Below, piece by piece: positions 1 to 64,000 of a DNA stretch of 64,000 nt (position 1 is the first letter of the stretch; the number at the start of each line of letters is the position of its first letter). The stretch comes from an uncultured Pseudomonadota bacterium (GTDB lineage Bacteria > Pseudomonadota > Gammaproteobacteria > Steroidobacterales > Steroidobacteraceae): assembly GCA_903884235.1 (NCBI GenBank), contig CAISEB010000023.1:62001-126000 (forward strand). The letters are read 5' to 3'. The notes under the pieces are model-generated. The model searched no databases. It was not told the DNA's origin and saw only the letters and a program-made list of their open reading frames with translations. The position numbers were made by a program, and so were the translations under genes.

Positions 1-761
1 CAGGGAATCGTGCGTCGGGCGACGACCCGCCAGCGGGCGCCGTGCAGCCGCTCGTGGAAGCGAGCCGGGGGCTCGGACAGCGTGCGGGCGAGATGGTCGC
101 CGGCGCGCAGGAGTTCCGACTCGGCACGGCGCCCGCGCTGCTCCGGCGTCCCGCGCAGTCGCAGGCGCGCCTGCCACGAGCGTCCCTTGCGCACGAGTGG
201 CGACCAGTCCCAGCCGAGCACCGCGAGCAGGTCCTCCGGCAGTGCGAGGTCCCGCCCGTCGAGTGCGCTGATTCCGATCTCCGCCGCGACCCCGCGCACA
301 GCGGTCAACACGAGGGTCATTTCGATCGTGGCGGTCCGCAGCACGGCGCGAGTGAGGATCCGCCGCCGCTCGTCGTCCAGTTCGAAGCTGAGCGCGCAGG
401 GAACATCGCCGCCAGAGCTGAACTGTCGTTCCGGCGCGAACGCCTCGATCTCCCGCAGCAGCTCCGCGGGGTCGCGACCGCTGGCGCGGAGCGTCGCCGC
501 AAGTCCCCCGCATTCAAGCGTCCGCACGAGCCGGTAGGTGCCACGCTCGAAACTGTCCAGCACAAGCGACTCACGGATGCTCGAGCCGTCACTGCGTGGC
601 GCCGCTGCCGTGCGCGGCTGGAATGCCAGTCGCCGGCGCGCGCGGTGGCTCGCCGCGAGGTCCGCGACGTGTCCGCGTCGTGCGAAGGGCTCTGCCAGCG
701 CGAGCATCTGGTGGTGGGTGAGCGGCGCACCCGCCGGGCCGGACTCGGCTGCCACGGCCAT
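1..761 (-). CDS. Hypothetical protein, partial; paralogue of the protein at 3160-4134
   Basis: Function unknown. The reading frame starts at ATG 761, overlaps the stop of the DUF2201 gene as ATGA, and runs off the left edge without a stop; about 253 residues are visible. It aligns over its visible length with the product of 3160-4134: both begin with a LTHH(Q/E)-x-LAL-x-EPF motif followed by ADLA(A/S)S, share a PEDLLAVLG-x-DW block in the second half, and share a basic ARW-x-V-x-x-R segment. In the paralogue that segment is followed by two membrane helices, so the missing C-terminus here probably holds the same anchor. It is the last visible gene of a MoxR/DUF2201 operon. The homology is read by eye. 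Confidence 0.75.
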   Translation of the reverse strand, partial: MAVAAESGPAGAPLTHHQMLALAEPFARRGHVADLAASHRARRRLAFQPRTAAAPRSDGSSIRESLVLDSFERGTYRLVRTLECGGLAATLRASGRDPAELLREIEAFAPERQFSSGGDVPCALSFELDDERRRILTRAVLRTATIEMTLVLTAVRGVAAEIGISALDGRDLALPEDLLAVLGWDWSPLVRKGRSWQARLRLRGTPEQRGRRAESELLRAGDHLARTLSEPPARFHERLHGARWRVVARRTIP

Positions 762-2074
762 CAGCACAGCTCCACGATGCGGCCGAACGGGGCGATCGCG
801 TGCCGCCGGGATTCCGGTACGGCCCACAGCACCGGCCAGCGAGGCCGGATGCGCGCCGGCCCATCGAGATCGGTCAGGACGACGACGATGTCCGGCCGGT
901 GCCGGCCGGCCTCCTCGAGCAGCGGCGTGAAGTCCGTGCCACCGCGGCCCTCGAACTCGATCGAGGCCAGGTCCGAATGTCCGGGCGAGTGGTGGGTCAC
1001 GCGCCGCACGCGATCGTCGCCGACGACCAGCACGAGCTCGGATTCGGTGCGGCGGGTGATGGCGTCGATCTCGCGCGCGAAGCGCGCCAACAGCTCATCG
1101 TCGATCGAGCCGGAGACGTCGACTATGACGACGAGCCGGGGTGCCGCGCGGGTGGCGCTGGTGCCGGGCTCCCACGGCATGCGACGGCCAGCGGCTCTGC
1201 CCTGGTTCGCGAGGTAGGAGCGCGAGGGTCGTGACCAGGACACGTCGCGCTTCGGCGCGAGCGTGCGCGCGAGCCGCGTGCGCAGCACCTGCTCCCACGG
1301 CGTCCGGGTGCGCGGCACGTCGGCGAGCAGCGTGCGCAGCATCGAGAACTCGGCGTCACCCGCGTGTGCACGGATGAGCCGCTCGCTCCACTCCCGCGTC
1401 TCCTCCGCTTCCGCCTCCGGTGCGCCGAGCGTGGCCTGGCTCGGGACGATGTCACGCTCCGAGCGCCCGGATGCGCGGATTCGCTCGGCCTGCTCCCCGC
1501 GGCTGCGGGCCGGCGACGGATCCCTCGCGGTCCCGCCCTTGCCGGCGCCCGGGCGGCCGGCGGAACGGCCATTGCGGCCGCCACGGTGCTGCTCCGCGAT
1601 CGTGCGGTACAGGCGCTCGACGTCCCATTCGAGCAGCGATTTCTCCACGGGCTCCTCGATGGCGAGCACCGTCCGCAGCAGGTGATCCAGCAGCAGCGCG
1701 TCCTTCGGAAGCTTCAGCCAGCCGAGGTGCGACAGCGTGCTGTTGACGATCGCATCGGCGCAGCGATTGAACAGCGCGAGGTCAACCGTGCCGAGGAGCG
1801 CCGCCAGTTCGTGGTACCGCTGCGCGTGCCGCAGGGCAACGTGCAGGACCTCGTGCGCGACCAGCCCGACCTGCTCGGGCAGCGGCAGCGACTCGAAGGA
1901 TGGCCTGTAGTACAGCGTCCGACCGTCCGTCGTGACGGCCGGGTCCGCCGCCGTGCCGACCACATCCTCGTGTCGTACCCAGAGCGCGAGTCCGCCCGTC
2001 GACGGCGCGAACTCGACCATGCGTTGTATCGCACGCGTGCCCCGATGCCCGGAGGGAAAGGACACCTCAGCCAT
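761..2074 (-). CDS. DUF2201-type putative metallopeptidase with VWA-like domain
   Basis: 437 residues. The N-terminal half is a putative zinc-metallopeptidase domain with a visible HExxH motif (H74, E75, H78) plus a further H83. A low-complexity Arg/Gly/Pro linker (about 163-205) leads to a VWA-like domain with a MIDAS-type DxSxS (D319, S321, S323) and a later GGTDFTP segment. This two-part layout is that of the DUF2201 family, usually encoded next to a MoxR-type AAA ATPase, as here (8 bp overlap with the upstream ATPase gene). In such pairs the ATPase is thought to act on the VWA partner, often in metal-centre insertion or complex assembly. The client here is unknown. Starts at ATG 2074; no signal peptide, so probably cytoplasmic. 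Confidence 0.85.
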   Translation of the reverse strand: MAEVSFPSGHRGTRAIQRMVEFAPSTGGLALWVRHEDVVGTAADPAVTTDGRTLYYRPSFESLPLPEQVGLVAHEVLHVALRHAQRYHELAALLGTVDLALFNRCADAIVNSTLSHLGWLKLPKDALLLDHLLRTVLAIEEPVEKSLLEWDVERLYRTIAEQHRGGRNGRSAGRPGAGKGGTARDPSPARSRGEQAERIRASGRSERDIVPSQATLGAPEAEAEETREWSERLIRAHAGDAEFSMLRTLLADVPRTRTPWEQVLRTRLARTLAPKRDVSWSRPSRSYLANQGRAAGRRMPWEPGTSATRAAPRLVVIVDVSGSIDDELLARFAREIDAITRRTESELVLVVGDDRVRRVTHHSPGHSDLASIEFEGRGGTDFTPLLEEAGRHRPDIVVVLTDLDGPARIRPRWPVLWAVPESRRHAIAPFGRIVELC

Positions 2075-3170
2075 CGAGTCCCTCGCGACGGCGGCGCTCC
2101 GTGTAGCGGCGGTACGCGGCGCTGTCGAGGATGACGAGCTCGAGGCCGGCCGCGAGCGCCTTCTGCATCAGCAGTTCCATCAGCAGCGTCTGGCCCTCCC
2201 GCGCCGGGAGTGGCGTCGGCGCATCCGGTAGCTGCTCGGCAATTTCGACCGCGCGCGCGAGCGCGGTGCCGTCGGTGCTCGCGCCGACGAGGCCGTAGAT
2301 CATGCCGTACAGGCCATCGAGCGTACGCGGCAGCAGCGCCGCCGTCTCCGTGCCCCGCGTGGCGGCAAGCAGTCGCAGCACGTCGGCGCCAGCCTGCAGG
2401 TCGCGGAGCACGCCGAAGAACTCCGCGGAATTCGCGGCGCCGATCCGGCCCTGGACGAACGAACGGCGTGCCGTCTCGGAGAGCCCGGACTTCAACACAT
2501 TGGACACGTCCTCCCACCCACGTGGACTGGCTCCGACGAGATGGTCATTCGCGAGCTGCGCCTGGGTGTCGTCGAGGCGGTCCGGCCTGACCCGCAGGTA
2601 TGCCATCACTTCCGGGGCGAACCCGTTGTCAATGCCGTACGCGAGGAACGCCTCGATGACCGTCTGCACGTTGAAGTGGAACATCCGGTCGGCGAGCGCC
2701 GTGCCCATGTCGTGGCACACGGCGCCGTGGAAGCTGGCATTGCCAGCCGCGATGATCTGCCAGCCCTCCGGCAGGCGATAGTGCCCGACGCGACGATCGA
2801 GGATGAGCGAATACGCAGAGATCTGCAGGCGCTGGTCTGCTGCGGTCAGCTCGTCCAGGAAGAGGATGCCGGCAGGCGAGTCAGTGCCGGGCAGGAACTC
2901 GGGTGGAAACCAGACGGTCTTCTGCTGCGCGTCGTCCGCATAGATCGCCCCACGCAGGTCGACCGGTTCGATCGTGGTCAGTCGCAGGTCGACCAGCGGG
3001 ACCCCGAAGTGCGCGGCGACCTGGCGCACGATGGACGACTTGCCGACGCCGCGCGTGCCCCAGAGCATCGTCGCGCGCCGGCGCAGGACGGGATCGGCGA
3101 ACTGCTCGATCAGCGCCGCCTTCGCGCCGGCGACCGAGATCGGCGGCAGGTTCATCGCATTAGCACTCAT
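2067..3170 (-). CDS. MoxR-family AAA+ ATPase
   Basis: 367 residues, an AAA_5/MoxR-like chaperone ATPase. Walker A is GTRGVGKS at about 38-45 and Walker B is ILFLDE ending at D106-E107; both are intact. MoxR ATPases work with VWA-domain partners to remodel or activate protein complexes. The next gene (761-2074) encodes such a partner and overlaps by 8 bp; the upstream gene (3160-4134) overlaps this start by 11 bp, so all four genes from 4134 to 1 look like one operon. The first ATG is used; a second Met at residue 6 is possible. The substrate cannot be told from sequence. Confidence 0.9.
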   Translation of the reverse strand: MSANAMNLPPISVAGAKAALIEQFADPVLRRRATMLWGTRGVGKSSIVRQVAAHFGVPLVDLRLTTIEPVDLRGAIYADDAQQKTVWFPPEFLPGTDSPAGILFLDELTAADQRLQISAYSLILDRRVGHYRLPEGWQIIAAGNASFHGAVCHDMGTALADRMFHFNVQTVIEAFLAYGIDNGFAPEVMAYLRVRPDRLDDTQAQLANDHLVGASPRGWEDVSNVLKSGLSETARRSFVQGRIGAANSAEFFGVLRDLQAGADVLRLLAATRGTETAALLPRTLDGLYGMIYGLVGASTDGTALARAVEIAEQLPDAPTPLPAREGQTLLMELLMQKALAAGLELVILDSAAYRRYTERRRREGLDG

Positions 3171-4134
3171 CCGGTTGCCCTTGGGTGTCGGTCACTCGCA
3201 GGACGGGCCACGCGCCCGCATTCGTTGTCCTCGGCAGCGGGGGCAGCTCCAGGCGTGGAACCTCGCGCAGCGAGAAGAACAGGATCATGAGGATCGGTGG
3301 CGAACTCATCAGCAGGACGCGCACGGTCGCATCGCCCGTGATGTCGATGCGCGTGCACGCGGCGCCGATGAGTATCAGGAGTGCCGCCGCCGCGAGCGGG
3401 AAGAGCCGCCGCATCGCGACGTGCCACCGCGCGCGGCGATGGGCGGCGTGGAAATGCTCGGCGGGCCCGGCGAACGTCGCGGACAGGTGGCGGGCGGCGA
3501 CCAGCATGCGCTCGCGTGTTCGGGTGTCCCTCGCCGCGCCGCGGCCACGCAGGCGGGCGGTGCCGGCCCAGCCCGTCCCGGACGGTCGCAGCAGGCCCCA
3601 GTCCCGCCCGAGCACGGCGAGCAGATCCTCCGGAACGGTCGCGCCGTCCTGCACGGAGCGGGTGAGCGAGACATCGGCTCGCATGCCGCGCACGGGATCG
3701 GCCTCGAGGGTCATGCGCCACTCGCCGACGTGAGCGACCGCTTCGGTGAGCGCCACCGTGCCATCGGGCGCCTCGACGCGACCGCTGAAGCCGACGCAAT
3801 ACCCGGGTCCCGCCTGGAATGGGTCCGCGATGGCGACGCTGCGCACGCGATCGAGCAGGGCCCCAGGCTCCTGCCCGTCTGCGACGAGCTCGATGGAGGG
3901 TCCGCCGGTCGCTGCCAAGTGCCGCTCGAGACGGAATGCGTTCGCGCCGCGACTGACGAGCACGAGCGTCTCGATGATCCGGCAGGGGCGCGAATCGCCG
4001 GCGTGCTCGACCGGGCGAAACACCAGCCGCCGATCGAGCCGCTGGCTCGAGGCGAGGTCGGCCTGGTAGCCGAGCCTCGAAAAGGGCTCGATCAGCGCCA
4101 GGATCTCGTGGTGCGTCAGGGGGTGCGACGACAT
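3160..4134 (-). CDS. Hypothetical membrane-anchored protein, first gene of the MoxR/DUF2201 operon
   Basis: 324 residues from ATG 4134, chosen because the paralogue at 1-761 starts at the matching position (LTHHEILAL near the N-terminus). About 240 soluble residues are followed by two hydrophobic segments (about 254-270 and 285-302), then a short Pro-rich tail. I do not recognise the soluble part. Paralogy with the gene at the other end of the operon suggests the two may form a heterodimer or act as alternative partners of the ATPase/VWA pair. The frame is open upstream of 4134 but reads as Arg/Gly/Ser-rich non-coding-like sequence. Confidence 0.75.
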   Translation of the reverse strand: MSSHPLTHHEILALIEPFSRLGYQADLASSQRLDRRLVFRPVEHAGDSRPCRIIETLVLVSRGANAFRLERHLAATGGPSIELVADGQEPGALLDRVRSVAIADPFQAGPGYCVGFSGRVEAPDGTVALTEAVAHVGEWRMTLEADPVRGMRADVSLTRSVQDGATVPEDLLAVLGRDWGLLRPSGTGWAGTARLRGRGAARDTRTRERMLVAARHLSATFAGPAEHFHAAHRRARWHVAMRRLFPLAAAALLILIGAACTRIDITGDATVRVLLMSSPPILMILFFSLREVPRLELPPLPRTTNAGAWPVLRVTDTQGQPDEC

Positions 4135-4252
4135 CAGGGCTCCGCAGCCGCTGCCGGTCGCGGCGCCAAATACCAGATATACCGGGTGCGCGCGGGGTCC
4201 GCCAGCGGGCCACGGGCCGGATCCGGCGCCGCCGCGCCGGCGACGGCCGGAA

Positions 4253-4987
4253 TCAGTTCGACGAGACCGCCCAGTCGCGGACGTCCTCGAGCGTGACGAT
4301 CTCACCCGGTCGCGTCGGATGGTGGTCGAGATCGACAAGCTTCGCGACCGCGCCGGTGAAGTCCTCGGCGCTGCTGCATTCCGTCGGGGTCACGATGCAC
4401 CGCAGCCCCGCACTCGTGGCCGCGAGCAGCCCGTTTCGCGTGTCTTCGAACGCGATTGCGGCGGACGCAGGCAGGTGCAGCTCGGCCAGCACCCACCGGT
4501 AGACCGCGGGATCCGGCTTCTTGAGCGGGACCTCGGCGGCGGTGCCGATCGCGGCGAACCATCCGATCGAGCTCGATCCGAGCGTGGCGGCGAGCAGCGC
4601 CAGGACGTTCTCGCGCGTCGTCGTCGTCGCGATGGCAAGCCGGAGCCCGGCCGCCCGTGCCTCGGCGAGCATGCGCGCGATGCCCGGCCTCAGTACGACA
4701 CCCCCGGACGCGACGTGGCGGACGTAGTGCGCGGTCTTGGCACGGTGTATCGGCTTCAGGCGCGCGTGCAACTCGTCGTCGGTCCCGTCCCAGCCGCGCA
4801 GGCGCGCGTAGTGCGTCATCCGCTCGACGCCACCGGCCACCGACAGCAGTCTCGAATACAGCGGCTCGTCCCAATGCCAGTCGAGCCCCGCCTCTGAGAA
4901 TGCAGTATTGAACGCAACGCGGTGACCATCCCGTTCGGTGTCCGCGAGCGTGCCGTCCACGTCGAACACGAGTGCCTCGAGCGTCAC
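4253..4987 (-). CDS. HAD-superfamily hydrolase, CbbY/beta-phosphoglucomutase-like
   Basis: 244 residues from GTG 4987, which overlaps the upstream gene's stop as GTGA. The HAD motif I FDVDGTL is at residues 8-14 (D9 nucleophile, D11 acid/base). Motif II is the IATTTT segment, the motif III lysine lies in LKKPDP, and motif IV is AFEDTRNG. The helical cap between motifs I and II and the KKPDP-x-VY signature place it with CbbY-type phosphatases, which dephosphorylate sugar phosphates such as xylulose 1,5-bisphosphate. No Calvin-cycle genes are nearby, so the substrate is open. The overlap with the iron-sulfur protein gene suggests co-translation. Confidence 0.85.
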   Translation of the reverse strand: MTLEALVFDVDGTLADTERDGHRVAFNTAFSEAGLDWHWDEPLYSRLLSVAGGVERMTHYARLRGWDGTDDELHARLKPIHRAKTAHYVRHVASGGVVLRPGIARMLAEARAAGLRLAIATTTTRENVLALLAATLGSSSIGWFAAIGTAAEVPLKKPDPAVYRWVLAELHLPASAAIAFEDTRNGLLAATSAGLRCIVTPTECSSAEDFTGAVAKLVDLDHHPTRPGEIVTLEDVRDWAVSSN

Positions 4988-6216
4988 GGGCCGGGCTCCT
5001 GCCGCTCGTCGGGTCCCGGCGTGAGTCCGTATGGCTCGACCAGGCGCCAGACGTGCGGGGGCACCATCGACTTCAGGCGCCTCGGCTGCTCGCGCCTGAG
5101 GTGGATCACGGTCTCGACGGCCTTCATGTCGACGCGCGTGCGCGCGAACTCGAGCCCACGCGGGCCGATGCGCGGCATCAGCCAGCCGACGACGCGTCGC
5201 AGCCAGCCGGGCATGCGGCGCAGCGGCAAGCCCCCCGCCGCGCGCTCGACGTTGGTCATGAATCCCTTGACGTGCGCCGTGCGCTTGCCCGCCGTGCCGG
5301 GTTCGGAAATCCTGACCTCGGAGCCGAGCAGCTCGAGCAGGCGGGCGCCACGGGCATTGCGCACCAGCAGCCACTGCTCGCCCTGGCCGCCCATGTAGCC
5401 CACGGTGATGTCCGCGAGCACGTTCGTGTAGTCCACGCACGTACGGCAGGTGAGCGGGAAGAAATCAGGCGGGAGCCGGGACAGCGGCAGTTGCAGAAAC
5501 GGGATCTCGCGGACCCGCCCATCGTCGAAACGCAGCTCGACGTGATAGTCGGCACGGAATTCGAGGTACGTGATGCGTGCCGGGTCGTCCGCCAGCAGCG
5601 CGAGGAACTCGTGGAAGCGCTCGGTGGTGGTGTTGTCCGAGCAGGGTGTGCCGATCACGTACAGGGCATCGAGGCCGAGCTCCCGCTCGAGCGCCCTGAG
5701 CGCGTACACCTGGCACGGGATGCCGATCACGGCGAGCCGGCGATGGCCACGGGCGATCGCCGGCTCCAGCAGCGACAGCAGTGGCGCATAGCCCATGCGC
5801 ATGCCGCGCGCCGACGCCATGTCCTCGGCGCGCGTGATGATCACGGGCTGGGGTCGCCAGCGATCCGCGGGGTCCGCGGTCATCGTCAGCACGGCGTCGA
5901 CCTGGCCGGTCTCGAGGAGGCGCTCGCCGATCCGGGTGGTGATCCCTGTCCACTGCGCGCCGGTGCTCGGGCGCACGAGGCTTGCTCGCAGCATCCGGTC
6001 GAAGGGGCCGAAGTGCAGCTCGTCCGGCCGCTCCGTGCTGCGAGCTCGGCCGTGCACGGCAACCTCGAGTCCCGGGTAATCCGGTGAGATGAACTGGCAC
6101 GCTCGGCCGCAGCGCTTGGGGTCCGAGGAGCGCGACAGCCCGCAGTCGGTGCACAGGTGTCGCTCGGGAGCCGGTCCGGGCGTCGGGGACCAGGGCGCGG
6201 TCGATTCGGGAGTCAC
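4984..6216 (-). CDS. Coenzyme F420 hydrogenase/dehydrogenase beta-subunit family protein, BciB/HCAR-like
   Basis: 410 residues from GTG 6216; an upstream ATG at 6255 is also possible. Near the N-terminus is a cysteine cluster CTDCGL...CGRACQF, and in the second half CRTCVDYTNVLADITVGYMG, as expected for two [4Fe-4S] clusters. The middle carries the family signature GIPCQVYALRALE, and a GGQGEQWLLVRNARG block follows the second cluster. Members include BciB (ferredoxin-dependent 8-vinyl reductase of chlorophyllides), 7-hydroxymethyl chlorophyll a reductase and F420-reducing subunits; the motif order here is closest to BciB. I see no other photosynthesis genes, so it may reduce another conjugated substrate using ferredoxin. 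It is translationally linked to the HAD phosphatase. Confidence 0.75.
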   Translation of the reverse strand: MTPESTAPWSPTPGPAPERHLCTDCGLSRSSDPKRCGRACQFISPDYPGLEVAVHGRARSTERPDELHFGPFDRMLRASLVRPSTGAQWTGITTRIGERLLETGQVDAVLTMTADPADRWRPQPVIITRAEDMASARGMRMGYAPLLSLLEPAIARGHRRLAVIGIPCQVYALRALERELGLDALYVIGTPCSDNTTTERFHEFLALLADDPARITYLEFRADYHVELRFDDGRVREIPFLQLPLSRLPPDFFPLTCRTCVDYTNVLADITVGYMGGQGEQWLLVRNARGARLLELLGSEVRISEPGTAGKRTAHVKGFMTNVERAAGGLPLRRMPGWLRRVVGWLMPRIGPRGLEFARTRVDMKAVETVIHLRREQPRRLKSMVPPHVWRLVEPYGLTPGPDERQEPGP

Positions 6217-6361
6217 GTCGGATTCGCGTCCTTTCGCGATACGGGTCCTGATCATAGGCGCAATCCACGATCCCGGGAGGGCGTGCCAGCGCATTCCCGC
6301 GCCGCCGGATCCGCTACGATCGCTCACGGAGGCGTTTACCCCGTGGGAGCCATGGCAGGCC

Positions 6362-7213
6362 ATGTCCGCGCTCTATAGGTCGGCTGCCGGAGAGGCGCGG
6401 GTCCGCGACCGCTACCGCGCCCTGCTCGATGCATGGCCCGTGCCTCGCGACGAGCGGGTGGTGGCGACGCGCGAGGGCGATACCTTCGTCGTGGTATCGG
6501 GCCCGGCCGGTGCCCCACCACTCGTGCTCCTGCATGGCAGCGGCAGCAATTCGGCGATGTGGACCGCGGAGATTGCCGCCTGGGCCCCGCACTTCAGAAT
6601 CTACGCGATAGACCTGATCGGGGACCCCGGCTTCAGCGCGCCGTCCCGGCCGCGGCTCGACTCCGGTGCCTATGGGCCCTGGCTCGCCGATGTTCTCGAC
6701 GGACTGTCGCTTGCCGCGGTATCGCTCGTCGGCACGTCGCTGGGAGGCTGGCTTGCGCTCGAATTCGCGATCCAGAATCCGCAGCGCGTGACGCGGCTCG
6801 TGCTCCTCGCGCCCGGGGGCGTCGGGCGGCAGCGGCCATCCTTCCTTTTCAGGGTCGTGCCGCTGCTGCTGCTCGGCGCCTGGGGCCGGAGCCGGGCGCT
6901 CGCGATCACCAGCGGTCCTGCTGGCGCCGACCCCGGCGGCGTCCGCTCGCGGTACCTCGATTTCCTGTCCGTCGTGCAGCAGGAGTTCCGACGCCGTATG
7001 GACCCGCTGCCCATCTTTGCGGACACGGCGCTCAGGCACCTCGGGATGCCCGTGCTGGCCTTGGTCGGCGCGCGTGACGTGATCCTCGACTCGGCCGAAA
7101 CCCAACGACGCTTGCGTGCGTGCGCAGCGCGAGCGGAGGTGGAGTCGATCGCCGAGGGGGGTCACGCCCTGTCGGGCTGTGCTGACAGAATCCTTCGGTT
7201 CCTTCGCAACTAG
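6362..7213 (+). CDS. Alpha/beta hydrolase
   Basis: 283 residues from ATG 6362 with GGCAGG just upstream. It has an alpha/beta hydrolase fold with an oxyanion-loop LLHGSGSN, nucleophile elbow GTSLGG, an acid in the LVGARDVI segment and a C-terminal histidine in the EGGHAL segment. There is no signal peptide. Divergent from the BciB-like gene, with about 145 bp between the two starts. The motifs give an esterase/hydrolase class only; the substrate is unknown. BchO-type proteins share the fold, but I see nothing specific to them. Confidence 0.85.
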   Translation: MSALYRSAAGEARVRDRYRALLDAWPVPRDERVVATREGDTFVVVSGPAGAPPLVLLHGSGSNSAMWTAEIAAWAPHFRIYAIDLIGDPGFSAPSRPRLDSGAYGPWLADVLDGLSLAAVSLVGTSLGGWLALEFAIQNPQRVTRLVLLAPGGVGRQRPSFLFRVVPLLLLGAWGRSRALAITSGPAGADPGGVRSRYLDFLSVVQQEFRRRMDPLPIFADTALRHLGMPVLALVGARDVILDSAETQRRLRACAARAEVESIAEGGHALSGCADRILRFLRN

Positions 7214-7226
7214 ACCGGTCCGCCAA

Positions 7227-7252
7227 CGGCATTGCGCGGTCGCGCGATGCCG
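7227..7252. terminator. Hairpin between convergent genes
   Basis: An inverted repeat with 11-bp arms (one G-T pair) around a GGTC loop lies 14 bp after the hydrolase stop and 31 bp from the stop of the convergent TonB receptor. It probably ends transcription from both sides. No T-tract follows. Confidence 0.5.
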
Positions 7253-7283
7253 GGGGGCGGCGACCGGGCACCCTCGGGCGACC

Positions 7284-9626
7284 CTACATCCGGACGCGCA
7301 CGCCGATGAACACGCTGCGCGGCGCCGCCGGGCTCTCGAAGCGCGGATCCGCCCCGATGGCGGGGACGCCGGGAACCCGCAGGCCCGAAGGATCCGCGTA
7401 GAGCCCGAACGTGGAGTACCGCGCATCGAGCACGTTCTGCATCCGCGCATACAGGACCGTCTGTCGCGCAACGCCGTATTCGCCGTGGAGTCCGACTACG
7501 GCGTACCCAGGCAAGGGCGCCATCCGATTGGCCTCGTCGCCGTGCAGGTAGGAAGGCCCCATCGCGGCGAGCGTGATGCCGACGCTGGAGCGCTCGCCGG
7601 CGCGTCGCGTGAGATCCACCTTCAGTCGGTGGCGGGGCAGCCCAGGCAGGCGGTTGCCCGGGCGTACGGCGATGTCGCCCATCGCATCCGCCGCCGGGTT
7701 GGACGGAGACGGAAGCACCAGCGCGGATTCGAACGTCGCGTCGAGGCGCGCGACGTCCACTGATGCGGACCACGCCTCGTTCCCGGCTTCGATGCCGGCT
7801 TCGATGCCCTCGCGGCGGGTCGAGCCGATGTTGCGAAAGTAGCCGGTGCCGGTCCCGGTCGCGACTCCGTAGATATCGTCGCCGAGTTCGGTGCGGTACG
7901 CGCCTGCGTGCCAGAGGACGTGCCAGCCGGCACCGCCGGCCGTGGCCAGACGACCCCGCAGCCCCGCTTCCACCGTGCGCGCCACGACCTGCCGCAGCGT
8001 GGGTGGGTCGCCGGCCAGCGATGAGGGCAGCAGGCACGGGCGTGCGGGATCCGAGCACTCGATTTCACTCGCCGTCGGCGTGCGAGTGTTGCGCGAGACG
8101 CCCGCATAGGCCGTCACGCCCCTGTGCAGGCGCCAGGTGAATCCCACGCCCGGGTTGAAGTGGGTGAAACGGCTGGCCCCGGTCAGTGCGCTGCCCGCAA
8201 GGTCCCGCAGGTCCAGAGTCGCGTCGTTGTAGCGCGCGCTTGCGGTCACCGACAGCGCCGCCGTGAGGTCGACCGTGGCGGTCGCATAGGCGCCGACATA
8301 GCGGTGGGCCGCGCGCAGGCGGACCGCCGTCGCGGCGAAGCCTGTTCCCTCCGGCGTCGCGACGTACAGCCCGGTCGGCACGACCCGCAACGCATCGTCG
8401 AGCGGCCCGACCTCGACGTCGGATGCGAACAGGACCGTCGCCTCGTCGAGGCTCGCGCCGAGGGTGGCGATGGTCGGCCGGCCGGCGATGGCATGCGACG
8501 AGGTCAGTTGCAGCGCGATGCCGCGGCCCGTCGCGTCGATGCGCTCGCGGTCGTTTTCGCCAAGCGGAACCGCGCCATTTGTGGATGGATCGGCGAGCCA
8601 GGCCCCGTCCGGTCCGTGCAACAGCGTCTGCCCGTCGGACTGGCACAGAAACCCTGGTGCGGCCTCAGCCAGGCACGGCACATAGTCGGTGCGATTGCCA
8701 TTGTCGATGCGCTGCGCGTAGCGACGGTCATAGGCCACGGCCTGGGCGGCGAGCGTCGGCGACGCCTGCCACGAGGTGCTGAGCGTCAGCAAGTCCACCT
8801 GGTCCTGGTCGCCCTGGGGGCCGGTGAATACGAGCGTGCGATCCAATGCCAGTTCCTGGACCGGAGCTGCACCCTGGCCGGACAGCGCGTTGCCGGCATG
8901 GGTGTAGGTGAGGTCGACGCGCGTCGATGCGCCCCGTGCGCTCGCCGAGAGGTAGAGCTGGCGGATGCGCTCATCCGAGGCCTGACGCCAGCCGTCGCGA
9001 TCGAGCGCGCGAGCGGCGCCGTAGAAGGCGAAGCGCTCGCCTGCTGTTCCGACCTGGAGCGTGCCGGCACGCTCGCGGAATGACCCACCGGAGAGGTCGA
9101 CTTCGGCGCCGTGCCAGCGGAACCCGTCCTTCATCCGGATCGTGATGCCGCCCCCGAGCGCATTCAGGCCGTACACGGGATTCGCGCTGACGACATCGAT
9201 GCGGTCGATCGCCGCATCCGGGATGAGGTCCCAGTTCACCGCATCGCCGAAGGCCTCGTTGATGCGCACGCCGCTCTGGTACACCGCGAGGCCCTGTGGA
9301 GTCCCGAGCACGGGCGACGCCGCGAAGCCGCGGTACAGCACATCCGGCTGGAACACGCTGCCGGAATTGTCATTCAGGTTGATGCTCGCCAGGCGTGCGG
9401 CCAGCGCACCATTGAGTCCGGCGGCGCCGGCGAGGGCCACGTCGTCGGCGAAGGCGCTCTGCGTGAGGCCCGGCACCTTGTCGCTGTCGATCTCGGCACC
9501 CGGCAACGGCGAATTCGAGATCACGACATCCGGCAGCGCCGGCGGTCCCGCCTGCGCAAGCGCGGCACGGCCTAGCACGGCCGCCAGCCCGACAGCGTAG
9601 AGCCGCCAGTCGCGGTGCGAGTGCAT
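7284..9626 (-). CDS. TonB-dependent outer-membrane receptor
   Basis: About 780 residues. A signal peptide (hydrophobic stretch ending ALAQA) precedes a plug domain with a VLYRGF(A)ASPVLGTPQGLAVY segment and a YGLNALGGGITI motif, then a beta-barrel and a terminal aromatic-rich strand ending VRVRM. GTG at 9638 is an alternative start. The substrate is unknown; plug spacing and the short N-terminus (no signalling extension) suggest a transporter without its own anti-sigma partner. It stands alone; the 215 bp before it contain no gene and no promoter that I can defend. A hairpin after the stop may be shared with the convergent hydrolase. Confidence 0.9.
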   Translation of the reverse strand: MHSHRDWRLYAVGLAAVLGRAALAQAGPPALPDVVISNSPLPGAEIDSDKVPGLTQSAFADDVALAGAAGLNGALAARLASINLNDNSGSVFQPDVLYRGFAASPVLGTPQGLAVYQSGVRINEAFGDAVNWDLIPDAAIDRIDVVSANPVYGLNALGGGITIRMKDGFRWHGAEVDLSGGSFRERAGTLQVGTAGERFAFYGAARALDRDGWRQASDERIRQLYLSASARGASTRVDLTYTHAGNALSGQGAAPVQELALDRTLVFTGPQGDQDQVDLLTLSTSWQASPTLAAQAVAYDRRYAQRIDNGNRTDYVPCLAEAAPGFLCQSDGQTLLHGPDGAWLADPSTNGAVPLGENDRERIDATGRGIALQLTSSHAIAGRPTIATLGASLDEATVLFASDVEVGPLDDALRVVPTGLYVATPEGTGFAATAVRLRAAHRYVGAYATATVDLTAALSVTASARYNDATLDLRDLAGSALTGASRFTHFNPGVGFTWRLHRGVTAYAGVSRNTRTPTASEIECSDPARPCLLPSSLAGDPPTLRQVVARTVEAGLRGRLATAGGAGWHVLWHAGAYRTELGDDIYGVATGTGTGYFRNIGSTRREGIEAGIEAGNEAWSASVDVARLDATFESALVLPSPSNPAADAMGDIAVRPGNRLPGLPRHRLKVDLTRRAGERSSVGITLAAMGPSYLHGDEANRMAPLPGYAVVGLHGEYGVARQTVLYARMQNVLDARYSTFGLYADPSGLRVPGVPAIGADPRFESPAAPRSVFIGVRVRM

Positions 9627-9853
9627 CGGGCGTGTCACGGGGGAGGAGAGGGTTCGCGCCGCGGCGCGGTGGGGAGTGCTCGCCAGTACGCCCCTGATGG
9701 ACTAACCCAATCGTTTGAATAGGTTCGGCAGGAGCGCACCGGCGAGCCCGCGTAGAGTGCCTGAGGCGCGCGGCGAGCGCCAGTGCGTGCGCAATACGAG
9801 TGCTGCGCCGCGACACTGCGCGCCGGGACGAAAGACGCTAAAGATTGCATCGC

Positions 9854-10327
9854 TCAGAGCGGCGGCAGGGTCGCGTAGGCCTCGATCACGGGCGCAAGTG
9901 GTCGGTACGATGTGTGGAACTCCGCAGGCCAGCGCATCGGCCGGCCACTCGTCAGTTCGATGCACGCGTACTCGATCTCGGCACGTGCGAGCGTCGCAAG
10001 GTCGCCCGCACGGCGGACCTGGAATCGCCGCGCGACCCGCAGCCGTCCGTTGCCCGGAAGCAGCCAGGTCGCGACCTCGACCTGGTCGCCGAGCAGCGCC
10101 GGCCTCAGGTAGCCGATCACGCTGCGCACGACCGCCATCCCGCGATCGAGCTCCACGCAGCGCGCGACCGGAAGTCCGAGTGCGGCCGAGTGCTCCCAGG
10201 CCGTGGTGTCGAACCACTGCACGTAGCAGACATTGTTGACGTGGTTGTACTCGTCGATCTCGTCCTGAACGACCTCGTGGCGCCAGGCGAAGGGGGTCGG
10301 CAGGTCGAACTCGGTCGGCGACGTCAT
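9854..10327 (-). CDS. Acyl-CoA thioesterase, 4HBT hot-dog fold
   Basis: 157 residues from ATG 10327. The hot-dog thioesterase signature is visible as E-x-DEYNHVNNV-x-YVQWFD near residue 20, which resembles the YbgC/FadM group (active-site Asp in the D-x2-NHVNN motif). These enzymes hydrolyse acyl-CoA or acyl-ACP thioesters in the cytoplasm. It lies 23 bp downstream of the amidase on the same strand and may be co-transcribed. Acyl-chain preference cannot be judged. Confidence 0.85.
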   Translation of the reverse strand: MTSPTEFDLPTPFAWRHEVVQDEIDEYNHVNNVCYVQWFDTTAWEHSAALGLPVARCVELDRGMAVVRSVIGYLRPALLGDQVEVATWLLPGNGRLRVARRFQVRRAGDLATLARAEIEYACIELTSGRPMRWPAEFHTSYRPLAPVIEAYATLPPL

Positions 10328-10350
10328 CGGCTGGCTCCGGCGGGATCGGT

Positions 10351-12078
10351 TCAGGGCGCGTCGGGCAGCAGGCCGCGCTCGACGAGCACGGGCGGGTGCC
10401 GCAGGTGAGTCGCCTGTTCCCACGCATACGCGTAGCCGAGCAGGTCGCCGTCGCGCCACGGTCGTGCCGAGAACTCGAGTCCGAATGGCAGCCCACCGGG
10501 ATACCAGCCCCCGACCATGACGATCGCCGGGACGCCGAGCATGTTGACCCAGTCCGTCGCCGAGTGCGGGCCGTCACTCAGCAACCCGTTCTGCGGCATC
10601 GTCTCATCCGGTGGCGGCATCTGGATGGCGGGGTAGACGTAGGCATCGAGGTGGAGTCGGTCGAGCGTCTCGACGTAGGTGTCGAGGGTACGGCGACGAG
10701 GGCCGAAGTAGTCGCGCTCGGCGAGCGGATCGGTCTCGAGCCTGCGGTGTTCGATCGCCACGCCCGCGACCGTCGCGATGACCGCCTCATCGCCTGCGAT
10801 GACCGGCGACAGCGGCGCGCCGACGGCCTTCGCGTACGCCTCGGGCGTGCGGTATTCGGGCGGGCCGAAGTGCTCGAGGAATCGCTCGGTGCCCTCGCGG
10901 ACGTACGGCAGGGTCGCGATTCGGGTCGCCTGGACCGCGAAGCTGTCCGGCAGGATCGAGTCGTCGATCACGACCGTCGCGCCCAGTGCGCGCAGCTCGT
11001 CCAGCGACTTCAGGAATGCGGCCCGTGTCGCCGCCGTCAGAGGCACGGCATTCTTGGCGAGCTCGGCGGCGGCCTTGTCGTCCGGGATCGCGCCCGGCAC
11101 GCCGTGGAACGGTGGATTCGCGCCGCCGAGGATGAACGCCGGGACCCCGAAGCGCCGCCCCTTCAGCGCGTCGGGCTTGAGGTATCGCGTGTACGGTCCC
11201 GGCTGGGCACGGGCCGCGCTACCCTGCGTCGCGGGATCCAGCGGGTCTTCGCCCGCCATGACCGACAGGGCGATGGCCGCGTCCGTCACGTTGCGCGCGA
11301 TCGGCCCGGTGTTGTCGAGCAGCCAGTCGAGCGGCGCGATCCCGGCGATGCTGACCAGGCCGCGTGTCGGGAAGACGCCGATCAGCGCACTGGTCGCGGC
11401 CGGCATGCGGATCGAATTGCCGGTGTCGGTGCCGGTCCCGAGGACGGCCATGTTCGAGTTGACGGTCGTGACGGTGCCGCCGGACGAGCCGCCGGGCGAA
11501 TAGCGTACGTCGTAGGCATTGCCGGTGCGCCCGAAGGACGTGCTGCGGTTGGTGTCGCTGTTCGCGAAATCGGGCATGTTCGAGTGCCCGACGATCACGG
11601 CGCCCGCGGCGCGCAGGCGCGCGACGACGGTCGCGTCGCGCGGCGCGACGAGTTCGTGCCCCTTGATCGTGAAGCCGGACCATCCATCGGTCGTGACTTC
11701 GCCCGCCATGCTGGTGTTCGCCTTGACGACGATCGGCACTCCCCACAGCGGCCCGCGCTCGCCGGCGCCCCGGGCCGCGTCGGCGTCCTCGCGCGCGGCG
11801 ACCGCGAGTGCCTGGCCGTCCATGACCGTTTCCACGGCGCGATAGATGCCGTTGTAGCGATGGATCCGCGCGAGATGCCATTGCACGACCTGGGTGACCG
11901 TGTACTTGTGGGCGGCGTAGAGCGCATGCAGGCGCGGGACCGTCACCTCGAGCAGGTCGCGGTCCATCTCGGTGGCCGTCGGCGTGCGGGCCAGCGCGAC
12001 CGGGGCTGCGAGGGCGAAGGCCAAGAGCACGGCCGCCTGCCGGGCCTGGATGCGGACTGGAATCGTGCGGGGCGTCAT
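10351..12078 (-). CDS. Secreted amidase of the amidase-signature family
   Basis: 575 residues. An N-terminal signal peptide ends near ALA at residue 30. The Ser-cisSer-Lys triad is intact: K119 in VPIVVKAN, S198 in the SPGGSSGG segment and S222 in DTGNSIRMPA; the spacings (79 and 103 residues from the Lys) match those of peptide amidase. The Asn at 221 replaces the more usual Gly before the nucleophile. Signal-bearing members often hydrolyse peptide amides or other amides in the periplasm. Divergent from the secreted lipase-like gene across a 159 bp gap. Confidence 0.9.
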   Translation of the reverse strand: MTPRTIPVRIQARQAAVLLAFALAAPVALARTPTATEMDRDLLEVTVPRLHALYAAHKYTVTQVVQWHLARIHRYNGIYRAVETVMDGQALAVAAREDADAARGAGERGPLWGVPIVVKANTSMAGEVTTDGWSGFTIKGHELVAPRDATVVARLRAAGAVIVGHSNMPDFANSDTNRSTSFGRTGNAYDVRYSPGGSSGGTVTTVNSNMAVLGTGTDTGNSIRMPAATSALIGVFPTRGLVSIAGIAPLDWLLDNTGPIARNVTDAAIALSVMAGEDPLDPATQGSAARAQPGPYTRYLKPDALKGRRFGVPAFILGGANPPFHGVPGAIPDDKAAAELAKNAVPLTAATRAAFLKSLDELRALGATVVIDDSILPDSFAVQATRIATLPYVREGTERFLEHFGPPEYRTPEAYAKAVGAPLSPVIAGDEAVIATVAGVAIEHRRLETDPLAERDYFGPRRRTLDTYVETLDRLHLDAYVYPAIQMPPPDETMPQNGLLSDGPHSATDWVNMLGVPAIVMVGGWYPGGLPFGLEFSARPWRDGDLLGYAYAWEQATHLRHPPVLVERGLLPDAP

Positions 12079-12237
12079 GCTGGCGTTCTCCCGCCGGCAG
12101 GTGGCGCCGGCGTCGCAGGATCCTACCGCAACCGTTTCCGGACCGGGCTGCGGCCTTGCCGGACGTGGTGGCTTTGACTCGGTCCCGCGGGCGAGTCACA
12201 TTTGGATGGGGTCCGGAATTTGCCGGGGAGTCTTGCC

Positions 12238-13488
12238 GTGCGTTCAGCGCCTTCATCCTTCATCTCCAGAGCCACTCTCATCGCGACGCTCCTGTGCGCG
12301 GCCTGGCACGGCCAGTCGGCGAACGCCGCGGGCCTGCCGAGCACGCTCGCGCAGGCCATCGCGCTCGAGCGCGCCGATGCACTGCCAAGATCCGCGTTCT
12401 ACGATCCTCCATCACTCGCCGGGACCGTGCCGGGCGACCTGCTGCGTGAGCTCGAGTTCGACGGCTATGCGATTCCGGCCGGCGCCCGCGCGATCCGCAT
12501 CCTCTACCACTCGCTCAATGCCGAGGGTCGCGACGTCGCGACCTCTGCCGTCGTGCTGATCCCGCCAGGCCGGCCGCCGGCGGGCGGCTGGCCCGTGATC
12601 GCGTGGGCGCACGGGACCTCCGGCGTCGCGCAGCAATGTGCGCCTTCGCTCGAGAGGGACCTCGAATACGGTGAGCTCGGCCTGATGCCGATGGTCCGGG
12701 CCGGCTTTGCCGTGGTCGCGACCGACTACCACGGACTCGGTACGCCAGGTCCGCACGAGTACGTGAACAAGCTGGCCCAGGCACGCGACGTCATCTACTC
12801 GGTGCCCGCTGCGCGCCGCGCCGTCCCCTCCCTCGGTCGCCGCTGGGCGGCCGTCGGGCACTCGCAGGGTGGCGTGGCGATGTGGGGTGTCGCGGAGCTC
12901 GAAGCCCTGACGCACGATCCGGACTATCTCGGCGCCGTCTCCGTCGCCGGTGCCGGCGACCTGCGCGTGGGCCTCGAGCGCATGGCGGCGTCCGGGGACG
13001 CGGCCACGTTCTACCTCGCCTACATGGCGTATGCGATCCATGCTCGCTCGCCTGCGTTCCGGGCCGACCGGATGCTCGTGGGACGCGCGCTCGGCCACTA
13101 CCGGGCAGCGACCACGCGGGGTTGCTGGTACTACGCGTACGCGAGCTATCTCGATGCCCATGACGGTCCGGCATTGAAGAAGGGCTGGGAGGCGCATCCG
13201 GCCGTGCAGCGGTTCATCGATGACAACCGCATGGGCGAGGCGGCGATGGCGCGGCCGTTCCTGGTCGTCGCCGGGGAGGCGGACCGGACGGTGCCATTCG
13301 CCCTGGTGCAGAAGACCGTCACGCGCGCCTGCGCGACCGGGCACCTGCTGGCGCTGCGCACCTATCCCGGTCTCGATCACAGCGAGACGATGCGGGACTC
13401 GACCGACTACATCCTCGACTGGATCCGTGACCGGTATGCCGGTCGTCCGGCGACCGGCGAATGTGCGGCGCCGCCGCCGCAGTCCTGA
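12238..13488 (+). CDS. Secreted alpha/beta hydrolase of the secretory lipase (LIP) family
   Basis: 416 residues from GTG 12238, chosen for a GGGGAG ribosome-binding site seven bases upstream and because it gives a compact signal peptide ending near SANAAG. The nucleophile elbow is GHSQGG; acid and base candidates are the Asp in GEADRTV and the His in GLDHSE. The HGTSG segment forms the oxyanion loop. The overall layout (long insertion between strand and elbow, TDY-x-GLG-x-PG motif) is that of bacterial LIP-family lipases/acyltransferases. Natural substrate unknown; likely esters or glycerides taken outside the cell. Confidence 0.85.
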   Translation: MRSAPSSFISRATLIATLLCAAWHGQSANAAGLPSTLAQAIALERADALPRSAFYDPPSLAGTVPGDLLRELEFDGYAIPAGARAIRILYHSLNAEGRDVATSAVVLIPPGRPPAGGWPVIAWAHGTSGVAQQCAPSLERDLEYGELGLMPMVRAGFAVVATDYHGLGTPGPHEYVNKLAQARDVIYSVPAARRAVPSLGRRWAAVGHSQGGVAMWGVAELEALTHDPDYLGAVSVAGAGDLRVGLERMAASGDAATFYLAYMAYAIHARSPAFRADRMLVGRALGHYRAATTRGCWYYAYASYLDAHDGPALKKGWEAHPAVQRFIDDNRMGEAAMARPFLVVAGEADRTVPFALVQKTVTRACATGHLLALRTYPGLDHSETMRDSTDYILDWIRDRYAGRPATGECAAPPPQS

Positions 13489-13495
13489 CCGTCCG

Positions 13496-13786
13496 TCAAC
13501 GGAGCGTATCGACCTGCTCGGCGAGCGCCAGGTCCAGGGCCGTCAGTCCGCCCGCATCGTGCGTCGTCAGCGTGATCTCGACGCGGTCGTACACGTTCAG
13601 CCATTCCGGATGATGGTTCAGGCGCTCCGCGGTGAGGGCGACGCGCGTCATGAAGCCGAACGCGGTCACGAAGTCGGGGAACCGAAACACCTTGTGGATC
13701 GCCCGGCGCAGCGGATCCCAGACCCAGTCCGGGTGCGAGCGAAGCCAGGTGTCGCGTTCAACGGCGGCCAGTGGAGTCGGGGGCAT
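13496..13786 (-). CDS. phhB: Pterin-4a-carbinolamine dehydratase
   Basis: 96 residues, normal for the family. It dehydrates 4a-hydroxytetrahydrobiopterin made during aromatic hydroxylation, so that the pterin can be recycled. The family motif with paired histidines is visible ([11 protein letters not shown]58-H59) along with a later H76 in [10 protein letters not shown]. It begins two bases after the phhA stop, so the two are certainly co-transcribed. It ends seven bases from the convergent lipase gene. Confidence 0.95.
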
Positions 13787-13788
13787 CG

Positions 13789-14637
13789 TCAGCCTCGGTC
13801 GTTGTGCGGGAAAAGCCTGTCGCCGGGCGTGATCGCGCTCGTTGGCAGGTCCGGGAGCGTCTCGAGCTCGCGATAGAGCGGCGCGAAGTCGACCTCCAGC
13901 GTCTTCGCAAGCAGGTCCTCGAAACTGTCGATCACGAAGTAGTGGGGTTGGTACGCATCGATGCGGTATTCGGTGCGCATCACGCGCCGCAGGTCGAATG
14001 CGATCCTGGGCGGCGCGGGATCGTGCAGCGCGTACCCCGACTCGCCGTAGGACGAGACGATGCCGGCGCCGAAGATCCGCAGGCGCCCACCGTCCCGGAT
14101 CAGGCCGAACTCGACCGTGTGCCAGTAGAGGCGTGACAGCTTGTGAATCGCCGCGAATCCCATGGCACGGAGGCCCCCGCGGCCATACGCCTGCATGTAG
14201 TCCGCATAGACGGGATGCGCGAGCAGGGGCACGTGGCCGAAGACGTCGTGGAAGACATCCGGCTCCTGCAGGTAGTCGAGCTGCGCGGGCGAGCGGATGA
14301 AGCGGCCGGCGACGAATCGCCGGTTGGCGAGGTGTTCGAAGAACACCTCGTCGGGCACGAGCCCGGGCACCGCGACGACGGACCAGCCGGTCAGTCGCCT
14401 GAGCCGGTCCGACAGGCGCTTGAAGTCGGGGATGCCCGGGCCCTCGAGGCCGAGCGCCTTCGCGCCGCTCAGGAAATCCGGGGCCACGAGGTCCGGCAGC
14501 AACGCCATCTGCCGCGAGTAGAGCCGGTCCCAGACCGCATGGTCTTCTGGCGTGTAGTCGCCCCAGCGCTGCGGGATCGTCCAGTCGGCGGCGGCGCCGA
14601 CGGGCGGGGCATCGGCGGAGGCGGCGGGTATGGTCAT
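13789..14637 (-). CDS. phhA: Phenylalanine 4-monooxygenase
   Basis: 282 residues, the usual length of the bacterial single-domain enzyme without a regulatory ACT domain. It converts phenylalanine to tyrosine with tetrahydropterin and O2. The iron ligands are visible as H130 and H135 in DVFHDVFGH and E176 in WHTVEFG. Immediately followed by phhB. Its start faces an Lrp/AsnC-type regulator 93 bp away, with an inverted repeat between, so it is probably regulated by that protein in response to an aromatic amino acid. Confidence 0.97.
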
Positions 14638-14666
14638 CCGCAGATCTTATCCGGATTGAGAACAGG

Positions 14667-14710
14667 ATTCGTTTCGCTCGGTCTGAATATCGGGCTAATA
14701 TGAAACGAAT
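14667..14710. promoter_or_regulatory. Candidate operator between phhA and the Lrp-type regulator
   Basis: A perfect 9-bp inverted repeat, ATTCGTTTC at 14667-14675 and GAAACGAAT at 14702-14710, has centres 35 bp apart in the 93-bp divergent region. Lrp/AsnC proteins bind several spaced sites as dimers or octamers, so this is a plausible operator for autoregulation and phhAB control. The region is also locally AT-rich. Confidence 0.5.
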
Positions 14711-14730
14711 ATTTCACAAGACTACTGATC

Positions 14731-15201
14731 ATGGAAGTATCGCTTCAGGTCGATGAGACCGATCGGCGACTGCTGCGGGCGCTGCAATCGGATGCCGGGC
14801 TCAGCCAGGCTGCGCTGGCGGATCTCGTTGGAATTTCCCCGGCATCGTGCTGGCGCCGCATCCAGGCCCTGGAAGCGCGTGGGATCCTGCTCAATACGGT
14901 CCGCCTGCTCGACGCAGCCCGGGTCGGGCGGGGCGTCAACGTCCTGTGTCACGTGCGGATGAACTCGCATGCCCCCGAGAGCCGGGGCGCGTTCGAGCGC
15001 TTCGTCGCCGACCGTCCCGAGGTGATGGAGTGCTACTCCATGTCGGGCGAGTGGGATTACCTGCTGCGCGTCGTCGTTGCCGATGTCGCCGGGTACGAGC
15101 GCTTCCTGATGAGGGACCTGCTCGCGCATCCCCGCGTCGCGACGGCGTCGTCGCACTTCGCGCTGGGCCAGGTCAAGTACACGACTGCGCTGCCGATCTG
15201 A
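14731..15201 (+). CDS. Lrp/AsnC-family transcriptional regulator
   Basis: 156 residues. The N-terminal HTH (about 5-50) contains DETDRRLLRALQ and AALADLVGISPASCWRRIQ; the C-terminal part is an RAM/AsnC ligand domain with the MECYSMSGEWDYLLRVV segment. Such regulators sense amino acids. Placed divergently from phhAB, it most likely controls phenylalanine hydroxylation, as Lrp-type regulators do in some proteobacteria that lack the TyrR-like PhhR. Confidence 0.92.
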   Translation: MEVSLQVDETDRRLLRALQSDAGLSQAALADLVGISPASCWRRIQALEARGILLNTVRLLDAARVGRGVNVLCHVRMNSHAPESRGAFERFVADRPEVMECYSMSGEWDYLLRVVVADVAGYERFLMRDLLAHPRVATASSHFALGQVKYTTALPI

Positions 15202-15222
15202 TCGGCCTGCAGTGCGTCGGCG

Positions 15223-15696
15223 CTATCGCGACGCCGTGAAGCGCCCGAACCAGCGATCCGTGGTGCGCCGGTAGGCCGCGAAGTCGCGGCCGAACAAGCG
15301 CGCAAGCGCGCGCTCCTCCGGCAGCACCTGCAGTGCCGTGATCGCCGTCGTGAACAGCGGCAGCACCAGCCAGGGCGTCAGCGCGCCGAGCCAGAAGGCC
15401 CAGCCCGCCAGGATCAACGCGAGCCCGAGGTACATCGGGTTGCGGCTGTAGGCGAACACGCCGCTGGTCACGAGCGCCGTCGTGGTGTCCGGCTTCATCG
15501 GGTTGACCGTCGTGCGGACGCGCCGGAACTGCAGCGCAGCCGAGACCATCATCGTGGCGGCGAGAACGGCGACGAACGCACCGAGCCACCGCAATTCCCC
15601 GCTCACCAGTCGTGCCACCGGCATCGAGCCCGCGAGCCAGCGCATCGCGAGTGCGGCGAGCAGCGCGAGGAGGGGGGGTGGTATGCGCGGTGTCAT
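15223..15696 (-). CDS. Isoprenylcysteine carboxyl methyltransferase-like membrane protein
   Basis: 157 residues from ATG 15696, with four or five hydrophobic segments. The C-terminal half has the family signature: SRNPMYLGL near residue 85, a Glu-rich EERAL segment and a YRRTTDRWF motif near the end, typical of the ICMT/PEMT-like methyltransferases (DUF1295-like). Bacterial members methylate small or lipid substrates at the membrane using S-adenosylmethionine; the substrate is unknown. Convergent with the Lrp-type regulator. Confidence 0.85.
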   Translation of the reverse strand: MTPRIPPPLLALLAALAMRWLAGSMPVARLVSGELRWLGAFVAVLAATMMVSAALQFRRVRTTVNPMKPDTTTALVTSGVFAYSRNPMYLGLALILAGWAFWLGALTPWLVLPLFTTAITALQVLPEERALARLFGRDFAAYRRTTDRWFGRFTASR

Positions 15697-15810
15697 GACG
15701 TCTCCGGGTCGGGACCCCACTATATGCTTGGGACGCGTCTGGCGTGGGATGCATCGGCGCGGAATCACTTGCCTTGACAATGGTTGCTCAGGCAGAAAGA
15801 GTCCGCACCC

Positions 15811-16419
15811 ATGGATCCCGCCCCAACACCCGCGCCGATTGGCGGCCCGGCGGCGCCCGCACCGCGTCCCTCGATCTGCGCGCTGTTCACCCGTATCCGT
15901 CCGACGCAGTTCCAGGCGCTCGACCGCGCGTTCGCGGGCGATCCCCTGCTGGCGTCGTTCAGTGTGGCCGTGGCCCGGTACGTCGTGGTGAACCTGTTGC
16001 TCGAGCACGACGCGGACCGGATCTCCAGCCTCTGCCAGGACGCGTCCGACTATCCCGGCGCAATGACGTCGATGGGCGATCGCCTCGAGGCGACGGGCCT
16101 GATCCCGCGCGGACGCTCGATGGCCGCCGGCGCCGCGCGCGAGCTGCCAGCTGGCGCCGACCCGGGCGCGCTGCGCGCCCGAATCAAGGGCGCCTCCCGG
16201 GCCAACAACGGGTACGATCGCGTCCTCGGCGAAGCCGCTGTCGCGCCCGGCGCCGCGGAACTCGTCGCGGTCGGTCGGCCGTCCATCGCCAATCCCGACC
16301 CCGCCGAGCGCCTGCGTCGCGCCGCACGATTCAACATCGGCGACCCCACGACGAATTTCGGTGGCAGCACCCGGGGCCACGCGGACTACCCGATCCTCGA
16401 CGACGCGTACGACTCCTGA
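15811..16419 (+). pseudogene. Hybrid ORF: unknown N-terminus joined to an Old Yellow Enzyme C-terminal fragment
   Basis: 202 residues from ATG 15811 (the frame is open from 15784). Residues from about 120 onward read like the last 80 residues of NemA/OYE-type ene-reductases: an [12 protein letters not shown] segment (OYE: GGYD/NNGYD), [13 protein letters not shown] (the FMN-phosphate loop GRPFIANPDL), then DPTTNFGG and a DYP-x-LDD end. The barrel and the catalytic His/Tyr part of OYE are absent. The first 120 residues match nothing I know; they may be an unrelated domain or scrambled remains. It could not bind FMN as an OYE does. Followed after 26 bp by an aldo/keto reductase, a frequent neighbour of OYE genes. 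Confidence 0.6.
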
Positions 16420-16445
16420 CGATCACCACCCCAGAGTGCTTCCCC

Positions 16446-17432
16446 ATGCAGACCCGACAGCTCGCCGCCCACGGCCCGATCGTCTCCGCCCTAGGCCTCG
16501 GCTGCATGGGTATGAGCGAGTTCTACAGTGGTCGCGACGACGATGAGTCGATCGCGACCATCCGGCGTGCGATCGATCTGGGCGTGACGTTTCTCGACAC
16601 GGCCGACATGTACGGCAGCGGCTCGAACGAGATCCTCGTCGGTCGCGCGATCGCGGGGCGCCGTGACCGCGTCTTCCTCGCCACCAAGTTCGGCAACGTC
16701 CGCGGGCCGGCCGGCGAGTTCCTCGGCGTCAACGGCAGGCCGGAGTACGTACGTGCTGCCTGCGAGGCGAGCCTGGCGCGCCTCGGCACCGACGTGATCG
16801 ACCTGTACTACCAGCATCGGGTCGATTCGACCGTCCCCATCGAAGAGACGGTCGGCGCCATGGCCGAGCTCGTGCGTGCCGGCAAGGTACGCTACCTCGG
16901 GCTTTCGGAGGCCGCGCCCGCGACGATACGCCGTGCCCATGCGCTGCATCCGATCACGGCGCTTCAGACGGAGTACTCGCTGTGGAGCCGCGAACCCGAA
17001 CAGGAGATCCTCGCGACATTGCGCGAGCTCGGCATCGGCTTCGTCCCCTACAGCCCGCTCGGCCGCGGTTTCCTGACCGGCAAGATCCGCTCGGCGGCCG
17101 ATCTCGCGCCGGACGACTACCGGAATCACACGCCGCGCTTCCAGGGTGACAACCTGGCGCGCAACGGTGCCCTCGTCGAGGCCGTGGTCGCTCTCGCGCA
17201 GCAGAAGGGCTGTACGCCGGCCCAGCTGGCGCTTGCATGGGTGCTGGCGCAGGGATCCGACGTCGTTCCCATCCCCGGAACCAAGCGACGCATCTACCTC
17301 GAGGAGAACGTACTCGCACTCGATGTCCGGCTCGCGCCGGCGGAGCTGGCCCGGCTTGCCAGTGCGCTGCCGCCCGGCGCGGCGTCGGGCGATCGATATA
17401 GCGCTGCGAGCATGAAGGCGCTGAACCTGTGA
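16446..17432 (+). CDS. Aldo/keto reductase
   Basis: 328 residues, full length for the AKR family (YghZ/Tas-like, closest to AKR13-type enzymes). The catalytic tetrad is visible: D51 and Y56 in LDTADMYG, K81 in ATKFGN, H124 in YYQHRVD. It reduces aldehydes or ketones with NADPH in the cytoplasm. The start is ATG 16446. The OYE-remnant gene just upstream and the DMT permease 40 bp downstream are on the same strand and may share a transcript. Confidence 0.93.
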
Positions 17433-17472
17433 ACGCGGGGCTGCCGCCTCGGGCGACAGTGGGAGGGCACCG

Positions 17473-18357
17473 ATGCCGCTGAGTCACCTGCTGCTCGCGG
17501 TTCTGATCACGTTCATCTGGGGCACCAACTTCGTCGTCATCAAGGTCGGCATCGGGGCCTTTCCTCCCTTCTTGTTTGCGACCCTGCGGTTCCTTGCCTC
17601 GACGCTGCCCTGGGTGTTCTTCATCCGTCGCCCCACCGTACCTTGGCGCACGCTCGCGACGGTCGGCGTGCTGCTCGGTGCCGGACAGTTCGGGCTGCTC
17701 TTCTTCGCGATGCGCGCGGACATCACGCCAGGCCTCGCCTCGCTGCTGATGCAGTCGCAGGTGTTCTTCACGATCGTGCTGGCGATGATCATCCGGCGCG
17801 AGTCGATTCGGCCCTTGCAGGTAATGGCGCTGTTGCTGGCCCTCATCGGCATCACGCTGATCGGTTGGCACACGCTCGGGCGCCCGGACGCCGCCATCAC
17901 GGGCCGCGGCTTCGTGCTGGTGCTCGGCGCGGCGCTGTCCTGGGCCGTGGCGAACATGGTCGTGAAGGCCGCCGGGCAGTTCAACATGCTCGCGTTCATG
18001 GTCTGGTGCAGCCTGTTCGCCGTCGTGCCCCTCGCGCTCCTGACCGTCTGGGCGGATTCGCTGCCGGTGCTGTGGTCCGCGGTTCGCGAGGCCGGGGCAG
18101 CGGCGTGGGTCGCCGTGGTATGGCAGGCGGTCGGGAATACCCTGATCGGATTTGGCGTGTGGAACTGGCTGCTGCTGCGCCATCCCGCGACCGCGGTGGC
18201 GCCGCTGTCGCTGCTCGTGCCGGTCTTTGGCATGTCGGCGGCGGCGCTCGTGCTCGGCGAGTCGTTGCCGGCGTGGAAGGTCGTCGCCGCCGGCCTGATC
18301 ATCGCGGGGTTGTCGCTGAACTTCGTCGCCGCAGGTGCCGCGCGACGGGCCGGTTGA
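17473..18357 (+). CDS. DMT-superfamily permease (EamA-like)
   Basis: 294 residues with ten hydrophobic segments in two EamA repeats. The N-terminal TFIWGTNFVVIKVGI and the second-repeat ALSWAVANMVVK are the usual repeat starts. The overall sequence resembles the O-acetylserine/cysteine exporter EamA and amino-acid or metabolite exporters of the family. Substrate unknown. It ends 225 bp before the oxidoreductase operon, and a palindrome at 18396-18411 may terminate it. Confidence 0.9.
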   Translation: MPLSHLLLAVLITFIWGTNFVVIKVGIGAFPPFLFATLRFLASTLPWVFFIRRPTVPWRTLATVGVLLGAGQFGLLFFAMRADITPGLASLLMQSQVFFTIVLAMIIRRESIRPLQVMALLLALIGITLIGWHTLGRPDAAITGRGFVLVLGAALSWAVANMVVKAAGQFNMLAFMVWCSLFAVVPLALLTVWADSLPVLWSAVREAGAAAWVAVVWQAVGNTLIGFGVWNWLLLRHPATAVAPLSLLVPVFGMSAAALVLGESLPAWKVVAAGLIIAGLSLNFVAAGAARRAG

Positions 18358-18395
18358 ACTGCTGCGGCGCCGCACTGCGGCATGCGAGTCCCCGC

Positions 18396-18411
18396 CGCGC
18401 CGTACGGCGCG
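18396..18411. terminator. Perfect 16-bp palindrome after the DMT permease
   Basis: CGCGCCGTACGGCGCG is self-complementary and sits 39 bp past the permease stop; a 12-bp palindrome (TGCGGCGCCGCA, 18363-18374) lies just before it. Together they could form the terminator. No T-run follows. Confidence 0.35.
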
Positions 18412-18447
18412 ACGCTAAGTGACTGTCAACGCGGGCAATCCCTGACC

Positions 18448-18476
18448 GGCGGCCCCTCCGCCTGGCGGCCCCTCCG
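18448..18476 (+). repeat. Two copies of a 13-bp direct repeat upstream of the 2-oxoacid oxidoreductase operon
   Basis: GGCGGCCCCTCCG occurs at 18448-18460 and 18464-18476 (period 16 bp), about 107 bp before the first start codon of the operon. It may be a regulator site or a simple-sequence duplication; nothing else supports either view. Confidence 0.5.
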
Positions 18477-18582
18477 GCTGCGCTATGCACTTTCCGAGGG
18501 GAGCCCGGGCCCTTTGCGTGGGCATGCTACGCACAGAGGCGGCCGCCCGCGCCGTCGCGTCCCGCACGGGCGGAGGGCACGG

Positions 18583-19164
18583 ATGTTCCAAGTGCGCATA
18601 CATGGCCGCGGCGGCCAGGGCGTCGTCACCGGCGCCGAGATGCTGTCGATCGCCGCGTTCCTCGGCGGCCGCCACGCACAGGCCGTGCCGAGCTTCGGAT
18701 CTGAGCGCACCGGTGCGCCGGTCGTTGCGTTCTGCCGCATCGACGACAAGGAGATCCGGCTCCGGGAGCCGGTGATGGCCCCGGATGCACTGCTGATCCA
18801 GGATCCGACGCTGCTGCACCAGGTCGATGTGTTCCAGGGCCTTCGACCCGACGGCTATATCCTCATCAACACGAACCGGAGCTTCGAGGAACTCGGGCTC
18901 GGGGAATTCGTCGCAGGCTTCCGGGCGGAGCGCCTGGCCACGGTGCCTGCGACGGAACTCGCCCTCAAGCATGTCGGCCGACCCGTGCCGAATGTCCCCC
19001 TGCTCGGCGGGTTCGCCGCGATCAGCGGCCTGATTTCGCTCGATGCCGTCATCGCCGCGATCGGCGAGAAGTTCGCGGGCAAGGTCGCGGACGGCAACAT
19101 CGCCGCGGCGACCGCCGCCTACGAGATGGTGCGGGGCGCGACGCGGGAGGTGACTCATGCTTAA
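18583..19164 (+). CDS. 2-oxoacid:acceptor oxidoreductase, gamma subunit
   Basis: 193 residues from ATG 18583 with GGAGGG upstream. The N-terminus HGRGGQGVVTGAEML is the signature of the gamma domain of pyruvate/2-oxoacid oxidoreductases, followed by the SFGSERTGAPV motif. The gamma subunit helps bind CoA and completes the TPP-dependent complex that oxidises 2-oxoacids to acyl-CoA. Its length matches PadE of phenylglyoxylate dehydrogenase. Overlaps the alpha-subunit gene by 8 bp. Confidence 0.93.
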   Translation: MFQVRIHGRGGQGVVTGAEMLSIAAFLGGRHAQAVPSFGSERTGAPVVAFCRIDDKEIRLREPVMAPDALLIQDPTLLHQVDVFQGLRPDGYILINTNRSFEELGLGEFVAGFRAERLATVPATELALKHVGRPVPNVPLLGGFAAISGLISLDAVIAAIGEKFAGKVADGNIAAATAAYEMVRGATREVTHA

Positions 19165-20410
19165 GCAGACCGAGGGGTCGCATGCGGTCGCCGAGGCCGT
19201 GGCCCTGTGCCGCCCGGAGGTGATCTGTGCGTACCCGATTTCTCCGCAGACCCACATCGTCGAGGCACTCGGCGAAATGGTGAAGGGCGGGGACCTCGCG
19301 CGGTGCGAATTCATCAACGTGGAGTCGGAGTTCGCGGCAATGAGCGTCGCGATCGGCGCATCCGCGGCGGGTGCACGGACCTACACCGCGACCGCCAGCC
19401 AGGGCCTGCTGTTCATGGCCGAGGCCGTCTACAACGCAGCCGGACTGGGCCTGCCCATCGTCATGACTGACGCGAATCGCGCGATCGGCGCCCCGATCAA
19501 CATCTGGAACGACCATAGCGACGCGCTGTCGATGCGGGATTCCGGTTGGATCCAGCTCTTCGCCGAGACCAACCAGGAGGCGCTGGACCTCCATATCATC
19601 GCGTTCAGGCTGGCCGAGGAGCTCTCATTGCCGGTGATGGTGTGCATGGACGGCTTCATCCTGACGCACGCCTACGAGCGCGTCGACATGCCCGCCCAGG
19701 CGCAGGTGGACCGGTACCTGCCTGCCTACGAGCCACGCCAGGTCCTGGATCCGCGCGACCCCGTGTCGATCGGCGCCATGGTCGGGCCGGAGGCGTTTTC
19801 GGAGGTGCGCTACCTCGCGCACGCCAAGCAACTGCAGGCGCTCGACCGGATTCCGGTGCTGGCCGCGGAGTTCGCCGCGATCTTCGGGCGCGAGTCGGGT
19901 GGGCTCGTGCACCCCTATCGGACCGAGGACGCGGAGACGATCGTCGTGGCGATGGGCTCGGTGATGGGCACGATCAAGGACGTGGTCGACGAGATGCGCG
20001 CCGGCGGCGCGGCCATCGGCGCGCTCGGCATCTGTTCGTACCGGCCCGCGCCGCTGGCCGCCATCCGCGCCGCGGTCGAGGGCGCGAAGCGCGTGGTCGT
20101 CGTCGAGAAGTCCCTCGCCGTTGGCCTGGGTGGGATCCTCGCGACCGACGTGCGCATGGCGATGTCGGGGCTGCACCTGCACGGATATACCGTCATCGCT
20201 GGCCTTGGCGGGCGTCCCATCCTGAAGAGCTCCCTGCATAGGCTGTTCGAGCGTGCCGGGCGCGACGACCTCGAGCACGTGACGTTCCTCGACCTGAACT
20301 GGGATGTGGTCAACCGGGTACTCGACCGGGAGCGAGCGGTACGCCGCTCCGGTTCGATCGCCGAAAACGTATTGCGCGATGTCGGCGTGACGTCGACGCC
20401 GGGGGTGTGA
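19157..20410 (+). CDS. 2-oxoacid:acceptor oxidoreductase, alpha subunit
   Basis: 417 residues, with the pyrimidine-binding domain first (AYPISPQTHIVE, VESEFAAMSVAIGASAAGAR, SQGLLFMAEAVY) and the transketolase C-terminal-like domain after about residue 250. This is the TPP-pyrimidine subunit, length as in PadG-type and PorA-type proteins. The substrate pocket cannot be assigned by eye: pyruvate, an arylpyruvate or phenylglyoxylate are possible. Second gene of the four-gene operon. Confidence 0.93.
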   Translation: MLKQTEGSHAVAEAVALCRPEVICAYPISPQTHIVEALGEMVKGGDLARCEFINVESEFAAMSVAIGASAAGARTYTATASQGLLFMAEAVYNAAGLGLPIVMTDANRAIGAPINIWNDHSDALSMRDSGWIQLFAETNQEALDLHIIAFRLAEELSLPVMVCMDGFILTHAYERVDMPAQAQVDRYLPAYEPRQVLDPRDPVSIGAMVGPEAFSEVRYLAHAKQLQALDRIPVLAAEFAAIFGRESGGLVHPYRTEDAETIVVAMGSVMGTIKDVVDEMRAGGAAIGALGICSYRPAPLAAIRAAVEGAKRVVVVEKSLAVGLGGILATDVRMAMSGLHLHGYTVIAGLGGRPILKSSLHRLFERAGRDDLEHVTFLDLNWDVVNRVLDRERAVRRSGSIAENVLRDVGVTSTPGV

Positions 20411-20414
20411 CGCC

Positions 20415-21413
20415 ATGGAACCGCAGATCATCAAGTTCTACCAGACCGGCAGCTTCGCCGTCGGCAACCGGCTGCTCGACGACTCCCAGCGCTCCGTGCA
20501 GGCCGACATGCGTCGCAGCAATTCGCTGAACTCCGGGCATCGCGCGTGCCAGGGGTGTGGCGAGGCGCTCGGCGCGCGCTATGCGATCGACGCGGCGATG
20601 CAGGCGACCAAGAACCAGCTCATCGCGGTCAACGCGACCGGGTGCCTCGAGGTGTTCTCGACGCCCTATCCCGAGACCTCCTGGCAACTGCCCTGGATCC
20701 ATTCGCTGTTCGGCAACGCCGCTGCGGTCGCGACCGGCGTCGCCGCGGCGATGCGCGTCAAGGGTCGCGAGGAGGTCAGGGTCATTGCCCAGGGAGGGGA
20801 CGGCGGCACGACCGACATCGGCTTTGGATGCCTGTCCGGCATGTTCGAGCGCAACGACGACGTGCTCTACATCTGCTACGACAACGAGGGCTACATGAAC
20901 ACCGGCGTGCAGCGCTCCTCGGCAACGCCGCCGGCTGCGCGGACCTCGACGACCGCGACGCTCGGCGCCGACCCCGGCAACGTGTTCGGCCAGGGCAAGT
21001 TCGTTCCGGCCATCGCGATGGCCCACGAGATCCCCTACGTCGCGACCGCGTCGGTGGCGTACTTGCGCGACCTCGAAGCGAAGGTGCATCGCGCCATGAG
21101 CCTGCGAGGGGCGCGCTACCTGCACATCTTCGTCCCCTGCCCGCTCGGCTGGGGCGCGGCCTCGGAGGACACGATCCGGCTCGCGAGGCTCGTCGTCGAG
21201 ACCGGCCTGTTCCCGCTGTTCGAGGCCGAGCACGGCGAAGTGACGGGGCGGTATCACATCCGCAATCGTGTCCCGGTGGAGGAGTACCTGAAGCTGCAGA
21301 AGCGCTACGCCCACCTGTTCGGCAAGCGGCCGGCGGTTGACACGATCGGCCGAATCCAGGCGATGGCGGATCGCAACATCCGCCGCTACGGCCTGCTCGG
21401 CGAGGAGGCCTGA
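20415..21413 (+). CDS. 2-oxoacid:acceptor oxidoreductase, beta subunit (TPP-binding)
   Basis: 332 residues. The TPP-diphosphate motif begins GDGGTTDIG and ends DNEGYMNTG. The cysteines CQGCG near residue 45 and NATGC near residue 77 are those that hold a [4Fe-4S] cluster in this family. Four bases separate it from the alpha gene and two from the next gene, so the four proteins are made together. Size and order fit the beta subunit of phenylglyoxylate-type enzymes. Confidence 0.93.
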   Translation: MEPQIIKFYQTGSFAVGNRLLDDSQRSVQADMRRSNSLNSGHRACQGCGEALGARYAIDAAMQATKNQLIAVNATGCLEVFSTPYPETSWQLPWIHSLFGNAAAVATGVAAAMRVKGREEVRVIAQGGDGGTTDIGFGCLSGMFERNDDVLYICYDNEGYMNTGVQRSSATPPAARTSTTATLGADPGNVFGQGKFVPAIAMAHEIPYVATASVAYLRDLEAKVHRAMSLRGARYLHIFVPCPLGWGAASEDTIRLARLVVETGLFPLFEAEHGEVTGRYHIRNRVPVEEYLKLQKRYAHLFGKRPAVDTIGRIQAMADRNIRRYGLLGEEA

Positions 21414-21415
21414 CC

Positions 21416-23038
21416 ATGGAGAAGCCCTTCGCCATCACGCTCGACGTCGGTTCCAGCCTCGCCAACAAGACGGGCAGCTGGCGCACGCACCGGCCGGTGT
21501 ATGTCGACCGGCTGCCGCCCTGCAACAACCAGTGCCCCGCGGGCGAGAATGTCCAGGCGTGGCTCTACCTCGCCGAGGAGGGCCGCTACGAGGAGGCCTG
21601 GCGGAAGATCATGGAAGAGAATCCGTTCCCGGCGATCATGGGACGGGTCTGCTACCACACCTGCGAGACGGCCTGTAATCGTGGTGCGCTCGACGAAGCG
21701 GTCGGCATCAACGGGGTGGAGCGCTTCCTCGGCGATCAGGCGATCAAGTACCAATGGCGCGTCGAAGCCGGTGCGCCCACCGGCAAGCGAGTGCTCGTCG
21801 TCGGCGCAGGTCCCGCCGGGCTCTCCTGTGCTTACCACCTGGCACGGCGGGGCCACGCCGTCACCGTGCTCGAGGGATCCGACAAGGCCGGGGGCATGGT
21901 GCGCTACAGCATCCCGAAGTACCGCATGCCGCGCGAGAAGCTCAACGCCGAAATCCGGCGCATCGTCGACATGGGTGTCGAGATCAGGCTCAACTCGCCC
22001 GTCGAGGACCTCTGCGCGGCGATCGCGCACCACGGTTGCGACGCGACGTTCGTCGCGGTCGGGGCCCAGCGTGGCCGCCACCTGCAGCTGCCGTCGACCG
22101 CGCGGGTCCCGGTGCTCGATGCAGTGCAGATCCTGCGGGACCTGGAGCGCGAGGAAGCCGTTCCGCTGCGCGGCCGCGTGATCGTCTATGGCGGTGGCAA
22201 CACGGCATTCGACGTCGCCCGCTCGGCGGTCCGGCTCGGCGCGATCGAATCGCTGGTCGTCTACCGCCGCACGCGGGAGAAGATGCCGGCCCATCGCTCG
22301 GAAATCCGCGAGGCGCTCGAGGAAGGCGTCACGCTGCGCTGCCTGTCCACGATCACGCACGTGGGCGATGGCGTGCTCACGGCCGAGCGCATGGAGCTCG
22401 ATGCGAAGGGGCAGCCGCAGTCGACCGGTGAGACCGAGACGATCGTCGCGACGACGCTCGTGCTCGCGCTCGGTCAGGATGCCGATCTTGGGCTGCTGTC
22501 CGGGGTGCCCGGCGTGCGCGTCGCCGACGGGCTTGTCGAGGTCGACCGCAACCTCGCAACGGGCGCCGTCGGGATCTGGGCGGGCGGCGACATCGTGCCT
22601 GCCGATCGCAACGCGACGGTCGCGATCGGGCACGGCAAGAAGGCGGCGCGCCAGATCGACGCATTCCTGCGTGGCGAAGTGCTGCGGCGACCCGTGAAGC
22701 ACGAGCTGGCGTCGGCGGACAAGATGAATACGTGGTACTACTCGGATGCGCCGCGGGCGATCCGTCCGATCCTCGAGGCGGTGCGGCGCACGTCGGGCTT
22801 CGCCGAAGTCGTCGGCGACTATGACGAGGGCACGGCGCTGTATGAAGCGCGTCGCTGCATGTCGTGTGGCAACTGCTTCGAATGCGACAACTGCTACGGC
22901 GTGTGCCCGGACAACGCGGTGATCAAGCTCGGGCCTGGCAAGCGCTTCGAGTTCAATTACGACTACTGCAAGGGCTGCGGCGTGTGCATCTCCGAGTGCC
23001 CTTGCGGGGCGATCGCACGCATCCCGGAGGCGATCTGA
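21416..23038 (+). CDS. FAD/NAD(P)H:acceptor oxidoreductase fused to a 2[4Fe-4S] ferredoxin
   Basis: 540 residues. The N-terminal part is like glutamate synthase small subunit: cysteines CNNQCPAG and CYHTCETACN for Fe-S clusters, an FAD Rossmann motif VVGAGPAGLSCAY (about 124-136), a second nucleotide motif YGGGNTAFDVARSA, and AGGDIV near residue 385. The last 70 residues are a ferredoxin with CMSCGNCFECDNCYGVCP and CKGCGVCISECPCGAI. It would pass electrons from the 2-oxoacid oxidoreductase to NAD(P)+. In phenylglyoxylate dehydrogenase the same roles belong to separate subunits PadH and PadF; here they are fused. Confidence 0.9.
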   Translation: MEKPFAITLDVGSSLANKTGSWRTHRPVYVDRLPPCNNQCPAGENVQAWLYLAEEGRYEEAWRKIMEENPFPAIMGRVCYHTCETACNRGALDEAVGINGVERFLGDQAIKYQWRVEAGAPTGKRVLVVGAGPAGLSCAYHLARRGHAVTVLEGSDKAGGMVRYSIPKYRMPREKLNAEIRRIVDMGVEIRLNSPVEDLCAAIAHHGCDATFVAVGAQRGRHLQLPSTARVPVLDAVQILRDLEREEAVPLRGRVIVYGGGNTAFDVARSAVRLGAIESLVVYRRTREKMPAHRSEIREALEEGVTLRCLSTITHVGDGVLTAERMELDAKGQPQSTGETETIVATTLVLALGQDADLGLLSGVPGVRVADGLVEVDRNLATGAVGIWAGGDIVPADRNATVAIGHGKKAARQIDAFLRGEVLRRPVKHELASADKMNTWYYSDAPRAIRPILEAVRRTSGFAEVVGDYDEGTALYEARRCMSCGNCFECDNCYGVCPDNAVIKLGPGKRFEFNYDYCKGCGVCISECPCGAIARIPEAI

Positions 23039-23045
23039 TCGGCGG

Positions 23046-24545
23046 TCAGGTGCCGCAGAACGTTTGCAGCACGCGCTCTTCCGGGCGCGGTGGCGCGGCG
23101 TAGGGGCTCGTCGCCGCAGCCTCGTCATAAGGGCTCGCCAGCGCCTCGGTGAGCGCTTCGAAGGGTGCCAGGTCCGCATGGTCGATGGCGGCACGCAGGG
23201 CGTGCTCCACCTGGTGGTTGCGCGGAATGATCGCGGGACTCGCGGCTCGCATCCGCGCGACGATCGTGGCCGGCGGTCCCGGATCGCGCGCGAGGCGCGC
23301 GTGCCATGCCATCGCCCAGGCATCGAATGTGCCTGGCGCGACGAACAGGGCGCGGACCCCTTCCGGGGACCCGATGACCGCCTCCGCAAGGCGCCAGAAC
23401 AGCAACGTGTGGTCCACGGACTGGGCGCGTGCCAGGTCGAGGAGGGCCTGTACCAGCGCAGGATCGCCAGCTTCGGGCGTGCCGAGGCCGAGCTTCGCGC
23501 GCAGGTCGGCGAGACGCAGGCGTTCGTAGTCGTCCATGAATGCGACCAGCACCGCGGTCGCATCGGCGGCAGCGCGCTCGACGTCCTCGTCGATCAGCGG
23601 CAGCAGGGTCTCGGCGAGGCGCGCCAGGTTCCATTGCGCGATCAACGGCTGGTTCGCGTATGCGTAGCGGCCACCGCGATCGATCGCGCTGTACACGGTC
23701 GCGGGATCCCAGGCATCCATGAATGCGCAGGGCCCGAAGTCGATCGTTTCGCCGACGATCGACGTGTTGTCGGTGTTCATCACTCCATGGATGAACCCGA
23801 CCCTCATCCACGCGGCCACGAGAGCAGCCTGGCGTGCGGCGACGGTCGCGACCAGCGCAAGGTACGGCCGTGGCGCGGAGCGAAGATCTGGGTAGTGGCG
23901 CGCGATCACGTAGTCCGCGAGGCGCTGCACGGCGTCGGTGTCGCCGCGCGCCGCGTGGAACTCGAACGTGCCGACGCGGACGTGGCTCTGCGCCACGCGG
24001 GTGACGATCGCGCCCGGGACGGAACCCTCCCGGAGGATGCGCTCGCCGGTTGCCACGGCGGCAAGCGCCCGGGTCGTGGGGATGCCGAGCGCGTACATCG
24101 CCTCGCTGAGGATGTATTCACGCAGCACCGGTCCGAGCGCGGCGCGGCCGTCGCCTGCGCGCGAGAATGGCGTCCGACCCGATCCCTTGAGATGCAGGTC
24201 ACGGCGGATGCCATCGGGGCCGACGAGTTCAGCCAGCAGGATCGCGCGGCCGTCGCCGAGACGCGGGACGAAGTTGCCGAACTGGTGCCCCGCATAGGCC
24301 ATCGCGATCGGCTCGGCGCCGGCCGGGAGTTCGTTGCCGCCGAAGATGGCGGCGAGCGTCCCGGCCGCGAGGCGCCCGGTGTCCAGCCCGATTTGCGCGG
24401 CGAGCGATGCGTTGAAACGGAGGAGTCGGGGCGCCTGGACCGGTGACGGAGCGACCCGGGCATAGAACGCCTCCGGGAGCGCGGCGAACGTATTCGACAG
24501 GGCGCCGATGCTGTGGCCGCGCGCGGTGGGTGGCGAATCGATCAT
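23046..24545 (-). CDS. selO: Protein adenylyltransferase SelO (YdiU family)
   Basis: 499 residues from ATG 24545. SelO is a pseudokinase that transfers AMP from ATP to Ser, Thr or Tyr of target proteins and is tied to redox stress. Visible marks are the GSGRTPFSRAGDGRAALG segment near residue 112, the catalytic GVMNTDN and the metal-binding IDFGPCAF, and the conserved C-terminal cysteine three residues from the end (FCGT), the position of Sec in the animal protein. Convergent with the oxidoreductase operon, seven bases apart. Confidence 0.95.
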   Translation of the reverse strand: MIDSPPTARGHSIGALSNTFAALPEAFYARVAPSPVQAPRLLRFNASLAAQIGLDTGRLAAGTLAAIFGGNELPAGAEPIAMAYAGHQFGNFVPRLGDGRAILLAELVGPDGIRRDLHLKGSGRTPFSRAGDGRAALGPVLREYILSEAMYALGIPTTRALAAVATGERILREGSVPGAIVTRVAQSHVRVGTFEFHAARGDTDAVQRLADYVIARHYPDLRSAPRPYLALVATVAARQAALVAAWMRVGFIHGVMNTDNTSIVGETIDFGPCAFMDAWDPATVYSAIDRGGRYAYANQPLIAQWNLARLAETLLPLIDEDVERAAADATAVLVAFMDDYERLRLADLRAKLGLGTPEAGDPALVQALLDLARAQSVDHTLLFWRLAEAVIGSPEGVRALFVAPGTFDAWAMAWHARLARDPGPPATIVARMRAASPAIIPRNHQVEHALRAAIDHADLAPFEALTEALASPYDEAAATSPYAAPPRPEERVLQTFCGT

Positions 24546-24693
24546 GGATCGAGGATACACGCGGTGCCGGGTGGGTGCCTCGCGCCAGCGGTACTGGACC
24601 TCCAGGCAACGGACACGATCGTCCCGACTGCCCCCCGGTTGCCCGGCGCATTGGCTTCGCGGAGACTGGCGCGACTCGACACGAGGATCCGCC

Positions 24694-26526
24694 ATGCCCC
24701 TTCGCTGGTTTCACCGTCCGATTTCCGCGATCGTCCTCCTGGCCGCAATGTCATGCTGGTCCTGCGCATTCGCAGGGGAGCCCCCCAACGCGGCCACCGT
24801 GGCGCTGCACAAGCTGCTCGATTCCGAGTGGGACTACCAGCTGCGGGAGTTCCCGGAGCGTGCGACCTCGCTCGGGGATCATCGCTATGACGACAAGCTG
24901 ACCGACCGCTCCGCGGCTGCGATCAAGGCCCGGCGGGAGCATCACCGCAGCAGGCTGGCCAGCATTCGCGGAATCGATCGTGCGAAGCTCGAGGGTGAGG
25001 ATCGCCTCTCCTGGGACATCCTCGAGTTCACAGCAGACCTCGACGTCCGCGGCGACGAACTGCTGCTGTCGGCGCCCGGGGCCGAGGGCATGCCGTTTTC
25101 GGTGGACGACTCGCCCCTGTCGGTCAATCCGATGTCCGGGCCGCAGTTCAATCTCCCGCAGCTCGTCCGCGCAACGCGATTTGCCAACGAGGCGGATTAC
25201 CACCACTACCTCGCGCGCCTCGCCGCGATGCCGAAGAGCCTGGACGACCTTCGGGCGATCCTCGAGGCGGGCCGTCGCGCCGGCTGGATGCCTCCGCGGC
25301 AGGCCCTCACGCGGCTTGCCTCGCAGTATGCACCGCTCGCCACGGATGACCTGACGCACCACCCGCTGTACGCGCCGTTCCAGAAGATGCCGGCGGATCT
25401 CGCGCCGGCGACGCAGTCGGAGCTGCAACGCTCGGGCGAGGAGGTGCTGCATTCGAAGGTGATTCCCGCGCTCACCTCGTTCCGGGACTACCTCGCCAAC
25501 GTATGGGTCCCGGCGGGAACCGAGTCGCTGGGGGCGGCGAAGCTGCCGCACGGGGAGGCGTACTACGCCTGGGCGCTGCAGCGCTACACGACGACGCGGA
25601 TGACGGCCCACGAGATTCACGAGCTCGGCCTGCGCGAAGTTGCGCGGCTCGACGGCGAGATGCGGGCAGTAATGAAGGAGGCCGGGTTCACCGGCACGGT
25701 TGCTGAGTTCCGCGACTTCCTGCGGACCGACAAGCGATTCCAGTTCGCGACGGCCGACGAGGAGCTCGCCGCGTTCCGGGACATCGCCAAGCGCGTGGAC
25801 CCGCAGCTGCCCTCGCTTTTCGTCGAACTGCCGCGAGTCCCGTATGGCATACGTCCGATGGCGCCGGAAGAGGGCAATAACGCGCCGCACTACATCGCCG
25901 GCGCGCTCGATGGAACCCGAGCTGGGTACTTCGAGGCGAACACGAACAATCTAGCGGCCTGGCCGAAGTGGACGATGGATGCGCTGTTCCTGCACGAGGC
26001 GGTGCCCGGACACCACCTGCAGATCGCGCGCGGCCAGGAAATGCCCGGACTGCCGAAACTGCGCCGCGCGTACGGCAACTCCGGGTTCAGCGAGGGCTGG
26101 GGACTCTATTCGGAAGGTCTCGGCAAGGAGCTGGGTCTGTATTCCGATCCGTATTCGCGTTTCGGGCGACTGACGCTCGAGGCGCATCGCGCGTGCCGGC
26201 TCGTCGTCGACACGGGCATGCATGCCTTCGGCTGGACGCGCCAGCAGTCGATCGACTACCTGATCGAGCATGCGCAGCTCGAGCGGGGCTTTGCCGAGGC
26301 CGAGGTGGACCGGTACATCACCTGGCCCGGCCAAGCGACCGCCTACAAGGTCGGCGAGCAGGACATCCTCGCGAACCGGGCGAGGGCAATGGCGGCGCTC
26401 GGCGCGAAGTTCGACATTCGGCGCTTCCACAACGCGGTGATCGACCACGGCGGCCTGCCGCTCACGGTGCTCGATCGCGTGATCGATGAGTGGATCGAGA
26501 CCGAGCGGAAGCGTCCGACGGAGTGA
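24694..26526 (+). CDS. Secreted DUF885-family protein, putative metallopeptidase
   Basis: 610 residues from ATG 24694. A signal peptide (hydrophobic SAIVLLAAMSCWSC...AFAG) includes a cysteine, but the usual lipobox is not clear. The family's zinc-site motif LHEAVPGHHLQ is near residue 432 and is followed by GFSEGWGLYSEGLG. DUF885 proteins are long alpha-helical proteins often annotated as peptidases by analogy with carboxypeptidase Taq/M32. Length is normal for the family. Likely periplasmic. Its upstream frame overlaps the selO start on the other strand but is not coding-like. Confidence 0.88.
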   Translation: MPLRWFHRPISAIVLLAAMSCWSCAFAGEPPNAATVALHKLLDSEWDYQLREFPERATSLGDHRYDDKLTDRSAAAIKARREHHRSRLASIRGIDRAKLEGEDRLSWDILEFTADLDVRGDELLLSAPGAEGMPFSVDDSPLSVNPMSGPQFNLPQLVRATRFANEADYHHYLARLAAMPKSLDDLRAILEAGRRAGWMPPRQALTRLASQYAPLATDDLTHHPLYAPFQKMPADLAPATQSELQRSGEEVLHSKVIPALTSFRDYLANVWVPAGTESLGAAKLPHGEAYYAWALQRYTTTRMTAHEIHELGLREVARLDGEMRAVMKEAGFTGTVAEFRDFLRTDKRFQFATADEELAAFRDIAKRVDPQLPSLFVELPRVPYGIRPMAPEEGNNAPHYIAGALDGTRAGYFEANTNNLAAWPKWTMDALFLHEAVPGHHLQIARGQEMPGLPKLRRAYGNSGFSEGWGLYSEGLGKELGLYSDPYSRFGRLTLEAHRACRLVVDTGMHAFGWTRQQSIDYLIEHAQLERGFAEAEVDRYITWPGQATAYKVGEQDILANRARAMAALGAKFDIRRFHNAVIDHGGLPLTVLDRVIDEWIETERKRPTE

Positions 26527-26541
26527 CGCCGTGCCGTCGGC

Positions 26542-26566
26542 GGGTCGCCCCCCCTCTGGGCGGCCC
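26542..26566. terminator. Hairpin between convergent genes
   Basis: GGGTCGCC pairs with GGCGGCCC (eight pairs, one G-T) around a 9-base pyrimidine-rich loop, 16 bp after the DUF885 stop and 10 bp from the stop of the convergent aldolase. The same pair of arms recurs at 48115-48133. Confidence 0.6.
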
Positions 26567-26575
26567 GTGACGAGC

Positions 26576-27346
26576 CTAGCGCTGCCGGAACCTCGAGATG
26601 GCCGCGGACGTCGCCGCCGCGAGCAGGCCGGTGTCGGTCCCGAGTGCGAGGAAGTTGCAGCCTTCGGCTTCGTATTCCCGGGCCAGCGCCTCGTCCGCCG
26701 CGATTGCACCGGCGGCCTTGCCGGCGGCGCGGATGACCGCGAAGGCGTCGCGCATCGCGGCCCGCACCGCGGGATGACCCGGAGCGCCGCGGTGCCCGAG
26801 CGAGGCGGCGAGATCGGCAGGTCCGATGAAGACGGCGTCGACGCCGTCGATGGCGGCGATCGCGCCCAGTGACTCCAGTCCAAGGCGGCTTTCGACCTGC
26901 AGCACGAGGCAGACCTCGTCATCGGCCCGTGCGAGGTAGTCGGTGGCTCGGTTCCAGCGGGCTGCCCGCGCGACGGCCGTGCCGATTCCGCGGATGCCCC
27001 GCGGTGGATACCGCATCGCCGCCACGAGCGCGCGGGCCTGTTCGGCGCTTTCGACCATCGGGACGACGACCGTCTGGGCGCCGAGGTCGAGCACCTGCTT
27101 CAGCGTGGTCGCGCTGCCCTCGGCCACGCGCACCATCATGTGCGTGGGATAGCCGGCGGCGACCTGGAGCCCCGCCAGCAGGGTCTTGGGATCGAATGGC
27201 GCGTGTTCCGCGTCGAGGCAGAGCCAGTCGTAGCCGGCGCCCGCCGCGATCTCGATGCAGGTCGGGTCCGTGAGCCCGAGCCAGAGCCCGTAGTGCGAGG
27301 TGCCGCCCGCGAGGGCGGCCTTGAATGGGTTTATGGGCGTGTTCAT
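26576..27346 (-). CDS. HpcH/HpaI-family aldolase
   Basis: 256 residues, usual length. The metal-dependent class II aldolase signatures are visible: LCLDAEHAPFD (about 42-52), VPMVESAEQARAL, RGIRGIG and VFIGPADLAASLG. Family members cleave or make 4-hydroxy-2-oxoacids (for example 4-hydroxy-2-oxoheptanedioate, giving pyruvate and a semialdehyde). Nothing from the homoprotocatechuate pathway lies nearby, so the substrate is open. It lies 19 bp downstream... in transcription order it precedes the MscS gene's stop by 19 bp on the same strand. Confidence 0.9.
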   Translation of the reverse strand: MNTPINPFKAALAGGTSHYGLWLGLTDPTCIEIAAGAGYDWLCLDAEHAPFDPKTLLAGLQVAAGYPTHMMVRVAEGSATTLKQVLDLGAQTVVVPMVESAEQARALVAAMRYPPRGIRGIGTAVARAARWNRATDYLARADDEVCLVLQVESRLGLESLGAIAAIDGVDAVFIGPADLAASLGHRGAPGHPAVRAAMRDAFAVIRAAGKAAGAIAADEALAREYEAEGCNFLALGTDTGLLAAATSAAISRFRQR

Positions 27347-27365
27347 TCCGTGATCCGCTTCTGGA

Positions 27366-28196
27366 TCAATTGCCGATCAGGCGGACTTCGCGCTGTGGGT
27401 ACGGGATCGAGACGCCCTCGAGACGCATCCGTTCGAGGAGTGCGACGTTCAGCTCACCGCCGATCGCGCCATAGTCGCCGGCGGCGACCCACGGCCGTAC
27501 TGCCACCTGCACCGCGGAATCCGCAAGCGCGACGACGCCGATCGCGGGTGACGGCTCGGCGAGGACGCGCGTGTTCGAGCGGACCACGTCCTGTATCGCC
27601 GCCAGCACCTTCGGCAGGTCCGACTCGTAGCCGACGCCGACCAGCAGGTCGACCTGCCGGATACGACCGTAGTTGTGCAGGATCTCGCCGACGATCTTGC
27701 GATTGGGAATCACGACCCGCGACTGGTCGGCATGGGTCAAGGTCGTCGAGAACATCGAGATCCCCTCGACCTGGCCCTCCACCCCGACGATCGCGATGTA
27801 TTCGCCGACGCGGTATGGCTTCGTGAAGATGATCGTCAGTCCAGCGACGACGTTGCTGAGCACGCCCTGCATCGCGAGGGCGATGCCGGCGCCCGCGACC
27901 CCGAGGCCGGCGATCAGCGGCAGCAGTTCCACGCCGAGGTTCTGCAGTGCCACGATCGTGAACATGCTGATGACCACGATTCGGGCGAGGCGGGTCAGCA
28001 GTACTCGCACCGGCGGCTCGAGCTCGAGCCTGTGCAGTGCCCGTGCGGTCGCCCGTGCGGTCCAGCGTGCGACGACCACGCCCGCGATCATGATCAGGCC
28101 GGCAACCAGCAGCTTGGGTCCGAATCGGATCGCGAGGTCGACGAGCGTGGCCTTGGCCTGCTCGATGGAGTCCAGATCCCGGCTGAGTGTCGTCAT
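27366..28196 (-). CDS. Small-conductance mechanosensitive channel, MscS family
   Basis: 276 residues from ATG 28196, the size of E. coli MscS. Three hydrophobic helices in the first 120 residues include the pore helix with the Gly/Ala pattern LIAGLGVAGAGIALAMQGVLSNVVAG, which I describe here in shortened form as GLGVAGAGIALA followed by QGVLSNVVAG. The cytoplasmic beta domain follows (FTKPYRVGEYI, VVIPNRKI). It opens under membrane tension in osmotic down-shock. The upstream open frame lacks coding character. Confidence 0.93.
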   Translation of the reverse strand: MTTLSRDLDSIEQAKATLVDLAIRFGPKLLVAGLIMIAGVVVARWTARATARALHRLELEPPVRVLLTRLARIVVISMFTIVALQNLGVELLPLIAGLGVAGAGIALAMQGVLSNVVAGLTIIFTKPYRVGEYIAIVGVEGQVEGISMFSTTLTHADQSRVVIPNRKIVGEILHNYGRIRQVDLLVGVGYESDLPKVLAAIQDVVRSNTRVLAEPSPAIGVVALADSAVQVAVRPWVAAGDYGAIGGELNVALLERMRLEGVSIPYPQREVRLIGN

Positions 28197-28352
28197 GGCG
28201 GTGCCCCTTGCATCCGGCCGCAGGAGCAGCCGGGTGGGTGCCGGGCTCGTGCGGAGCCGGGACCATAGCGCAGGGCCGGTCACTGCGCCACGGGGATGTG
28301 CATCGTGCGGGTGCGCGAGGCACCCAGGGCGCCCGGATCGCGTGCGGGGCGC

Positions 28353-28372
28353 GGCGGGCCGGAGGGCCCGCC
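28353..28372 (-). terminator. Hairpin downstream of the bactofilin pair
   Basis: GGCGGGCC and GGCCCGCC form a perfect 8-bp stem with a GGAG loop, beginning seven bases after the bactofilin stop on the minus strand. It would separate the bactofilins from the MscS gene. Confidence 0.55.
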
Positions 28373-28379
28373 TTCAAGG

Positions 28380-28982
28380 TCAGAAGTCCGTGCCCGTGTT
28401 CGACATCAGGACTTCGTCGACCTGGGACGAGGACATCTCCAGATCGGGCGGGCCTGCCGTGGCCGCGGTTCCGGTCTGCGGTACCGCCGGTGCGTGCTTC
28501 ATGTCGATCTCGCCGTTGAAGACGGCGCCTTCCATGACGCCGACGCGCGGGGCGTAGATGCTGCCGAAGACGTCTGCGGTCGCGCGCACGCTGACGGCCT
28601 CGAGTGCGTACAGGTCGCCTTCGACGCGGCCTTCGACCACGACGCGGCGGGCCCGGATGTCGCCCAGCATCGTGCCGTCCTGGCCGATCGTGATTCCGCG
28701 GGAATGCAGGATCGAGCCTTCGATATGACCCTGGACGACGAGGTCCTCGTCGGCCACGAGGTCGCCCTTGAACTTCAGCGTCGGGCCGAGCACCGAGGTC
28801 TTCACGGCCGGGGTTGGCGCCGGCAATGCGGTCGCCTTCGGCACCGCCGCTGGCGGGATGGGCTCGGGCTTCGCTTCTGGCGCCTTCGAAGCGGTACTGG
28901 CCGTCGGGGATGGCGGCACGGCCGGCGCGTCGGTGAGCAGCTTGTCGAGGGCATTGCGGGTCGAGCGATCACGATTCCACAT
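28380..28982 (-). CDS. Bactofilin with long disordered N-terminal extension
   Basis: 200 residues. Residues 1-60 are Pro/Ala-rich and presumably disordered; the bactofilin beta-helix (about 63-165) starts TSVLGPTLKFKGDL and has the family repeats VVQGHIEGSI, GDIRARRVVVEGRVEGDLYA and VFGSIYAPRV. The acidic tail contains SSSQVDEVL. Bactofilins polymerise without nucleotides into filaments at the membrane and set cell shape or anchor other proteins. Second of two adjacent bactofilin genes, 33 bp apart. Confidence 0.93.
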   Translation of the reverse strand: MWNRDRSTRNALDKLLTDAPAVPPSPTASTASKAPEAKPEPIPPAAVPKATALPAPTPAVKTSVLGPTLKFKGDLVADEDLVVQGHIEGSILHSRGITIGQDGTMLGDIRARRVVVEGRVEGDLYALEAVSVRATADVFGSIYAPRVGVMEGAVFNGEIDMKHAPAVPQTGTAATAGPPDLEMSSSQVDEVLMSNTGTDF

Positions 28983-29015
28983 GGTATGGACTCTCCTCTG
29001 GGGTCGCCTGGCCGA

Positions 29016-29405
29016 TCAGGCCACGGCCGCCTTGGCCACGGGTTGCCCGTCGCGCACGCGGCGCCGGTCGCCCATTGACACCTGCCCGTTGAACTCGGCG
29101 CCGTCGAGGATCGACACGGCCGGCGCGGAAATGTTGCCGCTGAGCTTCGCGGTCTCGCGCACGATGACCGAGGACGTCGCCCTGATGTCGCCGACCACGG
29201 TGCCCTCGATAATGACGATGGCGGCGTCGATCGTGGCGTGGACCGTGGCGGTCCCGCCGACCGTCACGCGCGGGACTGGCCCGATCGTGCCCTCGACGTG
29301 GCCCTGGATGACGAGGTTTTCCTCGGCGGAGAGGTCGCCCTTGAACCGCAGCGTGGGCCCGAGGATGGATTCGCGCTCACTCGCCGTGTCGTACGGATTG
29401 CTCAT
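29016..29405 (-). CDS. Bactofilin, short form
   Basis: 129 residues from ATG 29405 (a TTG lies one codon upstream). It is almost only the beta-helix core: SILGPTLRFKGDLSAEENL near the start, then VIQGHVEGTI, VVGDIRATSSVIV and SGNISAPAVSILDGAEFNG. It shares its core with the next gene, so the two come from a duplication and may co-polymerise, as BacA and BacB do in Caulobacter. No M23 peptidase gene, a common neighbour, is seen here. Confidence 0.92.
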   Translation of the reverse strand: MSNPYDTASERESILGPTLRFKGDLSAEENLVIQGHVEGTIGPVPRVTVGGTATVHATIDAAIVIIEGTVVGDIRATSSVIVRETAKLSGNISAPAVSILDGAEFNGQVSMGDRRRVRDGQPVAKAAVA

Positions 29406-29612
29406 CAATGCGCTCCCGTTTGGATTCGTAAGGCCTTCATGGCCTGTGCATACGGTATGAGTGCAGCGTTATGACAGATGGGCAGTGCGTCACAGATGCG
29501 CGGCGGCCTCCCGTTCGGCGCAGGGCCGCATCGCGAAAATGTGAACGGATCGGCGCTCGTCGCTGCGCGGCGCGCGGCCGCGGCCGGTACTCACCGACCG
29601 CGGATGCGGGAC

Positions 29613-32600
29613 CTACGGGACGAGCGGTGCGCGGTGGCTCTCGGCGAGCGCGGCGTTCAACCTTGCGAGCTCCAGGCCCTTGAAGGTCGTCCAGTCGCCG
29701 AGCGCCTGCGTTGCAAGCCGGTCGTACTCGGCGATGCCCCTGAGCAGGTCGGTGCCGGGGTCGGCGTCCGCGCTCTCCGAGGCGCGCGCGAGCGCCTGCA
29801 AGCCGGCGGCGAGATGGCGCAGACCCTGGATCCTGCGGGTGTCGGCGCCAGTGGAGTCCGGTGTACGCAGGGGCGGCGCGAGGTCGGCGAGTTCCGCGAG
29901 CCGGGCCTTCGCCGCGCTGGCCGCGGTGGCCACCTTCGAATCGCCGGCGTCGAGCGCCGACAGGCTGGCCTGGAGCCGGCTCGCCTCCGCAAGCGGCGTC
30001 GCGATCGCGACGCGCAGTGTCTCGATGCGACGCGATGCCGCCGCCTGGCGACTTGCGGCGCCGGATGGCAGCTTCACTCTCGGATCGAGGATCACTTCGA
30101 GCGGCTGGCGCTCGTGGTGCTCGCCGGCCGCGAGTTCCACCCAATACCGTCCAGGGGGGACCGCGATGCCTTTCTCCTCTTCGCCGGGATCACCCGACGC
30201 GAGAACCGACGGGACCGCATATCGAAGGTCCCAGACGAACCGATGCGCGCCGGGGGAATTCGACAGGACGGCGGGATCGGCGAGCCATTCCGGCGCGATC
30301 GCGATCTTGGCGAGATCGGCGTGAACGGCCGGATCCACGCTCGAGTATCGGCGCACGATCTTGCCGGCGGCGTTGGTGATCGTCAGCGTGACCTCCGCGG
30401 GCGTCGTGCCGAGCACGTAGTCGATCGCCGCGCCAGCGGGCGGGTTTGCGCCGCGCGGCTCGTCTAGCGGCATCGGCGAGCCCGTGAACCCGGACGGGCG
30501 CGTGCGGATCGCTGCGGCCGGTGCGTACAGTCGGGGCGCGGCGCGCGCGTCGCTGGCCACCGCCCGGAGCGCGGTCACGTCATCCATGATCCAGAACCCG
30601 CGCCCGTGCGTCGCGATCACGAGGTCGGCACCGTGAACATCGATGTCGCGGATGGAGGTGCGCGGCAGGTTCGCCTGCAAAGCCTGCCAATGATCGCCGT
30701 CGTCGAACGAGACGAAGACGCCGTGCTCGGTACCGGCATACAGCAGTCCCGCGCGCACCGGATCCTCCCGCACGACATTGACGGACTGGACGGGTCCGCC
30801 GTCGGCGAGGCCGTCGGCGACCTGCATCCAGGATGCGCCGCCATCCCGGGTGCGATAGACATACGGCCGCGGATCATCGACGCGGTGCCGGTCGACGGCA
30901 ACGTACGCGACACGCGGGTCGAAGTGCGAGGGTTCGACGACGCCGATCTTGGACCAGGATTCGAGGCCTTTCGGCGTGACGTCCTGCCAGTGCAGGCCAC
31001 CATCGAGCGTCTTCCAGACCAGGCCGTCGTCGGTCCCGGCCCACAGCAGGCGGCTGTCGCGGGGTGAGGGGCCGATCGCGTAGACGATGCCGCGGCGTGC
31101 GTCACCGTGGTCGTCGTCGGCGATGGTCGCTGCGTCGAGGGTCGTCGGGATCGCCGGATGTTCACGACTCAGGTCCGGGCTGATCGCCTCCCAGTGTGCG
31201 CCGCGATCGGTCGTGCGGAAGATGCGCTGGTTGCCGAAGTAGAGCGCGCGCGGCCCCGCCTTCGAGAACACCAGCGGCAACGTCCACTCGCCGCGGTACA
31301 GACCCGGATACGCGAGGGTCGGGTCGATGTTGCGTGTCTGGCCCGTGCGCACGTTGTACCTGTCGACCCGGCCGCCGAACAGCAGATCCGGATTGTCGGG
31401 ATCCGGGGCCACGTTGTCGCTCTCCCCGCCGGCCGTCATCTCGCGGAACTGGGTGAGACTGATGCCGTCGATGCTTTCGGTCCGGCTCGGAATGCCAGCC
31501 GCCCCGGAGTCCTGCTGGGAGCCGTAGACCCAGTACGGGAACCGGTCATCCGTGACGACGTGGTAGAACTGCCCCGTTGGCTGGTTGAACCAGGAACTCC
31601 AACTCGCGCCGCCATCGACCGTGACGACGGCGCCCTGGTCGACGCCGAGGATCTGCCGCTGCGGATCGGACGGATCGATCCAGAGCTGGTGGTAGTCGTC
31701 GCCCCCGGGGGCGCCCTTGACGGGCAGGAACGTCGTGCCGCCGTCGACCGAGCGATACATCGCGGTGTTGCAGATGTAGACGACGTCCGGGTTCTTCGGG
31801 TCGACGCTCACCCCGCCGAAGTACCAGCCGCGCTTCCAGATGCGCGGGTCGTCGGCGACACGCCGCCAGCTCGTGCCGGCATCGTCCGACCGATACAAGC
31901 CGCCCTCGGTTGCGTCGACCAGCGCGTAGACGCGGCGGGGCTCCGATGGCGAGACCGCAAGTCCGATGCGCCCCGGCGTCGCCGGCAGGCCGTTGTGGGA
32001 GAGCGCGCTCCAGGTGCGCCCACCGTCGTTCGACTTGTAGAGCCCCCCGTGTGCGCCGCTCGAAGGCGGGTAGACGTTCCATGGGGGCCGGCGTGTCTGC
32101 CAGAGTGCGGCATAGACGACCTGCGCATTGCCAGACTCGAACGCGAGGTCGGTGGCGCCCGTGTCCGCGTCGAGAAACAAGGTGCGCTGCCAGGTGCGGC
32201 CACCATTCTCGGTGCGGTACACGCCGCGCGTCTCGTTCGGTCCATAGGGATGCCCGAGCGCGCCAACCAGCACGACGTCCGGGTTGGCGGGGTCGACGAG
32301 CACGCGCCCGATCTGCTGCGAGTCGTCGAGACCCGCGTGATGCCACGTGCGGCCCCCGTCGGCCGAGCGATACACGCCATTGCCCTGCGCGATGTTCGAT
32401 CGCATGTCCGCTTCGCCCGTGCCGACATACAGGACCTTCGGATCGCTGGGCGCGACAGCGAGCGCGCCGACGGACCCGACCGGGGCGCTGTCGAAGATCG
32501 GAGCCCAAGTGCGGCCGGCATCGCGCGTCTCCCAGACGCCGCCATTCACGGCACCGAAATAGAAGTGCTCCGGCTCATTCGCAACACCCGTGACCGCGAG

Positions 32601-32738
32601 CACGCGACCGCCCCGATAGGGGCCGATCGAGCGCCACTTCAATTCTCCGAACAGACCCGGATCCACGGGTCCTGCACTGGCGACGGTTGCTGACAGCAGC
32701 AAGGGGAGCAGTGCGAGGCGGCGAGCGAGCAGGGGCAA
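29613..32738 (-). CDS. Secreted BNR/sortilin-like beta-propeller protein
   Basis: About 1041 residues from TTG 32738, chosen for GAGGTG five bases upstream and a compact signal peptide ending TVASA; ATG 32789 would add 17 residues. The first 750 residues hold many Asp-box/BNR repeats (S-x-DGG-x-TW: RSADGGRTWHH, KSNDGGRTWSA, RSVDGGTTF, VTVDGGASWSSW), the folding of VPS10/sortilin-like or glycosidase-like propellers. The last 300 residues carry a YVLGTTPAEVTLTITNAAG beta-sandwich-like part and a helical end. Such proteins in this lineage are usually labelled glycosyl hydrolase, but no catalytic residues can be assigned. Likely periplasmic or exported. Confidence 0.85.
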   Translation of the reverse strand: MPLLARRLALLPLLLSATVASAGPVDPGLFGELKWRSIGPYRGGRVLAVTGVANEPEHFYFGAVNGGVWETRDAGRTWAPIFDSAPVGSVGALAVAPSDPKVLYVGTGEADMRSNIAQGNGVYRSADGGRTWHHAGLDDSQQIGRVLVDPANPDVVLVGALGHPYGPNETRGVYRTENGGRTWQRTLFLDADTGATDLAFESGNAQVVYAALWQTRRPPWNVYPPSSGAHGGLYKSNDGGRTWSALSHNGLPATPGRIGLAVSPSEPRRVYALVDATEGGLYRSDDAGTSWRRVADDPRIWKRGWYFGGVSVDPKNPDVVYICNTAMYRSVDGGTTFLPVKGAPGGDDYHQLWIDPSDPQRQILGVDQGAVVTVDGGASWSSWFNQPTGQFYHVVTDDRFPYWVYGSQQDSGAAGIPSRTESIDGISLTQFREMTAGGESDNVAPDPDNPDLLFGGRVDRYNVRTGQTRNIDPTLAYPGLYRGEWTLPLVFSKAGPRALYFGNQRIFRTTDRGAHWEAISPDLSREHPAIPTTLDAATIADDDHGDARRGIVYAIGPSPRDSRLLWAGTDDGLVWKTLDGGLHWQDVTPKGLESWSKIGVVEPSHFDPRVAYVAVDRHRVDDPRPYVYRTRDGGASWMQVADGLADGGPVQSVNVVREDPVRAGLLYAGTEHGVFVSFDDGDHWQALQANLPRTSIRDIDVHGADLVIATHGRGFWIMDDVTALRAVASDARAAPRLYAPAAAIRTRPSGFTGSPMPLDEPRGANPPAGAAIDYVLGTTPAEVTLTITNAAGKIVRRYSSVDPAVHADLAKIAIAPEWLADPAVLSNSPGAHRFVWDLRYAVPSVLASGDPGEEEKGIAVPPGRYWVELAAGEHHERQPLEVILDPRVKLPSGAASRQAAASRRIETLRVAIATPLAEASRLQASLSALDAGDSKVATAASAAKARLAELADLAPPLRTPDSTGADTRRIQGLRHLAAGLQALARASESADADPGTDLLRGIAEYDRLATQALGDWTTFKGLELARLNAALAESHRAPLVP

Positions 32739-33393
32739 GGGAGCACCTCGACATGAAGCGGTAATCGGAGCGATCGGCGGCAGCCACATGATGCCAGCCG
32801 GTCGCCCGAGGCCCGCAGCTTGAATTGAGCGAAAAACTTAACACAACGGCGCACAGGGCGTGGCGGCCGGCGTCGGGCCGGAATCTTTGCGCGGACGCCG
32901 GAATCCTGAAACCCCGGAGGACCCGAGGGTTGGCCCGGCGCCGGTCGGCGCTTGCCGCCGTCGCTGAGGCGGCGGCCGACGACCGCGATTCGGCGGAACG
33001 GCTCGGCAACGACCCGGTCGCCGATTCCCTGGCGGCTGGCGCGCCTCTCGAGCGCCACGAGCGCATCCCGCGCACGCTTCACCATCACGTTGGGTTCGTG
33101 GCCCGGCGTCGCCAGATCGATTTCATCGCGGGCGATGGCCGTGATGAAGTTCGCGGACATCATCTGTTGCGATGCAACCGGAGCGACTGCGGTGGCGGGC
33201 AGGCTGTGAGTAGCGGTTCGCACCGCCCTCATCCGCCACGAAGGTTCCCCGGCCGGCGCGAGGACGATCAGTGCCGGTATCGCCAGTGCGGGTGCGCGGG
33301 CTACGGGGCTCTCTGGTCCCGCGTGCCGACCGCGCCCTCCCTGTCGTCTTGCAGGGCGGGCGCAGCTGCCCGCGCGTCAGCGGCTGGATCGGG
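32739..33393. other. 655-bp stretch without a convincing gene; possible coding remnant near 32932-33163 (-)
   Basis: The gap lies between the BNR gene and transaldolase. On the minus strand from 33163, about 75 codons read with high third-position GC and a balanced composition (MMSANFITAIARDE, then VMVKRARDALVALERR), but the frame then becomes Pro/Arg-rich and runs into the BNR gene start. There is no clear ribosome-binding site. It may be the remains of a small gene or chance. I see no RNA gene or repeat in the rest. Confidence 0.3.
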
Positions 33394-34473
33394 TCACGAC
33401 TCGAGCGCGCGACTCTTTTCCTCGATGCGCTGCAGCAGGCGCTGCCAGGATTTCACGAACGCCTCGGCGCCATCGTGCTGCAGCGTGGAGGCGAGCTTGT
33501 CGACGTCGACGCCGTGGCCATGCAGGGCATCGAGCGTCGCGTCGGCGTCCCCTCCGTCCTCTGGCATGGTGCCGATCACCTCGCCGTGGTCCGCGAACGC
33601 ACGCAGCGTGCCTTCAGGCATCGTGTTGATGGTCTGGGGTGCGGCGAGCGCCGAGATATACAGCGTGTCGGCCGCCTTCGGGTCCTTGGTGCCCGTGCTT
33701 GCCCACAGCAGGCGCTGGGGGCGGGCGCCGGATGCCGAGAGCCGCTGCCATCGAGACGACGCGAGCAGGGCGCGATAGGCGCGATAGCATTGGCGAGCGA
33801 CGGCAATGCCGAGCTGATTGTGCAGGTCCGTCGGCAGCCCCACGTTCGCGGCGACGTCCCACCTGCTGACGAAGATCGACGCCACCGAGGAGACGTCAGG
33901 ATCGAGGCCCGCCGCGATCCGGCGCTCGATGCCGCGCAGATAGGCCTCCGCGGCCGCGATGTACTGCGCGCAGGAGAACAGAAGCGTGACGTTGATCGGG
34001 ACGCCGGCGTAGACCGCCTCCTCGATCGCGGGGATCGAGGCCGGCGTGCCCGGGATCTTCACGTACAGGTTCGAGCGATTCGCCTTGCGCCGGATCGCGA
34101 GCGCGGCCGCGAGGCTGCCCTGCGTGTCCGAGGCCAGCAACGGCGAGATCTCCATCGACACCCAGCCATCGGTGCCGGCGGTCGCGTCGTGAATCGGCCG
34201 GAACAGGTCCGCGGCGCGGCGCAGGTCGTCGATCGCAAGTTCAGTGAAGAGTTCTTCGCCGCGCAGGCCCGCGCGCGCTCGCGCGCGCACGTCTGCGTCG
34301 TATGCGTTGCCACTGCCGATGGCGGCGTCGAAGATACTCGGGTTCGACGTGAGTCCTGTGATCGAGTATGTGGCGATGTAGCGCGCGAGGGTGCCGTCAT
34401 CGAGCAGCATGCGCGTGATGTTGTCGAGCCAGAGGCTCTGGCCGATCGCGGCCAACCGGGCAGTGGGATTCAT
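33394..34473 (-). CDS. tal: Transaldolase
   Basis: 359 residues from ATG 34473; a TTG five codons upstream is in frame. This is the longer transaldolase type found in actinobacteria and many proteobacteria. The active-site lysine lies in NLYVKIPGTPAS, with GLTSNPSIF near residue 45 and INVTLLFS after it; DVSSVASIFVSRWD is the usual following block. It exchanges the dihydroxyacetone unit between sedoheptulose 7-phosphate and glyceraldehyde 3-phosphate in the cytoplasm. It stands alone; other pentose phosphate genes are not in the window. Confidence 0.95.
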   Translation of the reverse strand: MNPTARLAAIGQSLWLDNITRMLLDDGTLARYIATYSITGLTSNPSIFDAAIGSGNAYDADVRARARAGLRGEELFTELAIDDLRRAADLFRPIHDATAGTDGWVSMEISPLLASDTQGSLAAALAIRRKANRSNLYVKIPGTPASIPAIEEAVYAGVPINVTLLFSCAQYIAAAEAYLRGIERRIAAGLDPDVSSVASIFVSRWDVAANVGLPTDLHNQLGIAVARQCYRAYRALLASSRWQRLSASGARPQRLLWASTGTKDPKAADTLYISALAAPQTINTMPEGTLRAFADHGEVIGTMPEDGGDADATLDALHGHGVDVDKLASTLQHDGAEAFVKSWQRLLQRIEEKSRALES

Positions 34474-34568
34474 GTCGCTGGCCTGCAATCAGACGGGGAG
34501 GAACGGTCCACTGCCCCGGATTTAAACACTATTCAAGAGTTGCCGCGAGCCCGACGGCTGGGCCCTCG

Positions 34569-35798
34569 TCAGGCCACTTTCCCGATGCCCGCCAGGCGCC
34601 ATATCCACGCGACCGCACAGACACCGGTCAGCGCCCCGAGTGTGAGAAACGCCATGCGGTAGTCGCCGTACAGGTCGAAGAGCGCCCCGGCGAAGAGGGG
34701 CGCTGCGGCGAGGCCCACCAGGCAGACGAAGTACCACAATCCGTACATGCGGGCGAAGGCCCGGTCCGGTACCGTGCGTCGAACGACCTCGATGAGGATC
34801 GGGTCTCCACCGCCGACGAGCAGTCCGAGCAGGACCACGACGCCGATCACCGCGCCCTGACCTGCACCGTCGTGCAGTAGCGTCGCACCTGCCTCGACGG
34901 CGCCCATCAGCGCCAGCAGGACGCCCCCGGACTGCCGCGGCGTCAGCCACTGGGTCGTGACCCCGCTCAGGATGGTGCCGACGAGTGCGAATGCGGCGAC
35001 CGCCGCCATCGCGTTCCCCACCTGCAGCGGCCCGAGGCCGACGTCGGTCAGCATTGGGCTCAGCTGGGACAGCAGCCCTGCGTAGCCGGCGTAGTACGCG
35101 AGCGTGCTGATGCCGACGATCACCAACACGGCGATCGGAGCGAACGCGACGGGTGCGGCGCGCGGGTCCCGGGACTGCGTGCCGCGGTCCGTGGCCTGCA
35201 GGCCGGGATCCCGCATTAGGAACGAGGCGGCCGCCATGCCGGTCACCAGCAGCGCGGCGAGCGCCAGCGCCGCAGACCGCCAGCCATGCACGCCGACGAG
35301 CCACGCCGCAAACGGAGCGAGCGCCATGCCGCCTGCGTGCCAGCCGCAGAGCGAGATCCCGAGGACGAGTCCCGTCCTGGTCGGGAACCACCGGGCGATC
35401 GCGACGGACAGTGGCGTTAGCGTGAAGCACTTGCCGACGCCCATCAGGAAGCGGATTGCGTAGAACTCCGCCGGCAGGTGCGCCCGCGTGAGCCAGGCGA
35501 GCGCGCCGGCCTCGATCACGGCACCGGCGAAGACCATCCGCCGGATCCCGACATGATCGAGTGCGTACGCGGCGACCAGTACGAAAGGTGCCGCAGTCCA
35601 GAACGCGGTCATCAGCCCGCCGAGCACTGCACGGCTCCAGCCGAATTCCGCCTGCAGCGGGCCGAGGAACTGGGTGAACGCGTAGGCTCCGATGCCGAAC
35701 GCGAAGAAGCCCGCAAGGAAGACGCCGACGATTGCGCCGGCGACCCGCGCCCGGGTACGCCAGATACTTTGCGTGGAGACCGTCGAGGAACCCGTCAT
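34569..35798 (-). CDS. MFS transporter, monocarboxylate/oxalate-formate antiporter-like
   Basis: 409 residues from ATG 35798, twelve hydrophobic segments. The pattern of FGIGAYAFTQFLGPLQAEFG and FGWSRAVLGG early in the protein, the Arg/Phe-rich ARWFPTRTGLVLGIS loop in the first half, and a central cytoplasmic loop resemble the MCT/OFA group, which moves small carboxylates. Its start is 174 bp from the divergent enoyl-CoA hydratase gene, so uptake of a carboxylate that feeds acyl-CoA metabolism is a reasonable guess. Confidence 0.88.
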   Translation of the reverse strand: MTGSSTVSTQSIWRTRARVAGAIVGVFLAGFFAFGIGAYAFTQFLGPLQAEFGWSRAVLGGLMTAFWTAAPFVLVAAYALDHVGIRRMVFAGAVIEAGALAWLTRAHLPAEFYAIRFLMGVGKCFTLTPLSVAIARWFPTRTGLVLGISLCGWHAGGMALAPFAAWLVGVHGWRSAALALAALLVTGMAAASFLMRDPGLQATDRGTQSRDPRAAPVAFAPIAVLVIVGISTLAYYAGYAGLLSQLSPMLTDVGLGPLQVGNAMAAVAAFALVGTILSGVTTQWLTPRQSGGVLLALMGAVEAGATLLHDGAGQGAVIGVVVLLGLLVGGGDPILIEVVRRTVPDRAFARMYGLWYFVCLVGLAAAPLFAGALFDLYGDYRMAFLTLGALTGVCAVAWIWRLAGIGKVA

Positions 35799-35972
35799 CA
35801 CGCTGGTCCTGCTGCACTGCCCGGAGTCGACGCAGCATCGGGGATTCCGATCCAAACCGCCAGTGTTCGCGGCGTCGCAAGGCCGGATTGATTTGTGCGC
35901 GGGCCCGCGCCACGCTGCGCGTGGGTCGCAGTGCAGGCCGCGCGGCGGCTCGCCGAGAACCAGAGGACCATC

Positions 35973-36752
35973 ATGTCGATCCTGAAACTTGAATGCCGCG
36001 GTCCCGTCGCGACCGTGATCCTGAACCGCCCCGAGTCCAGAAATGCGCTCAACGTCGCCCTGCTGCTCGAGTTGCGCACCTGCTTCGAATCGCTGGATCT
36101 GGAACCGGACGTGCGCGCGATCGTGCTCGCCGGTGCCGGGCCTGGGTTCTGCGCCGGGGCGGACGTGAAGGAATGGGCGGCGGAGAAGGAACAGGGCGCC
36201 CCTGCACACGATTGGGTCGCCGAGGCGATCGCGATGATGCGCACCGTGCGCAACTGCTCCCGACCGGTCATCGCTCGCATCGATGGCGCGTGCGTCGGCG
36301 CGGGACTCGACCTCGCGCTCTGCTGTGATTTCCGCTACGCGTCCGAGCGCGCGAAATTCATGTGCTCCTACACGCACCTTGGGTACAACCCTGACGCAGG
36401 CGGCACCTGGCTGCTGCCGCGGGTCCTGCGCCTGCAGACGGCTCGCCGGTTCATCTATACGGGTGAATTGTGGCTCGGTACGCGCGCGGCCGCGGAGGGA
36501 CTCGTCGACGTCGCGCTTCCGGCCGAGGGGCTCGACGCCGCGGTCGAGGAATTCGCCGGGCAGCTGGCGTCCGGACCCACGCGCGCCATCGCGGAGTCGA
36601 AGCGCCTCCTTGCCGTGACCTACCAGAACGATTTCGAGACGCAGCTGGCGCTCGAGCAGGCCGCTGGCCTGCGCTGTGCGGCAACCGCCGATCACCGGGA
36701 AGCGCTCGCCGCGGCGAACGAGCGGCGCGCCCCCACATTCCGGGGCCACTAG
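35973..36752 (+). CDS. Enoyl-CoA hydratase/isomerase family protein
   Basis: 259 residues from ATG 35973 with GAGGACC upstream. The crotonase fold marks are AGPGFCAGADVKEWA (oxyanion loop, about 50-64), GACVGAGLDLALCCDFRYAS (second loop) and LGYNPDAGGTW. The Asp in PDAGG stands where hydratases often carry Glu or Gly, so reaction type (hydration, isomerisation or C-C cleavage) is uncertain. First gene of a set with an acyl-CoA dehydrogenase and an ADP-forming acyl-CoA synthetase on the same strand, 21 bp before the next. Confidence 0.9.
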   Translation: MSILKLECRGPVATVILNRPESRNALNVALLLELRTCFESLDLEPDVRAIVLAGAGPGFCAGADVKEWAAEKEQGAPAHDWVAEAIAMMRTVRNCSRPVIARIDGACVGAGLDLALCCDFRYASERAKFMCSYTHLGYNPDAGGTWLLPRVLRLQTARRFIYTGELWLGTRAAAEGLVDVALPAEGLDAAVEEFAGQLASGPTRAIAESKRLLAVTYQNDFETQLALEQAAGLRCAATADHREALAAANERRAPTFRGH

Positions 36753-36773
36753 GCACCCCCTCCAGGAGCCGTG

Positions 36774-37931
36774 ATGGACTTCAGCCTGACCGACGAGCAG
36801 AAGATGCTCACCGAATCACTGCGGCGTTTCGTCGAGACCGAGCTCGTGCCTCACGAGGATCTCGTCGAGCGACTGCGCGAGGTCCCGAAGGAGCTTGTCC
36901 GCGAGATCCGGCGCAAGGCGATCGAACTGGGGTTCTACGCCATCAACCTGCCGGTTGAGGTTGGCGGCGGCGGACTCGATTATTTCACGCAGGCACTCTG
37001 CGAGCGCGAGTTCGGCCACGTCGGCGATGCCCTGGCGACGGTCGTGTCCCGCCCAGCCGCGATCCTGCTGAATTGCCGCGGCGCGCAGATCGAACAGTAC
37101 CTCCTGCCGACGGTGCGAGGCGAGAAGACGGAGTGCTTCGCACTGACCGAGCCGGGTGCGGGATCCGACGCCCGGGGCATCACGACCCAGGCGCGCCGCC
37201 AGGGTGGTGACTGGACCATCGACGGGACCAAGCAGTTCATCTCGCATGCCGATATCGCCGACTTCATCATCCTGTTCGCGGTGACCGGCGAAGAGGAGAC
37301 TCCGAAGGGTCGACGCAAGCGTTTCACCGCATTCCTGGTCGATGCCGACCAGCCCGGCGTCACCATCAAGCCGCTGGCGTGCATCTCGGCTCGTGGCTAC
37401 AACCCCAACATGATCTACCTCGACAATGTGCGGGTCGGCGACAGCCAGATCCTCGGTGAGGAGGGCGGCGGTTTCGATTTCGCGAACGATTGGCTGTACT
37501 CCGGTCGCGTGATGCTGGCGGCACACTGCGTCGGGCGCGCCAGGCGCGTGCTGCGGATGTCCACGGAGTGGTGTGCGGGTCGGCGGGCGTTCGGCCAGCC
37601 GATCGGCCAGTTCCAGGGCTCGGGCTTCAAGCTCGCGGACATGGCAACCGACATCCACATCGCCGACCTCATGGTCCACCACGCGGCGTGGGGCATGGAC
37701 AACGGGACGATTACTCGTCGGGAGGCCTCGATGGTCAACCTGTTCGCGTCCGAGATGATCGGCCGGGTGACGGACAATGCCGTGCAGCTCTACGGCGGAA
37801 TGGGCTTGATGGAGGACCTTCCGATCCAGCGCTTCTGGCGCGACGCGCGGGTGCAGCGCATCTGGGAGGGAACGTCCGAAATCCATCGGGACGTGATCAC
37901 ACGCGACCTGCTGAGGGAGTGCCGCGCCTGA
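36774..37931 (+). CDS. Acyl-CoA dehydrogenase
   Basis: 385 residues from ATG 36774 (GTG one codon upstream is possible), with AGGAG seven bases before. FAD/substrate motif TEPGAGSDARGITTQA and the C-terminal catalytic region QRIWEGTSEIHRDV are visible; the Glu of WEGT is at the MCAD-type catalytic-base position. It oxidises acyl-CoA to enoyl-CoA and passes electrons to ETF. The stop overlaps the next gene's start by one base (TGATG). Confidence 0.94.
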   Translation: MDFSLTDEQKMLTESLRRFVETELVPHEDLVERLREVPKELVREIRRKAIELGFYAINLPVEVGGGGLDYFTQALCEREFGHVGDALATVVSRPAAILLNCRGAQIEQYLLPTVRGEKTECFALTEPGAGSDARGITTQARRQGGDWTIDGTKQFISHADIADFIILFAVTGEEETPKGRRKRFTAFLVDADQPGVTIKPLACISARGYNPNMIYLDNVRVGDSQILGEEGGGFDFANDWLYSGRVMLAAHCVGRARRVLRMSTEWCAGRRAFGQPIGQFQGSGFKLADMATDIHIADLMVHHAAWGMDNGTITRREASMVNLFASEMIGRVTDNAVQLYGGMGLMEDLPIQRFWRDARVQRIWEGTSEIHRDVITRDLLRECRA

Positions 37932-40024
37932 TGGGGCCCGTGACGGGAGAGTACCGCCGCCTTCACGACAACCTGCGTCGGCTGTTCCGCCCGCGCCATG
38001 TCGCGGTCGTGGGCGGCGCCCGCGTCGCGAACGTGCTCGCGACACTGCGCGCGAGCTGGTACGACGGACAGGTCTGGCCCGTGTCCACCAAGGTTGCCGA
38101 GATCCATGGATATCGGGCGTTCCCGGACTTCGAGTCGCTGCCCGAGGCTCCGGACGCGACCTTCATCGGCATTCCCGCGGAACCGACCGTCGAGGTGGTC
38201 AGGACGCTGGCTCGCCTGGGCGCAGGCGGCGCGATCGCCTACGCCTCGGGTTTCGCCGAGGCGGGTGCGACGGCGCTGCAGGAGGCGCTCGTCGCTGCGG
38301 CAGGTGACGTCGCGATCGTGGGTCCCAATTGCTTCGGGCTGGTGAACAGCGCGACCGGTGCGAGCCTGTGGCCGATTCACGTGCAGACGCCGCGGATCGA
38401 GCGGGGCGTCGCGATTCTTGCGCAGAGCGGGAATTTCAGCATCAACGTGGAGATGGCGCGACGCGGTGTTCCGGTTGTCTACAACGTCTCGGTCGGCAAC
38501 CAGGCCCGGCTCGCGATGGAGGACTTCATCGAAGTCCTCGCGGGGGATCCGGCCATTGCTGCGATCGGTCTCTACATCGAAGGCCTGCGCGACATCCCGC
38601 GCTTCGCCGGCATCGCGAGCGCGGCGCGAGCCCGCGGTGTCCCGATCGTCGCGCTCAAGATCGGCTCGTCGGAGCTCGGTGCGCGCATGACCGTGTCGCA
38701 CACCAGTTCACTCGCCGGCGCCGACGAGATGTACGACGCGCTGTTCCGGCGCGCCGGCGTCGCTCGGGTGACGACGGTCCCGGCCTTCCTCGAGACGCTC
38801 AAGGCGATGGTCGCGTTCGGCGACAGGCCGTGCCGGCGCGTCGCGGTCTTCTCCTGCTCCGGGGGTGACTCGGGCATGGCGGCCGACTGCGCCGATCGGG
38901 CGGGCCTCGTGCTGCCGGAGCCCGGTCGCGCCGTCCGGGAACGCCTGCGCGCCGTCCTGCCCGGGTTCGCGCACGCGTCGAATCCGCAGGATTACTCGAA
39001 TGCGCTGTGGGGCGCCGAGGCGCCGCTAACCGAGGTGTTCGCGGCCGGCCTCAGCGCCGACGTCGACGTCGGGGTCCTGGTGATCGACAGTCCGACCGAG
39101 CCTGTCACGCCCGATATCGCCGCCACGATCCGGGCGCTCGCCGAGGCGACGAAGATGTCCGGGAAGCCTGCGGTCGTGGTTCCCGTGCTGCCGGAGAACA
39201 TCTCGGCGAGCACCCGATCGCTCCTGGACCTGCGCGGCCTCACCGCGCTCCAGGGCCTCGACGACGCATTCCAGGCGCTTGCAGCGGCAGCGGCCGTATG
39301 CGACGCAGGGTGGGACCCGGGTCCGCCGATCGGTCGCGCGCCGCGGCTTCGGGAAGGCGTCCCCGTCGTGCTCGACGAGGCCGCGGCGAAAGCGATGCTG
39401 TCGAAGGCGGGGGTGCCGGTGCCTGCCGGGGGGGTCGCCGACCTGCATTCAGTGGCGGGCGTGGCCGAGCGCCTCGCCGTCCCGGTTGCGGTGAAGGCCT
39501 GCGATGCCGCGTGTACCCACAAGTCGGAACTCGGTGCCGTGGTGCTCAATTGCAGCGGAGGCGTCGCGGCGCGTGCTGCGGCGGACGAAATCCTCGCGCG
39601 GCTGGCCGGGAGCACGGCGGGCCTGCAGGTTGGACGCTTCCTCGTCGAGGCAATGGTGCCGAAGCCCGTGGTCGAGTTGCTGGTCGGCGTGAAACGCGAT
39701 CCACAGTTCGGCCTCAGCCTTGTCGTTGGCGCGGGTGGCGTGGAGGTCGAATTGCGTCGGGACACGGCGGTCGTGCTGCTGCCGGCGGACGATGCGCAGA
39801 TCGAGGCGGCGCTTCGGCGTTGCCGCGTCGCGCGCCTGCTCGACGGGTATCGCGGCGCACCTCGCGCGGACTGGGCTGCTGCGATCGCGGCGATCCGCGC
39901 AGTCGCGGAATTCGCGATCGCCGCCGGCGATCGCCTCGTCGAACTGGACGTGAATCCCCTGATGGTGCGACCGGAGGGCCTCGGGGCCTATGCGGCCGAT
40001 GCGCTGATCCGCTGGGTTCCCTGA
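37931..40024 (+). CDS. Acyl-CoA synthetase (NDP-forming), fused alpha-beta
   Basis: 697 residues from ATG 37931. Order: CoA-binding domain (HVAVVGGARVANVL, about 23-36), succinyl-CoA-synthetase-like flavodoxin domain, the phospho-histidine loop SHTSSLAGADEMYDALF (H257), then an ATP-grasp domain after about 470 (VKACDAACTHKSELGAVVL). This is the ADP-forming acetyl/acyl-CoA synthetase layout without the C-terminal acetyltransferase of PatZ. It interconverts acyl-CoA + ADP + Pi and acid + CoA + ATP. With the dehydrogenase and hydratase upstream it belongs to a short acyl-CoA catabolic operon. Confidence 0.9.
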   Translation: MGPVTGEYRRLHDNLRRLFRPRHVAVVGGARVANVLATLRASWYDGQVWPVSTKVAEIHGYRAFPDFESLPEAPDATFIGIPAEPTVEVVRTLARLGAGGAIAYASGFAEAGATALQEALVAAAGDVAIVGPNCFGLVNSATGASLWPIHVQTPRIERGVAILAQSGNFSINVEMARRGVPVVYNVSVGNQARLAMEDFIEVLAGDPAIAAIGLYIEGLRDIPRFAGIASAARARGVPIVALKIGSSELGARMTVSHTSSLAGADEMYDALFRRAGVARVTTVPAFLETLKAMVAFGDRPCRRVAVFSCSGGDSGMAADCADRAGLVLPEPGRAVRERLRAVLPGFAHASNPQDYSNALWGAEAPLTEVFAAGLSADVDVGVLVIDSPTEPVTPDIAATIRALAEATKMSGKPAVVVPVLPENISASTRSLLDLRGLTALQGLDDAFQALAAAAAVCDAGWDPGPPIGRAPRLREGVPVVLDEAAAKAMLSKAGVPVPAGGVADLHSVAGVAERLAVPVAVKACDAACTHKSELGAVVLNCSGGVAARAAADEILARLAGSTAGLQVGRFLVEAMVPKPVVELLVGVKRDPQFGLSLVVGAGGVEVELRRDTAVVLLPADDAQIEAALRRCRVARLLDGYRGAPRADWAAAIAAIRAVAEFAIAAGDRLVELDVNPLMVRPEGLGAYAADALIRWVP

Positions 40025-40088
40025 GGCTGATGCGGTCACCGGCTGGAGGCGCCTGCCCGGGCACCGCGTGCCCCTGGCCTGCGCTGGG

Positions 40089-40117
40089 GCCCGCCGGCCG
40101 TCGCGGCGCCGGCGGGC
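40089..40117. terminator. Strong hairpin between convergent operons
   Basis: GCCCGCCGGC and GCCGGCGGGC form a perfect 10-bp stem around a 9-base loop. It lies between the stop of the acyl-CoA synthetase (40024) and the stop of the convergent acyl-CoA dehydrogenase (40134), so it can serve both strands. Confidence 0.65.
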
Positions 40118-40133
40118 ACTTGCGGGCGCGGAA

Positions 40134-41273
40134 TCAGCCCTGCGCGAGCTGCTCGCGGCCGATGATCATGCGCTGCACGTCGGACGTGCCCTCGTAGATC
40201 TGGCAGACGCGCACGTCCCGGTAGATCTTCTCGACCGGGTAGTCGCGCACGTATCCATAGCCGCCGAGTACCTGGATCGCGGCCGAGGCGACCTGCTCGG
40301 CGGCCTCGGATGCAAACAGCTTCGCGATGCAGGCTTCCTTGAGGCATGACCGGCCGGCGTCCTTGAGTGCCGCGGCCGCGAGTACGAGTTCGCGCGCGGC
40401 CGCGACCTGCGTCGCCATGTCGGCGAGGCGAAACAGCACCGCCTGGTGCTCGGCAAGGGCCTTGCCGAACGATTTGCGTTCCTTCGCGTAGCGGGTGGCG
40501 TAGGCGAGCGCGGCTTCCGCCATGCCGACGCTCTGCGCGGCGATTCCGATCCGCCCGGTCTCGAGGTTGGCGAGCGCGATGCGGTAGCCCTCGCCCTCGG
40601 CGCCGATGCGCAGCGATTCATCCACGAGGACGTCTTCGTAGGACAGCTGCGCGGTGTCGGAGGACTGCTGCCCGAGCTTGTGCTCGATGCCACTGACCCT
40701 AAATCCGCTGGCGTCGGTCGGCACGAGGAAGGCGCTGATGCCGCGCTTCCCGGCAGCAGGATCGGTGACCGCGAACGTGATGACCACCTTCGCGATGCGG
40801 CCGGAGGTGATGAACTGCTTCACGCCATTGAGCAGGTAGCCGCGCCCGGAGCGCGTCGCGCGCATCCGCAGTGCCGCGGCATCGGATCCGGCGTGGGGCT
40901 CGGTCAGCGCGAAGGCGCCGATCATCTCGCCGGCAGCGAGCGGGCGCAGGAAGCGAGCCTGCTGTTCCGAGGAGCCCCGGCTGGCCAGGATCGCGCACAC
41001 CGGCGCGTTGTTGACGCTCATGATCGTGGAAATGCCGCCATCGCCGGCGGCGATCTCCATCAGCGCGAGCGCATACGACACGTAGTCGAGCCCGGCGCCT
41101 CCCAGGGCTTCCGGCACGGTCATGCCGAGGAACCCGAGCGCTCCCATCTCCGAGAAGATCTCGGCGGGTACCGTGCCGCTGGCTTCCCAATCCCGGGCGT
41201 GCGGCACGAGCCGGGCCTGCGCGAAGGTCCGGGCCGTGTCGCGGACCAGTTCCTGTGTGTCGGTGAGGATCAT
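40134..41273 (-). CDS. Acyl-CoA dehydrogenase, short-chain type
   Basis: 379 residues, typical length. TEPHAGSDAAALRM and the C-terminal end VLGGYGYVRDYPVEKIYRD, CQIYEGTSDVQR are those of butyryl/short-branched acyl-CoA dehydrogenases; the Glu of YEGT is the catalytic base. Divergent from the AMP-forming acyl-CoA ligase across 190 bp, so the pair may share a control region. Confidence 0.95.
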   Translation of the reverse strand: MILTDTQELVRDTARTFAQARLVPHARDWEASGTVPAEIFSEMGALGFLGMTVPEALGGAGLDYVSYALALMEIAAGDGGISTIMSVNNAPVCAILASRGSSEQQARFLRPLAAGEMIGAFALTEPHAGSDAAALRMRATRSGRGYLLNGVKQFITSGRIAKVVITFAVTDPAAGKRGISAFLVPTDASGFRVSGIEHKLGQQSSDTAQLSYEDVLVDESLRIGAEGEGYRIALANLETGRIGIAAQSVGMAEAALAYATRYAKERKSFGKALAEHQAVLFRLADMATQVAAARELVLAAAALKDAGRSCLKEACIAKLFASEAAEQVASAAIQVLGGYGYVRDYPVEKIYRDVRVCQIYEGTSDVQRMIIGREQLAQG

Positions 41274-41462
41274 CGGCGAGGCTCCGCGGGCCGGGGTCGG
41301 ACACGCTTTCTACACCCGGCCCGGGCCCGCCGCCATCCCCCGGTCCGGCCAGTCCCGGGCCAGAGCCTCCGCGGGATGTCAATCACACGGAAGGCGGGGC
41401 GGCGCCGGCGGCAAGGCATGGCATGATCCGGGGCGGGATTTCGTATCCGGAGACGTCGGTCC

Positions 41463-43163
41463 ATGACTGGAAGTGACGCGTTCCTGTCGCTGCGCGAGCG
41501 CATGCTTGCCGCCGGCACCCATCCCTCCGCCGATCCGCCGCGCGTCGAATGGCCGGCCGGGCTGCCGTTCAACTGGGCGCGCGACTATTTCGACTGGATC
41601 GCCGCCGGCAATGGTCAGCCGGCCCTGCGAGTGATCGACGACGCGGGCGCAGACCTGACCGTCAGCTACGCCGAGATTTCGCGCCGCTCCAGGCAGGTCG
41701 CGAACTTCCTGGCCGGGCACGGCGTCGGCAAGGGCGATCGCGTGCTGATCATGCTCGGCAACGTCGTGCCGCTGTGGGAGACGATGCTCGCGACGATTCG
41801 CCTCGGTGCGGTGATGATTCCGGCGACGACGCTGCTGCAGCGCACCGATCTGGAGGATCGACTGGAGCGCGGCCAGGTCAAGGCCGTCGTCACCGACGCC
41901 GCCTACGCCGAACGCTTCGATGGACTTCCGGCGGCACCGGTGCGCATCGCCGTGGGCGGCCGGCATCCCGGCTGGCACGCATTCGAAGACAGTGCGCAGG
42001 CCGGCGATGAGGACATCGGCCCCCAGACGCAGTCCGACGACCTGCTGCTGCTCTACTTCACCTCCGGGACCACCGCGCGGCCCAAGCTCGTCGCCCACAC
42101 CCACGCCAGCTACCCGGTCGGCCACCTTTCGACGCTCTACTGGATCGGCCTGCGTCCCGGCGACGTGCACCTGAACCTGAGCTCGCCTGGGTGGGCGAAG
42201 CACGCGTGGTCGTGCTTCTTCGCGCCATGGAACGCCGGCGCGACGATCATCGCGTACCAGTACGATCGCTTCAGTGCGCGGGCGCTGCTCGACCAGCTCG
42301 TCCGCTGTGGGGTGACGACGTTCTGCGCGCCGCCGACCGTGTGGCGGATGCTGATCCAGGAGGACCTCCGGCGCTGGCCGGTCAAGCTGCGCGAAGTCGT
42401 TGGTGCCGGGGAGCCCCTCAATCCGGAGGTCATCGAGCAGGTCCGTGCGGCCTGGGGCCTGACCATCCGCGACGGATTCGGCCAGACGGAGACGACCGCC
42501 CAGGTCGGCAACCCGCCGGGCGCGATCGTCAAGGCAGGCTCGATGGGCCGGCCGCTGCCGGGCTACGAGGTCGTCCTCGTCGCGCCGGACGGCGCCGTGG
42601 GGGACGAGGGCGAGATCTGCCTGGACCTCAGTCGACGGCCGGTGGGCCTGATGCAGGCCTATCTCGATGATCCCGACAAGACCGCCGAGGTGATGCGCGA
42701 CGGCTACTACCATACGGGCGATGTGGCCAGTCGCGACGCCGATGGATACCTGACGTACGTCGGGCGGATGGATGACGTGTTCAAGTCATCGGACTACCGG
42801 ATCAGCCCGTTCGAGCTCGAGAGCATCCTGATCGAGCACGCCGCCGTCGCCGAGGCTGCAGTGGTGCCGAGCCCGGATCCGATGCGCCTTGCGGTGCCCA
42901 AGGCCTTCATCTTGCTGCGCGCAGGGCATGAGCCGGATGCGGAAACCGCGCGATCCATCTTCCAGCACGTGCAGGCCCGGGTGTCGCCGTTCAAGCGCAT
43001 CCGCCGCATTGAGTTCGCGGACCTGCCCAAGACCATCTCCGGCAAGATCCGGCGCGTCGAACTGCGCAAGGGCGAGGTGGATCGGGTGTCGAGCGGCGCG
43101 CGCGGTCCACGCGAGTTCTGGGAGCAGGACTTCCCGGGTCTGCGCTCCGCGACATCTGGCTGA
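41463..43163 (+). CDS. AMP-forming acyl-CoA synthetase
   Basis: 566 residues. The P-loop is YFTSGTTARPKLVAHTH (about 200), the adenylation motif is GFGQTETT, then YYHTGDVA-x-RD and the final PKTISGKIRR with the catalytic lysine. Overall it is nearest the medium-chain (AcsM-type) and aryl-acid ligases. It activates a carboxylic acid to its CoA thioester in the cytoplasm. It is followed after six bases by the FIST protein gene, which suggests that the ligase and the sensor/kinase pair share a transcript. Confidence 0.92.
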   Translation: MTGSDAFLSLRERMLAAGTHPSADPPRVEWPAGLPFNWARDYFDWIAAGNGQPALRVIDDAGADLTVSYAEISRRSRQVANFLAGHGVGKGDRVLIMLGNVVPLWETMLATIRLGAVMIPATTLLQRTDLEDRLERGQVKAVVTDAAYAERFDGLPAAPVRIAVGGRHPGWHAFEDSAQAGDEDIGPQTQSDDLLLLYFTSGTTARPKLVAHTHASYPVGHLSTLYWIGLRPGDVHLNLSSPGWAKHAWSCFFAPWNAGATIIAYQYDRFSARALLDQLVRCGVTTFCAPPTVWRMLIQEDLRRWPVKLREVVGAGEPLNPEVIEQVRAAWGLTIRDGFGQTETTAQVGNPPGAIVKAGSMGRPLPGYEVVLVAPDGAVGDEGEICLDLSRRPVGLMQAYLDDPDKTAEVMRDGYYHTGDVASRDADGYLTYVGRMDDVFKSSDYRISPFELESILIEHAAVAEAAVVPSPDPMRLAVPKAFILLRAGHEPDAETARSIFQHVQARVSPFKRIRRIEFADLPKTISGKIRRVELRKGEVDRVSSGARGPREFWEQDFPGLRSATSG

Positions 43164-43169
43164 TCCCCA

Positions 43170-44321
43170 GTGACCGCGTCGGGCCAGACGATCCCTCGGT
43201 TCCACGTCCATGGGACGCCGGCCGAGGTCGCAGCCGGCGTCGCCGCGGCACGCGTGGACCGCGAGGCGCTCACCATCCTGTTCGTCTCGGCCGGATACGA
43301 TCCATCCGAACTCGGCGCCGCGCTCGTCGCGCAGGGCATCCATCACGCGGTCGGTGCCACCACCAGCCGGGTGATCGGCACCGAGGGGATCGGTGACACC
43401 GGCGTGACGGGCTTCCACCTGCCGCTCGGGCGCTTCGCTGCGGCCGACGTCGTGATCGAGGATGCCGCCTCGATCGGGCTGCCGGCGTTGCGCGAGGAGG
43501 TCCGCAAGCTGCGCAAGGCGCTGGATGGGCAGGCCGGCGCTGGCGGTGGCCACCTGTTCGCATTCCTGCTCGTCGACGCGGAGGCCCGCTGCGAGGAGCG
43601 CCTTGCCGCGCTGCTCGGCATGGAGCTGAACGGGGTCCCGCTGGTGGGCGGGTCCGCGGGCGACACCTATTTCAACGAATCGACGCGTGCACCTGCCAGC
43701 ACGCCGATCCTGTACCGCGGGCGCGCCTACAAGGGTGCCGCCGTCCTCTGCCTCGTGCGGTCGGAGACACCGCTCGTCGCGTACTGCCACAATCACTACG
43801 TCCCGACGGACCAGCGCATCGTCATCACGGACGCGGACCCTGCACGACGGCTGGTGCGCACGCTCGATGGGCGCCGCGCGCTCGACGTGTACGCGCGCAA
43901 GTGCGGATTCCGCAAGGCGCCACGGGAAAGTCTCGATTTTGCACCGTACCCGCTCATGATCCGCATCGGCGGTCAGTACTACGCGCGCGGGACCCAGCGG
44001 ATCTACGCGGATGGGACGCTGGAATTCGCATGCGCGCTCGAGACGGGCCTTGTCGCTGCCCTCGGACGGCCGGGCGACATGATCGCGAGTCTCGACGAGA
44101 TGTTCCGGGCGATGCGTGCCCAGATCGGCAATCCGGACCTCGTGATCGGCCTCGATTGCGCGGCGCGCACGGCCTACATGGAGCGCAGTGGCCTCACGGC
44201 AGGCATCGCGGGGCTGCTCGGGCGCAATTCGGTGGTCGGATTCGCCTCGCTCGGCGAGCAGTTCAATACGATCCACGCGAACAACTCATTCACCTGCCTT
44301 GGCATCGCGCCGTTCCGATGA
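43170..44321 (+). CDS. FIST-domain sensory protein, NosP-like
   Basis: 383 residues from GTG 43170. FIST_N spans about 35-225 (ILFVSAGYDPSELG, VGATTSRVIG, LVGGSAGDTYF) and FIST_C the rest, ending NNSFTCLGIAPF. FIST proteins bind small ligands; NosP members bind haem, sense nitric oxide and inhibit the co-encoded kinase NahK. Here the stop overlaps the kinase start (ATGA), as expected for a NosP-NahK pair. Several His residues could serve as haem ligand, but I cannot pick one. Without haem data, an amine- or amino-acid-sensing role is equally possible. Confidence 0.85.
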   Translation: MTASGQTIPRFHVHGTPAEVAAGVAAARVDREALTILFVSAGYDPSELGAALVAQGIHHAVGATTSRVIGTEGIGDTGVTGFHLPLGRFAAADVVIEDAASIGLPALREEVRKLRKALDGQAGAGGGHLFAFLLVDAEARCEERLAALLGMELNGVPLVGGSAGDTYFNESTRAPASTPILYRGRAYKGAAVLCLVRSETPLVAYCHNHYVPTDQRIVITDADPARRLVRTLDGRRALDVYARKCGFRKAPRESLDFAPYPLMIRIGGQYYARGTQRIYADGTLEFACALETGLVAALGRPGDMIASLDEMFRAMRAQIGNPDLVIGLDCAARTAYMERSGLTAGIAGLLGRNSVVGFASLGEQFNTIHANNSFTCLGIAPFR

Positions 44322-45748
44322 AGCGCCAGCCCCCGAAGCCCGCGCCTCGCCCCAAGCGCAAGCCCCGCGCCGCGCCGGCGGTGGACTCCACGCTCAAGCG
44401 CCTGCGTGCCGACAACAGGGCGCTGCGCAAGTCCGTGAAGGCGCTCATGGACCGGGTCGAGCGGTCCGTCGACGACCAGGGCAGCGCATTCAGCTGGTTC
44501 CAGGCGGCGGCGACGCTCGAGGAGACCGTCCGCCAGCGTACGGAGCAATTCGAGCTCCTGAACCTGCGCCTGAAACGCGAGCTGGAGTCGCGGCGCGCCA
44601 TCGAGCTTGCGCTCAAGCAGGCGAAGGAGGTTGCCGACCGCGCCAATGAGACCAAGACGAAGTTCCTCGCGGCCGCGAGCCATGACCTGCGTCAGCCACT
44701 GAGCTCGGCGCTGCTGTTCCTCGAGTCGATCGACGACCGCGCGATCACCGGAGTCGATCGCGACTACCTGCAGAAGTCCCGCGTCGCGCTGGCCTCGCTC
44801 AGCAACCTGCTCGGTACACTCCTCGACGTCGCGCGACTCGATTCCGGTTCCATCGAGCCGCAGTTCGCGGACTTTCCCGTGTCAGCCGTCCTCGACCGGA
44901 TCATGCCGGAGTTCGAGGGCGTTGCCCGTTCGGCGGGTATCGACCTGCGGTTCGCGGCGTCGAGCGTATGGGTGCATTCGGACATGTACCTGCTCGAGAC
45001 CGTGCTGCGAAACCTCATCAGCAATGCGATCCGCTATACGCCGAACGGCACGGTGCTGGTGGGATGCCGTCGCCGCAAGGACGGCCTCGTGATTGCCGTC
45101 CACGACACCGGCATCGGCATCGACGCGGAGCATCTGGAGGCGATCTTCACCGCCTACTACCAGGTTCCGGCGGGTGGCCGGGGGCGCTCGCAGGGTATCG
45201 GTCTCGGCCTGTCGATCGTGGAGCGCATCGCGCTGTTGCTGAAGCTCGAGCGCGAGGTGGTTTCAGAGCCGGGTCGCGGCTCGATGTTCGCGGTGAAGGT
45301 CAGGCTCGCCCGGCGACCCGGCCGCGCGCTGGCGGGTCGCCCGACTGCCGCGGCCGCCGCTCCGGAGTGTCTGGCGCGGCCGCTGTCGATCGTCGTCATC
45401 GACGATGATGCGGGCGTCCGCCAGGGCCTCGCCGCGACGCTCGCGAAGTGGGGTCACCGGGCCATCGCCGCGGAGAGCGCGACGGACGCCGTCGTCCAGC
45501 TGATCTCGGCGGACCTCACGCCGGACCTCGTGATCAGCGACTACCACCTCGCGGACGGCGTCAAGGGAGATGCCGCGTACGACGAGGTGGCCCGCGAGTT
45601 CGACCGACCGCCGGCGTCGATCATCATGACCAGCGACCCCGATCCGAAGCTCCACGAATCGCTGCGCACGCGCGGAGTTCCGCTGGTGCCGAAGCCGCTG
45701 AACCCGTCACGGCTGCGTGCCCTCCTGGCACGGATCCCGCCTCAGTAG
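44318..45748 (+). CDS. Hybrid sensor histidine kinase, NahK/ErcS'-like
   Basis: 476 residues, no membrane segment. A basic N-terminus and coiled coil (about 25-110) lead to HisKA with H122 in SHDLRQPLSS, HATPase_c with the N-box LRNLISNAIRYTP (N232), G-boxes DTGIGI and GIGLGLS, and a C-terminal receiver with D408 in LVISDYH. PAS domains present in the Pseudomonas homologue are missing. It is translationally coupled to the FIST protein and ends tail-to-tail with the LuxR-type regulator (7 bp overlap), its probable output. Confidence 0.9.
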   Translation: MKRQPPKPAPRPKRKPRAAPAVDSTLKRLRADNRALRKSVKALMDRVERSVDDQGSAFSWFQAAATLEETVRQRTEQFELLNLRLKRELESRRAIELALKQAKEVADRANETKTKFLAAASHDLRQPLSSALLFLESIDDRAITGVDRDYLQKSRVALASLSNLLGTLLDVARLDSGSIEPQFADFPVSAVLDRIMPEFEGVARSAGIDLRFAASSVWVHSDMYLLETVLRNLISNAIRYTPNGTVLVGCRRRKDGLVIAVHDTGIGIDAEHLEAIFTAYYQVPAGGRGRSQGIGLGLSIVERIALLLKLEREVVSEPGRGSMFAVKVRLARRPGRALAGRPTAAAAAPECLARPLSIVVIDDDAGVRQGLAATLAKWGHRAIAAESATDAVVQLISADLTPDLVISDYHLADGVKGDAAYDEVAREFDRPPASIIMTSDPDPKLHESLRTRGVPLVPKPLNPSRLRALLARIPPQ

Positions 45749-46395
45749 CTGCTCCTGTCGAGCAGACGGCGCCCTTCGATGCCGGCCTGCACCCGGTTGG
45801 AGACGCCGAGCTTGCGCAGGATCGCCGAGACGTGCGCCTTGACCGTGATCTCGCTGATGCCGAGGGCCCGCGCGATGGTCTTGTTGGATTGACCGCTCGA
45901 CAGCAGTTCGAGGACCCGCTTCTGGCGCAGCGTCAGGTCCTCGCGCGGGGCGGACCGGGCATCCCGCAGTGCAGCAACAACCTCCGATGGCATGTAGGAC
46001 CCGCCTGACAGGATGACCTGCAGCGCATTGACGAGGACCTGTCGCGGGGCGGATTTCGGCACGTAGGCATTGGCGCCCCCCAGGATCACGTCGTGCATGA
46101 TCCGGGGGTCATCGACCGCGGAGACGACGACGACCGGCGTACCCGGGGCCGCCCGGCGCAGCGCGCTCAGGCACGAGAGGCCGCTGGCGCCTGGCAGGTT
46201 CAGGTCGAGCACGACAAGGTCGAACGGGTCGCGCCCGCCGACCGCATCCAGGACGTCCTGCTGTGTGCCGGCCTCGCTGATCTGCGCGCCGGGACAGGCC
46301 TGTGGAACGACGGCGCGCAGTGCGTCGCAATAAAGAGGGTGGTCGTCCGCGATCAGTACGCGGCGCGGTGGGGCGTCGGGGAGGGCGTCGGTCAT
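45742..46395 (-). CDS. LuxR/NarL-type response regulator, ErbR (AgmR)-like
   Basis: 217 residues. The receiver (about 12-130) has the acidic pair in IADDHPLY, phospho-acceptor D64 in VVLDLNLPG and a conserved Lys in YVPKSA. The HTH is LTLRQKRVLELLSSGQSNK continuing to ITVKAHVSAILRKLGV. AgmR/ErbR regulators control PQQ alcohol dehydrogenase genes in Pseudomonas. Placed between the kinase and the divergent aldehyde dehydrogenase, it probably activates the downstream aldehyde and amine oxidation genes. Confidence 0.92.
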   Translation of the reverse strand: MTDALPDAPPRRVLIADDHPLYCDALRAVVPQACPGAQISEAGTQQDVLDAVGGRDPFDLVVLDLNLPGASGLSCLSALRRAAPGTPVVVVSAVDDPRIMHDVILGGANAYVPKSAPRQVLVNALQVILSGGSYMPSEVVAALRDARSAPREDLTLRQKRVLELLSSGQSNKTIARALGISEITVKAHVSAILRKLGVSNRVQAGIEGRRLLDRSSY

Positions 46396-46547
46396 CCGGT
46401 CGGGTCCTGCCGCGGGTCGCGGGACGTGATACCAAAGTATTAGGCCCGCATGGTCCCTCTGTCTTATACAACACGCTGCGGTGCGCCGCGATACTCAAGC
46501 CTCACGACCGGCGGTCGACCCCGTCCGTATCCAGGCAGGAGAGCCCC
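46396..46547. promoter_or_regulatory. Divergent control region between response regulator and aldehyde dehydrogenase
   Basis: The 152 bp are locally AT-richer (46425-46475) than their surroundings. ATACCAAAGTAT at 46429-46440 is an imperfect palindrome (ATAC/GTAT around CAAA), and TATACA at 46465-46470 could be a -10 element for the aldehyde dehydrogenase, although no good -35 is found at 17 bp. It is the likely target of the adjacent regulator. Confidence 0.35.
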
Positions 46548-48095
46548 TTGAACACCGCAGTCCAGAACCCCTCCGCTTCCGCATCGTCGTTGGCGAACGA
46601 TCTGTCCCAGATCAGCTCCGCGAACAAGGCCTTCCTCGCGCGCAAGCATCAGCTACTGGTCGATGGCGCGTGGGTGGCAGCGGCCAGCGGCAAGACCTTC
46701 GAGGTGCGCGACCCGTCAAGCGATGCCGTGGTCACCCACTGTGCCGAGGGCGATGCAGTCGACGCCGATCGTGCGGTCGCCGCGGCCCGCCGCGCATTCG
46801 AACAGGGCGAGTGGGCGACGATGAAGCCGGTGGATCGTGAGCGCCTCCTGCACCGTCTTGCGGATCTGCTCGAGCAGCATGCGGACGAACTCGCCGAGCT
46901 CGAGGCCATCGACAATGGCAAGTCCGTGGTCATGGCCCGCTACGTCGACATCAAGCACGCGATCGATGTGTGGCGCTACATGGCCGGATGGCCGACCAAG
47001 CTCGAGGGCAAGACGCTGCCGATCTCGGGCAATCTGGTGCCGGGACAGGAATATGCGGCATTCTCGACGCGTGAGCCGATTGGCGTGGTCGCCGCGATTA
47101 TCGCCTGGAACTTCCCGCTGCTTCTTGCGACCTGGAAGAGCGCGCCGGCTCTTGCGGCCGGATGCACCGTGGTGCTGAAGCCTGCGGAGGAGACGCCGCT
47201 GACGGCGATCCGGCTCGGCGAGCTGATCACGGAGGCGGGGTTCCCGAAGGGCGTGTTCAATGTAGTGACCGGGGCGGGTCCTTCGGCAGGTGCGGCGCTG
47301 GCAGCGCATCCTGGCGTCGACAAGGTCACGTTCACCGGCTCCACGGAGGTGGGCCGCCTGATCGTCAAGGCGTCCGCCGGCAACATGAAGAAGGTCACGG
47401 TCGAACTCGGTGGCAAGTCGCCGGTGATCGTGCTCGACGATGCCGACGTTGAGGCTGCGATCGCGGGTGCGGCAGGCGCGATCTTCTTCAACCAGGGCCA
47501 GGTGTGCTGCGCCGGCTCGCGGCTGCTCGTCGCGCAACGGCACTTCGACCAGGTCGTCGAGGGCGTCGCGGGAGCCGCCAAGTCCATGAAGATGGGCCCC
47601 GGCCTCGACACGACCGCGCAGATGGGACCGCTGGTCTCATCGATCCAGCGCGAGCGTGTGTCGCGTTACCTGCAGGAAGGCCTCGCCGACGGCGCGCGTG
47701 CGCCCGTCGGCGGCAAGGCGCTGAAGACGGCCGGCTACTACGTCGAGCCCACCGTCTTCACCCACGTCAACGACAAGATGTCGATCGTCCGCGAGGAGAT
47801 CTTCGGGCCGGTCGTCGTCGCGCAGCCATTTGACGACATCGCTGACATCGCGCGCCTCGCCAACGACTCGATCTACGGACTCGGGGCGAGCATCTGGACT
47901 CGCGATGTCGGCAAGGCATTCCGCCTCGCCTCGAAGATCCGTGCGGGCAGCGTCTGGGTCAACTGCCACACGGTGCTCGACCCGAGCATGCCGTTTGGCG
48001 GCTATAAGCAATCGGGATGGGGTCGCGAGCTGGGCGGCGAGGCAGTCTATTCGTACCTCGAAAGCAAGTCCTTGTGCATCAATATCACGGGATGA
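46548..48095 (+). CDS. NAD(P)-dependent aldehyde dehydrogenase
   Basis: 515 residues from TTG 46548, chosen for CAGGAGAG just upstream and because the protein then begins in the usual place; no ATG fits. Catalytic C320 lies in NQGQVCCAGSR, the general base E286 in VELGGK, and N188 of WNFP stabilises the intermediate. The sequence is of the phenylacetaldehyde/betaine aldehyde dehydrogenase group. It follows the regulator as exaC follows the regulators in Pseudomonas, and would oxidise the aldehyde released by the amine dehydrogenase encoded downstream. Confidence 0.93.
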   Translation: MNTAVQNPSASASSLANDLSQISSANKAFLARKHQLLVDGAWVAAASGKTFEVRDPSSDAVVTHCAEGDAVDADRAVAAARRAFEQGEWATMKPVDRERLLHRLADLLEQHADELAELEAIDNGKSVVMARYVDIKHAIDVWRYMAGWPTKLEGKTLPISGNLVPGQEYAAFSTREPIGVVAAIIAWNFPLLLATWKSAPALAAGCTVVLKPAEETPLTAIRLGELITEAGFPKGVFNVVTGAGPSAGAALAAHPGVDKVTFTGSTEVGRLIVKASAGNMKKVTVELGGKSPVIVLDDADVEAAIAGAAGAIFFNQGQVCCAGSRLLVAQRHFDQVVEGVAGAAKSMKMGPGLDTTAQMGPLVSSIQRERVSRYLQEGLADGARAPVGGKALKTAGYYVEPTVFTHVNDKMSIVREEIFGPVVVAQPFDDIADIARLANDSIYGLGASIWTRDVGKAFRLASKIRAGSVWVNCHTVLDPSMPFGGYKQSGWGRELGGEAVYSYLESKSLCINITG

Positions 48096-48114
48096 CAGCA
48101 TAGTGAGATCCGAC

Positions 48115-48133
48115 GGGTCGCCGTGGGCGGCCC
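48115..48133 (+). terminator. Hairpin after the aldehyde dehydrogenase
   Basis: GGGTCGCC and GGCGGCCC (eight pairs, one G-T) with a GTG loop lie 20 bp past the stop. The arms are identical to those of the hairpin at 26542-26566. Confidence 0.55.
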
Positions 48134-48230
48134 TCATCCGAACTGAATCAGGAAAGACGGGCTGGACCGACGGCCATGGCGCATCGAACGGGTGCGCGCC
48201 GGGGCCGGCCCACAAAAAAGGGGAAGCAGC

Positions 48231-50618
48231 TTGAACACGACCACTCGAACGACCCGTTCGGCCAGATCGATCGCGCTCTCGGCCGCCATCTGTGCCGTGC
48301 TTGCGCCTGGACTCGGGGCCGCTGCGCCGGTGCCAGCGACCGAGGTCAGCTCGGGGATCGAGGAGATCGTGGTCACGGCCCAGAAGCGATCCGAGTCGCT
48401 GCAGACCGTTCCGGTCTCGATCACCGCGCTGACCAGCGCCCAGCTGGGCGAGGTCAAGCTCGATTCACCGTCCGACCTTGTTACGCAGGTCCCCAACCTG
48501 CAGGTCAACGGCATCGTCGGCGAGGGCTCGCCGCTGTTCTCGCTGCGCGGCGTGTCGATGTTCGACTACAGCCTCAACCAGTCGAGTCCGGTCGCGAGCT
48601 ACATCGACGAGGTGTACAAGGGCAACTTCGTGCTCTTTGGCGTGGAAATGTACGATCTCGCGCGCGTCGAAGTGCTGCGCGGTCCGCAGGGCACGTTGTA
48701 CGGCAAGAACACGACCGGTGGTGCGATCAACTTCATCACGAATCGCCCCGGCTTCGACACCGAGGCCAATATCAAGGTCGGAGTCGGCAACTACAACCGC
48801 CAGGAGGCCGAAGGCGCGCTGCAGTTCGCGCTGGTGCCGGACAAACTGGCCGTGCGCGTCGCTGCGACGTACACGAAGGTCGATGGCTTCATTCATAACG
48901 TCCTGCCCGGGCACCCAGACCTCGAGGGCGTGAGCCAGTGGGGTGCGCGTGCGTCGTTCCTCTACAAGGCGACCGACGATCTGACGTTCACGTTGCGCCT
49001 GTCGAAGAGTTCCCAGAACCCGTACAACTACGCGATCATGGCCGGCCGACTCGCGCCGTCGTGCGATCCGCTGGTGCCGCCTTGCTCGGCGGGCATTTCG
49101 CCCGGCGGCATTGGTTTCACGGGGTACTTCCGCACCGTGGACGGAACGGAGACCGGTCGGCCGTTGAAGGACAACGAGATTGCGCAGAATTACACGCCGC
49201 GGCGCCAGCAGGACAACGAGGCCGCGGCCCTGACGATCGAGGCGAACCTGTCCGGCGGCAACAAGCTGACGTCGATCACTTCGTGGGACGACGGCTCGCT
49301 GTTCAACCCAGAGGGCACTGATGGCGCGCCCTACACGGTCTGGAAGATCCCCTACACGGGCAAGACGAAGCAGTTGACGCAGGACCTGCGCCTGACTTCG
49401 ACGGGCGATGGTCCCCTGAGCTACATCCTCGGCGCCTACTACCAGCACGAGGTGATCTTCAACTCGACGACGAACTACGTGTTTACGGATCCCGCTTTTG
49501 GCCTGGACTGCGCCACGGACTCCTACGGCGCCGGTGGCGGCTACAACGTAGGCGTCGCGATCAACGTCGGTTGCGGCTACTACAACCGATTCGACCAGAT
49601 CCGCAACAGCTGGGCGCTCTACACCGATGATTCGTTCAAAGCCTCGGACCTGATCACCCTGCGTGTCGGGCTGCGCTACAACCACGACAACGGAGCGCAG
49701 AAGAACGCGCTCGACCAGCTGCTGAACGCGGCCGGGACGCCGATCGCGAACCTCGGATTCTTCAACACCGACTTCAGCGGCAATCCGGGACCGGACCCGA
49801 CCGGCGCGAACCTGAACGATACGCGCAGCCAGTACCTGCACAACACGGCCGTGACCGGACGCGCCGGCATTGACTTCAATGTCGCCAGGGACGAGCTGGT
49901 ATACCTGAACTACAGTCGCGGCTACCGTTCGGCGGCATTCAATTCGCAGTTCCTGTTCACGCCATCGGACTTCACGACGGTGTTGCCCGAGACTCTCGAC
50001 TCGATCGAGGCGGGGTTCAAGACGTCCTGGATGGAGCACCGCCTGCAGATCGACGGCGCCGTATTCCACTACCAGTACAAGAATCAGCAGATCATCAACG
50101 TCTACCCGACGGGGCAGCAGCCGCTCATCAATCTCGGCAAGTCCAAGATCGATGGTGGCGAGCTCGAGGTCATCGCCAAGCCGGCCCGTGACTTCACGCT
50201 CCACGCGAGCCTCGGCTTCCTCAATACCGAGGTGCAGGAGGGTACGCTGGCCACAGGCGACATCTCCGGCCAGCAGCTGCCGTACGCGCCGAAGATCTCG
50301 GGAACGGCGGGCTTCGACTGGGGGTTCGCGCATCCCGGCGATGCGACGCTGAACCTGCACGTTGATGCGAACTACAACGGCAAGCAGTTCCTGGCGCTGC
50401 CGAACGAGGATGCGATTTCGCAGAATGCCTATGCGCTGCTCAATGCGCGCCTGAGCTTTCACTCTAGCGACGGCAAGTGGGAAGTGGGCGCCTGGGGCCG
50501 CAACCTCGGCGACAAGTTCTACCTGACGAACGCCGTCGACGTTCAGGGCTTTGGCTTCGACTACCGCCACCGCGGCGTGCCGCGGATGTTCGGTGCGGAC
50601 GTCAGCTACAAGTTCTGA
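48231..50618 (+). CDS. TonB-dependent outer-membrane receptor
   Basis: 795 residues from TTG 48231 with AAGGGGAAG upstream; GTG 48192 is possible but would spoil the signal peptide (SIALSAAICAVLAPGLGAAA). The TonB-box-like IEEIVVTAQKR leads into a plug (VPVSITALTSAQLGEV, VEVLRGPQGTLYGKNTTGGAINF), then the barrel and a final strand ending FGADVSYKF. This is the large 'EIVVTAQKR' group, often placed with catabolic genes for hydrophobic or aromatic substrates. Between the aldehyde dehydrogenase and qhp genes, it may import the amine or a compound that yields it. Confidence 0.93.
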   Translation: MNTTTRTTRSARSIALSAAICAVLAPGLGAAAPVPATEVSSGIEEIVVTAQKRSESLQTVPVSITALTSAQLGEVKLDSPSDLVTQVPNLQVNGIVGEGSPLFSLRGVSMFDYSLNQSSPVASYIDEVYKGNFVLFGVEMYDLARVEVLRGPQGTLYGKNTTGGAINFITNRPGFDTEANIKVGVGNYNRQEAEGALQFALVPDKLAVRVAATYTKVDGFIHNVLPGHPDLEGVSQWGARASFLYKATDDLTFTLRLSKSSQNPYNYAIMAGRLAPSCDPLVPPCSAGISPGGIGFTGYFRTVDGTETGRPLKDNEIAQNYTPRRQQDNEAAALTIEANLSGGNKLTSITSWDDGSLFNPEGTDGAPYTVWKIPYTGKTKQLTQDLRLTSTGDGPLSYILGAYYQHEVIFNSTTNYVFTDPAFGLDCATDSYGAGGGYNVGVAINVGCGYYNRFDQIRNSWALYTDDSFKASDLITLRVGLRYNHDNGAQKNALDQLLNAAGTPIANLGFFNTDFSGNPGPDPTGANLNDTRSQYLHNTAVTGRAGIDFNVARDELVYLNYSRGYRSAAFNSQFLFTPSDFTTVLPETLDSIEAGFKTSWMEHRLQIDGAVFHYQYKNQQIINVYPTGQQPLINLGKSKIDGGELEVIAKPARDFTLHASLGFLNTEVQEGTLATGDISGQQLPYAPKISGTAGFDWGFAHPGDATLNLHVDANYNGKQFLALPNEDAISQNAYALLNARLSFHSSDGKWEVGAWGRNLGDKFYLTNAVDVQGFGFDYRHRGVPRMFGADVSYKF

Positions 50619-50662
50619 GTGCCGTTTGAGGGGGAGATCCGCGTGCGGTGCGGGTCCGCAGG

Positions 50663-50683
50663 CGGGCGGCCGATGGCCGCCCG
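50663..50683 (+). terminator. Strong hairpin between TonB receptor and the acyl-CoA ligase/qhp operon
   Basis: CGGGCGGCC and GGCCGCCCG form a perfect 9-bp stem around GAT, 45 bp after the receptor stop and 46 bp before the ligase start. It may end the receptor transcript or attenuate read-through into the qhp genes. Confidence 0.55.
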
Positions 50684-50710
50684 TCGTCCGCCGCTGCAGT
50701 CGTGGCAGGC

Positions 50711-50721
50711 GGGGGGGGGGG
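50711..50721 (+). repeat. Run of eleven G just before the acyl-CoA ligase start
   Basis: Eleven consecutive G at 50711-50721 end nine bases before ATG 50730 and abut its ribosome-binding site (GAAGTGG). Length changes would alter the spacing or structure of the leader, not the reading frame. Confidence 0.8.
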
Positions 50722-50729
50722 AAGTGGTC

Positions 50730-52430
50730 ATGACGGCGGACACATTCATGCCGAGCCTGGTCACCGGCGACCGTGGACGACCGCTGCTCGAGCTCACGGT
50801 TGACGCGGTGCTGCGCGCGGCGGTTGCCGCAGATCCGGGCCGCCCCGCCCTGATTGCACCGCAGCAGGGCGTGCGCCTCTCCTACGCGCAGCTCGATGCC
50901 GAGGTTGAGCGGCTCGGGCGCGGATTCCTCGCTGCCGGTCTCGTGCCTGGCGACCGCATCGGCATCTGGGCGCCCAATCGTCCAGAGTGGTTCCTAACGA
51001 TGTTCGCCGCCGCCCGTGCCGGGCTCGTGCTGGTGAACGTCAATCCTGCCTACAGGACTTCCGAGCTTGAATTCGCCCTGCGCCACGTCGGCTGTCGGGC
51101 ACTGGCCTATCCGGCACAGTTCAAGACCAGCGACTACGCGGGCATGCTCGCGGGGCTCATTCCCGAGCTCGCTTCCGCGCAGCCCGGCCGCCTGTCGGCG
51201 GCGCGGTTCCCGGAGCTTCGGCTGCTGATCCAGATCGATGGCGAGCCCGCTCCGGGCACGATGGGATTCAAGGACGTGGCCGCGCTCGGCGCGCAGTCCG
51301 GCGGTGAACCGCTGGCGGGCATATCGGCGCGCGTCGGTTACCTCGATCCGTACAACATCCAATTCACGAGCGGCACGACCGGCTTGCCCAAGGGCGCGAC
51401 GCTCACTCACTTCAATATCGTCAACAATGGCTATTTCGTTGGCGAAGCGCTGCGGCTGACGCCGGATGATCGTGTCTGCATCCCGGTACCGATGTACCAC
51501 TGCTTCGGCATGGTTCTCGGCGTCCTCGCGGCGGTGACGCATGGTGCGACCGTCGTGTACCCGAGCGAGGCCTTCGACCCGCTCGCGGTTCTCGAGACCG
51601 TCTCGGTCGAAAGCTGCACGGTCCTGCATGGCGTGCCGACGATGTTCATTGCCGAACTCGAGCACCCGAGGTTCCGGGAGTTCGACCTCTCGTCGCTGCG
51701 CACGGGGATCATGGCCGGATCGCCGTGCCCCGTGGCGGTGATGAAGCGCGTGGTCTCCGAGATGCACATGCCGGAGGTGACCATCTGCTACGGCATGACC
51801 GAAACGAGCCCGGTGTCCTTCCAGAGCAGTACCGACGATCCGCTCGAACGACGGGTCAGCACGGTCGGGCGCGTCCATCCCCATGTCGAGGTCAAGATCG
51901 TCGATGCGGCCGGCGAGGTCACGCCCCGTGGCGTTCCAGGGGAGCTGCTCACCCGCGGCTATAGCGTGATGACCGGCTACTGGAACGATCCCGAGCGCAC
52001 GCGCGATGCCATCGATGGCGGCGGCTGGATGCATACCGGCGACATCGCGGTCATCGATGCCGAGGGATACTGCAACATCGTCGGTCGGGTGAAGGACATG
52101 ATCATCCGCGGCGGCGAGAACATCTCGCCACGCGAGGTCGAGGAGTTCCTCTACCGCCATCCGGCCGTGCTCGATGTGGCGGTGGTCGGTGTGCCGGACA
52201 GCAAGTATGGCGAGGAGGTCTGTGCCTGCATCCGCCTGCGCGAGGGCACGGCAGTCACGGAGGAGGAGATCCGCGACTTCTGCCGAGGGCAGATCGCCCA
52301 CTACAAGGTCCCGCGCTACGTGCGCTTCCTTGACGGATTTCCGATGACGGTGACCGGAAAGGTGCAGAAGTTCCTGATCCGTGAGCAATTGCGTGCAGAT
52401 CTCGGCCTCGTCGAGGAACAGCACGCGTGA
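50730..52430 (+). CDS. AMP-forming fatty/aryl acyl-CoA ligase, first gene of the qhp operon
   Basis: 566 residues from ATG 50730; the frame is open to 50619, but that part reads as non-coding. P-loop [31 protein letters not shown] and the final [10 protein letters not shown] lysine motif are all present. It resembles FadD3-like and medium-chain acyl-CoA ligases. The stop overlaps the qhpG start (GTGA), so it is translated with the amine dehydrogenase genes and probably activates the carboxylic acid formed from the amine via the aldehyde. Confidence 0.92.
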
Positions 52431-53719
52431 CGCACGTGGCCGTCATCGGCGGTGGTCCTGCCGGCTGCGCGGTCGCACGTCGACTTGCGCTCGGCGGAAT
52501 TCGAGTGACGCAATTCGTCTCCGGTACGGTCGCCGGGCGCGAGGGCCTGTCTAGGCGAACCTGTGAATTGCTGCGTGAGGATGGATTCGGGGATCTCGCC
52601 GCCGTGCTGACCGGGCCCGTTCCGCGGGGGGGGCACTGGGGGTCAGGTCGCAGTGTCGCGGGCGAGGAATGGCTGGCAGACCGGGAGCAACTCGCCGCCG
52701 AGATGCGAGCCGGGGCCGCCGCCGCCGGCGCGGTGATGCGCGACGATCTCATCGAGGGAATTGCCGGCGACTATCCGGAATTCCGGGTCCGCACCCGATC
52801 CGGAGCCGAGGTCACGGCGACCGCGGTCGTCGATGCGCGTGGTCGGCGTGGCGCCGAGTTACACGGGCCGACCCTGCTCGCGCTCGGCCAGGGATTCCGT
52901 ACTGCGGCTCCTCTGCCTTCCGGCACCGCCATCCACCCGATGTCCTGGGGATGGTGTTGGATTGTCAGGAACGGCCCACAACTGTGGATCCAGCTCGCCG
53001 GGCAGCCGGGCGATGGTCGCCCGGAGGGCTGGCTCGCGAGAGCGGCCCGCGAGCTGCCGGAACTCGTGTCGGCCCTTAAAGGCGCGGTTTCGATCGGTGA
53101 GCCGGTCGCGCGGCCATCGCATGCGCGGCGCAGCATTGCGCCTGCCCAGCCTGGCTTGATCAGAACAGGGGATGCTGCGGTCGGCCTCGATCCCTTGTCC
53201 GGGCAGGGCGTCTACGAGGCGCTGCGTGGCGCCCGGGTGGCCGCAGCGGCAGTCCGGTCCCTGATCGATGGGGTTGATCCGGCGGTCGTGACGCGCTTCC
53301 TGACGGAACGGGACGATGCGCTGTGGGAGCGGGTCGTGTCGACGGCGGCGGCCTTCTATGCCGAAAACACCGGTATCGGGGCGTTCTGGTCGAACACGGC
53401 CGCAGCATACCGGGCCCTCGAGCGTTCCCCGGTCCCGATCGCCACTGCGATCGAACGTCGGCCGGTACTCGATGGCGATCGAATCCGGGAGCGGGACGTG
53501 CTGGTCACAGCTGCGCAGCCGCGCGGGGTCTGGCAGGTTGACGGCGTATCGGTCGTCGCTCTAATTCACTATATTCAGCGCGTCGGGAACGCGACGCCCA
53601 GCGCTGCCGCTGCCGAGCTCGCTCGCCCGCAGGCGGCGGTTCTGGCCGCCGCGCGCTGGTTGCGCGAGTCCGGCGCCTGGCCGGATCGCGTGTCCCAAGT
53701 CATTTCCGCAGGAGGTTGA
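52427..53719 (+). CDS. qhpG: FAD-dependent tryptophan dihydroxylase for amine dehydrogenase maturation
   Basis: 430 residues from GTG 52427. The FAD Rossmann motif [18 protein letters not shown] opens the protein and the second FAD motif [22 protein letters not shown] is near residue 250, as in flavin monooxygenases of the halogenase/p-hydroxybenzoate hydroxylase fold. QhpG hydroxylates the Trp of QhpC twice so that the tryptophylquinone can form. The assignment rests on fold plus its place next to qhpADCBFE. It acts in the cytoplasm on the crosslinked precursor; the C-terminal extension (about 340-430) may bind QhpC. Confidence 0.88.
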
Positions 53720-53723
53720 ACCC

Positions 53724-55307
53724 GTGTCGATCGGTGCCCCGAGATTGCCCTGGATGAGCGCCTCCCTACTCGCACTGCTCTGCTTCGCCGCGAACGCGGT
53801 TCAGGCCGCCGAGGCGCCGGATGGCCAGGCGCTGGTGCGGACGTATTGCAGCGGTTGCCACCTCGAGCACGATGGTGTATTCGAGCGCATCAGCTCGATT
53901 CGCAAGACGCCGGAAGGCTGGACGATGACGTTGTTCCGGATGCACAACGTCCATGGACTTGCGCTGCCGGAGGAGGCGAGCGATGCGATTACCCGCTATC
54001 TCGCGGATACGCAGGGACTTGCACCCTCCGAGACTGCGCCGTCGCGCTTTGCCCTCGAGCGTCGACCGAACGCGAAGGACCTGGACCTCGGGCCCGACCT
54101 CGCGCAGATGTGTGGTCGATGCCATTCGCTGGCCCGCGTCGCGCTGCAGCGGCGTGATGCGGATGACTGGCTGAAGCACATGCATTTCCACGTCGGCCAG
54201 TTCCCGTCGCTCGAGTACCAGGCCAGCGGTCGCGATCGCCCGTGGTGGGACATCGCGACAAAGGAACTGCCGCCGAAGCTCGGTGCACTGTTCCCGCTGC
54301 ACACGCAGGCGTGGTCAGACTGGAACGGACGCACGCACCGCGAGCCAACTGGGCACTGGGTTGTCGTCGGGCACGAGCCGGGCGGTCGCGACCTGGTCGG
54401 GACTGCCGACATCGCCTCGGACGGCAAGGGCGGGTACACCGCGCGTTATCGGCTGCGGGACACCGCAGGACGTGACGTCGCCGGCGACTCGCATGCCCTC
54501 CTGTATACCGGTTACGAGTGGCGTGGCCGCGGCGCGCTCGGTGGCGTCGCCTCGCGCGAGGTCTTCGCCCTGTCCGAGGACGGCGTACGAATGAGCGGCC
54601 GTTGGTTCGACCCCGAGCACTCGGAAGACGGTGGCGACTGGACCGCTGTGCGCGCCGATGCGCCTGCGCAAGTCGTGGCGGTCTTGCCGCGCGCGATGAA
54701 GGCCGGCGCGTCCGGCACGGTCACCATTGTCGCAACCGGTGTCGGCCCGGCGTCGTCCGTGTCGCTCGGCACTGGCGTCACCGCGAAGGTCGTTCTCGCC
54801 GACGACGGCGTGATTCAGGCCGTCGCGGAGGTGGCCGCCGATGCGACGACGGGCACGCGCACGGTTTCCGTCGGCCCGGCAGCCGGAACTGGCGCGTTCG
54901 CTGTGTACCGCAAGATCGACCAGGTCGACGTACAGCCTTCCTACGCGATCGCACGAGTCGGGGGCGGGAAGGTTCCCCCTGTGACGGCGCAGTTCGAGGC
55001 ACTCGCGAGCGCTCGCGACGCCGCCGGCGTTCTCGTTCCGCTTGGGCCGGTCCCGGCCGAATGGAGCACGGCGCCGTTCGATGCCGAGGCTGCGCGTACG
55101 CACGACGAGAAATTTGGTGGTTCGCTCGATGCCGCCGGGCGCTACCATCCGGCGGGCGCGGGCCCCAACCCGGTCCGGGAATTCTCAGGCAACAACACGG
55201 CGAACCTCAAGGTTCACGCGCGCGTTGCTGACGGTGCGAGTCGCCTCGACGGCGAGTCGCATCTGATCGTGACCGTGCAACGCTGGATCACGACGCCGAT
55301 TTACTAG
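53724..55307 (+). CDS. qhpA: Quinohemoprotein amine dehydrogenase, alpha subunit (dihaem)
   Basis: 527 residues from GTG 53724 with a perfect AGGAGG upstream. A signal peptide ends near VQAAEA (about 30). Two haem-c motifs, CSGCH (42-46) and CGRCH (130-134), form the cytochrome domain; three beta domains follow (LREKYR-like barrel, then two Ig-like folds from about 305). It accepts electrons from the quinone cofactor of the gamma subunit and passes them to periplasmic electron carriers. Length fits known alpha subunits. Confidence 0.96.
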   Translation: MSIGAPRLPWMSASLLALLCFAANAVQAAEAPDGQALVRTYCSGCHLEHDGVFERISSIRKTPEGWTMTLFRMHNVHGLALPEEASDAITRYLADTQGLAPSETAPSRFALERRPNAKDLDLGPDLAQMCGRCHSLARVALQRRDADDWLKHMHFHVGQFPSLEYQASGRDRPWWDIATKELPPKLGALFPLHTQAWSDWNGRTHREPTGHWVVVGHEPGGRDLVGTADIASDGKGGYTARYRLRDTAGRDVAGDSHALLYTGYEWRGRGALGGVASREVFALSEDGVRMSGRWFDPEHSEDGGDWTAVRADAPAQVVAVLPRAMKAGASGTVTIVATGVGPASSVSLGTGVTAKVVLADDGVIQAVAEVAADATTGTRTVSVGPAAGTGAFAVYRKIDQVDVQPSYAIARVGGGKVPPVTAQFEALASARDAAGVLVPLGPVPAEWSTAPFDAEAARTHDEKFGGSLDAAGRYHPAGAGPNPVREFSGNNTANLKVHARVADGASRLDGESHLIVTVQRWITTPIY

Positions 55308-55320
55308 GGTTGCTGTCCGC

Positions 55321-56769
55321 ATGACTCAAATAGCCGAGCGACTCGAGTTCAATGCCTCGAACGGACACGTCGTGCGTGGCGACGGCGCGGCTTACATGCT
55401 GCACGTCCCGACCACCGCCGTTTTCGGTGTCGACGACCTGGGTCTTGCGGTGATCGAGGCTTTCCGCGTGAGCGGCGGGCGTTCCGTCGACGAGGTCGTC
55501 GCGGAGCTCGTTGGCCGATTCCCGCCCGATCGCATCCGCGCGTTTGCCGCTGAGCTCGGCAAGCTCGAGGTGCTGCAGCGATCCGGCTCGTTGAAGCCGA
55601 TCAATCCCACCAGTGCGCGGCTCACGCAGGTTCCCCTCAGTACGATCGTCCTGAACGTCAACACCGGTTGCAACCTCGCGTGCACGTACTGCTACAAGGA
55701 GGATCTGGCGAAGCCTGCTGCAGGCAAGCGCATGGACTTCGCCACGGCGGCACGTAGCGTCGACATGCTGCTGGAGGTGGGCGCACAGCGCGAGCGGGTC
55801 AACGTCGTGTTCTTTGGGGGCGAACCGCTAACGAACGTGCCGCTGATCCGGGAGGTCGTGGGGTACGCGGAGGATGTCGTTGCCCGCGCCGGCAAGAAGG
55901 TCGACTTCTCGTTGACGACGAACGCCACGCTGCTCACTCCGGAATTGATCGACTGGTTTGACGCCCACCGCTTTGGCATCTCCGTGTCGATGGACGGACC
56001 TCAGGCGGTCCACGACCGCAACCGCAGGACGGTCGGCGGCAAGGGCACCTACGACGTGGTCGCGCGCAAGGTCCGGATGCTGCTCGAGCGCTATCGTTCG
56101 CGCCCGGTCGGAGCGCGCGTGACGATCGGCTCGGGGCAGGTCGACGTCGAGGCGATTCACGCCCATCTGCGAGGCGAGCTGGGGTTCCATGAGGTCGGTT
56201 ATGCGCCGATGACCGGCTCCGATACTGCAGGCGAGGCATTGTCAGAGCAGGAAATGATCGATGTCCATGCGGCTTTCGAGCGGCTTGGTGAACACTATCT
56301 TGCCGAGGCACTCGCTGGCCGCAACAACGGCTTCTCGAACATGCACCAGCTGATGACCGACCTGCACGAGGGTCGGCGCAAGTCCGTGCCCTGCGGTGGT
56401 GGGGTCGGACTCCTTGCGGTGGATGCCGGAGGCGACCTCAACCTGTGCCACCGCTTCACGGGATCGGACTTGCCGACCTTCGGGAACGTCGCCACCGGAA
56501 TCGATGTCGGTGCACTCAGCTCCTTTGTCGAAAAAGCCGTGGATCGCGAAGGCACCCACTGTGCGACCTGTCGGATCCGCAACATCTGCTCCGGCGGTTG
56601 CTACCACGAGTCCTACGCTCGCTACGGCGACCCGCATCACCGAACCTATCACTACTGCAACCTGCTCCGCCGCTGGGTGGACTTTGGCGTGCGCGTGTAC
56701 GCCGAGATCCAGCGCGGGAACCCCGAATTCCTTTCACGACACCTCGAGCCGAGGAGTGCCACCGCATGA
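55321..56769 (+). CDS. qhpD: Radical SAM/SPASM enzyme making thioether crosslinks in QhpC
   Basis: 482 residues. The radical SAM cluster is C117, C121, C124 in [22 protein letters not shown] follows. The SPASM region (about 355-460) holds [37 protein letters not shown] and YCNLL for two further [4Fe-4S] clusters. The N-terminal 100 residues are the part that would recognise the peptide. It forms Cys-to-Asp/Glu thioethers within the QhpC precursor. Its stop overlaps the qhpC start (ATGA), linking production of enzyme and substrate. Confidence 0.96.
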
Positions 56770-57086
56770 GCGAACTGAAGCCCACCAACCGCAAGGCCGA
56801 ACTGCTGCTGAAGGCGGCCGCCGAAGGGCCCATCGATGAAGTCGTCGCGATGGATACCGTCGCCGGCTGCGCGACGACGTTCGACCCGGGTTGGGAAATC
56901 GATGCATTCGGCGGCGTCGCCTCGCTGTGTCAGCCGATGGAGGCTGACCTGTATGGGTGCTCCGACCCCTGCTGGTGGCCTGCCCAGGTTCCAGACACGA
57001 TGAATACCTACCCAAACTGGTCCGACGGCAAGCCCTCGGCGCAGAACGACTGGCGCGAGCTCGACGCCGTGTTTCCGAAGAAGTGA
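56766..57086 (+). CDS. qhpC: Quinohemoprotein amine dehydrogenase gamma-subunit precursor (ribosomal peptide substrate)
   Basis: 106 residues. The first 28 form a leader (helical, [11 protein letters not shown]); by alignment with known gamma subunits, the mature chain begins at M29. All crosslink residues are present at the known spacings: C35-E44, C55-D61 and C69-D77 for the three thioethers, and C65-W71 for cysteine tryptophylquinone, in the strictly conserved region [19 protein letters not shown]. The mature chain of 78 residues is the usual length. QhpD crosslinks it, QhpG hydroxylates W71, QhpE removes the leader and QhpF is thought to export it. The short ORF is easy to miss in annotation. 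Confidence 0.97.
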
Positions 57087-57094
57087 GGACGACC

Positions 57095-58186
57095 ATGCAC
57101 ATGACGAAGTTGAGGGCGCTGGCGTTCGCGCTGTCGGCCGTTGCCGGGCTGGCGGTCGCTGCGACGGTCCGTGCTGGTGACCTCCTGGTGACCGGGGCGA
57201 AGCCCGACCGACTCTATGTGATCGATGCCGAGAAACGGGCTGTCAAATCCGAATTCCGGATTCCCGGTGCGAACGGAATCGTTGGCGCGATCATTCCATC
57301 TCCGGATGGCAAGGTTGCCTACGTCGTCGTCAACAAGATGGAGAGCATTTCCGGGATCGACCTCAAGACCGGCAAGGAGGTGTTCCGCGCGGACCTGTCC
57401 AAGCCCGGTGAGCGCGTCAAGAATTTCTTCGCGCTCGACGTCACGTCCGATGGAAAGGAACTGATCGTCTATGAGCTGCCGACTCTGCTGAAGCCGAGCG
57501 AGTACCAGGTCGAAGATCCGCGCTTCGCGGTGTTCAAGACCAATGCTGGGCTGCACGCGAAAGTATCGCGCAGCTTCCCGGCGCCGCGGCGCCTGCACAT
57601 GATCCTGATGCGTCCGGGCGGCAAGACGTTCTACGCGATCGGCTTCGATCTGTACGAGTACGAGACGGCCACCGGCAAGCTCGTTGGTACTCATGGCATC
57701 CAGAAGTGGCAGCTTCCGGCCCATTCGCAGCCGGACCTGCTTGCCTTCTGGCCGGTCACCGAGCCGACGGGCGTATTCACGAGTCCGGTGATCTCAGAAG
57801 CGACCGCTGGAGGCGCGGCGGCGCTCAAGACCGGCATGATGGTGCTTGACGTCCGCGCCGGCACGCTCGAATTCAACGATTTCGAGGACACCTCTGCGCT
57901 GATCTTTTCGACCGTGCTGTCGCCGGACCGCAAGTTTGCCTACGGCGTGTATTCCACGCTCACCAAGGTCGACATGGCGAGCCACACGCTTGCGAAGCGG
58001 GTGCCTGTCGACCATACGTTCTATTCGATCAATGTCGCGACGGATGGCCACGAGGTGTATATCGCCGGCGCGATGTGCGATGTCGGGTTCTACGACCCGA
58101 CCAGCCTGGAGCGGCGCGCCAACCTGAAGCTTCCTGGCTGCGGCGACCAGTCGCTTGCGAGCCTCAGGGTCATTCCTGCGCGCTGA
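57095..58186 (+). CDS. qhpB: Quinohemoprotein amine dehydrogenase, beta subunit
   Basis: 363 residues from ATG 57095 (GAGGA seven bases upstream). A signal peptide ends ATVRAGD (about 28). The rest is a YVTN-type beta-propeller (LVTGAKPDRLYVIDAE, PSPDGKVAYVVVN, SPDRKFAYGVYSTL), expected to be seven-bladed. It holds the active site together with the gamma subunit in the periplasm. Order C-B with a nine-base gap is as in known qhp operons. Confidence 0.95.
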   Translation: MHMTKLRALAFALSAVAGLAVAATVRAGDLLVTGAKPDRLYVIDAEKRAVKSEFRIPGANGIVGAIIPSPDGKVAYVVVNKMESISGIDLKTGKEVFRADLSKPGERVKNFFALDVTSDGKELIVYELPTLLKPSEYQVEDPRFAVFKTNAGLHAKVSRSFPAPRRLHMILMRPGGKTFYAIGFDLYEYETATGKLVGTHGIQKWQLPAHSQPDLLAFWPVTEPTGVFTSPVISEATAGGAAALKTGMMVLDVRAGTLEFNDFEDTSALIFSTVLSPDRKFAYGVYSTLTKVDMASHTLAKRVPVDHTFYSINVATDGHEVYIAGAMCDVGFYDPTSLERRANLKLPGCGDQSLASLRVIPAR

Positions 58187-58205
58187 CGGCGACACCATCT
58201 ACGGC

Positions 58206-59855
58206 ATGCTCCGGCCGCATCTGCGGCCGGAATTGCCGGTTCTGGCGGGTACCCTGCTGCTCGGGTTGCTGGTCGCGGCACTGTCTGCCGCGCAGCCGCT
58301 CCTGACTCGCATGCTGATCGACGACGGGCTCCTCGGCCGTCACTACGAGCGCATCGTCTACGCCTGTGTAGGCATGCTCGCGCTGGCCTTTGCCGGCACG
58401 CTACTCGGCGGCTGGCATCGGGCCATTTACGTTCGCGCATCAGGGCGCGTTCTGTTCTCCCTTCGCGTCCGGATCTATTCGCACCTCCAGCACGTGTCGC
58501 CCCGGCGGCTCGCCAGCATCCCAACCGGCGACCTCGTGACTCGCCTCGACGGTGACGTCGCTGAAGTACAGCGGTTCGGCACCGACTCGGCGGCCGCACT
58601 CATCGGTAGCGTTCTGTCCCTGCTCGTCGTCGGCGCGGTCATGCTGCGCCTCTCCGGGCGCCTGTCGCTGCTCGTGTTCGGGCTCATGCCGCTGCAGCTG
58701 CTCGTCCGGCATCTGGCGCGGCGGCGGATTGAAACTGCGACGCGAGGGGTGCGCGAGGCCGCCAGCGGGATCAGCGCGTTTTTGATCGAGACGCTGGCCG
58801 GAGCCCGGGCGGTGCAGGGTGCGGCGGCTGCGGAAATTGAGGCCTCGCGCCTCTCGCGCCTCGGCGAGTCATATCTCACGCGAGTGGTTCGCTCGCAGCT
58901 CGTGGGCTACGCAACCAGCGCCAGTGCCTCGCTGCTTGGCAGCATCTCGACTTCGGCAGTTTTCCTGCTGGGAGGGTGGTACGTTCTCGCCGGCGAGCTC
59001 AGCCTAGGCACGCTCGTTGCCTATGTGGCGTACTTGGGGCGCAGCGCAGGGTCTGCCTCCTCCATTGTCGGCCTCTATACGGGCTACCAGCGCGCAAGGG
59101 TGAGCCTGGTGCGGGTCGGGGATTTGCTCGACTTACCGGTGGTGCGCGAAGAGCTGGATGGCGCTCCGATCCCCGATGACGCGCGAGGCGATCTCCTGCT
59201 ACAGAGCGTGACGGTGCGGCTCAGCCGTGAGCAGCGCGACGTCCTCCAGGCGGTGGACCTGGTGATTCCGGCGGGAACCAAGGTCGTCCTCGGAGGTGCC
59301 TCAGGCGCCGGCAAGTCCACCTTTGCAGACTTATTGCGACGGTTCATCGATGCCGATACGGGCACGGTGATGCTGGATGGGCAGCCGCTCCCCAGCTACC
59401 GGCTGGCCGACGTACGACGCCGCATCGCCGTCGTCGAGCACTCGCCGGTGCTATTCCGCGCCTCCATTCTCGACAACCTGCGGTATGGCTTCCCGGATTG
59501 CGACGAGAAGGCGGTGCGCGAAGTGGCTTGCGATGCGGGAATTGATGAATTCATCCAGTCATTACCAGAGGGTTATGCGACCCAGATTGGCGAGGGCGGG
59601 GCCGATCTCTCTACGGGGCAGCGCCAGCGCATCGCACTCGCCCGGGCGCTGCTCGCTAGGCCGCTCGTGGTAATCCTCGACGAAGCGACGAGCGGACTGG
59701 ACGCGCCGACCGCGCGCTCGATACAACGGGCGGTGGACATCGGATTCGCGAGCCGGACACGCATCGTCATTACCCATCGGACGGCCGACGTCGAGGGCGC
59801 GGACATGCGTCTCGAGCTCGATGACGGTCGCCTGACGCATGTAGTGGCGGACTGA
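58206..59855 (+). CDS. qhpF: ABC transporter (fused TMD-NBD), QhpC exporter
   Basis: 549 residues from ATG 58206; TTG 58155 would overlap qhpB and is also possible. Six membrane helices (about 15-300) precede an ATPase domain with Walker A GGASGAGKS, signature LSTGQRQR, Walker B LVVILDEATS and the switch His in ITHR. The layout is that of half-size homodimeric exporters. In qhp operons it is held to move the crosslinked QhpC to the periplasm, because the leader is not a Sec signal. Confidence 0.92.
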   Translation: MLRPHLRPELPVLAGTLLLGLLVAALSAAQPLLTRMLIDDGLLGRHYERIVYACVGMLALAFAGTLLGGWHRAIYVRASGRVLFSLRVRIYSHLQHVSPRRLASIPTGDLVTRLDGDVAEVQRFGTDSAAALIGSVLSLLVVGAVMLRLSGRLSLLVFGLMPLQLLVRHLARRRIETATRGVREAASGISAFLIETLAGARAVQGAAAAEIEASRLSRLGESYLTRVVRSQLVGYATSASASLLGSISTSAVFLLGGWYVLAGELSLGTLVAYVAYLGRSAGSASSIVGLYTGYQRARVSLVRVGDLLDLPVVREELDGAPIPDDARGDLLLQSVTVRLSREQRDVLQAVDLVIPAGTKVVLGGASGAGKSTFADLLRRFIDADTGTVMLDGQPLPSYRLADVRRRIAVVEHSPVLFRASILDNLRYGFPDCDEKAVREVACDAGIDEFIQSLPEGYATQIGEGGADLSTGQRQRIALARALLARPLVVILDEATSGLDAPTARSIQRAVDIGFASRTRIVITHRTADVEGADMRLELDDGRLTHVVAD

Positions 59856-59859
59856 GGCC

Positions 59860-60510
59860 ATGCGTTGGCGGATCGGTCTCGTCGACAGCTGCGGCGCAGG
59901 TCCCAGTGGCTTGGCCGCAGCGCGCTTCGTGAGGAAGGGTGAGTGCGTGAAAATGGCGGACGTGCAGCCGGATGCGTCCGGGCATGGTAGTCGGATCGCA
60001 CGGGTCATCGCCGATGGGCGCGATGACGTTGCGTTCTCCTTTGCGCAGGTGCTCGACGCGTCCGGGCGTACGTCAGCGGATTGCGTGGCTGCCGGCATCG
60101 ACTGGTGCATCGGCCAACCCGTCGATCTAATCCATCTCAGCCTGGGCCTGGTGGCCGATCGCCCGGTGCTCCGGAGCGCAATCGAGCGTGCCGTCGCAGC
60201 GGGATGCGTCGTCGTCGCCTCGGTGCCCGCCCGCGGGTCAGTGCCATACCCGGCGGCCTATCCGGGCGTGATCCGCGCCACCGGTGATGCGCGCTGTTCG
60301 GTCGGCCAGCTCTCACGACTATCCACCGAAACGTTCGGAGGCTGCCCTGCCGGCCCGGAAGGTACCGGTGGTGGTGCAAGCATTGGTGCCGCAAACGTGA
60401 CACGAGAACTGACCTGCGCGACGCCGCCCTGTGACCACGGCGGCGCCATCGAGGCGCTGTCCCGGCGCGCGGCTTGGACCGGGCCTGAGCGTCGCCGCGC
60501 GGATCCGTAG
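59860..60510 (+). CDS. qhpE: Subtilisin-like leader peptidase
   Basis: 216 residues, short for an S8 protease but normal for QhpE. Catalytic residues by motif: D9 in IGLVDSCG, H42 in SGHGSRIA, S174 in GGGASIGAA. No signal peptide, so it acts in the cytoplasm, removing the 28-residue QhpC leader after crosslinking. It follows qhpF by four bases. A hairpin covers its stop codon. Confidence 0.92.
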   Translation: MRWRIGLVDSCGAGPSGLAAARFVRKGECVKMADVQPDASGHGSRIARVIADGRDDVAFSFAQVLDASGRTSADCVAAGIDWCIGQPVDLIHLSLGLVADRPVLRSAIERAVAAGCVVVASVPARGSVPYPAAYPGVIRATGDARCSVGQLSRLSTETFGGCPAGPEGTGGGASIGAANVTRELTCATPPCDHGGAIEALSRRAAWTGPERRRADP

Positions 60511-60518
60511 GGATCCGC
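60499..60518 (+). terminator. Hairpin over the qhpE stop codon
   Basis: GCGGATCC-GTAG-GGATCCGC is a perfect 8-bp stem whose loop contains the end of qhpE. It could end or protect the operon transcript. There is no T-tract. The next 146 bp to the stop of the convergent propeller gene contain no gene that I can see. Confidence 0.4.
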
Positions 60519-60664
60519 ATCCCGAGACGAATCGATGGACGGTCCGGCCCGTGCTGAGGACCTCAGTGGCGGCGTCAGGACCCGCCGCTCGCTGTCGGCC
60601 CCCGGCGAGATGGGAGGCCAGCTGCGATCCAACGAGCGCCGAATCTGGCCCACGATGTGCTTCG

Positions 60665-61717
60665 CTAGTGCGGTGCGGCCACGAGTACCGTGAACGTGCC
60701 GGGCTTCAGCTCCGGACGTGGCTTCGGGTGTTCCGGGGTTGCTGCAGGCGTCGCCCCGAACTCCGATGTGACGAGGTACACGCGGCGCGTCGCCGGGTCG
60801 TATGCCATCGTCCTCGCGCCAAGCTGCGTTGCAAGAGATTGCAGCACCTTGTAGTGCCCGCCGGCGTCTCGTCCCACGATGGTCAGTGTTCCATCACGGT
60901 TGGAACTGAACGCGAGCCCCGTCGCCGGATCGACTGCGGCGGCGTCGGGCCCTAGGCCGATCGCAACTTTCGCGACTTGGCGTCCGGTGCGCGCGTCGGT
61001 GATCGCCATGACCTTGTGGTCACACACCGAGAAGAGGTGCTGCTGCGCCGAGTCCAAAGCAAGCCCACTCGGACTGTCGCAGCCTGGTGTCGTCCAGACA
61101 TCCGTCACTTTCAGGGCCTTCATGTCGATGCGCACAATCTGGCCAGGTTCCGACTCGATGTTGAGGAATACATGTCCGGCGCCGTCGTCAGCGCCGAACT
61201 CCGGCGTCCCAGGCACTTTCAGGGTGGTGACGGGGGCGAGGGTCTTGGCATCGAACACGCTGATGTCATGGCTGTGGCCATTGAACGTGAGCAACTGCCG
61301 GGACGCTGCTACGTAGAGAATGGTGTCCGGATCGTCCCCCGTGATCGGCACCGTGCGGATCGCTGCCAGCGTCTCGAGGTCGAACTCAGTGATGGAGTTC
61401 CCCTTGCCGTTGCTCGTGTAGCCGCGCTTGAGGTCCTGGGCCAGCGCGACGCCATGGACACCGTGAGTCTCGGGGATGTGTCCGACGATCGTGCCGGTCT
61501 TGACGTCGAGGACATCAACCCGCTCCGCACGCGTTATGAAGAGGCGATTGCCGGCCGCATCGAACGTCAGGTAGTCCCAGCCACCGGCGCCGCCCACATT
61601 CCATCGTGCGACGATCGAGTAGTCGGCTTCGACCGCCGCCGAGGCGAGCGCCGACGATGCGGCGCCAAGCGTAAGCACGGAGACCAGAAGTGCGAGAACG
61701 CAGCGGGAGAAATGCAT
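60665..61717 (-). CDS. Secreted YVTN/NHL-type beta-propeller protein
   Basis: 350 residues from ATG 61717, which starts a clean signal peptide (VLALLVSVLTLGAASSALASA). Repeats read as propeller blades: NRLFITRAERVDVLDVKTG, YTSNGKGNSITEFDLET, LLTFNGHSHDISVFDAKT, HLFSVCDHKVMAITDARTG, LAFSSNRDGTLTIVG. It resembles YncE-like proteins, often encoded next to TonB receptors. No catalytic residues are known for this group; a binding role in the periplasm is likely. Convergent with qhpE and divergent from the last TonB receptor. Confidence 0.88.
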   Translation of the reverse strand: MHFSRCVLALLVSVLTLGAASSALASAAVEADYSIVARWNVGGAGGWDYLTFDAAGNRLFITRAERVDVLDVKTGTIVGHIPETHGVHGVALAQDLKRGYTSNGKGNSITEFDLETLAAIRTVPITGDDPDTILYVAASRQLLTFNGHSHDISVFDAKTLAPVTTLKVPGTPEFGADDGAGHVFLNIESEPGQIVRIDMKALKVTDVWTTPGCDSPSGLALDSAQQHLFSVCDHKVMAITDARTGRQVAKVAIGLGPDAAAVDPATGLAFSSNRDGTLTIVGRDAGGHYKVLQSLATQLGARTMAYDPATRRVYLVTSEFGATPAATPEHPKPRPELKPGTFTVLVAAPH

Positions 61718-62064
61718 GAGGGATGGCCTGCAAAATCGGCGCGATGTGCCGGACGCAGGAGTGTACCGATCGGCTCTGGGTGGCGTGCAACCCGTTTTTC
61801 CGTTTGCACGCCGATGCGTCGGCGTAGACGGCTTCGTGACGGTTTCGCGACGAATTCTGTGAAGTATTGAAAAGCCGCGGCGGCCATTCGCTGCGGGTCG
61901 ACGCGGCGAGCTCGGCAAGCCGGCACTTAGCGCTGTTGTAACGGCGCCGCAATGAATGCCTGTCACATTTCGCGCCCTCGACGCGTGGCGAATCGGCGTC
62001 GTCCATTCCTGGTCGCGCTGCAACGGGCTCGGTGCGGTGCAGTCCCAAACTCCGGAGATCCTTC
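61718..62064. other. 347-bp divergent intergenic region
   Basis: The space separates the propeller gene (-) from the TonB receptor (+) and must hold both promoters. AT-richer patches lie at about 61790-61800 and 61855-61872. I find no convincing -35/-10 pair, operator repeat or small ORF; GGAGATC at 62053-62059 is the receptor's ribosome-binding site. Confidence 0.5.
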
Positions 62065-64000
62065 ATGTCCGATCGTGCTTACTTCAGGCGCGCGCTGCTG
62101 CTTTCATCCGCGGTCGCCGGCGTCCTGGCCATCTCCGCCGCCGCCTACGCTGAGTCTGAGGCCGACGCCGCGGCCCGCAAGGCTGGCAACGCGCTCGAGG
62201 AGATTGTCGTCCTCGCGCAACGCACGACGTTGGAGATTGCGCGTGAAGCACAGGAGCAGGCGCCAAACCTGATCAACCTGACCACGGCGACGGAAATCGC
62301 CCGCCTGCCGGACGTGAACACCGGCGAGGCAGTGCGTCGCATCCCAGGCGTCTCCCTCGAGACGGATACGGGTGAAGGTCGGTATGTCAACATCCGCGGC
62401 CTTGATGCGGACTTCAACAGCACGACCTTCGGTGGCCTGCGCCTGCCGCCGACGAACACGAGCTCGCCGTCGGGCGCCGGCCGCGCGGTGGCTTTCGACT
62501 CGATCCCGATCGGCTTCATCGGCGCGATCATGGTGACCAAGAGCAACCTGCCGGAGCAGGACGCCGAGGCACTCGGCGGTACGATCGATATCACGCCGAA
62601 GACGGCCAGTCCCGACGGCAAGCCGTTCGTCGAGGTCAAGATCGGCAGTGGCGAGGAACTGCAGCGGCATACCGGTATCACCGACCTTGCACTGACGGCA
62701 GGCACGCGCTTCGGCGGCTCAGGCGGCTACCAGCCGTTCAGCATTCTCGTGACCGCGTCCATCTACAATGATGGGCGCGGCATCGACGACGCAGAGGCAG
62801 GATTCTACGACGAGCAACCGTCCGTCCCTGACCACGCAGTCGCCTCGTTCGAGGAGCGCTACTACCAGTACCATCGTCGCCGCCACGGCTACGGAATCGA
62901 CCTCGGATACGAGCCGGACGCGAACAACAAGTATTTCGTGCGCTACTACGACGCGGGCTACACCGAAGACAAGTACCGCGACCTGATGCAGTGGAACTTC
63001 TCGGATCCGTCGGGCGATCCGACCGTGATCACGTTCAACCCCAGCAACCACAACCAGTTCATCACGCCGGTTGACTCGATTCGCGTCAACATGCAGAACG
63101 AGCAGGAAACGCTGACGCAGCGGGTCGCTGAGATTGGCGGCAAGAACCGCATCGGCGACAATACGCTCGATTATCACATCGGATACACGAAGGGCAGCTA
63201 CTACATGCCCTTCAATTACAACTACTCCTTCAACAATCCGAACGTCACCAGCGCCTACTACGACAATACGACCAACGCGAACTGGCCGACCGTCGGCGTG
63301 GTCGCCCCGGCTGGCTACAATCCGTACAACGCGGCGGACTACACGTTGCGAAAGATGACGAATTCGACGCAGGACATCAACGACCATGAAATCGCTGTTG
63401 GCGTGAACCTGGTCGTTCCGACGCACTACACCGAACGAGCGGACGAGCAGTTCAAGTTCGGCGTCAATGCCCGCATGCGCAAGAAGTCGGGCGATTCGTG
63501 GGGCTGGTCGATTCCAGTGGGAGCTGGCGGTGCCCCCGCGATCACGCTCGACACGGTGTCCTCCGTTGGGCCGATCGGCTATTACCAGAGCAGCTACACG
63601 CTGCCGCCGCTCGCCGATCCGACGGCGCTGCGTGCGTTCTACAACGCCAACATCGCGTTGCAGAGTTCCCCGAGCGTCGCCGACATCCTGCTCAGCACGG
63701 TGGACGACAAGGAAGACGTGTACGCGGCTTACGGCCAGTACCAGTGGGGATACGGCAAGCTCGGCATGATCGCTGGCGTCCGCATCGAGGAGACGCGCGC
63801 GACCTACTCGGCGTACAAGCAGGATTCGTCCGTCGGGTCGACCTGCCCCGACTATTGCCCGGTCTCCACGGACCGGAACTACACGAACCTGTTCCCGACC
63901 GCGCAGTTGCGCTACGAGTTCCAGCCGGACCTCATCGGACGCATCGCCCTTTCCTCGACCGTGGCGCGTCCGGGATTCCAGCAGGTGACGGCGACGACGC
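62065..64000 (+). CDS. TonB-dependent receptor (TonB-Xanth-Caul type), partial
   Basis: 645 residues visible from ATG 62065; the frame is open to the window end. A signal peptide (LLLSSAVAGVLAISAAAYAE) is followed by a TonB-box-like LEEIVVLAQR and a plug with LPDVNTGEAVRRIPGVS, YVNIRGLDADFNSTTFGG and the AEALGGTIDITPK motif. These mark the TIGR01782-like family common in Xanthomonas and Caulobacter, often used for complex carbohydrates. The barrel continues past 64000 (TVARPGFQQV near the edge is a typical late-barrel motif), so about 200 residues are missing. Confidence 0.93.
   Translation, partial: MSDRAYFRRALLLSSAVAGVLAISAAAYAESEADAAARKAGNALEEIVVLAQRTTLEIAREAQEQAPNLINLTTATEIARLPDVNTGEAVRRIPGVSLETDTGEGRYVNIRGLDADFNSTTFGGLRLPPTNTSSPSGAGRAVAFDSIPIGFIGAIMVTKSNLPEQDAEALGGTIDITPKTASPDGKPFVEVKIGSGEELQRHTGITDLALTAGTRFGGSGGYQPFSILVTASIYNDGRGIDDAEAGFYDEQPSVPDHAVASFEERYYQYHRRRHGYGIDLGYEPDANNKYFVRYYDAGYTEDKYRDLMQWNFSDPSGDPTVITFNPSNHNQFITPVDSIRVNMQNEQETLTQRVAEIGGKNRIGDNTLDYHIGYTKGSYYMPFNYNYSFNNPNVTSAYYDNTTNANWPTVGVVAPAGYNPYNAADYTLRKMTNSTQDINDHEIAVGVNLVVPTHYTERADEQFKFGVNARMRKKSGDSWGWSIPVGAGGAPAITLDTVSSVGPIGYYQSSYTLPPLADPTALRAFYNANIALQSSPSVADILLSTVDDKEDVYAAYGQYQWGYGKLGMIAGVRIEETRATYSAYKQDSSVGSTCPDYCPVSTDRNYTNLFPTAQLRYEFQPDLIGRIALSSTVARPGFQQVTATT

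Follow-up and report, generated by a model that had tools for sequence, protein, structure and literature searches.

In Pseudomonas, the genes of the FIST protein NosP and the hybrid kinase NahK (PedS1) stand in tandem, face a convergent gene for the LuxR-type regulator ErbR (AgmR) and adjoin quinoprotein oxidation genes (exa/ped) together with an aldehyde dehydrogenase gene. The window, a stretch of 64,000 nucleotides of DNA, has the same arrangement and a similar predicted operator sequence, but its target is a tryptophylquinone amine dehydrogenase. The kinase encoded here has 476 aa and no PAS domain, compared with ORFs of 863-875 aa in Pseudomonas, and belongs to a clade of its own, and the FIST protein is only 30-31% identical to two Pseudomonas-like NosPs. 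The CrbS/CrbR (MxtR/ErdR) acetate system shares its regulator subfamily with the window, but differs in that CrbS carries a transmembrane SLC5 domain and targets acs and actP. In passages of PMC5715377, the ACTU motif of CrbR is described as required for activation and as lying just upstream of an RpoD promoter, and its core, e.g. TACTAAGGTC, resembles the TACYAAAGTA of the window. Excerpts of PMC12570481 describe a NosP-NosK-NosR set of B. pseudomallei in which the FIST partner, as here, adjoins a kinase without a recognised sensor domain; NosK is inhibited by the neighbouring NosP, and the output is a degenerate HD-GYP protein instead of the DNA-binding regulator of the window.

Qhp operons elsewhere, represented by five plasmid stretches, have gene sets similar to that of the window. 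AraC proteins are encoded at qhp in two Paracoccus stretches and one Leisingera stretch, in contrast to the window with no QhpR-like AraC, and sigma-54 Fis-type and helix-turn-helix proteins (kind unstated) at qhp in Cupriavidus and P. nitroreducens.

Gene content and order of the locus

The features of the locus are listed below with their model scores.

41463 to 43163, plus strand: acyl-CoA ligase 1 (AMP-binding; PF00501, 207 bits)
43170 to 44321, plus strand: FIST sensor protein, NosP-like (Pfam FIST PF08495, 87.2 bits; FIST_C PF10442, 56.8 bits)
44318 to 45748, plus strand: hybrid histidine kinase, soluble-looking (HisKA, HATPase_c and receiver by Pfam)
45742 to 46395, minus strand: NarL/LuxR-type response regulator, ErbR/ErdR-like (receiver and GerE)
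46430 to 46439, plus strand: predicted operator TACCAAAGTA (TACCAAAGTATTAG), between the regulator and aldehyde dehydrogenase genes
46490 to 46495, plus strand: -10-like box GATACT, 60 nt downstream of the operator start
46548 to 48095, plus strand: aldehyde dehydrogenase (PF00171, 585 bits)
48192 to 50618, plus strand: TonB-dependent receptor (PF00593, PF07715)
50619 to 52430, plus strand: acyl-CoA ligase 2 (NF009233, 832.7 bits, cut-off 832)
52427 to 53719, plus strand: QhpG flavin monooxygenase (NF049967, 248.6 bits, cut-off 240)
53724 to 55307, plus strand: QhpA alpha subunit (TIGR03908, 538.8 bits, cut-off 274)
55321 to 56769, plus strand: QhpD radical SAM maturase (TIGR03906, above cut-off)
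56766 to 57086, plus strand: QhpC gamma subunit (PF08992, 151 bits)
56957 to 58186, plus strand: QhpB beta subunit, longest ORF (TIGR03907, above cut-off, match at residues 75-406)
58155 to 59855, plus strand: ABC exporter, QhpF-like, the name being inferred from position (PF00664, PF00005)
59860 to 60510, plus strand: QhpE subtilisin-like protease (NF049966, 200 bits, cut-off 165)

The ATGA junction of the FIST and kinase genes, as read in the earlier note, was confirmed in the sequence, as was the convergent NarL/LuxR-type regulator gene beyond the kinase gene, the ends of the two overlapping by 7 nt. An aldehyde dehydrogenase gene and the qhp operon do follow, but the former does not directly precede qhpG, the receptor and second ligase genes lying between. 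QhpA, B, C, D, G and E were all identified by model, and the operon is complete and is assigned to quinohemoprotein amine dehydrogenase. QhpB probably starts downstream of 57086, and the sequence makes TTG the likely start codon of the aldehyde dehydrogenase gene, whose product is closest to the phenylacetaldehyde dehydrogenase model NF045735 (685 bits, cut-off 850). Acyl-CoA ligase 1 precedes FIST in 18 of 20 named relatives, with a gap of 6 nt in the window, and ligase 1, FIST and kinase probably form one operon with ligase 1 as its first gene.

Linkage to qhp and identity of the kinase and regulator

QhpA was found in 15 of 296 genomes of the order, 11 of which also had FIST, and the survey for nearby FIST genes proposed in the earlier note gave linkage in nine of these 11, within 16 kb. 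Since gene order is maintained in many genomes, the named loci among them, and the co-occurrence of QhpA and FIST has a p value of 2e-8 (uncorrected for kinship), the linkage exceeds chance. No linked FIST was found in six QhpA genomes outside the order, and none of the five plasmid qhp stretches had a match to the FIST protein of the window. Among these genomes and stretches, the association of FIST with qhp is restricted to one family of uncultured bacteria. Surveyed genomes are designated G and surveyed loci or stretches L, each with a number, and the labels ErcS, MxtR, NahK, ErbR and ErdR were assigned to surveyed genomes by position, length and score.

The idea of a known control module joined to Qhp held for the convergent FIST-kinase-regulator set, which is stable in the family, but orthology with NahK was not borne out and that with ErbR is tentative. 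The kinase has H122 within the box SHDLRQPL and a C-terminal receiver, no PAS domain was detected by Pfam, and the phosphorelay motifs are conserved. Its gene overlaps that of FIST through ATGA, an arrangement in keeping with NahK, but it scored 312 and 352 bits against the NahK/ErcS' models NF041831 and NF041832 (cut-offs 1500 and 400). In a tree of kinase cores, from which four rows without the H-box pattern were removed (two labelled MxtR and two other Pseudomonas-like), the qhp kinases formed their own clade, and grouping with NahK was weakly rejected (p-AU 0.037). The regulator tree, rebuilt without two far outgroups on long branches and without the near-copy L072, gave at best a tentative grouping of the regulator with ErbR, at a support of 63/50. 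As in ErbR/AgmR, the regulator gene is convergent to the FIST-kinase pair, the operator is similar and the recognition helix is close to that of ErbR.

ErdR orthology of the regulator is not favoured (NF041830, 137 bits, cut-off 390). A separate ErdR/MxtR-like pair is present in G190, where ErdR scores better at 233 bits, and no second match was found in the window's own assembly at E 1e-28.

Possible signals of the FIST protein

The role first suggested for FIST domains was the recognition of small ligands, amino acids among them. The protein of the window has the FIST N and C domains and a FIST-like fold, as expected of a NosP, but equivalence to NosP was not borne out, the score of 236.7 bits against NF041558 being far under the equivalog cut-off of 450. 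Its AF2 model (pLDDT 87) resembles FBXO22 structures and, next to these, cyclic amide hydrolases and chorismatase at a low TM of 0.32-0.37, and a sequence search against solved structures gave no noteworthy match.

The earlier suggestion of a haem-based NO sensor like NosP, which would couple the oxidation of amines to redox state or NO, is consistent with the NosP model match, with the neighbouring kinases controlled by NosP in other bacteria (excerpts of PMC12570481 and PMC11784011) and with H209 and H369, which align with His columns conserved in 8/9 and 9/9 FIST proteins of NosP-like loci. This match of columns is no test of haem binding, since the NosP haem ligand is not named in the literature passages covered. 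The low identity to the NosPs, the score under the cut-off and the loss from all nine qhp-group rows of the GCTTAGE Cys and of one Tyr, both present in 9/9 compared FIST proteins, speak against such a sensor, which appears rather unlikely. A tentative reading, for which there is a reasonable case, is that FIST senses a compound of the pathway, be it its amine, its aldehyde or its acid, and that the relay is a substrate-induced switch. The module accompanies catabolic genes (two CoA ligases, aldehyde dehydrogenase and receptor), and the modelled fold may point to small-molecule enzymes, although this similarity is weak and NosPs of similar layout are reported as haem binders. Overall, NO or haem may be the signal, but a small molecule linked to the substrate, whether amine, aldehyde or acid, is judged somewhat more likely.

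The predicted operator and the genes proposed to be under its control

The 10-nt motif TACYAAAGTA or a close variant lies between the regulator gene and the next promoter in all 18 clusters, about 60 nt ahead of a -10-like box; it was initially spotted by eye and the search expression was fitted to it later. The motif also occurs at the relocated aldehyde dehydrogenase genes of G058, G079, G164, G134, L095 and L099, sites that were left out of matrix construction, and no match of at least 19 bits was found in 570,193 control bases. It recurs at ped-type promoters of Pseudomonas-like genomes, one ped cluster having four similar sites and its shuffles none, and ErbR may bind such a site in Pseudomonas. 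The receptor and qhp genes lie downstream of the site and in the same direction in eight of nine linked genomes. The predicted operator suggests that the regulator is linked to the promoters of both the aldehyde dehydrogenase gene and the receptor-qhp genes. No site was found ahead of ligase 1 in the window.

The earlier observation that no QhpR-like AraC gene is visible was upheld for the window and extended to its 95% complete assembly. Six AraC genes occur in this assembly, none of them on contig C23, and their products reach at best 50-56 bits against the AraC proteins encoded at qhp in Paracoccus and Leisingera; the latter proteins score at least 148 bits mutually and 177-237 against one in L080. 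A search with a PROSITE AraC pattern gave matches in L042 and L088 inside an overlong ORF covering qhpG, in L072, L090 and L092 at least about 8 kb upstream of FIST, and further in L074, L075 and L077. Homologues of the plasmid sigma-54 regulators were found neither in the window nor in the stretches of the family.

Because the motif recurs at aldehyde dehydrogenase and ped promoters and no QhpR-like AraC was found, the relay probably controls the pathway here. We consider it fairly probable that the FIST-kinase-regulator phosphorelay is a local switch of an amine-oxidation regulon. On binding its signal, the FIST protein would determine how active the soluble hybrid kinase is, a protein in which no sensor domain is recognised, and phosphate would pass to the response regulator directly or via a putative HPt protein. 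The phosphorylated regulator would then bind TACYAAAGTA ahead of the -10-like box and activate the aldehyde dehydrogenase gene and the receptor, ligase and qhp genes behind it; from this site it may also activate the divergently read gene that encodes it. Sequence support for this relay comes from the genes, the conserved phosphorelay motifs and gene order, and the conserved site, which is also found at the relocated aldehyde dehydrogenase gene; binding, activation and the route of phosphate are the steps we infer.

Alternatively, the genes may be neighbours only or control may be partial, the regulator governing aldehyde dehydrogenase or other genes and qhp being under another regulator. Where qhp is separate from the receptor (G164/L039 and G134/L037), no site of at least 8 bits precedes qhpG, so in these two genomes the relay may control the aldehyde dehydrogenase and receptor genes without qhp; this lowered our confidence in the relay and raised that in partial control. 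A site is present about 70 nt upstream of the aldehyde dehydrogenase ORF at the qhp locus of G085, but a close regulator is absent there at E 1e-20. Of the six QhpA genomes that lack FIST linkage, G134 alone encodes the close regulator (364 bits), the others having at most 125 bits or none. Exact sites in the window's own assembly do not exceed a reversed control pattern (2 versus 5), and NosP relays elsewhere work via HptB, RsmA or c-di-GMP according to literature passages. Nevertheless, one of the two exact sites is at the regulator-aldehyde dehydrogenase promoter, the site accompanies the aldehyde dehydrogenase gene on relocation, and the co-directional receptor and qhp genes behind it also argue against this alternative, which is judged quite improbable.

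If it is real, the relay as local switch would join the AraC and sigma-54 types as a third class of qhp regulator, and FIST relays would act directly on the transcription of catabolic genes. More speculatively, and on balance unlikely, FIST-kinase-regulator sets would be an exchangeable control unit that proteobacteria use for quinone-dependent oxidation in the periplasm, all with a common operator language (TACYAARGTA and a GTC cousin), the FIST protein having shifted in the qhp branch from sensing gas or haem to sensing a product of amine oxidation. With the predicted operator, a site for ErbR/AgmR in the ped cluster also becomes testable. A 2026 review of ped uses none of the terms 'binding motif', 'inverted repeat', 'consensus' and 'operator', and motif words are absent from PMC5436829. 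Those ped promoters of P. putida that hold TACCAARGNNNTAG-like sites are candidate AgmR targets.

Relay genes and their linkage to qhp

All genes named in the earlier note were found in their places. A sequence check bore out the ATGA overlap that couples FIST to the kinase and the regulator that is convergent to the kinase and overlaps it by 7 nt.

43170-44321, + strand: FIST sensor gene
44318-45748, + strand: hybrid kinase gene
45742-46395, - strand: NarL/LuxR-type regulator gene
46430-46439: predicted operator

Downstream of the regulator lie an aldehyde dehydrogenase gene and then the complete quinohemoprotein amine dehydrogenase (qhp) set, with a TonB-dependent receptor and an acyl-CoA ligase gene (ligase 2) in between. 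A further acyl-CoA ligase gene (ligase 1) lies upstream of FIST, with 6 nt between the two. The kinase has HisKA, HATPase and receiver domains, and no recognised sensor domain was found in the 117 residues preceding its H-box motif or elsewhere in the protein; the regulator has a receiver and a GerE helix-turn-helix domain. Elsewhere in the window, at 19157-23038, two 2-oxoacid:ferredoxin oxidoreductase subunit-like genes precede one for a pyridine-nucleotide oxidoreductase that has a 4Fe-4S domain, and a protein weakly like a PQQ-catabolism beta-propeller and QhpB is encoded at 60665-62023 (- strand).

The coupling of the FIST relay to qhp is real, conserved and family-wide. Among 296 genomes of the order, QhpA was above cut-off in 15 and FIST in 36, with FIST present in 11 of the 15 QhpA genomes (Fisher p 2e-8, kinship ignored). 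The survey of qhpA neighbourhoods that the earlier note had called for found both genes on one contig and strand, less than 16 kb apart, in nine genomes of the order: G000 (the window's own assembly, 4.12 Mb and 95% complete, with the window on contig C23), G058, G079, G106, G110, G164, G190, G207 and G253. The qhp genes stand directly behind the receptor, or behind ligase 2, in eight of these nine. FIST and QhpA are on separate contigs in G134, and in G085 FIST sits elsewhere than qhp and gave no 40-bit match against the window FIST. Outside the order the linkage did not hold: in 398 genomes of the phylum QhpA was detected at E 1e-30 in six further genomes, five of them with FIST, and the two were linked in none of the six.

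Two peptide patterns were scanned against a species-genome collection; of the 55 stretches retrieved, 20 were confirmed, ten of these most likely from the same genomes as the compared set. All 20 are titled MAG and one is from Steroidobacteraceae. Ligase 1 precedes FIST in 18/20, the convergent regulator is present in 17/20 (the other three are interrupted by contig ends), a TonB receptor follows in 16/20, two of them on weak, short matches, and 12/20 have QhpG within view.

Relation to the NosP-NahK-ErbR set

The relay appears, from its sequence, to work like the NosP-NahK-ErbR set proposed in the earlier note; the likeness stands for gene layout and for the regulator's recognition region, and fails at the model cut-offs and in the kinase tree. 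The window FIST scored 236.7 bits against the NosP model (cut-off 450) and the kinase 352 bits against the near_NosP model (cut-off 400). Twelve qhp kinases form one clade (100/100) outside NahK, ErcS and MxtR, and their grouping with NahK alone was weakly rejected (p-AU 0.037). The branch with qhp and ErbR regulators on one side has low support (63/50). The set is therefore not filed as NosP-NahK-ErbR. In the recognition region, HVS is common to qhp and ErbR rows, and HVT or HIT occurs in ErdR and NosP-linked rows; NRVQA is found in ErbR rows and 5/7 qhp rows shown, and NRTQA in one ErdR row and one qhp row.

H209 and H369 of the window FIST align with histidine columns occupied in 8/9 and 9/9 sequences, respectively, in qhp rows and in FIST proteins of NosP-like loci alike. 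The GCTTAGE cysteine and one tyrosine, each 9/9 in the latter, are both lost in 9/9 qhp rows. The AF2 model of the window FIST (pLDDT 87.1, unsure at 363-369) matches FBXO22, which holds a FIST domain, at E 3.5e-6 with a TM of only 0.45-0.48.

The parallel with the Pseudomonas layout was seen in G353, G357 and G441, three genomes of one genus, which we infer to be Pseudomonas from ped-type genes matched by model in G357 (PedF and PQQ_ABC_bind) and G441 (PedC and PQQ_CXXCW). FIST, kinase and regulator share the convergent arrangement of the window, and kinase and regulator are about 1.1-1.2 kb apart in G353 and G441. A P. putida study (PMC12997753) reports that without PedS1, the NahK orthologue, pedF promoter activity was lower on ethanol and two other alcohols and higher on isoprenol and isopentanol.

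Predicted operator and probable control of qhp

The window and all 17 confirmed stretches with a regulator, 18 genomes together, share one island upstream of the regulator. Its identity is 0.88-0.97 vs 0.38-0.60 elsewhere (12 representatives; the island-anchored alignment favours the island). TAC[TCG][TA]A[AGC]GTA, composed after inspecting the islands, matches in 18/18, and ATACT[CG] lies 57-61 nt beyond it in 18/18. This site is the predicted operator of the coupled relay-qhp set. Over the 64 kb, a matrix built from the 18 sites scored 31.7 bits at 46426, and its next-best score at a different position was 8.5. Outside the matrix set, sites occur at the starts of relocated aldehyde dehydrogenase genes (locus stretches L035/L100, 25.5; L095, 28.9; L099, 25.8; a weaker variant in L034/L094, 15.2), with exact TACCAAAGTA in G079, G164 and G134. 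In 570,193 bases of module-free control loci there were no matches of at least 19 and two of at least 14, the best, 18.5, being near the weakest true sites (17.5-17.8). Exact TACYAAAGTA occurs twice in the window's own assembly vs five times for the reversed control; site count alone is therefore no evidence, and place is.

Similar sites were found in the Pseudomonas-like genomes at 19.5-20.5 bits. That of G441 precedes the CXXCW-ErbR genes, that of G357 is in the corresponding position, and that of G353 lies 470 nt upstream of ErbR. G357 has four sites matching TACCAARGNNNTAG, an expression that was fitted afterwards; 100 dinucleotide shuffles had none. The sites close to the starts of the PQQ alcohol dehydrogenase and PedF genes run in the same direction, and those close to the starts of the ABC-binding-protein and CXXCW-ErbR genes in the reverse. 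No clear site was seen in G599, G470 or the Paracoccus and Ruegeria sets. Among the CrbR ACTU sites of PMC5715377, that of the actP-unit, TAATACTAAGGTCGTCT, shares the operator core with GTC replacing GTA, and so does a cheV site that is itself a prediction; in that study four point mutations in the acs ACTU site abolished activation.

Direct control of qhp by the relay is likely; three observations speak against it. In G085 a site of 25.7 bits (L032:9933-9950) precedes the aldehyde dehydrogenase, receptor and qhpA; such a regulator was looked for in this genome and not found. G097, which has QhpA, showed no FIST, no close regulator (best 104 bits) and no site in its stretch. In G164 (L039) and G134 (L037), where receptor and regulator are separated from qhpG and the genes that follow it, no site of at least 8 bits precedes qhpG; the site therefore accompanies the aldehyde dehydrogenase and not always qhp.

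Other regulators at qhp loci

In line with the earlier note, no AraC-type QhpR was found in the 95% complete assembly: none of the six AraC genes of G000 is on C23, and against the AraC proteins encoded at plasmid qhp loci, which match one another at 148 bits or more, the best of the six reached 50-56 bits. Five of 26 plasmid records with QhpA were examined; the regulators were AraC in three and sigma-54 Fis-type in two, the latter also listing helix-turn-helix proteins of unstated kind, and the window FIST, kinase and regulator had no match in these five stretches. Sigma-54 homologues also occur in L077 and L079. At least three unlike regulator kinds are found at qhp loci, namely AraC, sigma-54 Fis-type and FIST-kinase-regulator (the window; L077, L079, L080, L226-L230).

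In one Paracoccus pantotrophus strain (L101, L226), pPAN1 has FIST, kinase and regulator genes next to one for a PQQ alcohol dehydrogenase, and pPAN2 carries qhp genes together with an AraC regulator. Two further loci are L102 and L104: in Ruegeria a FIST-kinase-regulator set adjoins xanthine dehydrogenase-family genes, and in Azospirillum a FIST-kinase pair is preceded by genes for an aldehyde dehydrogenase and a DUF779 protein.
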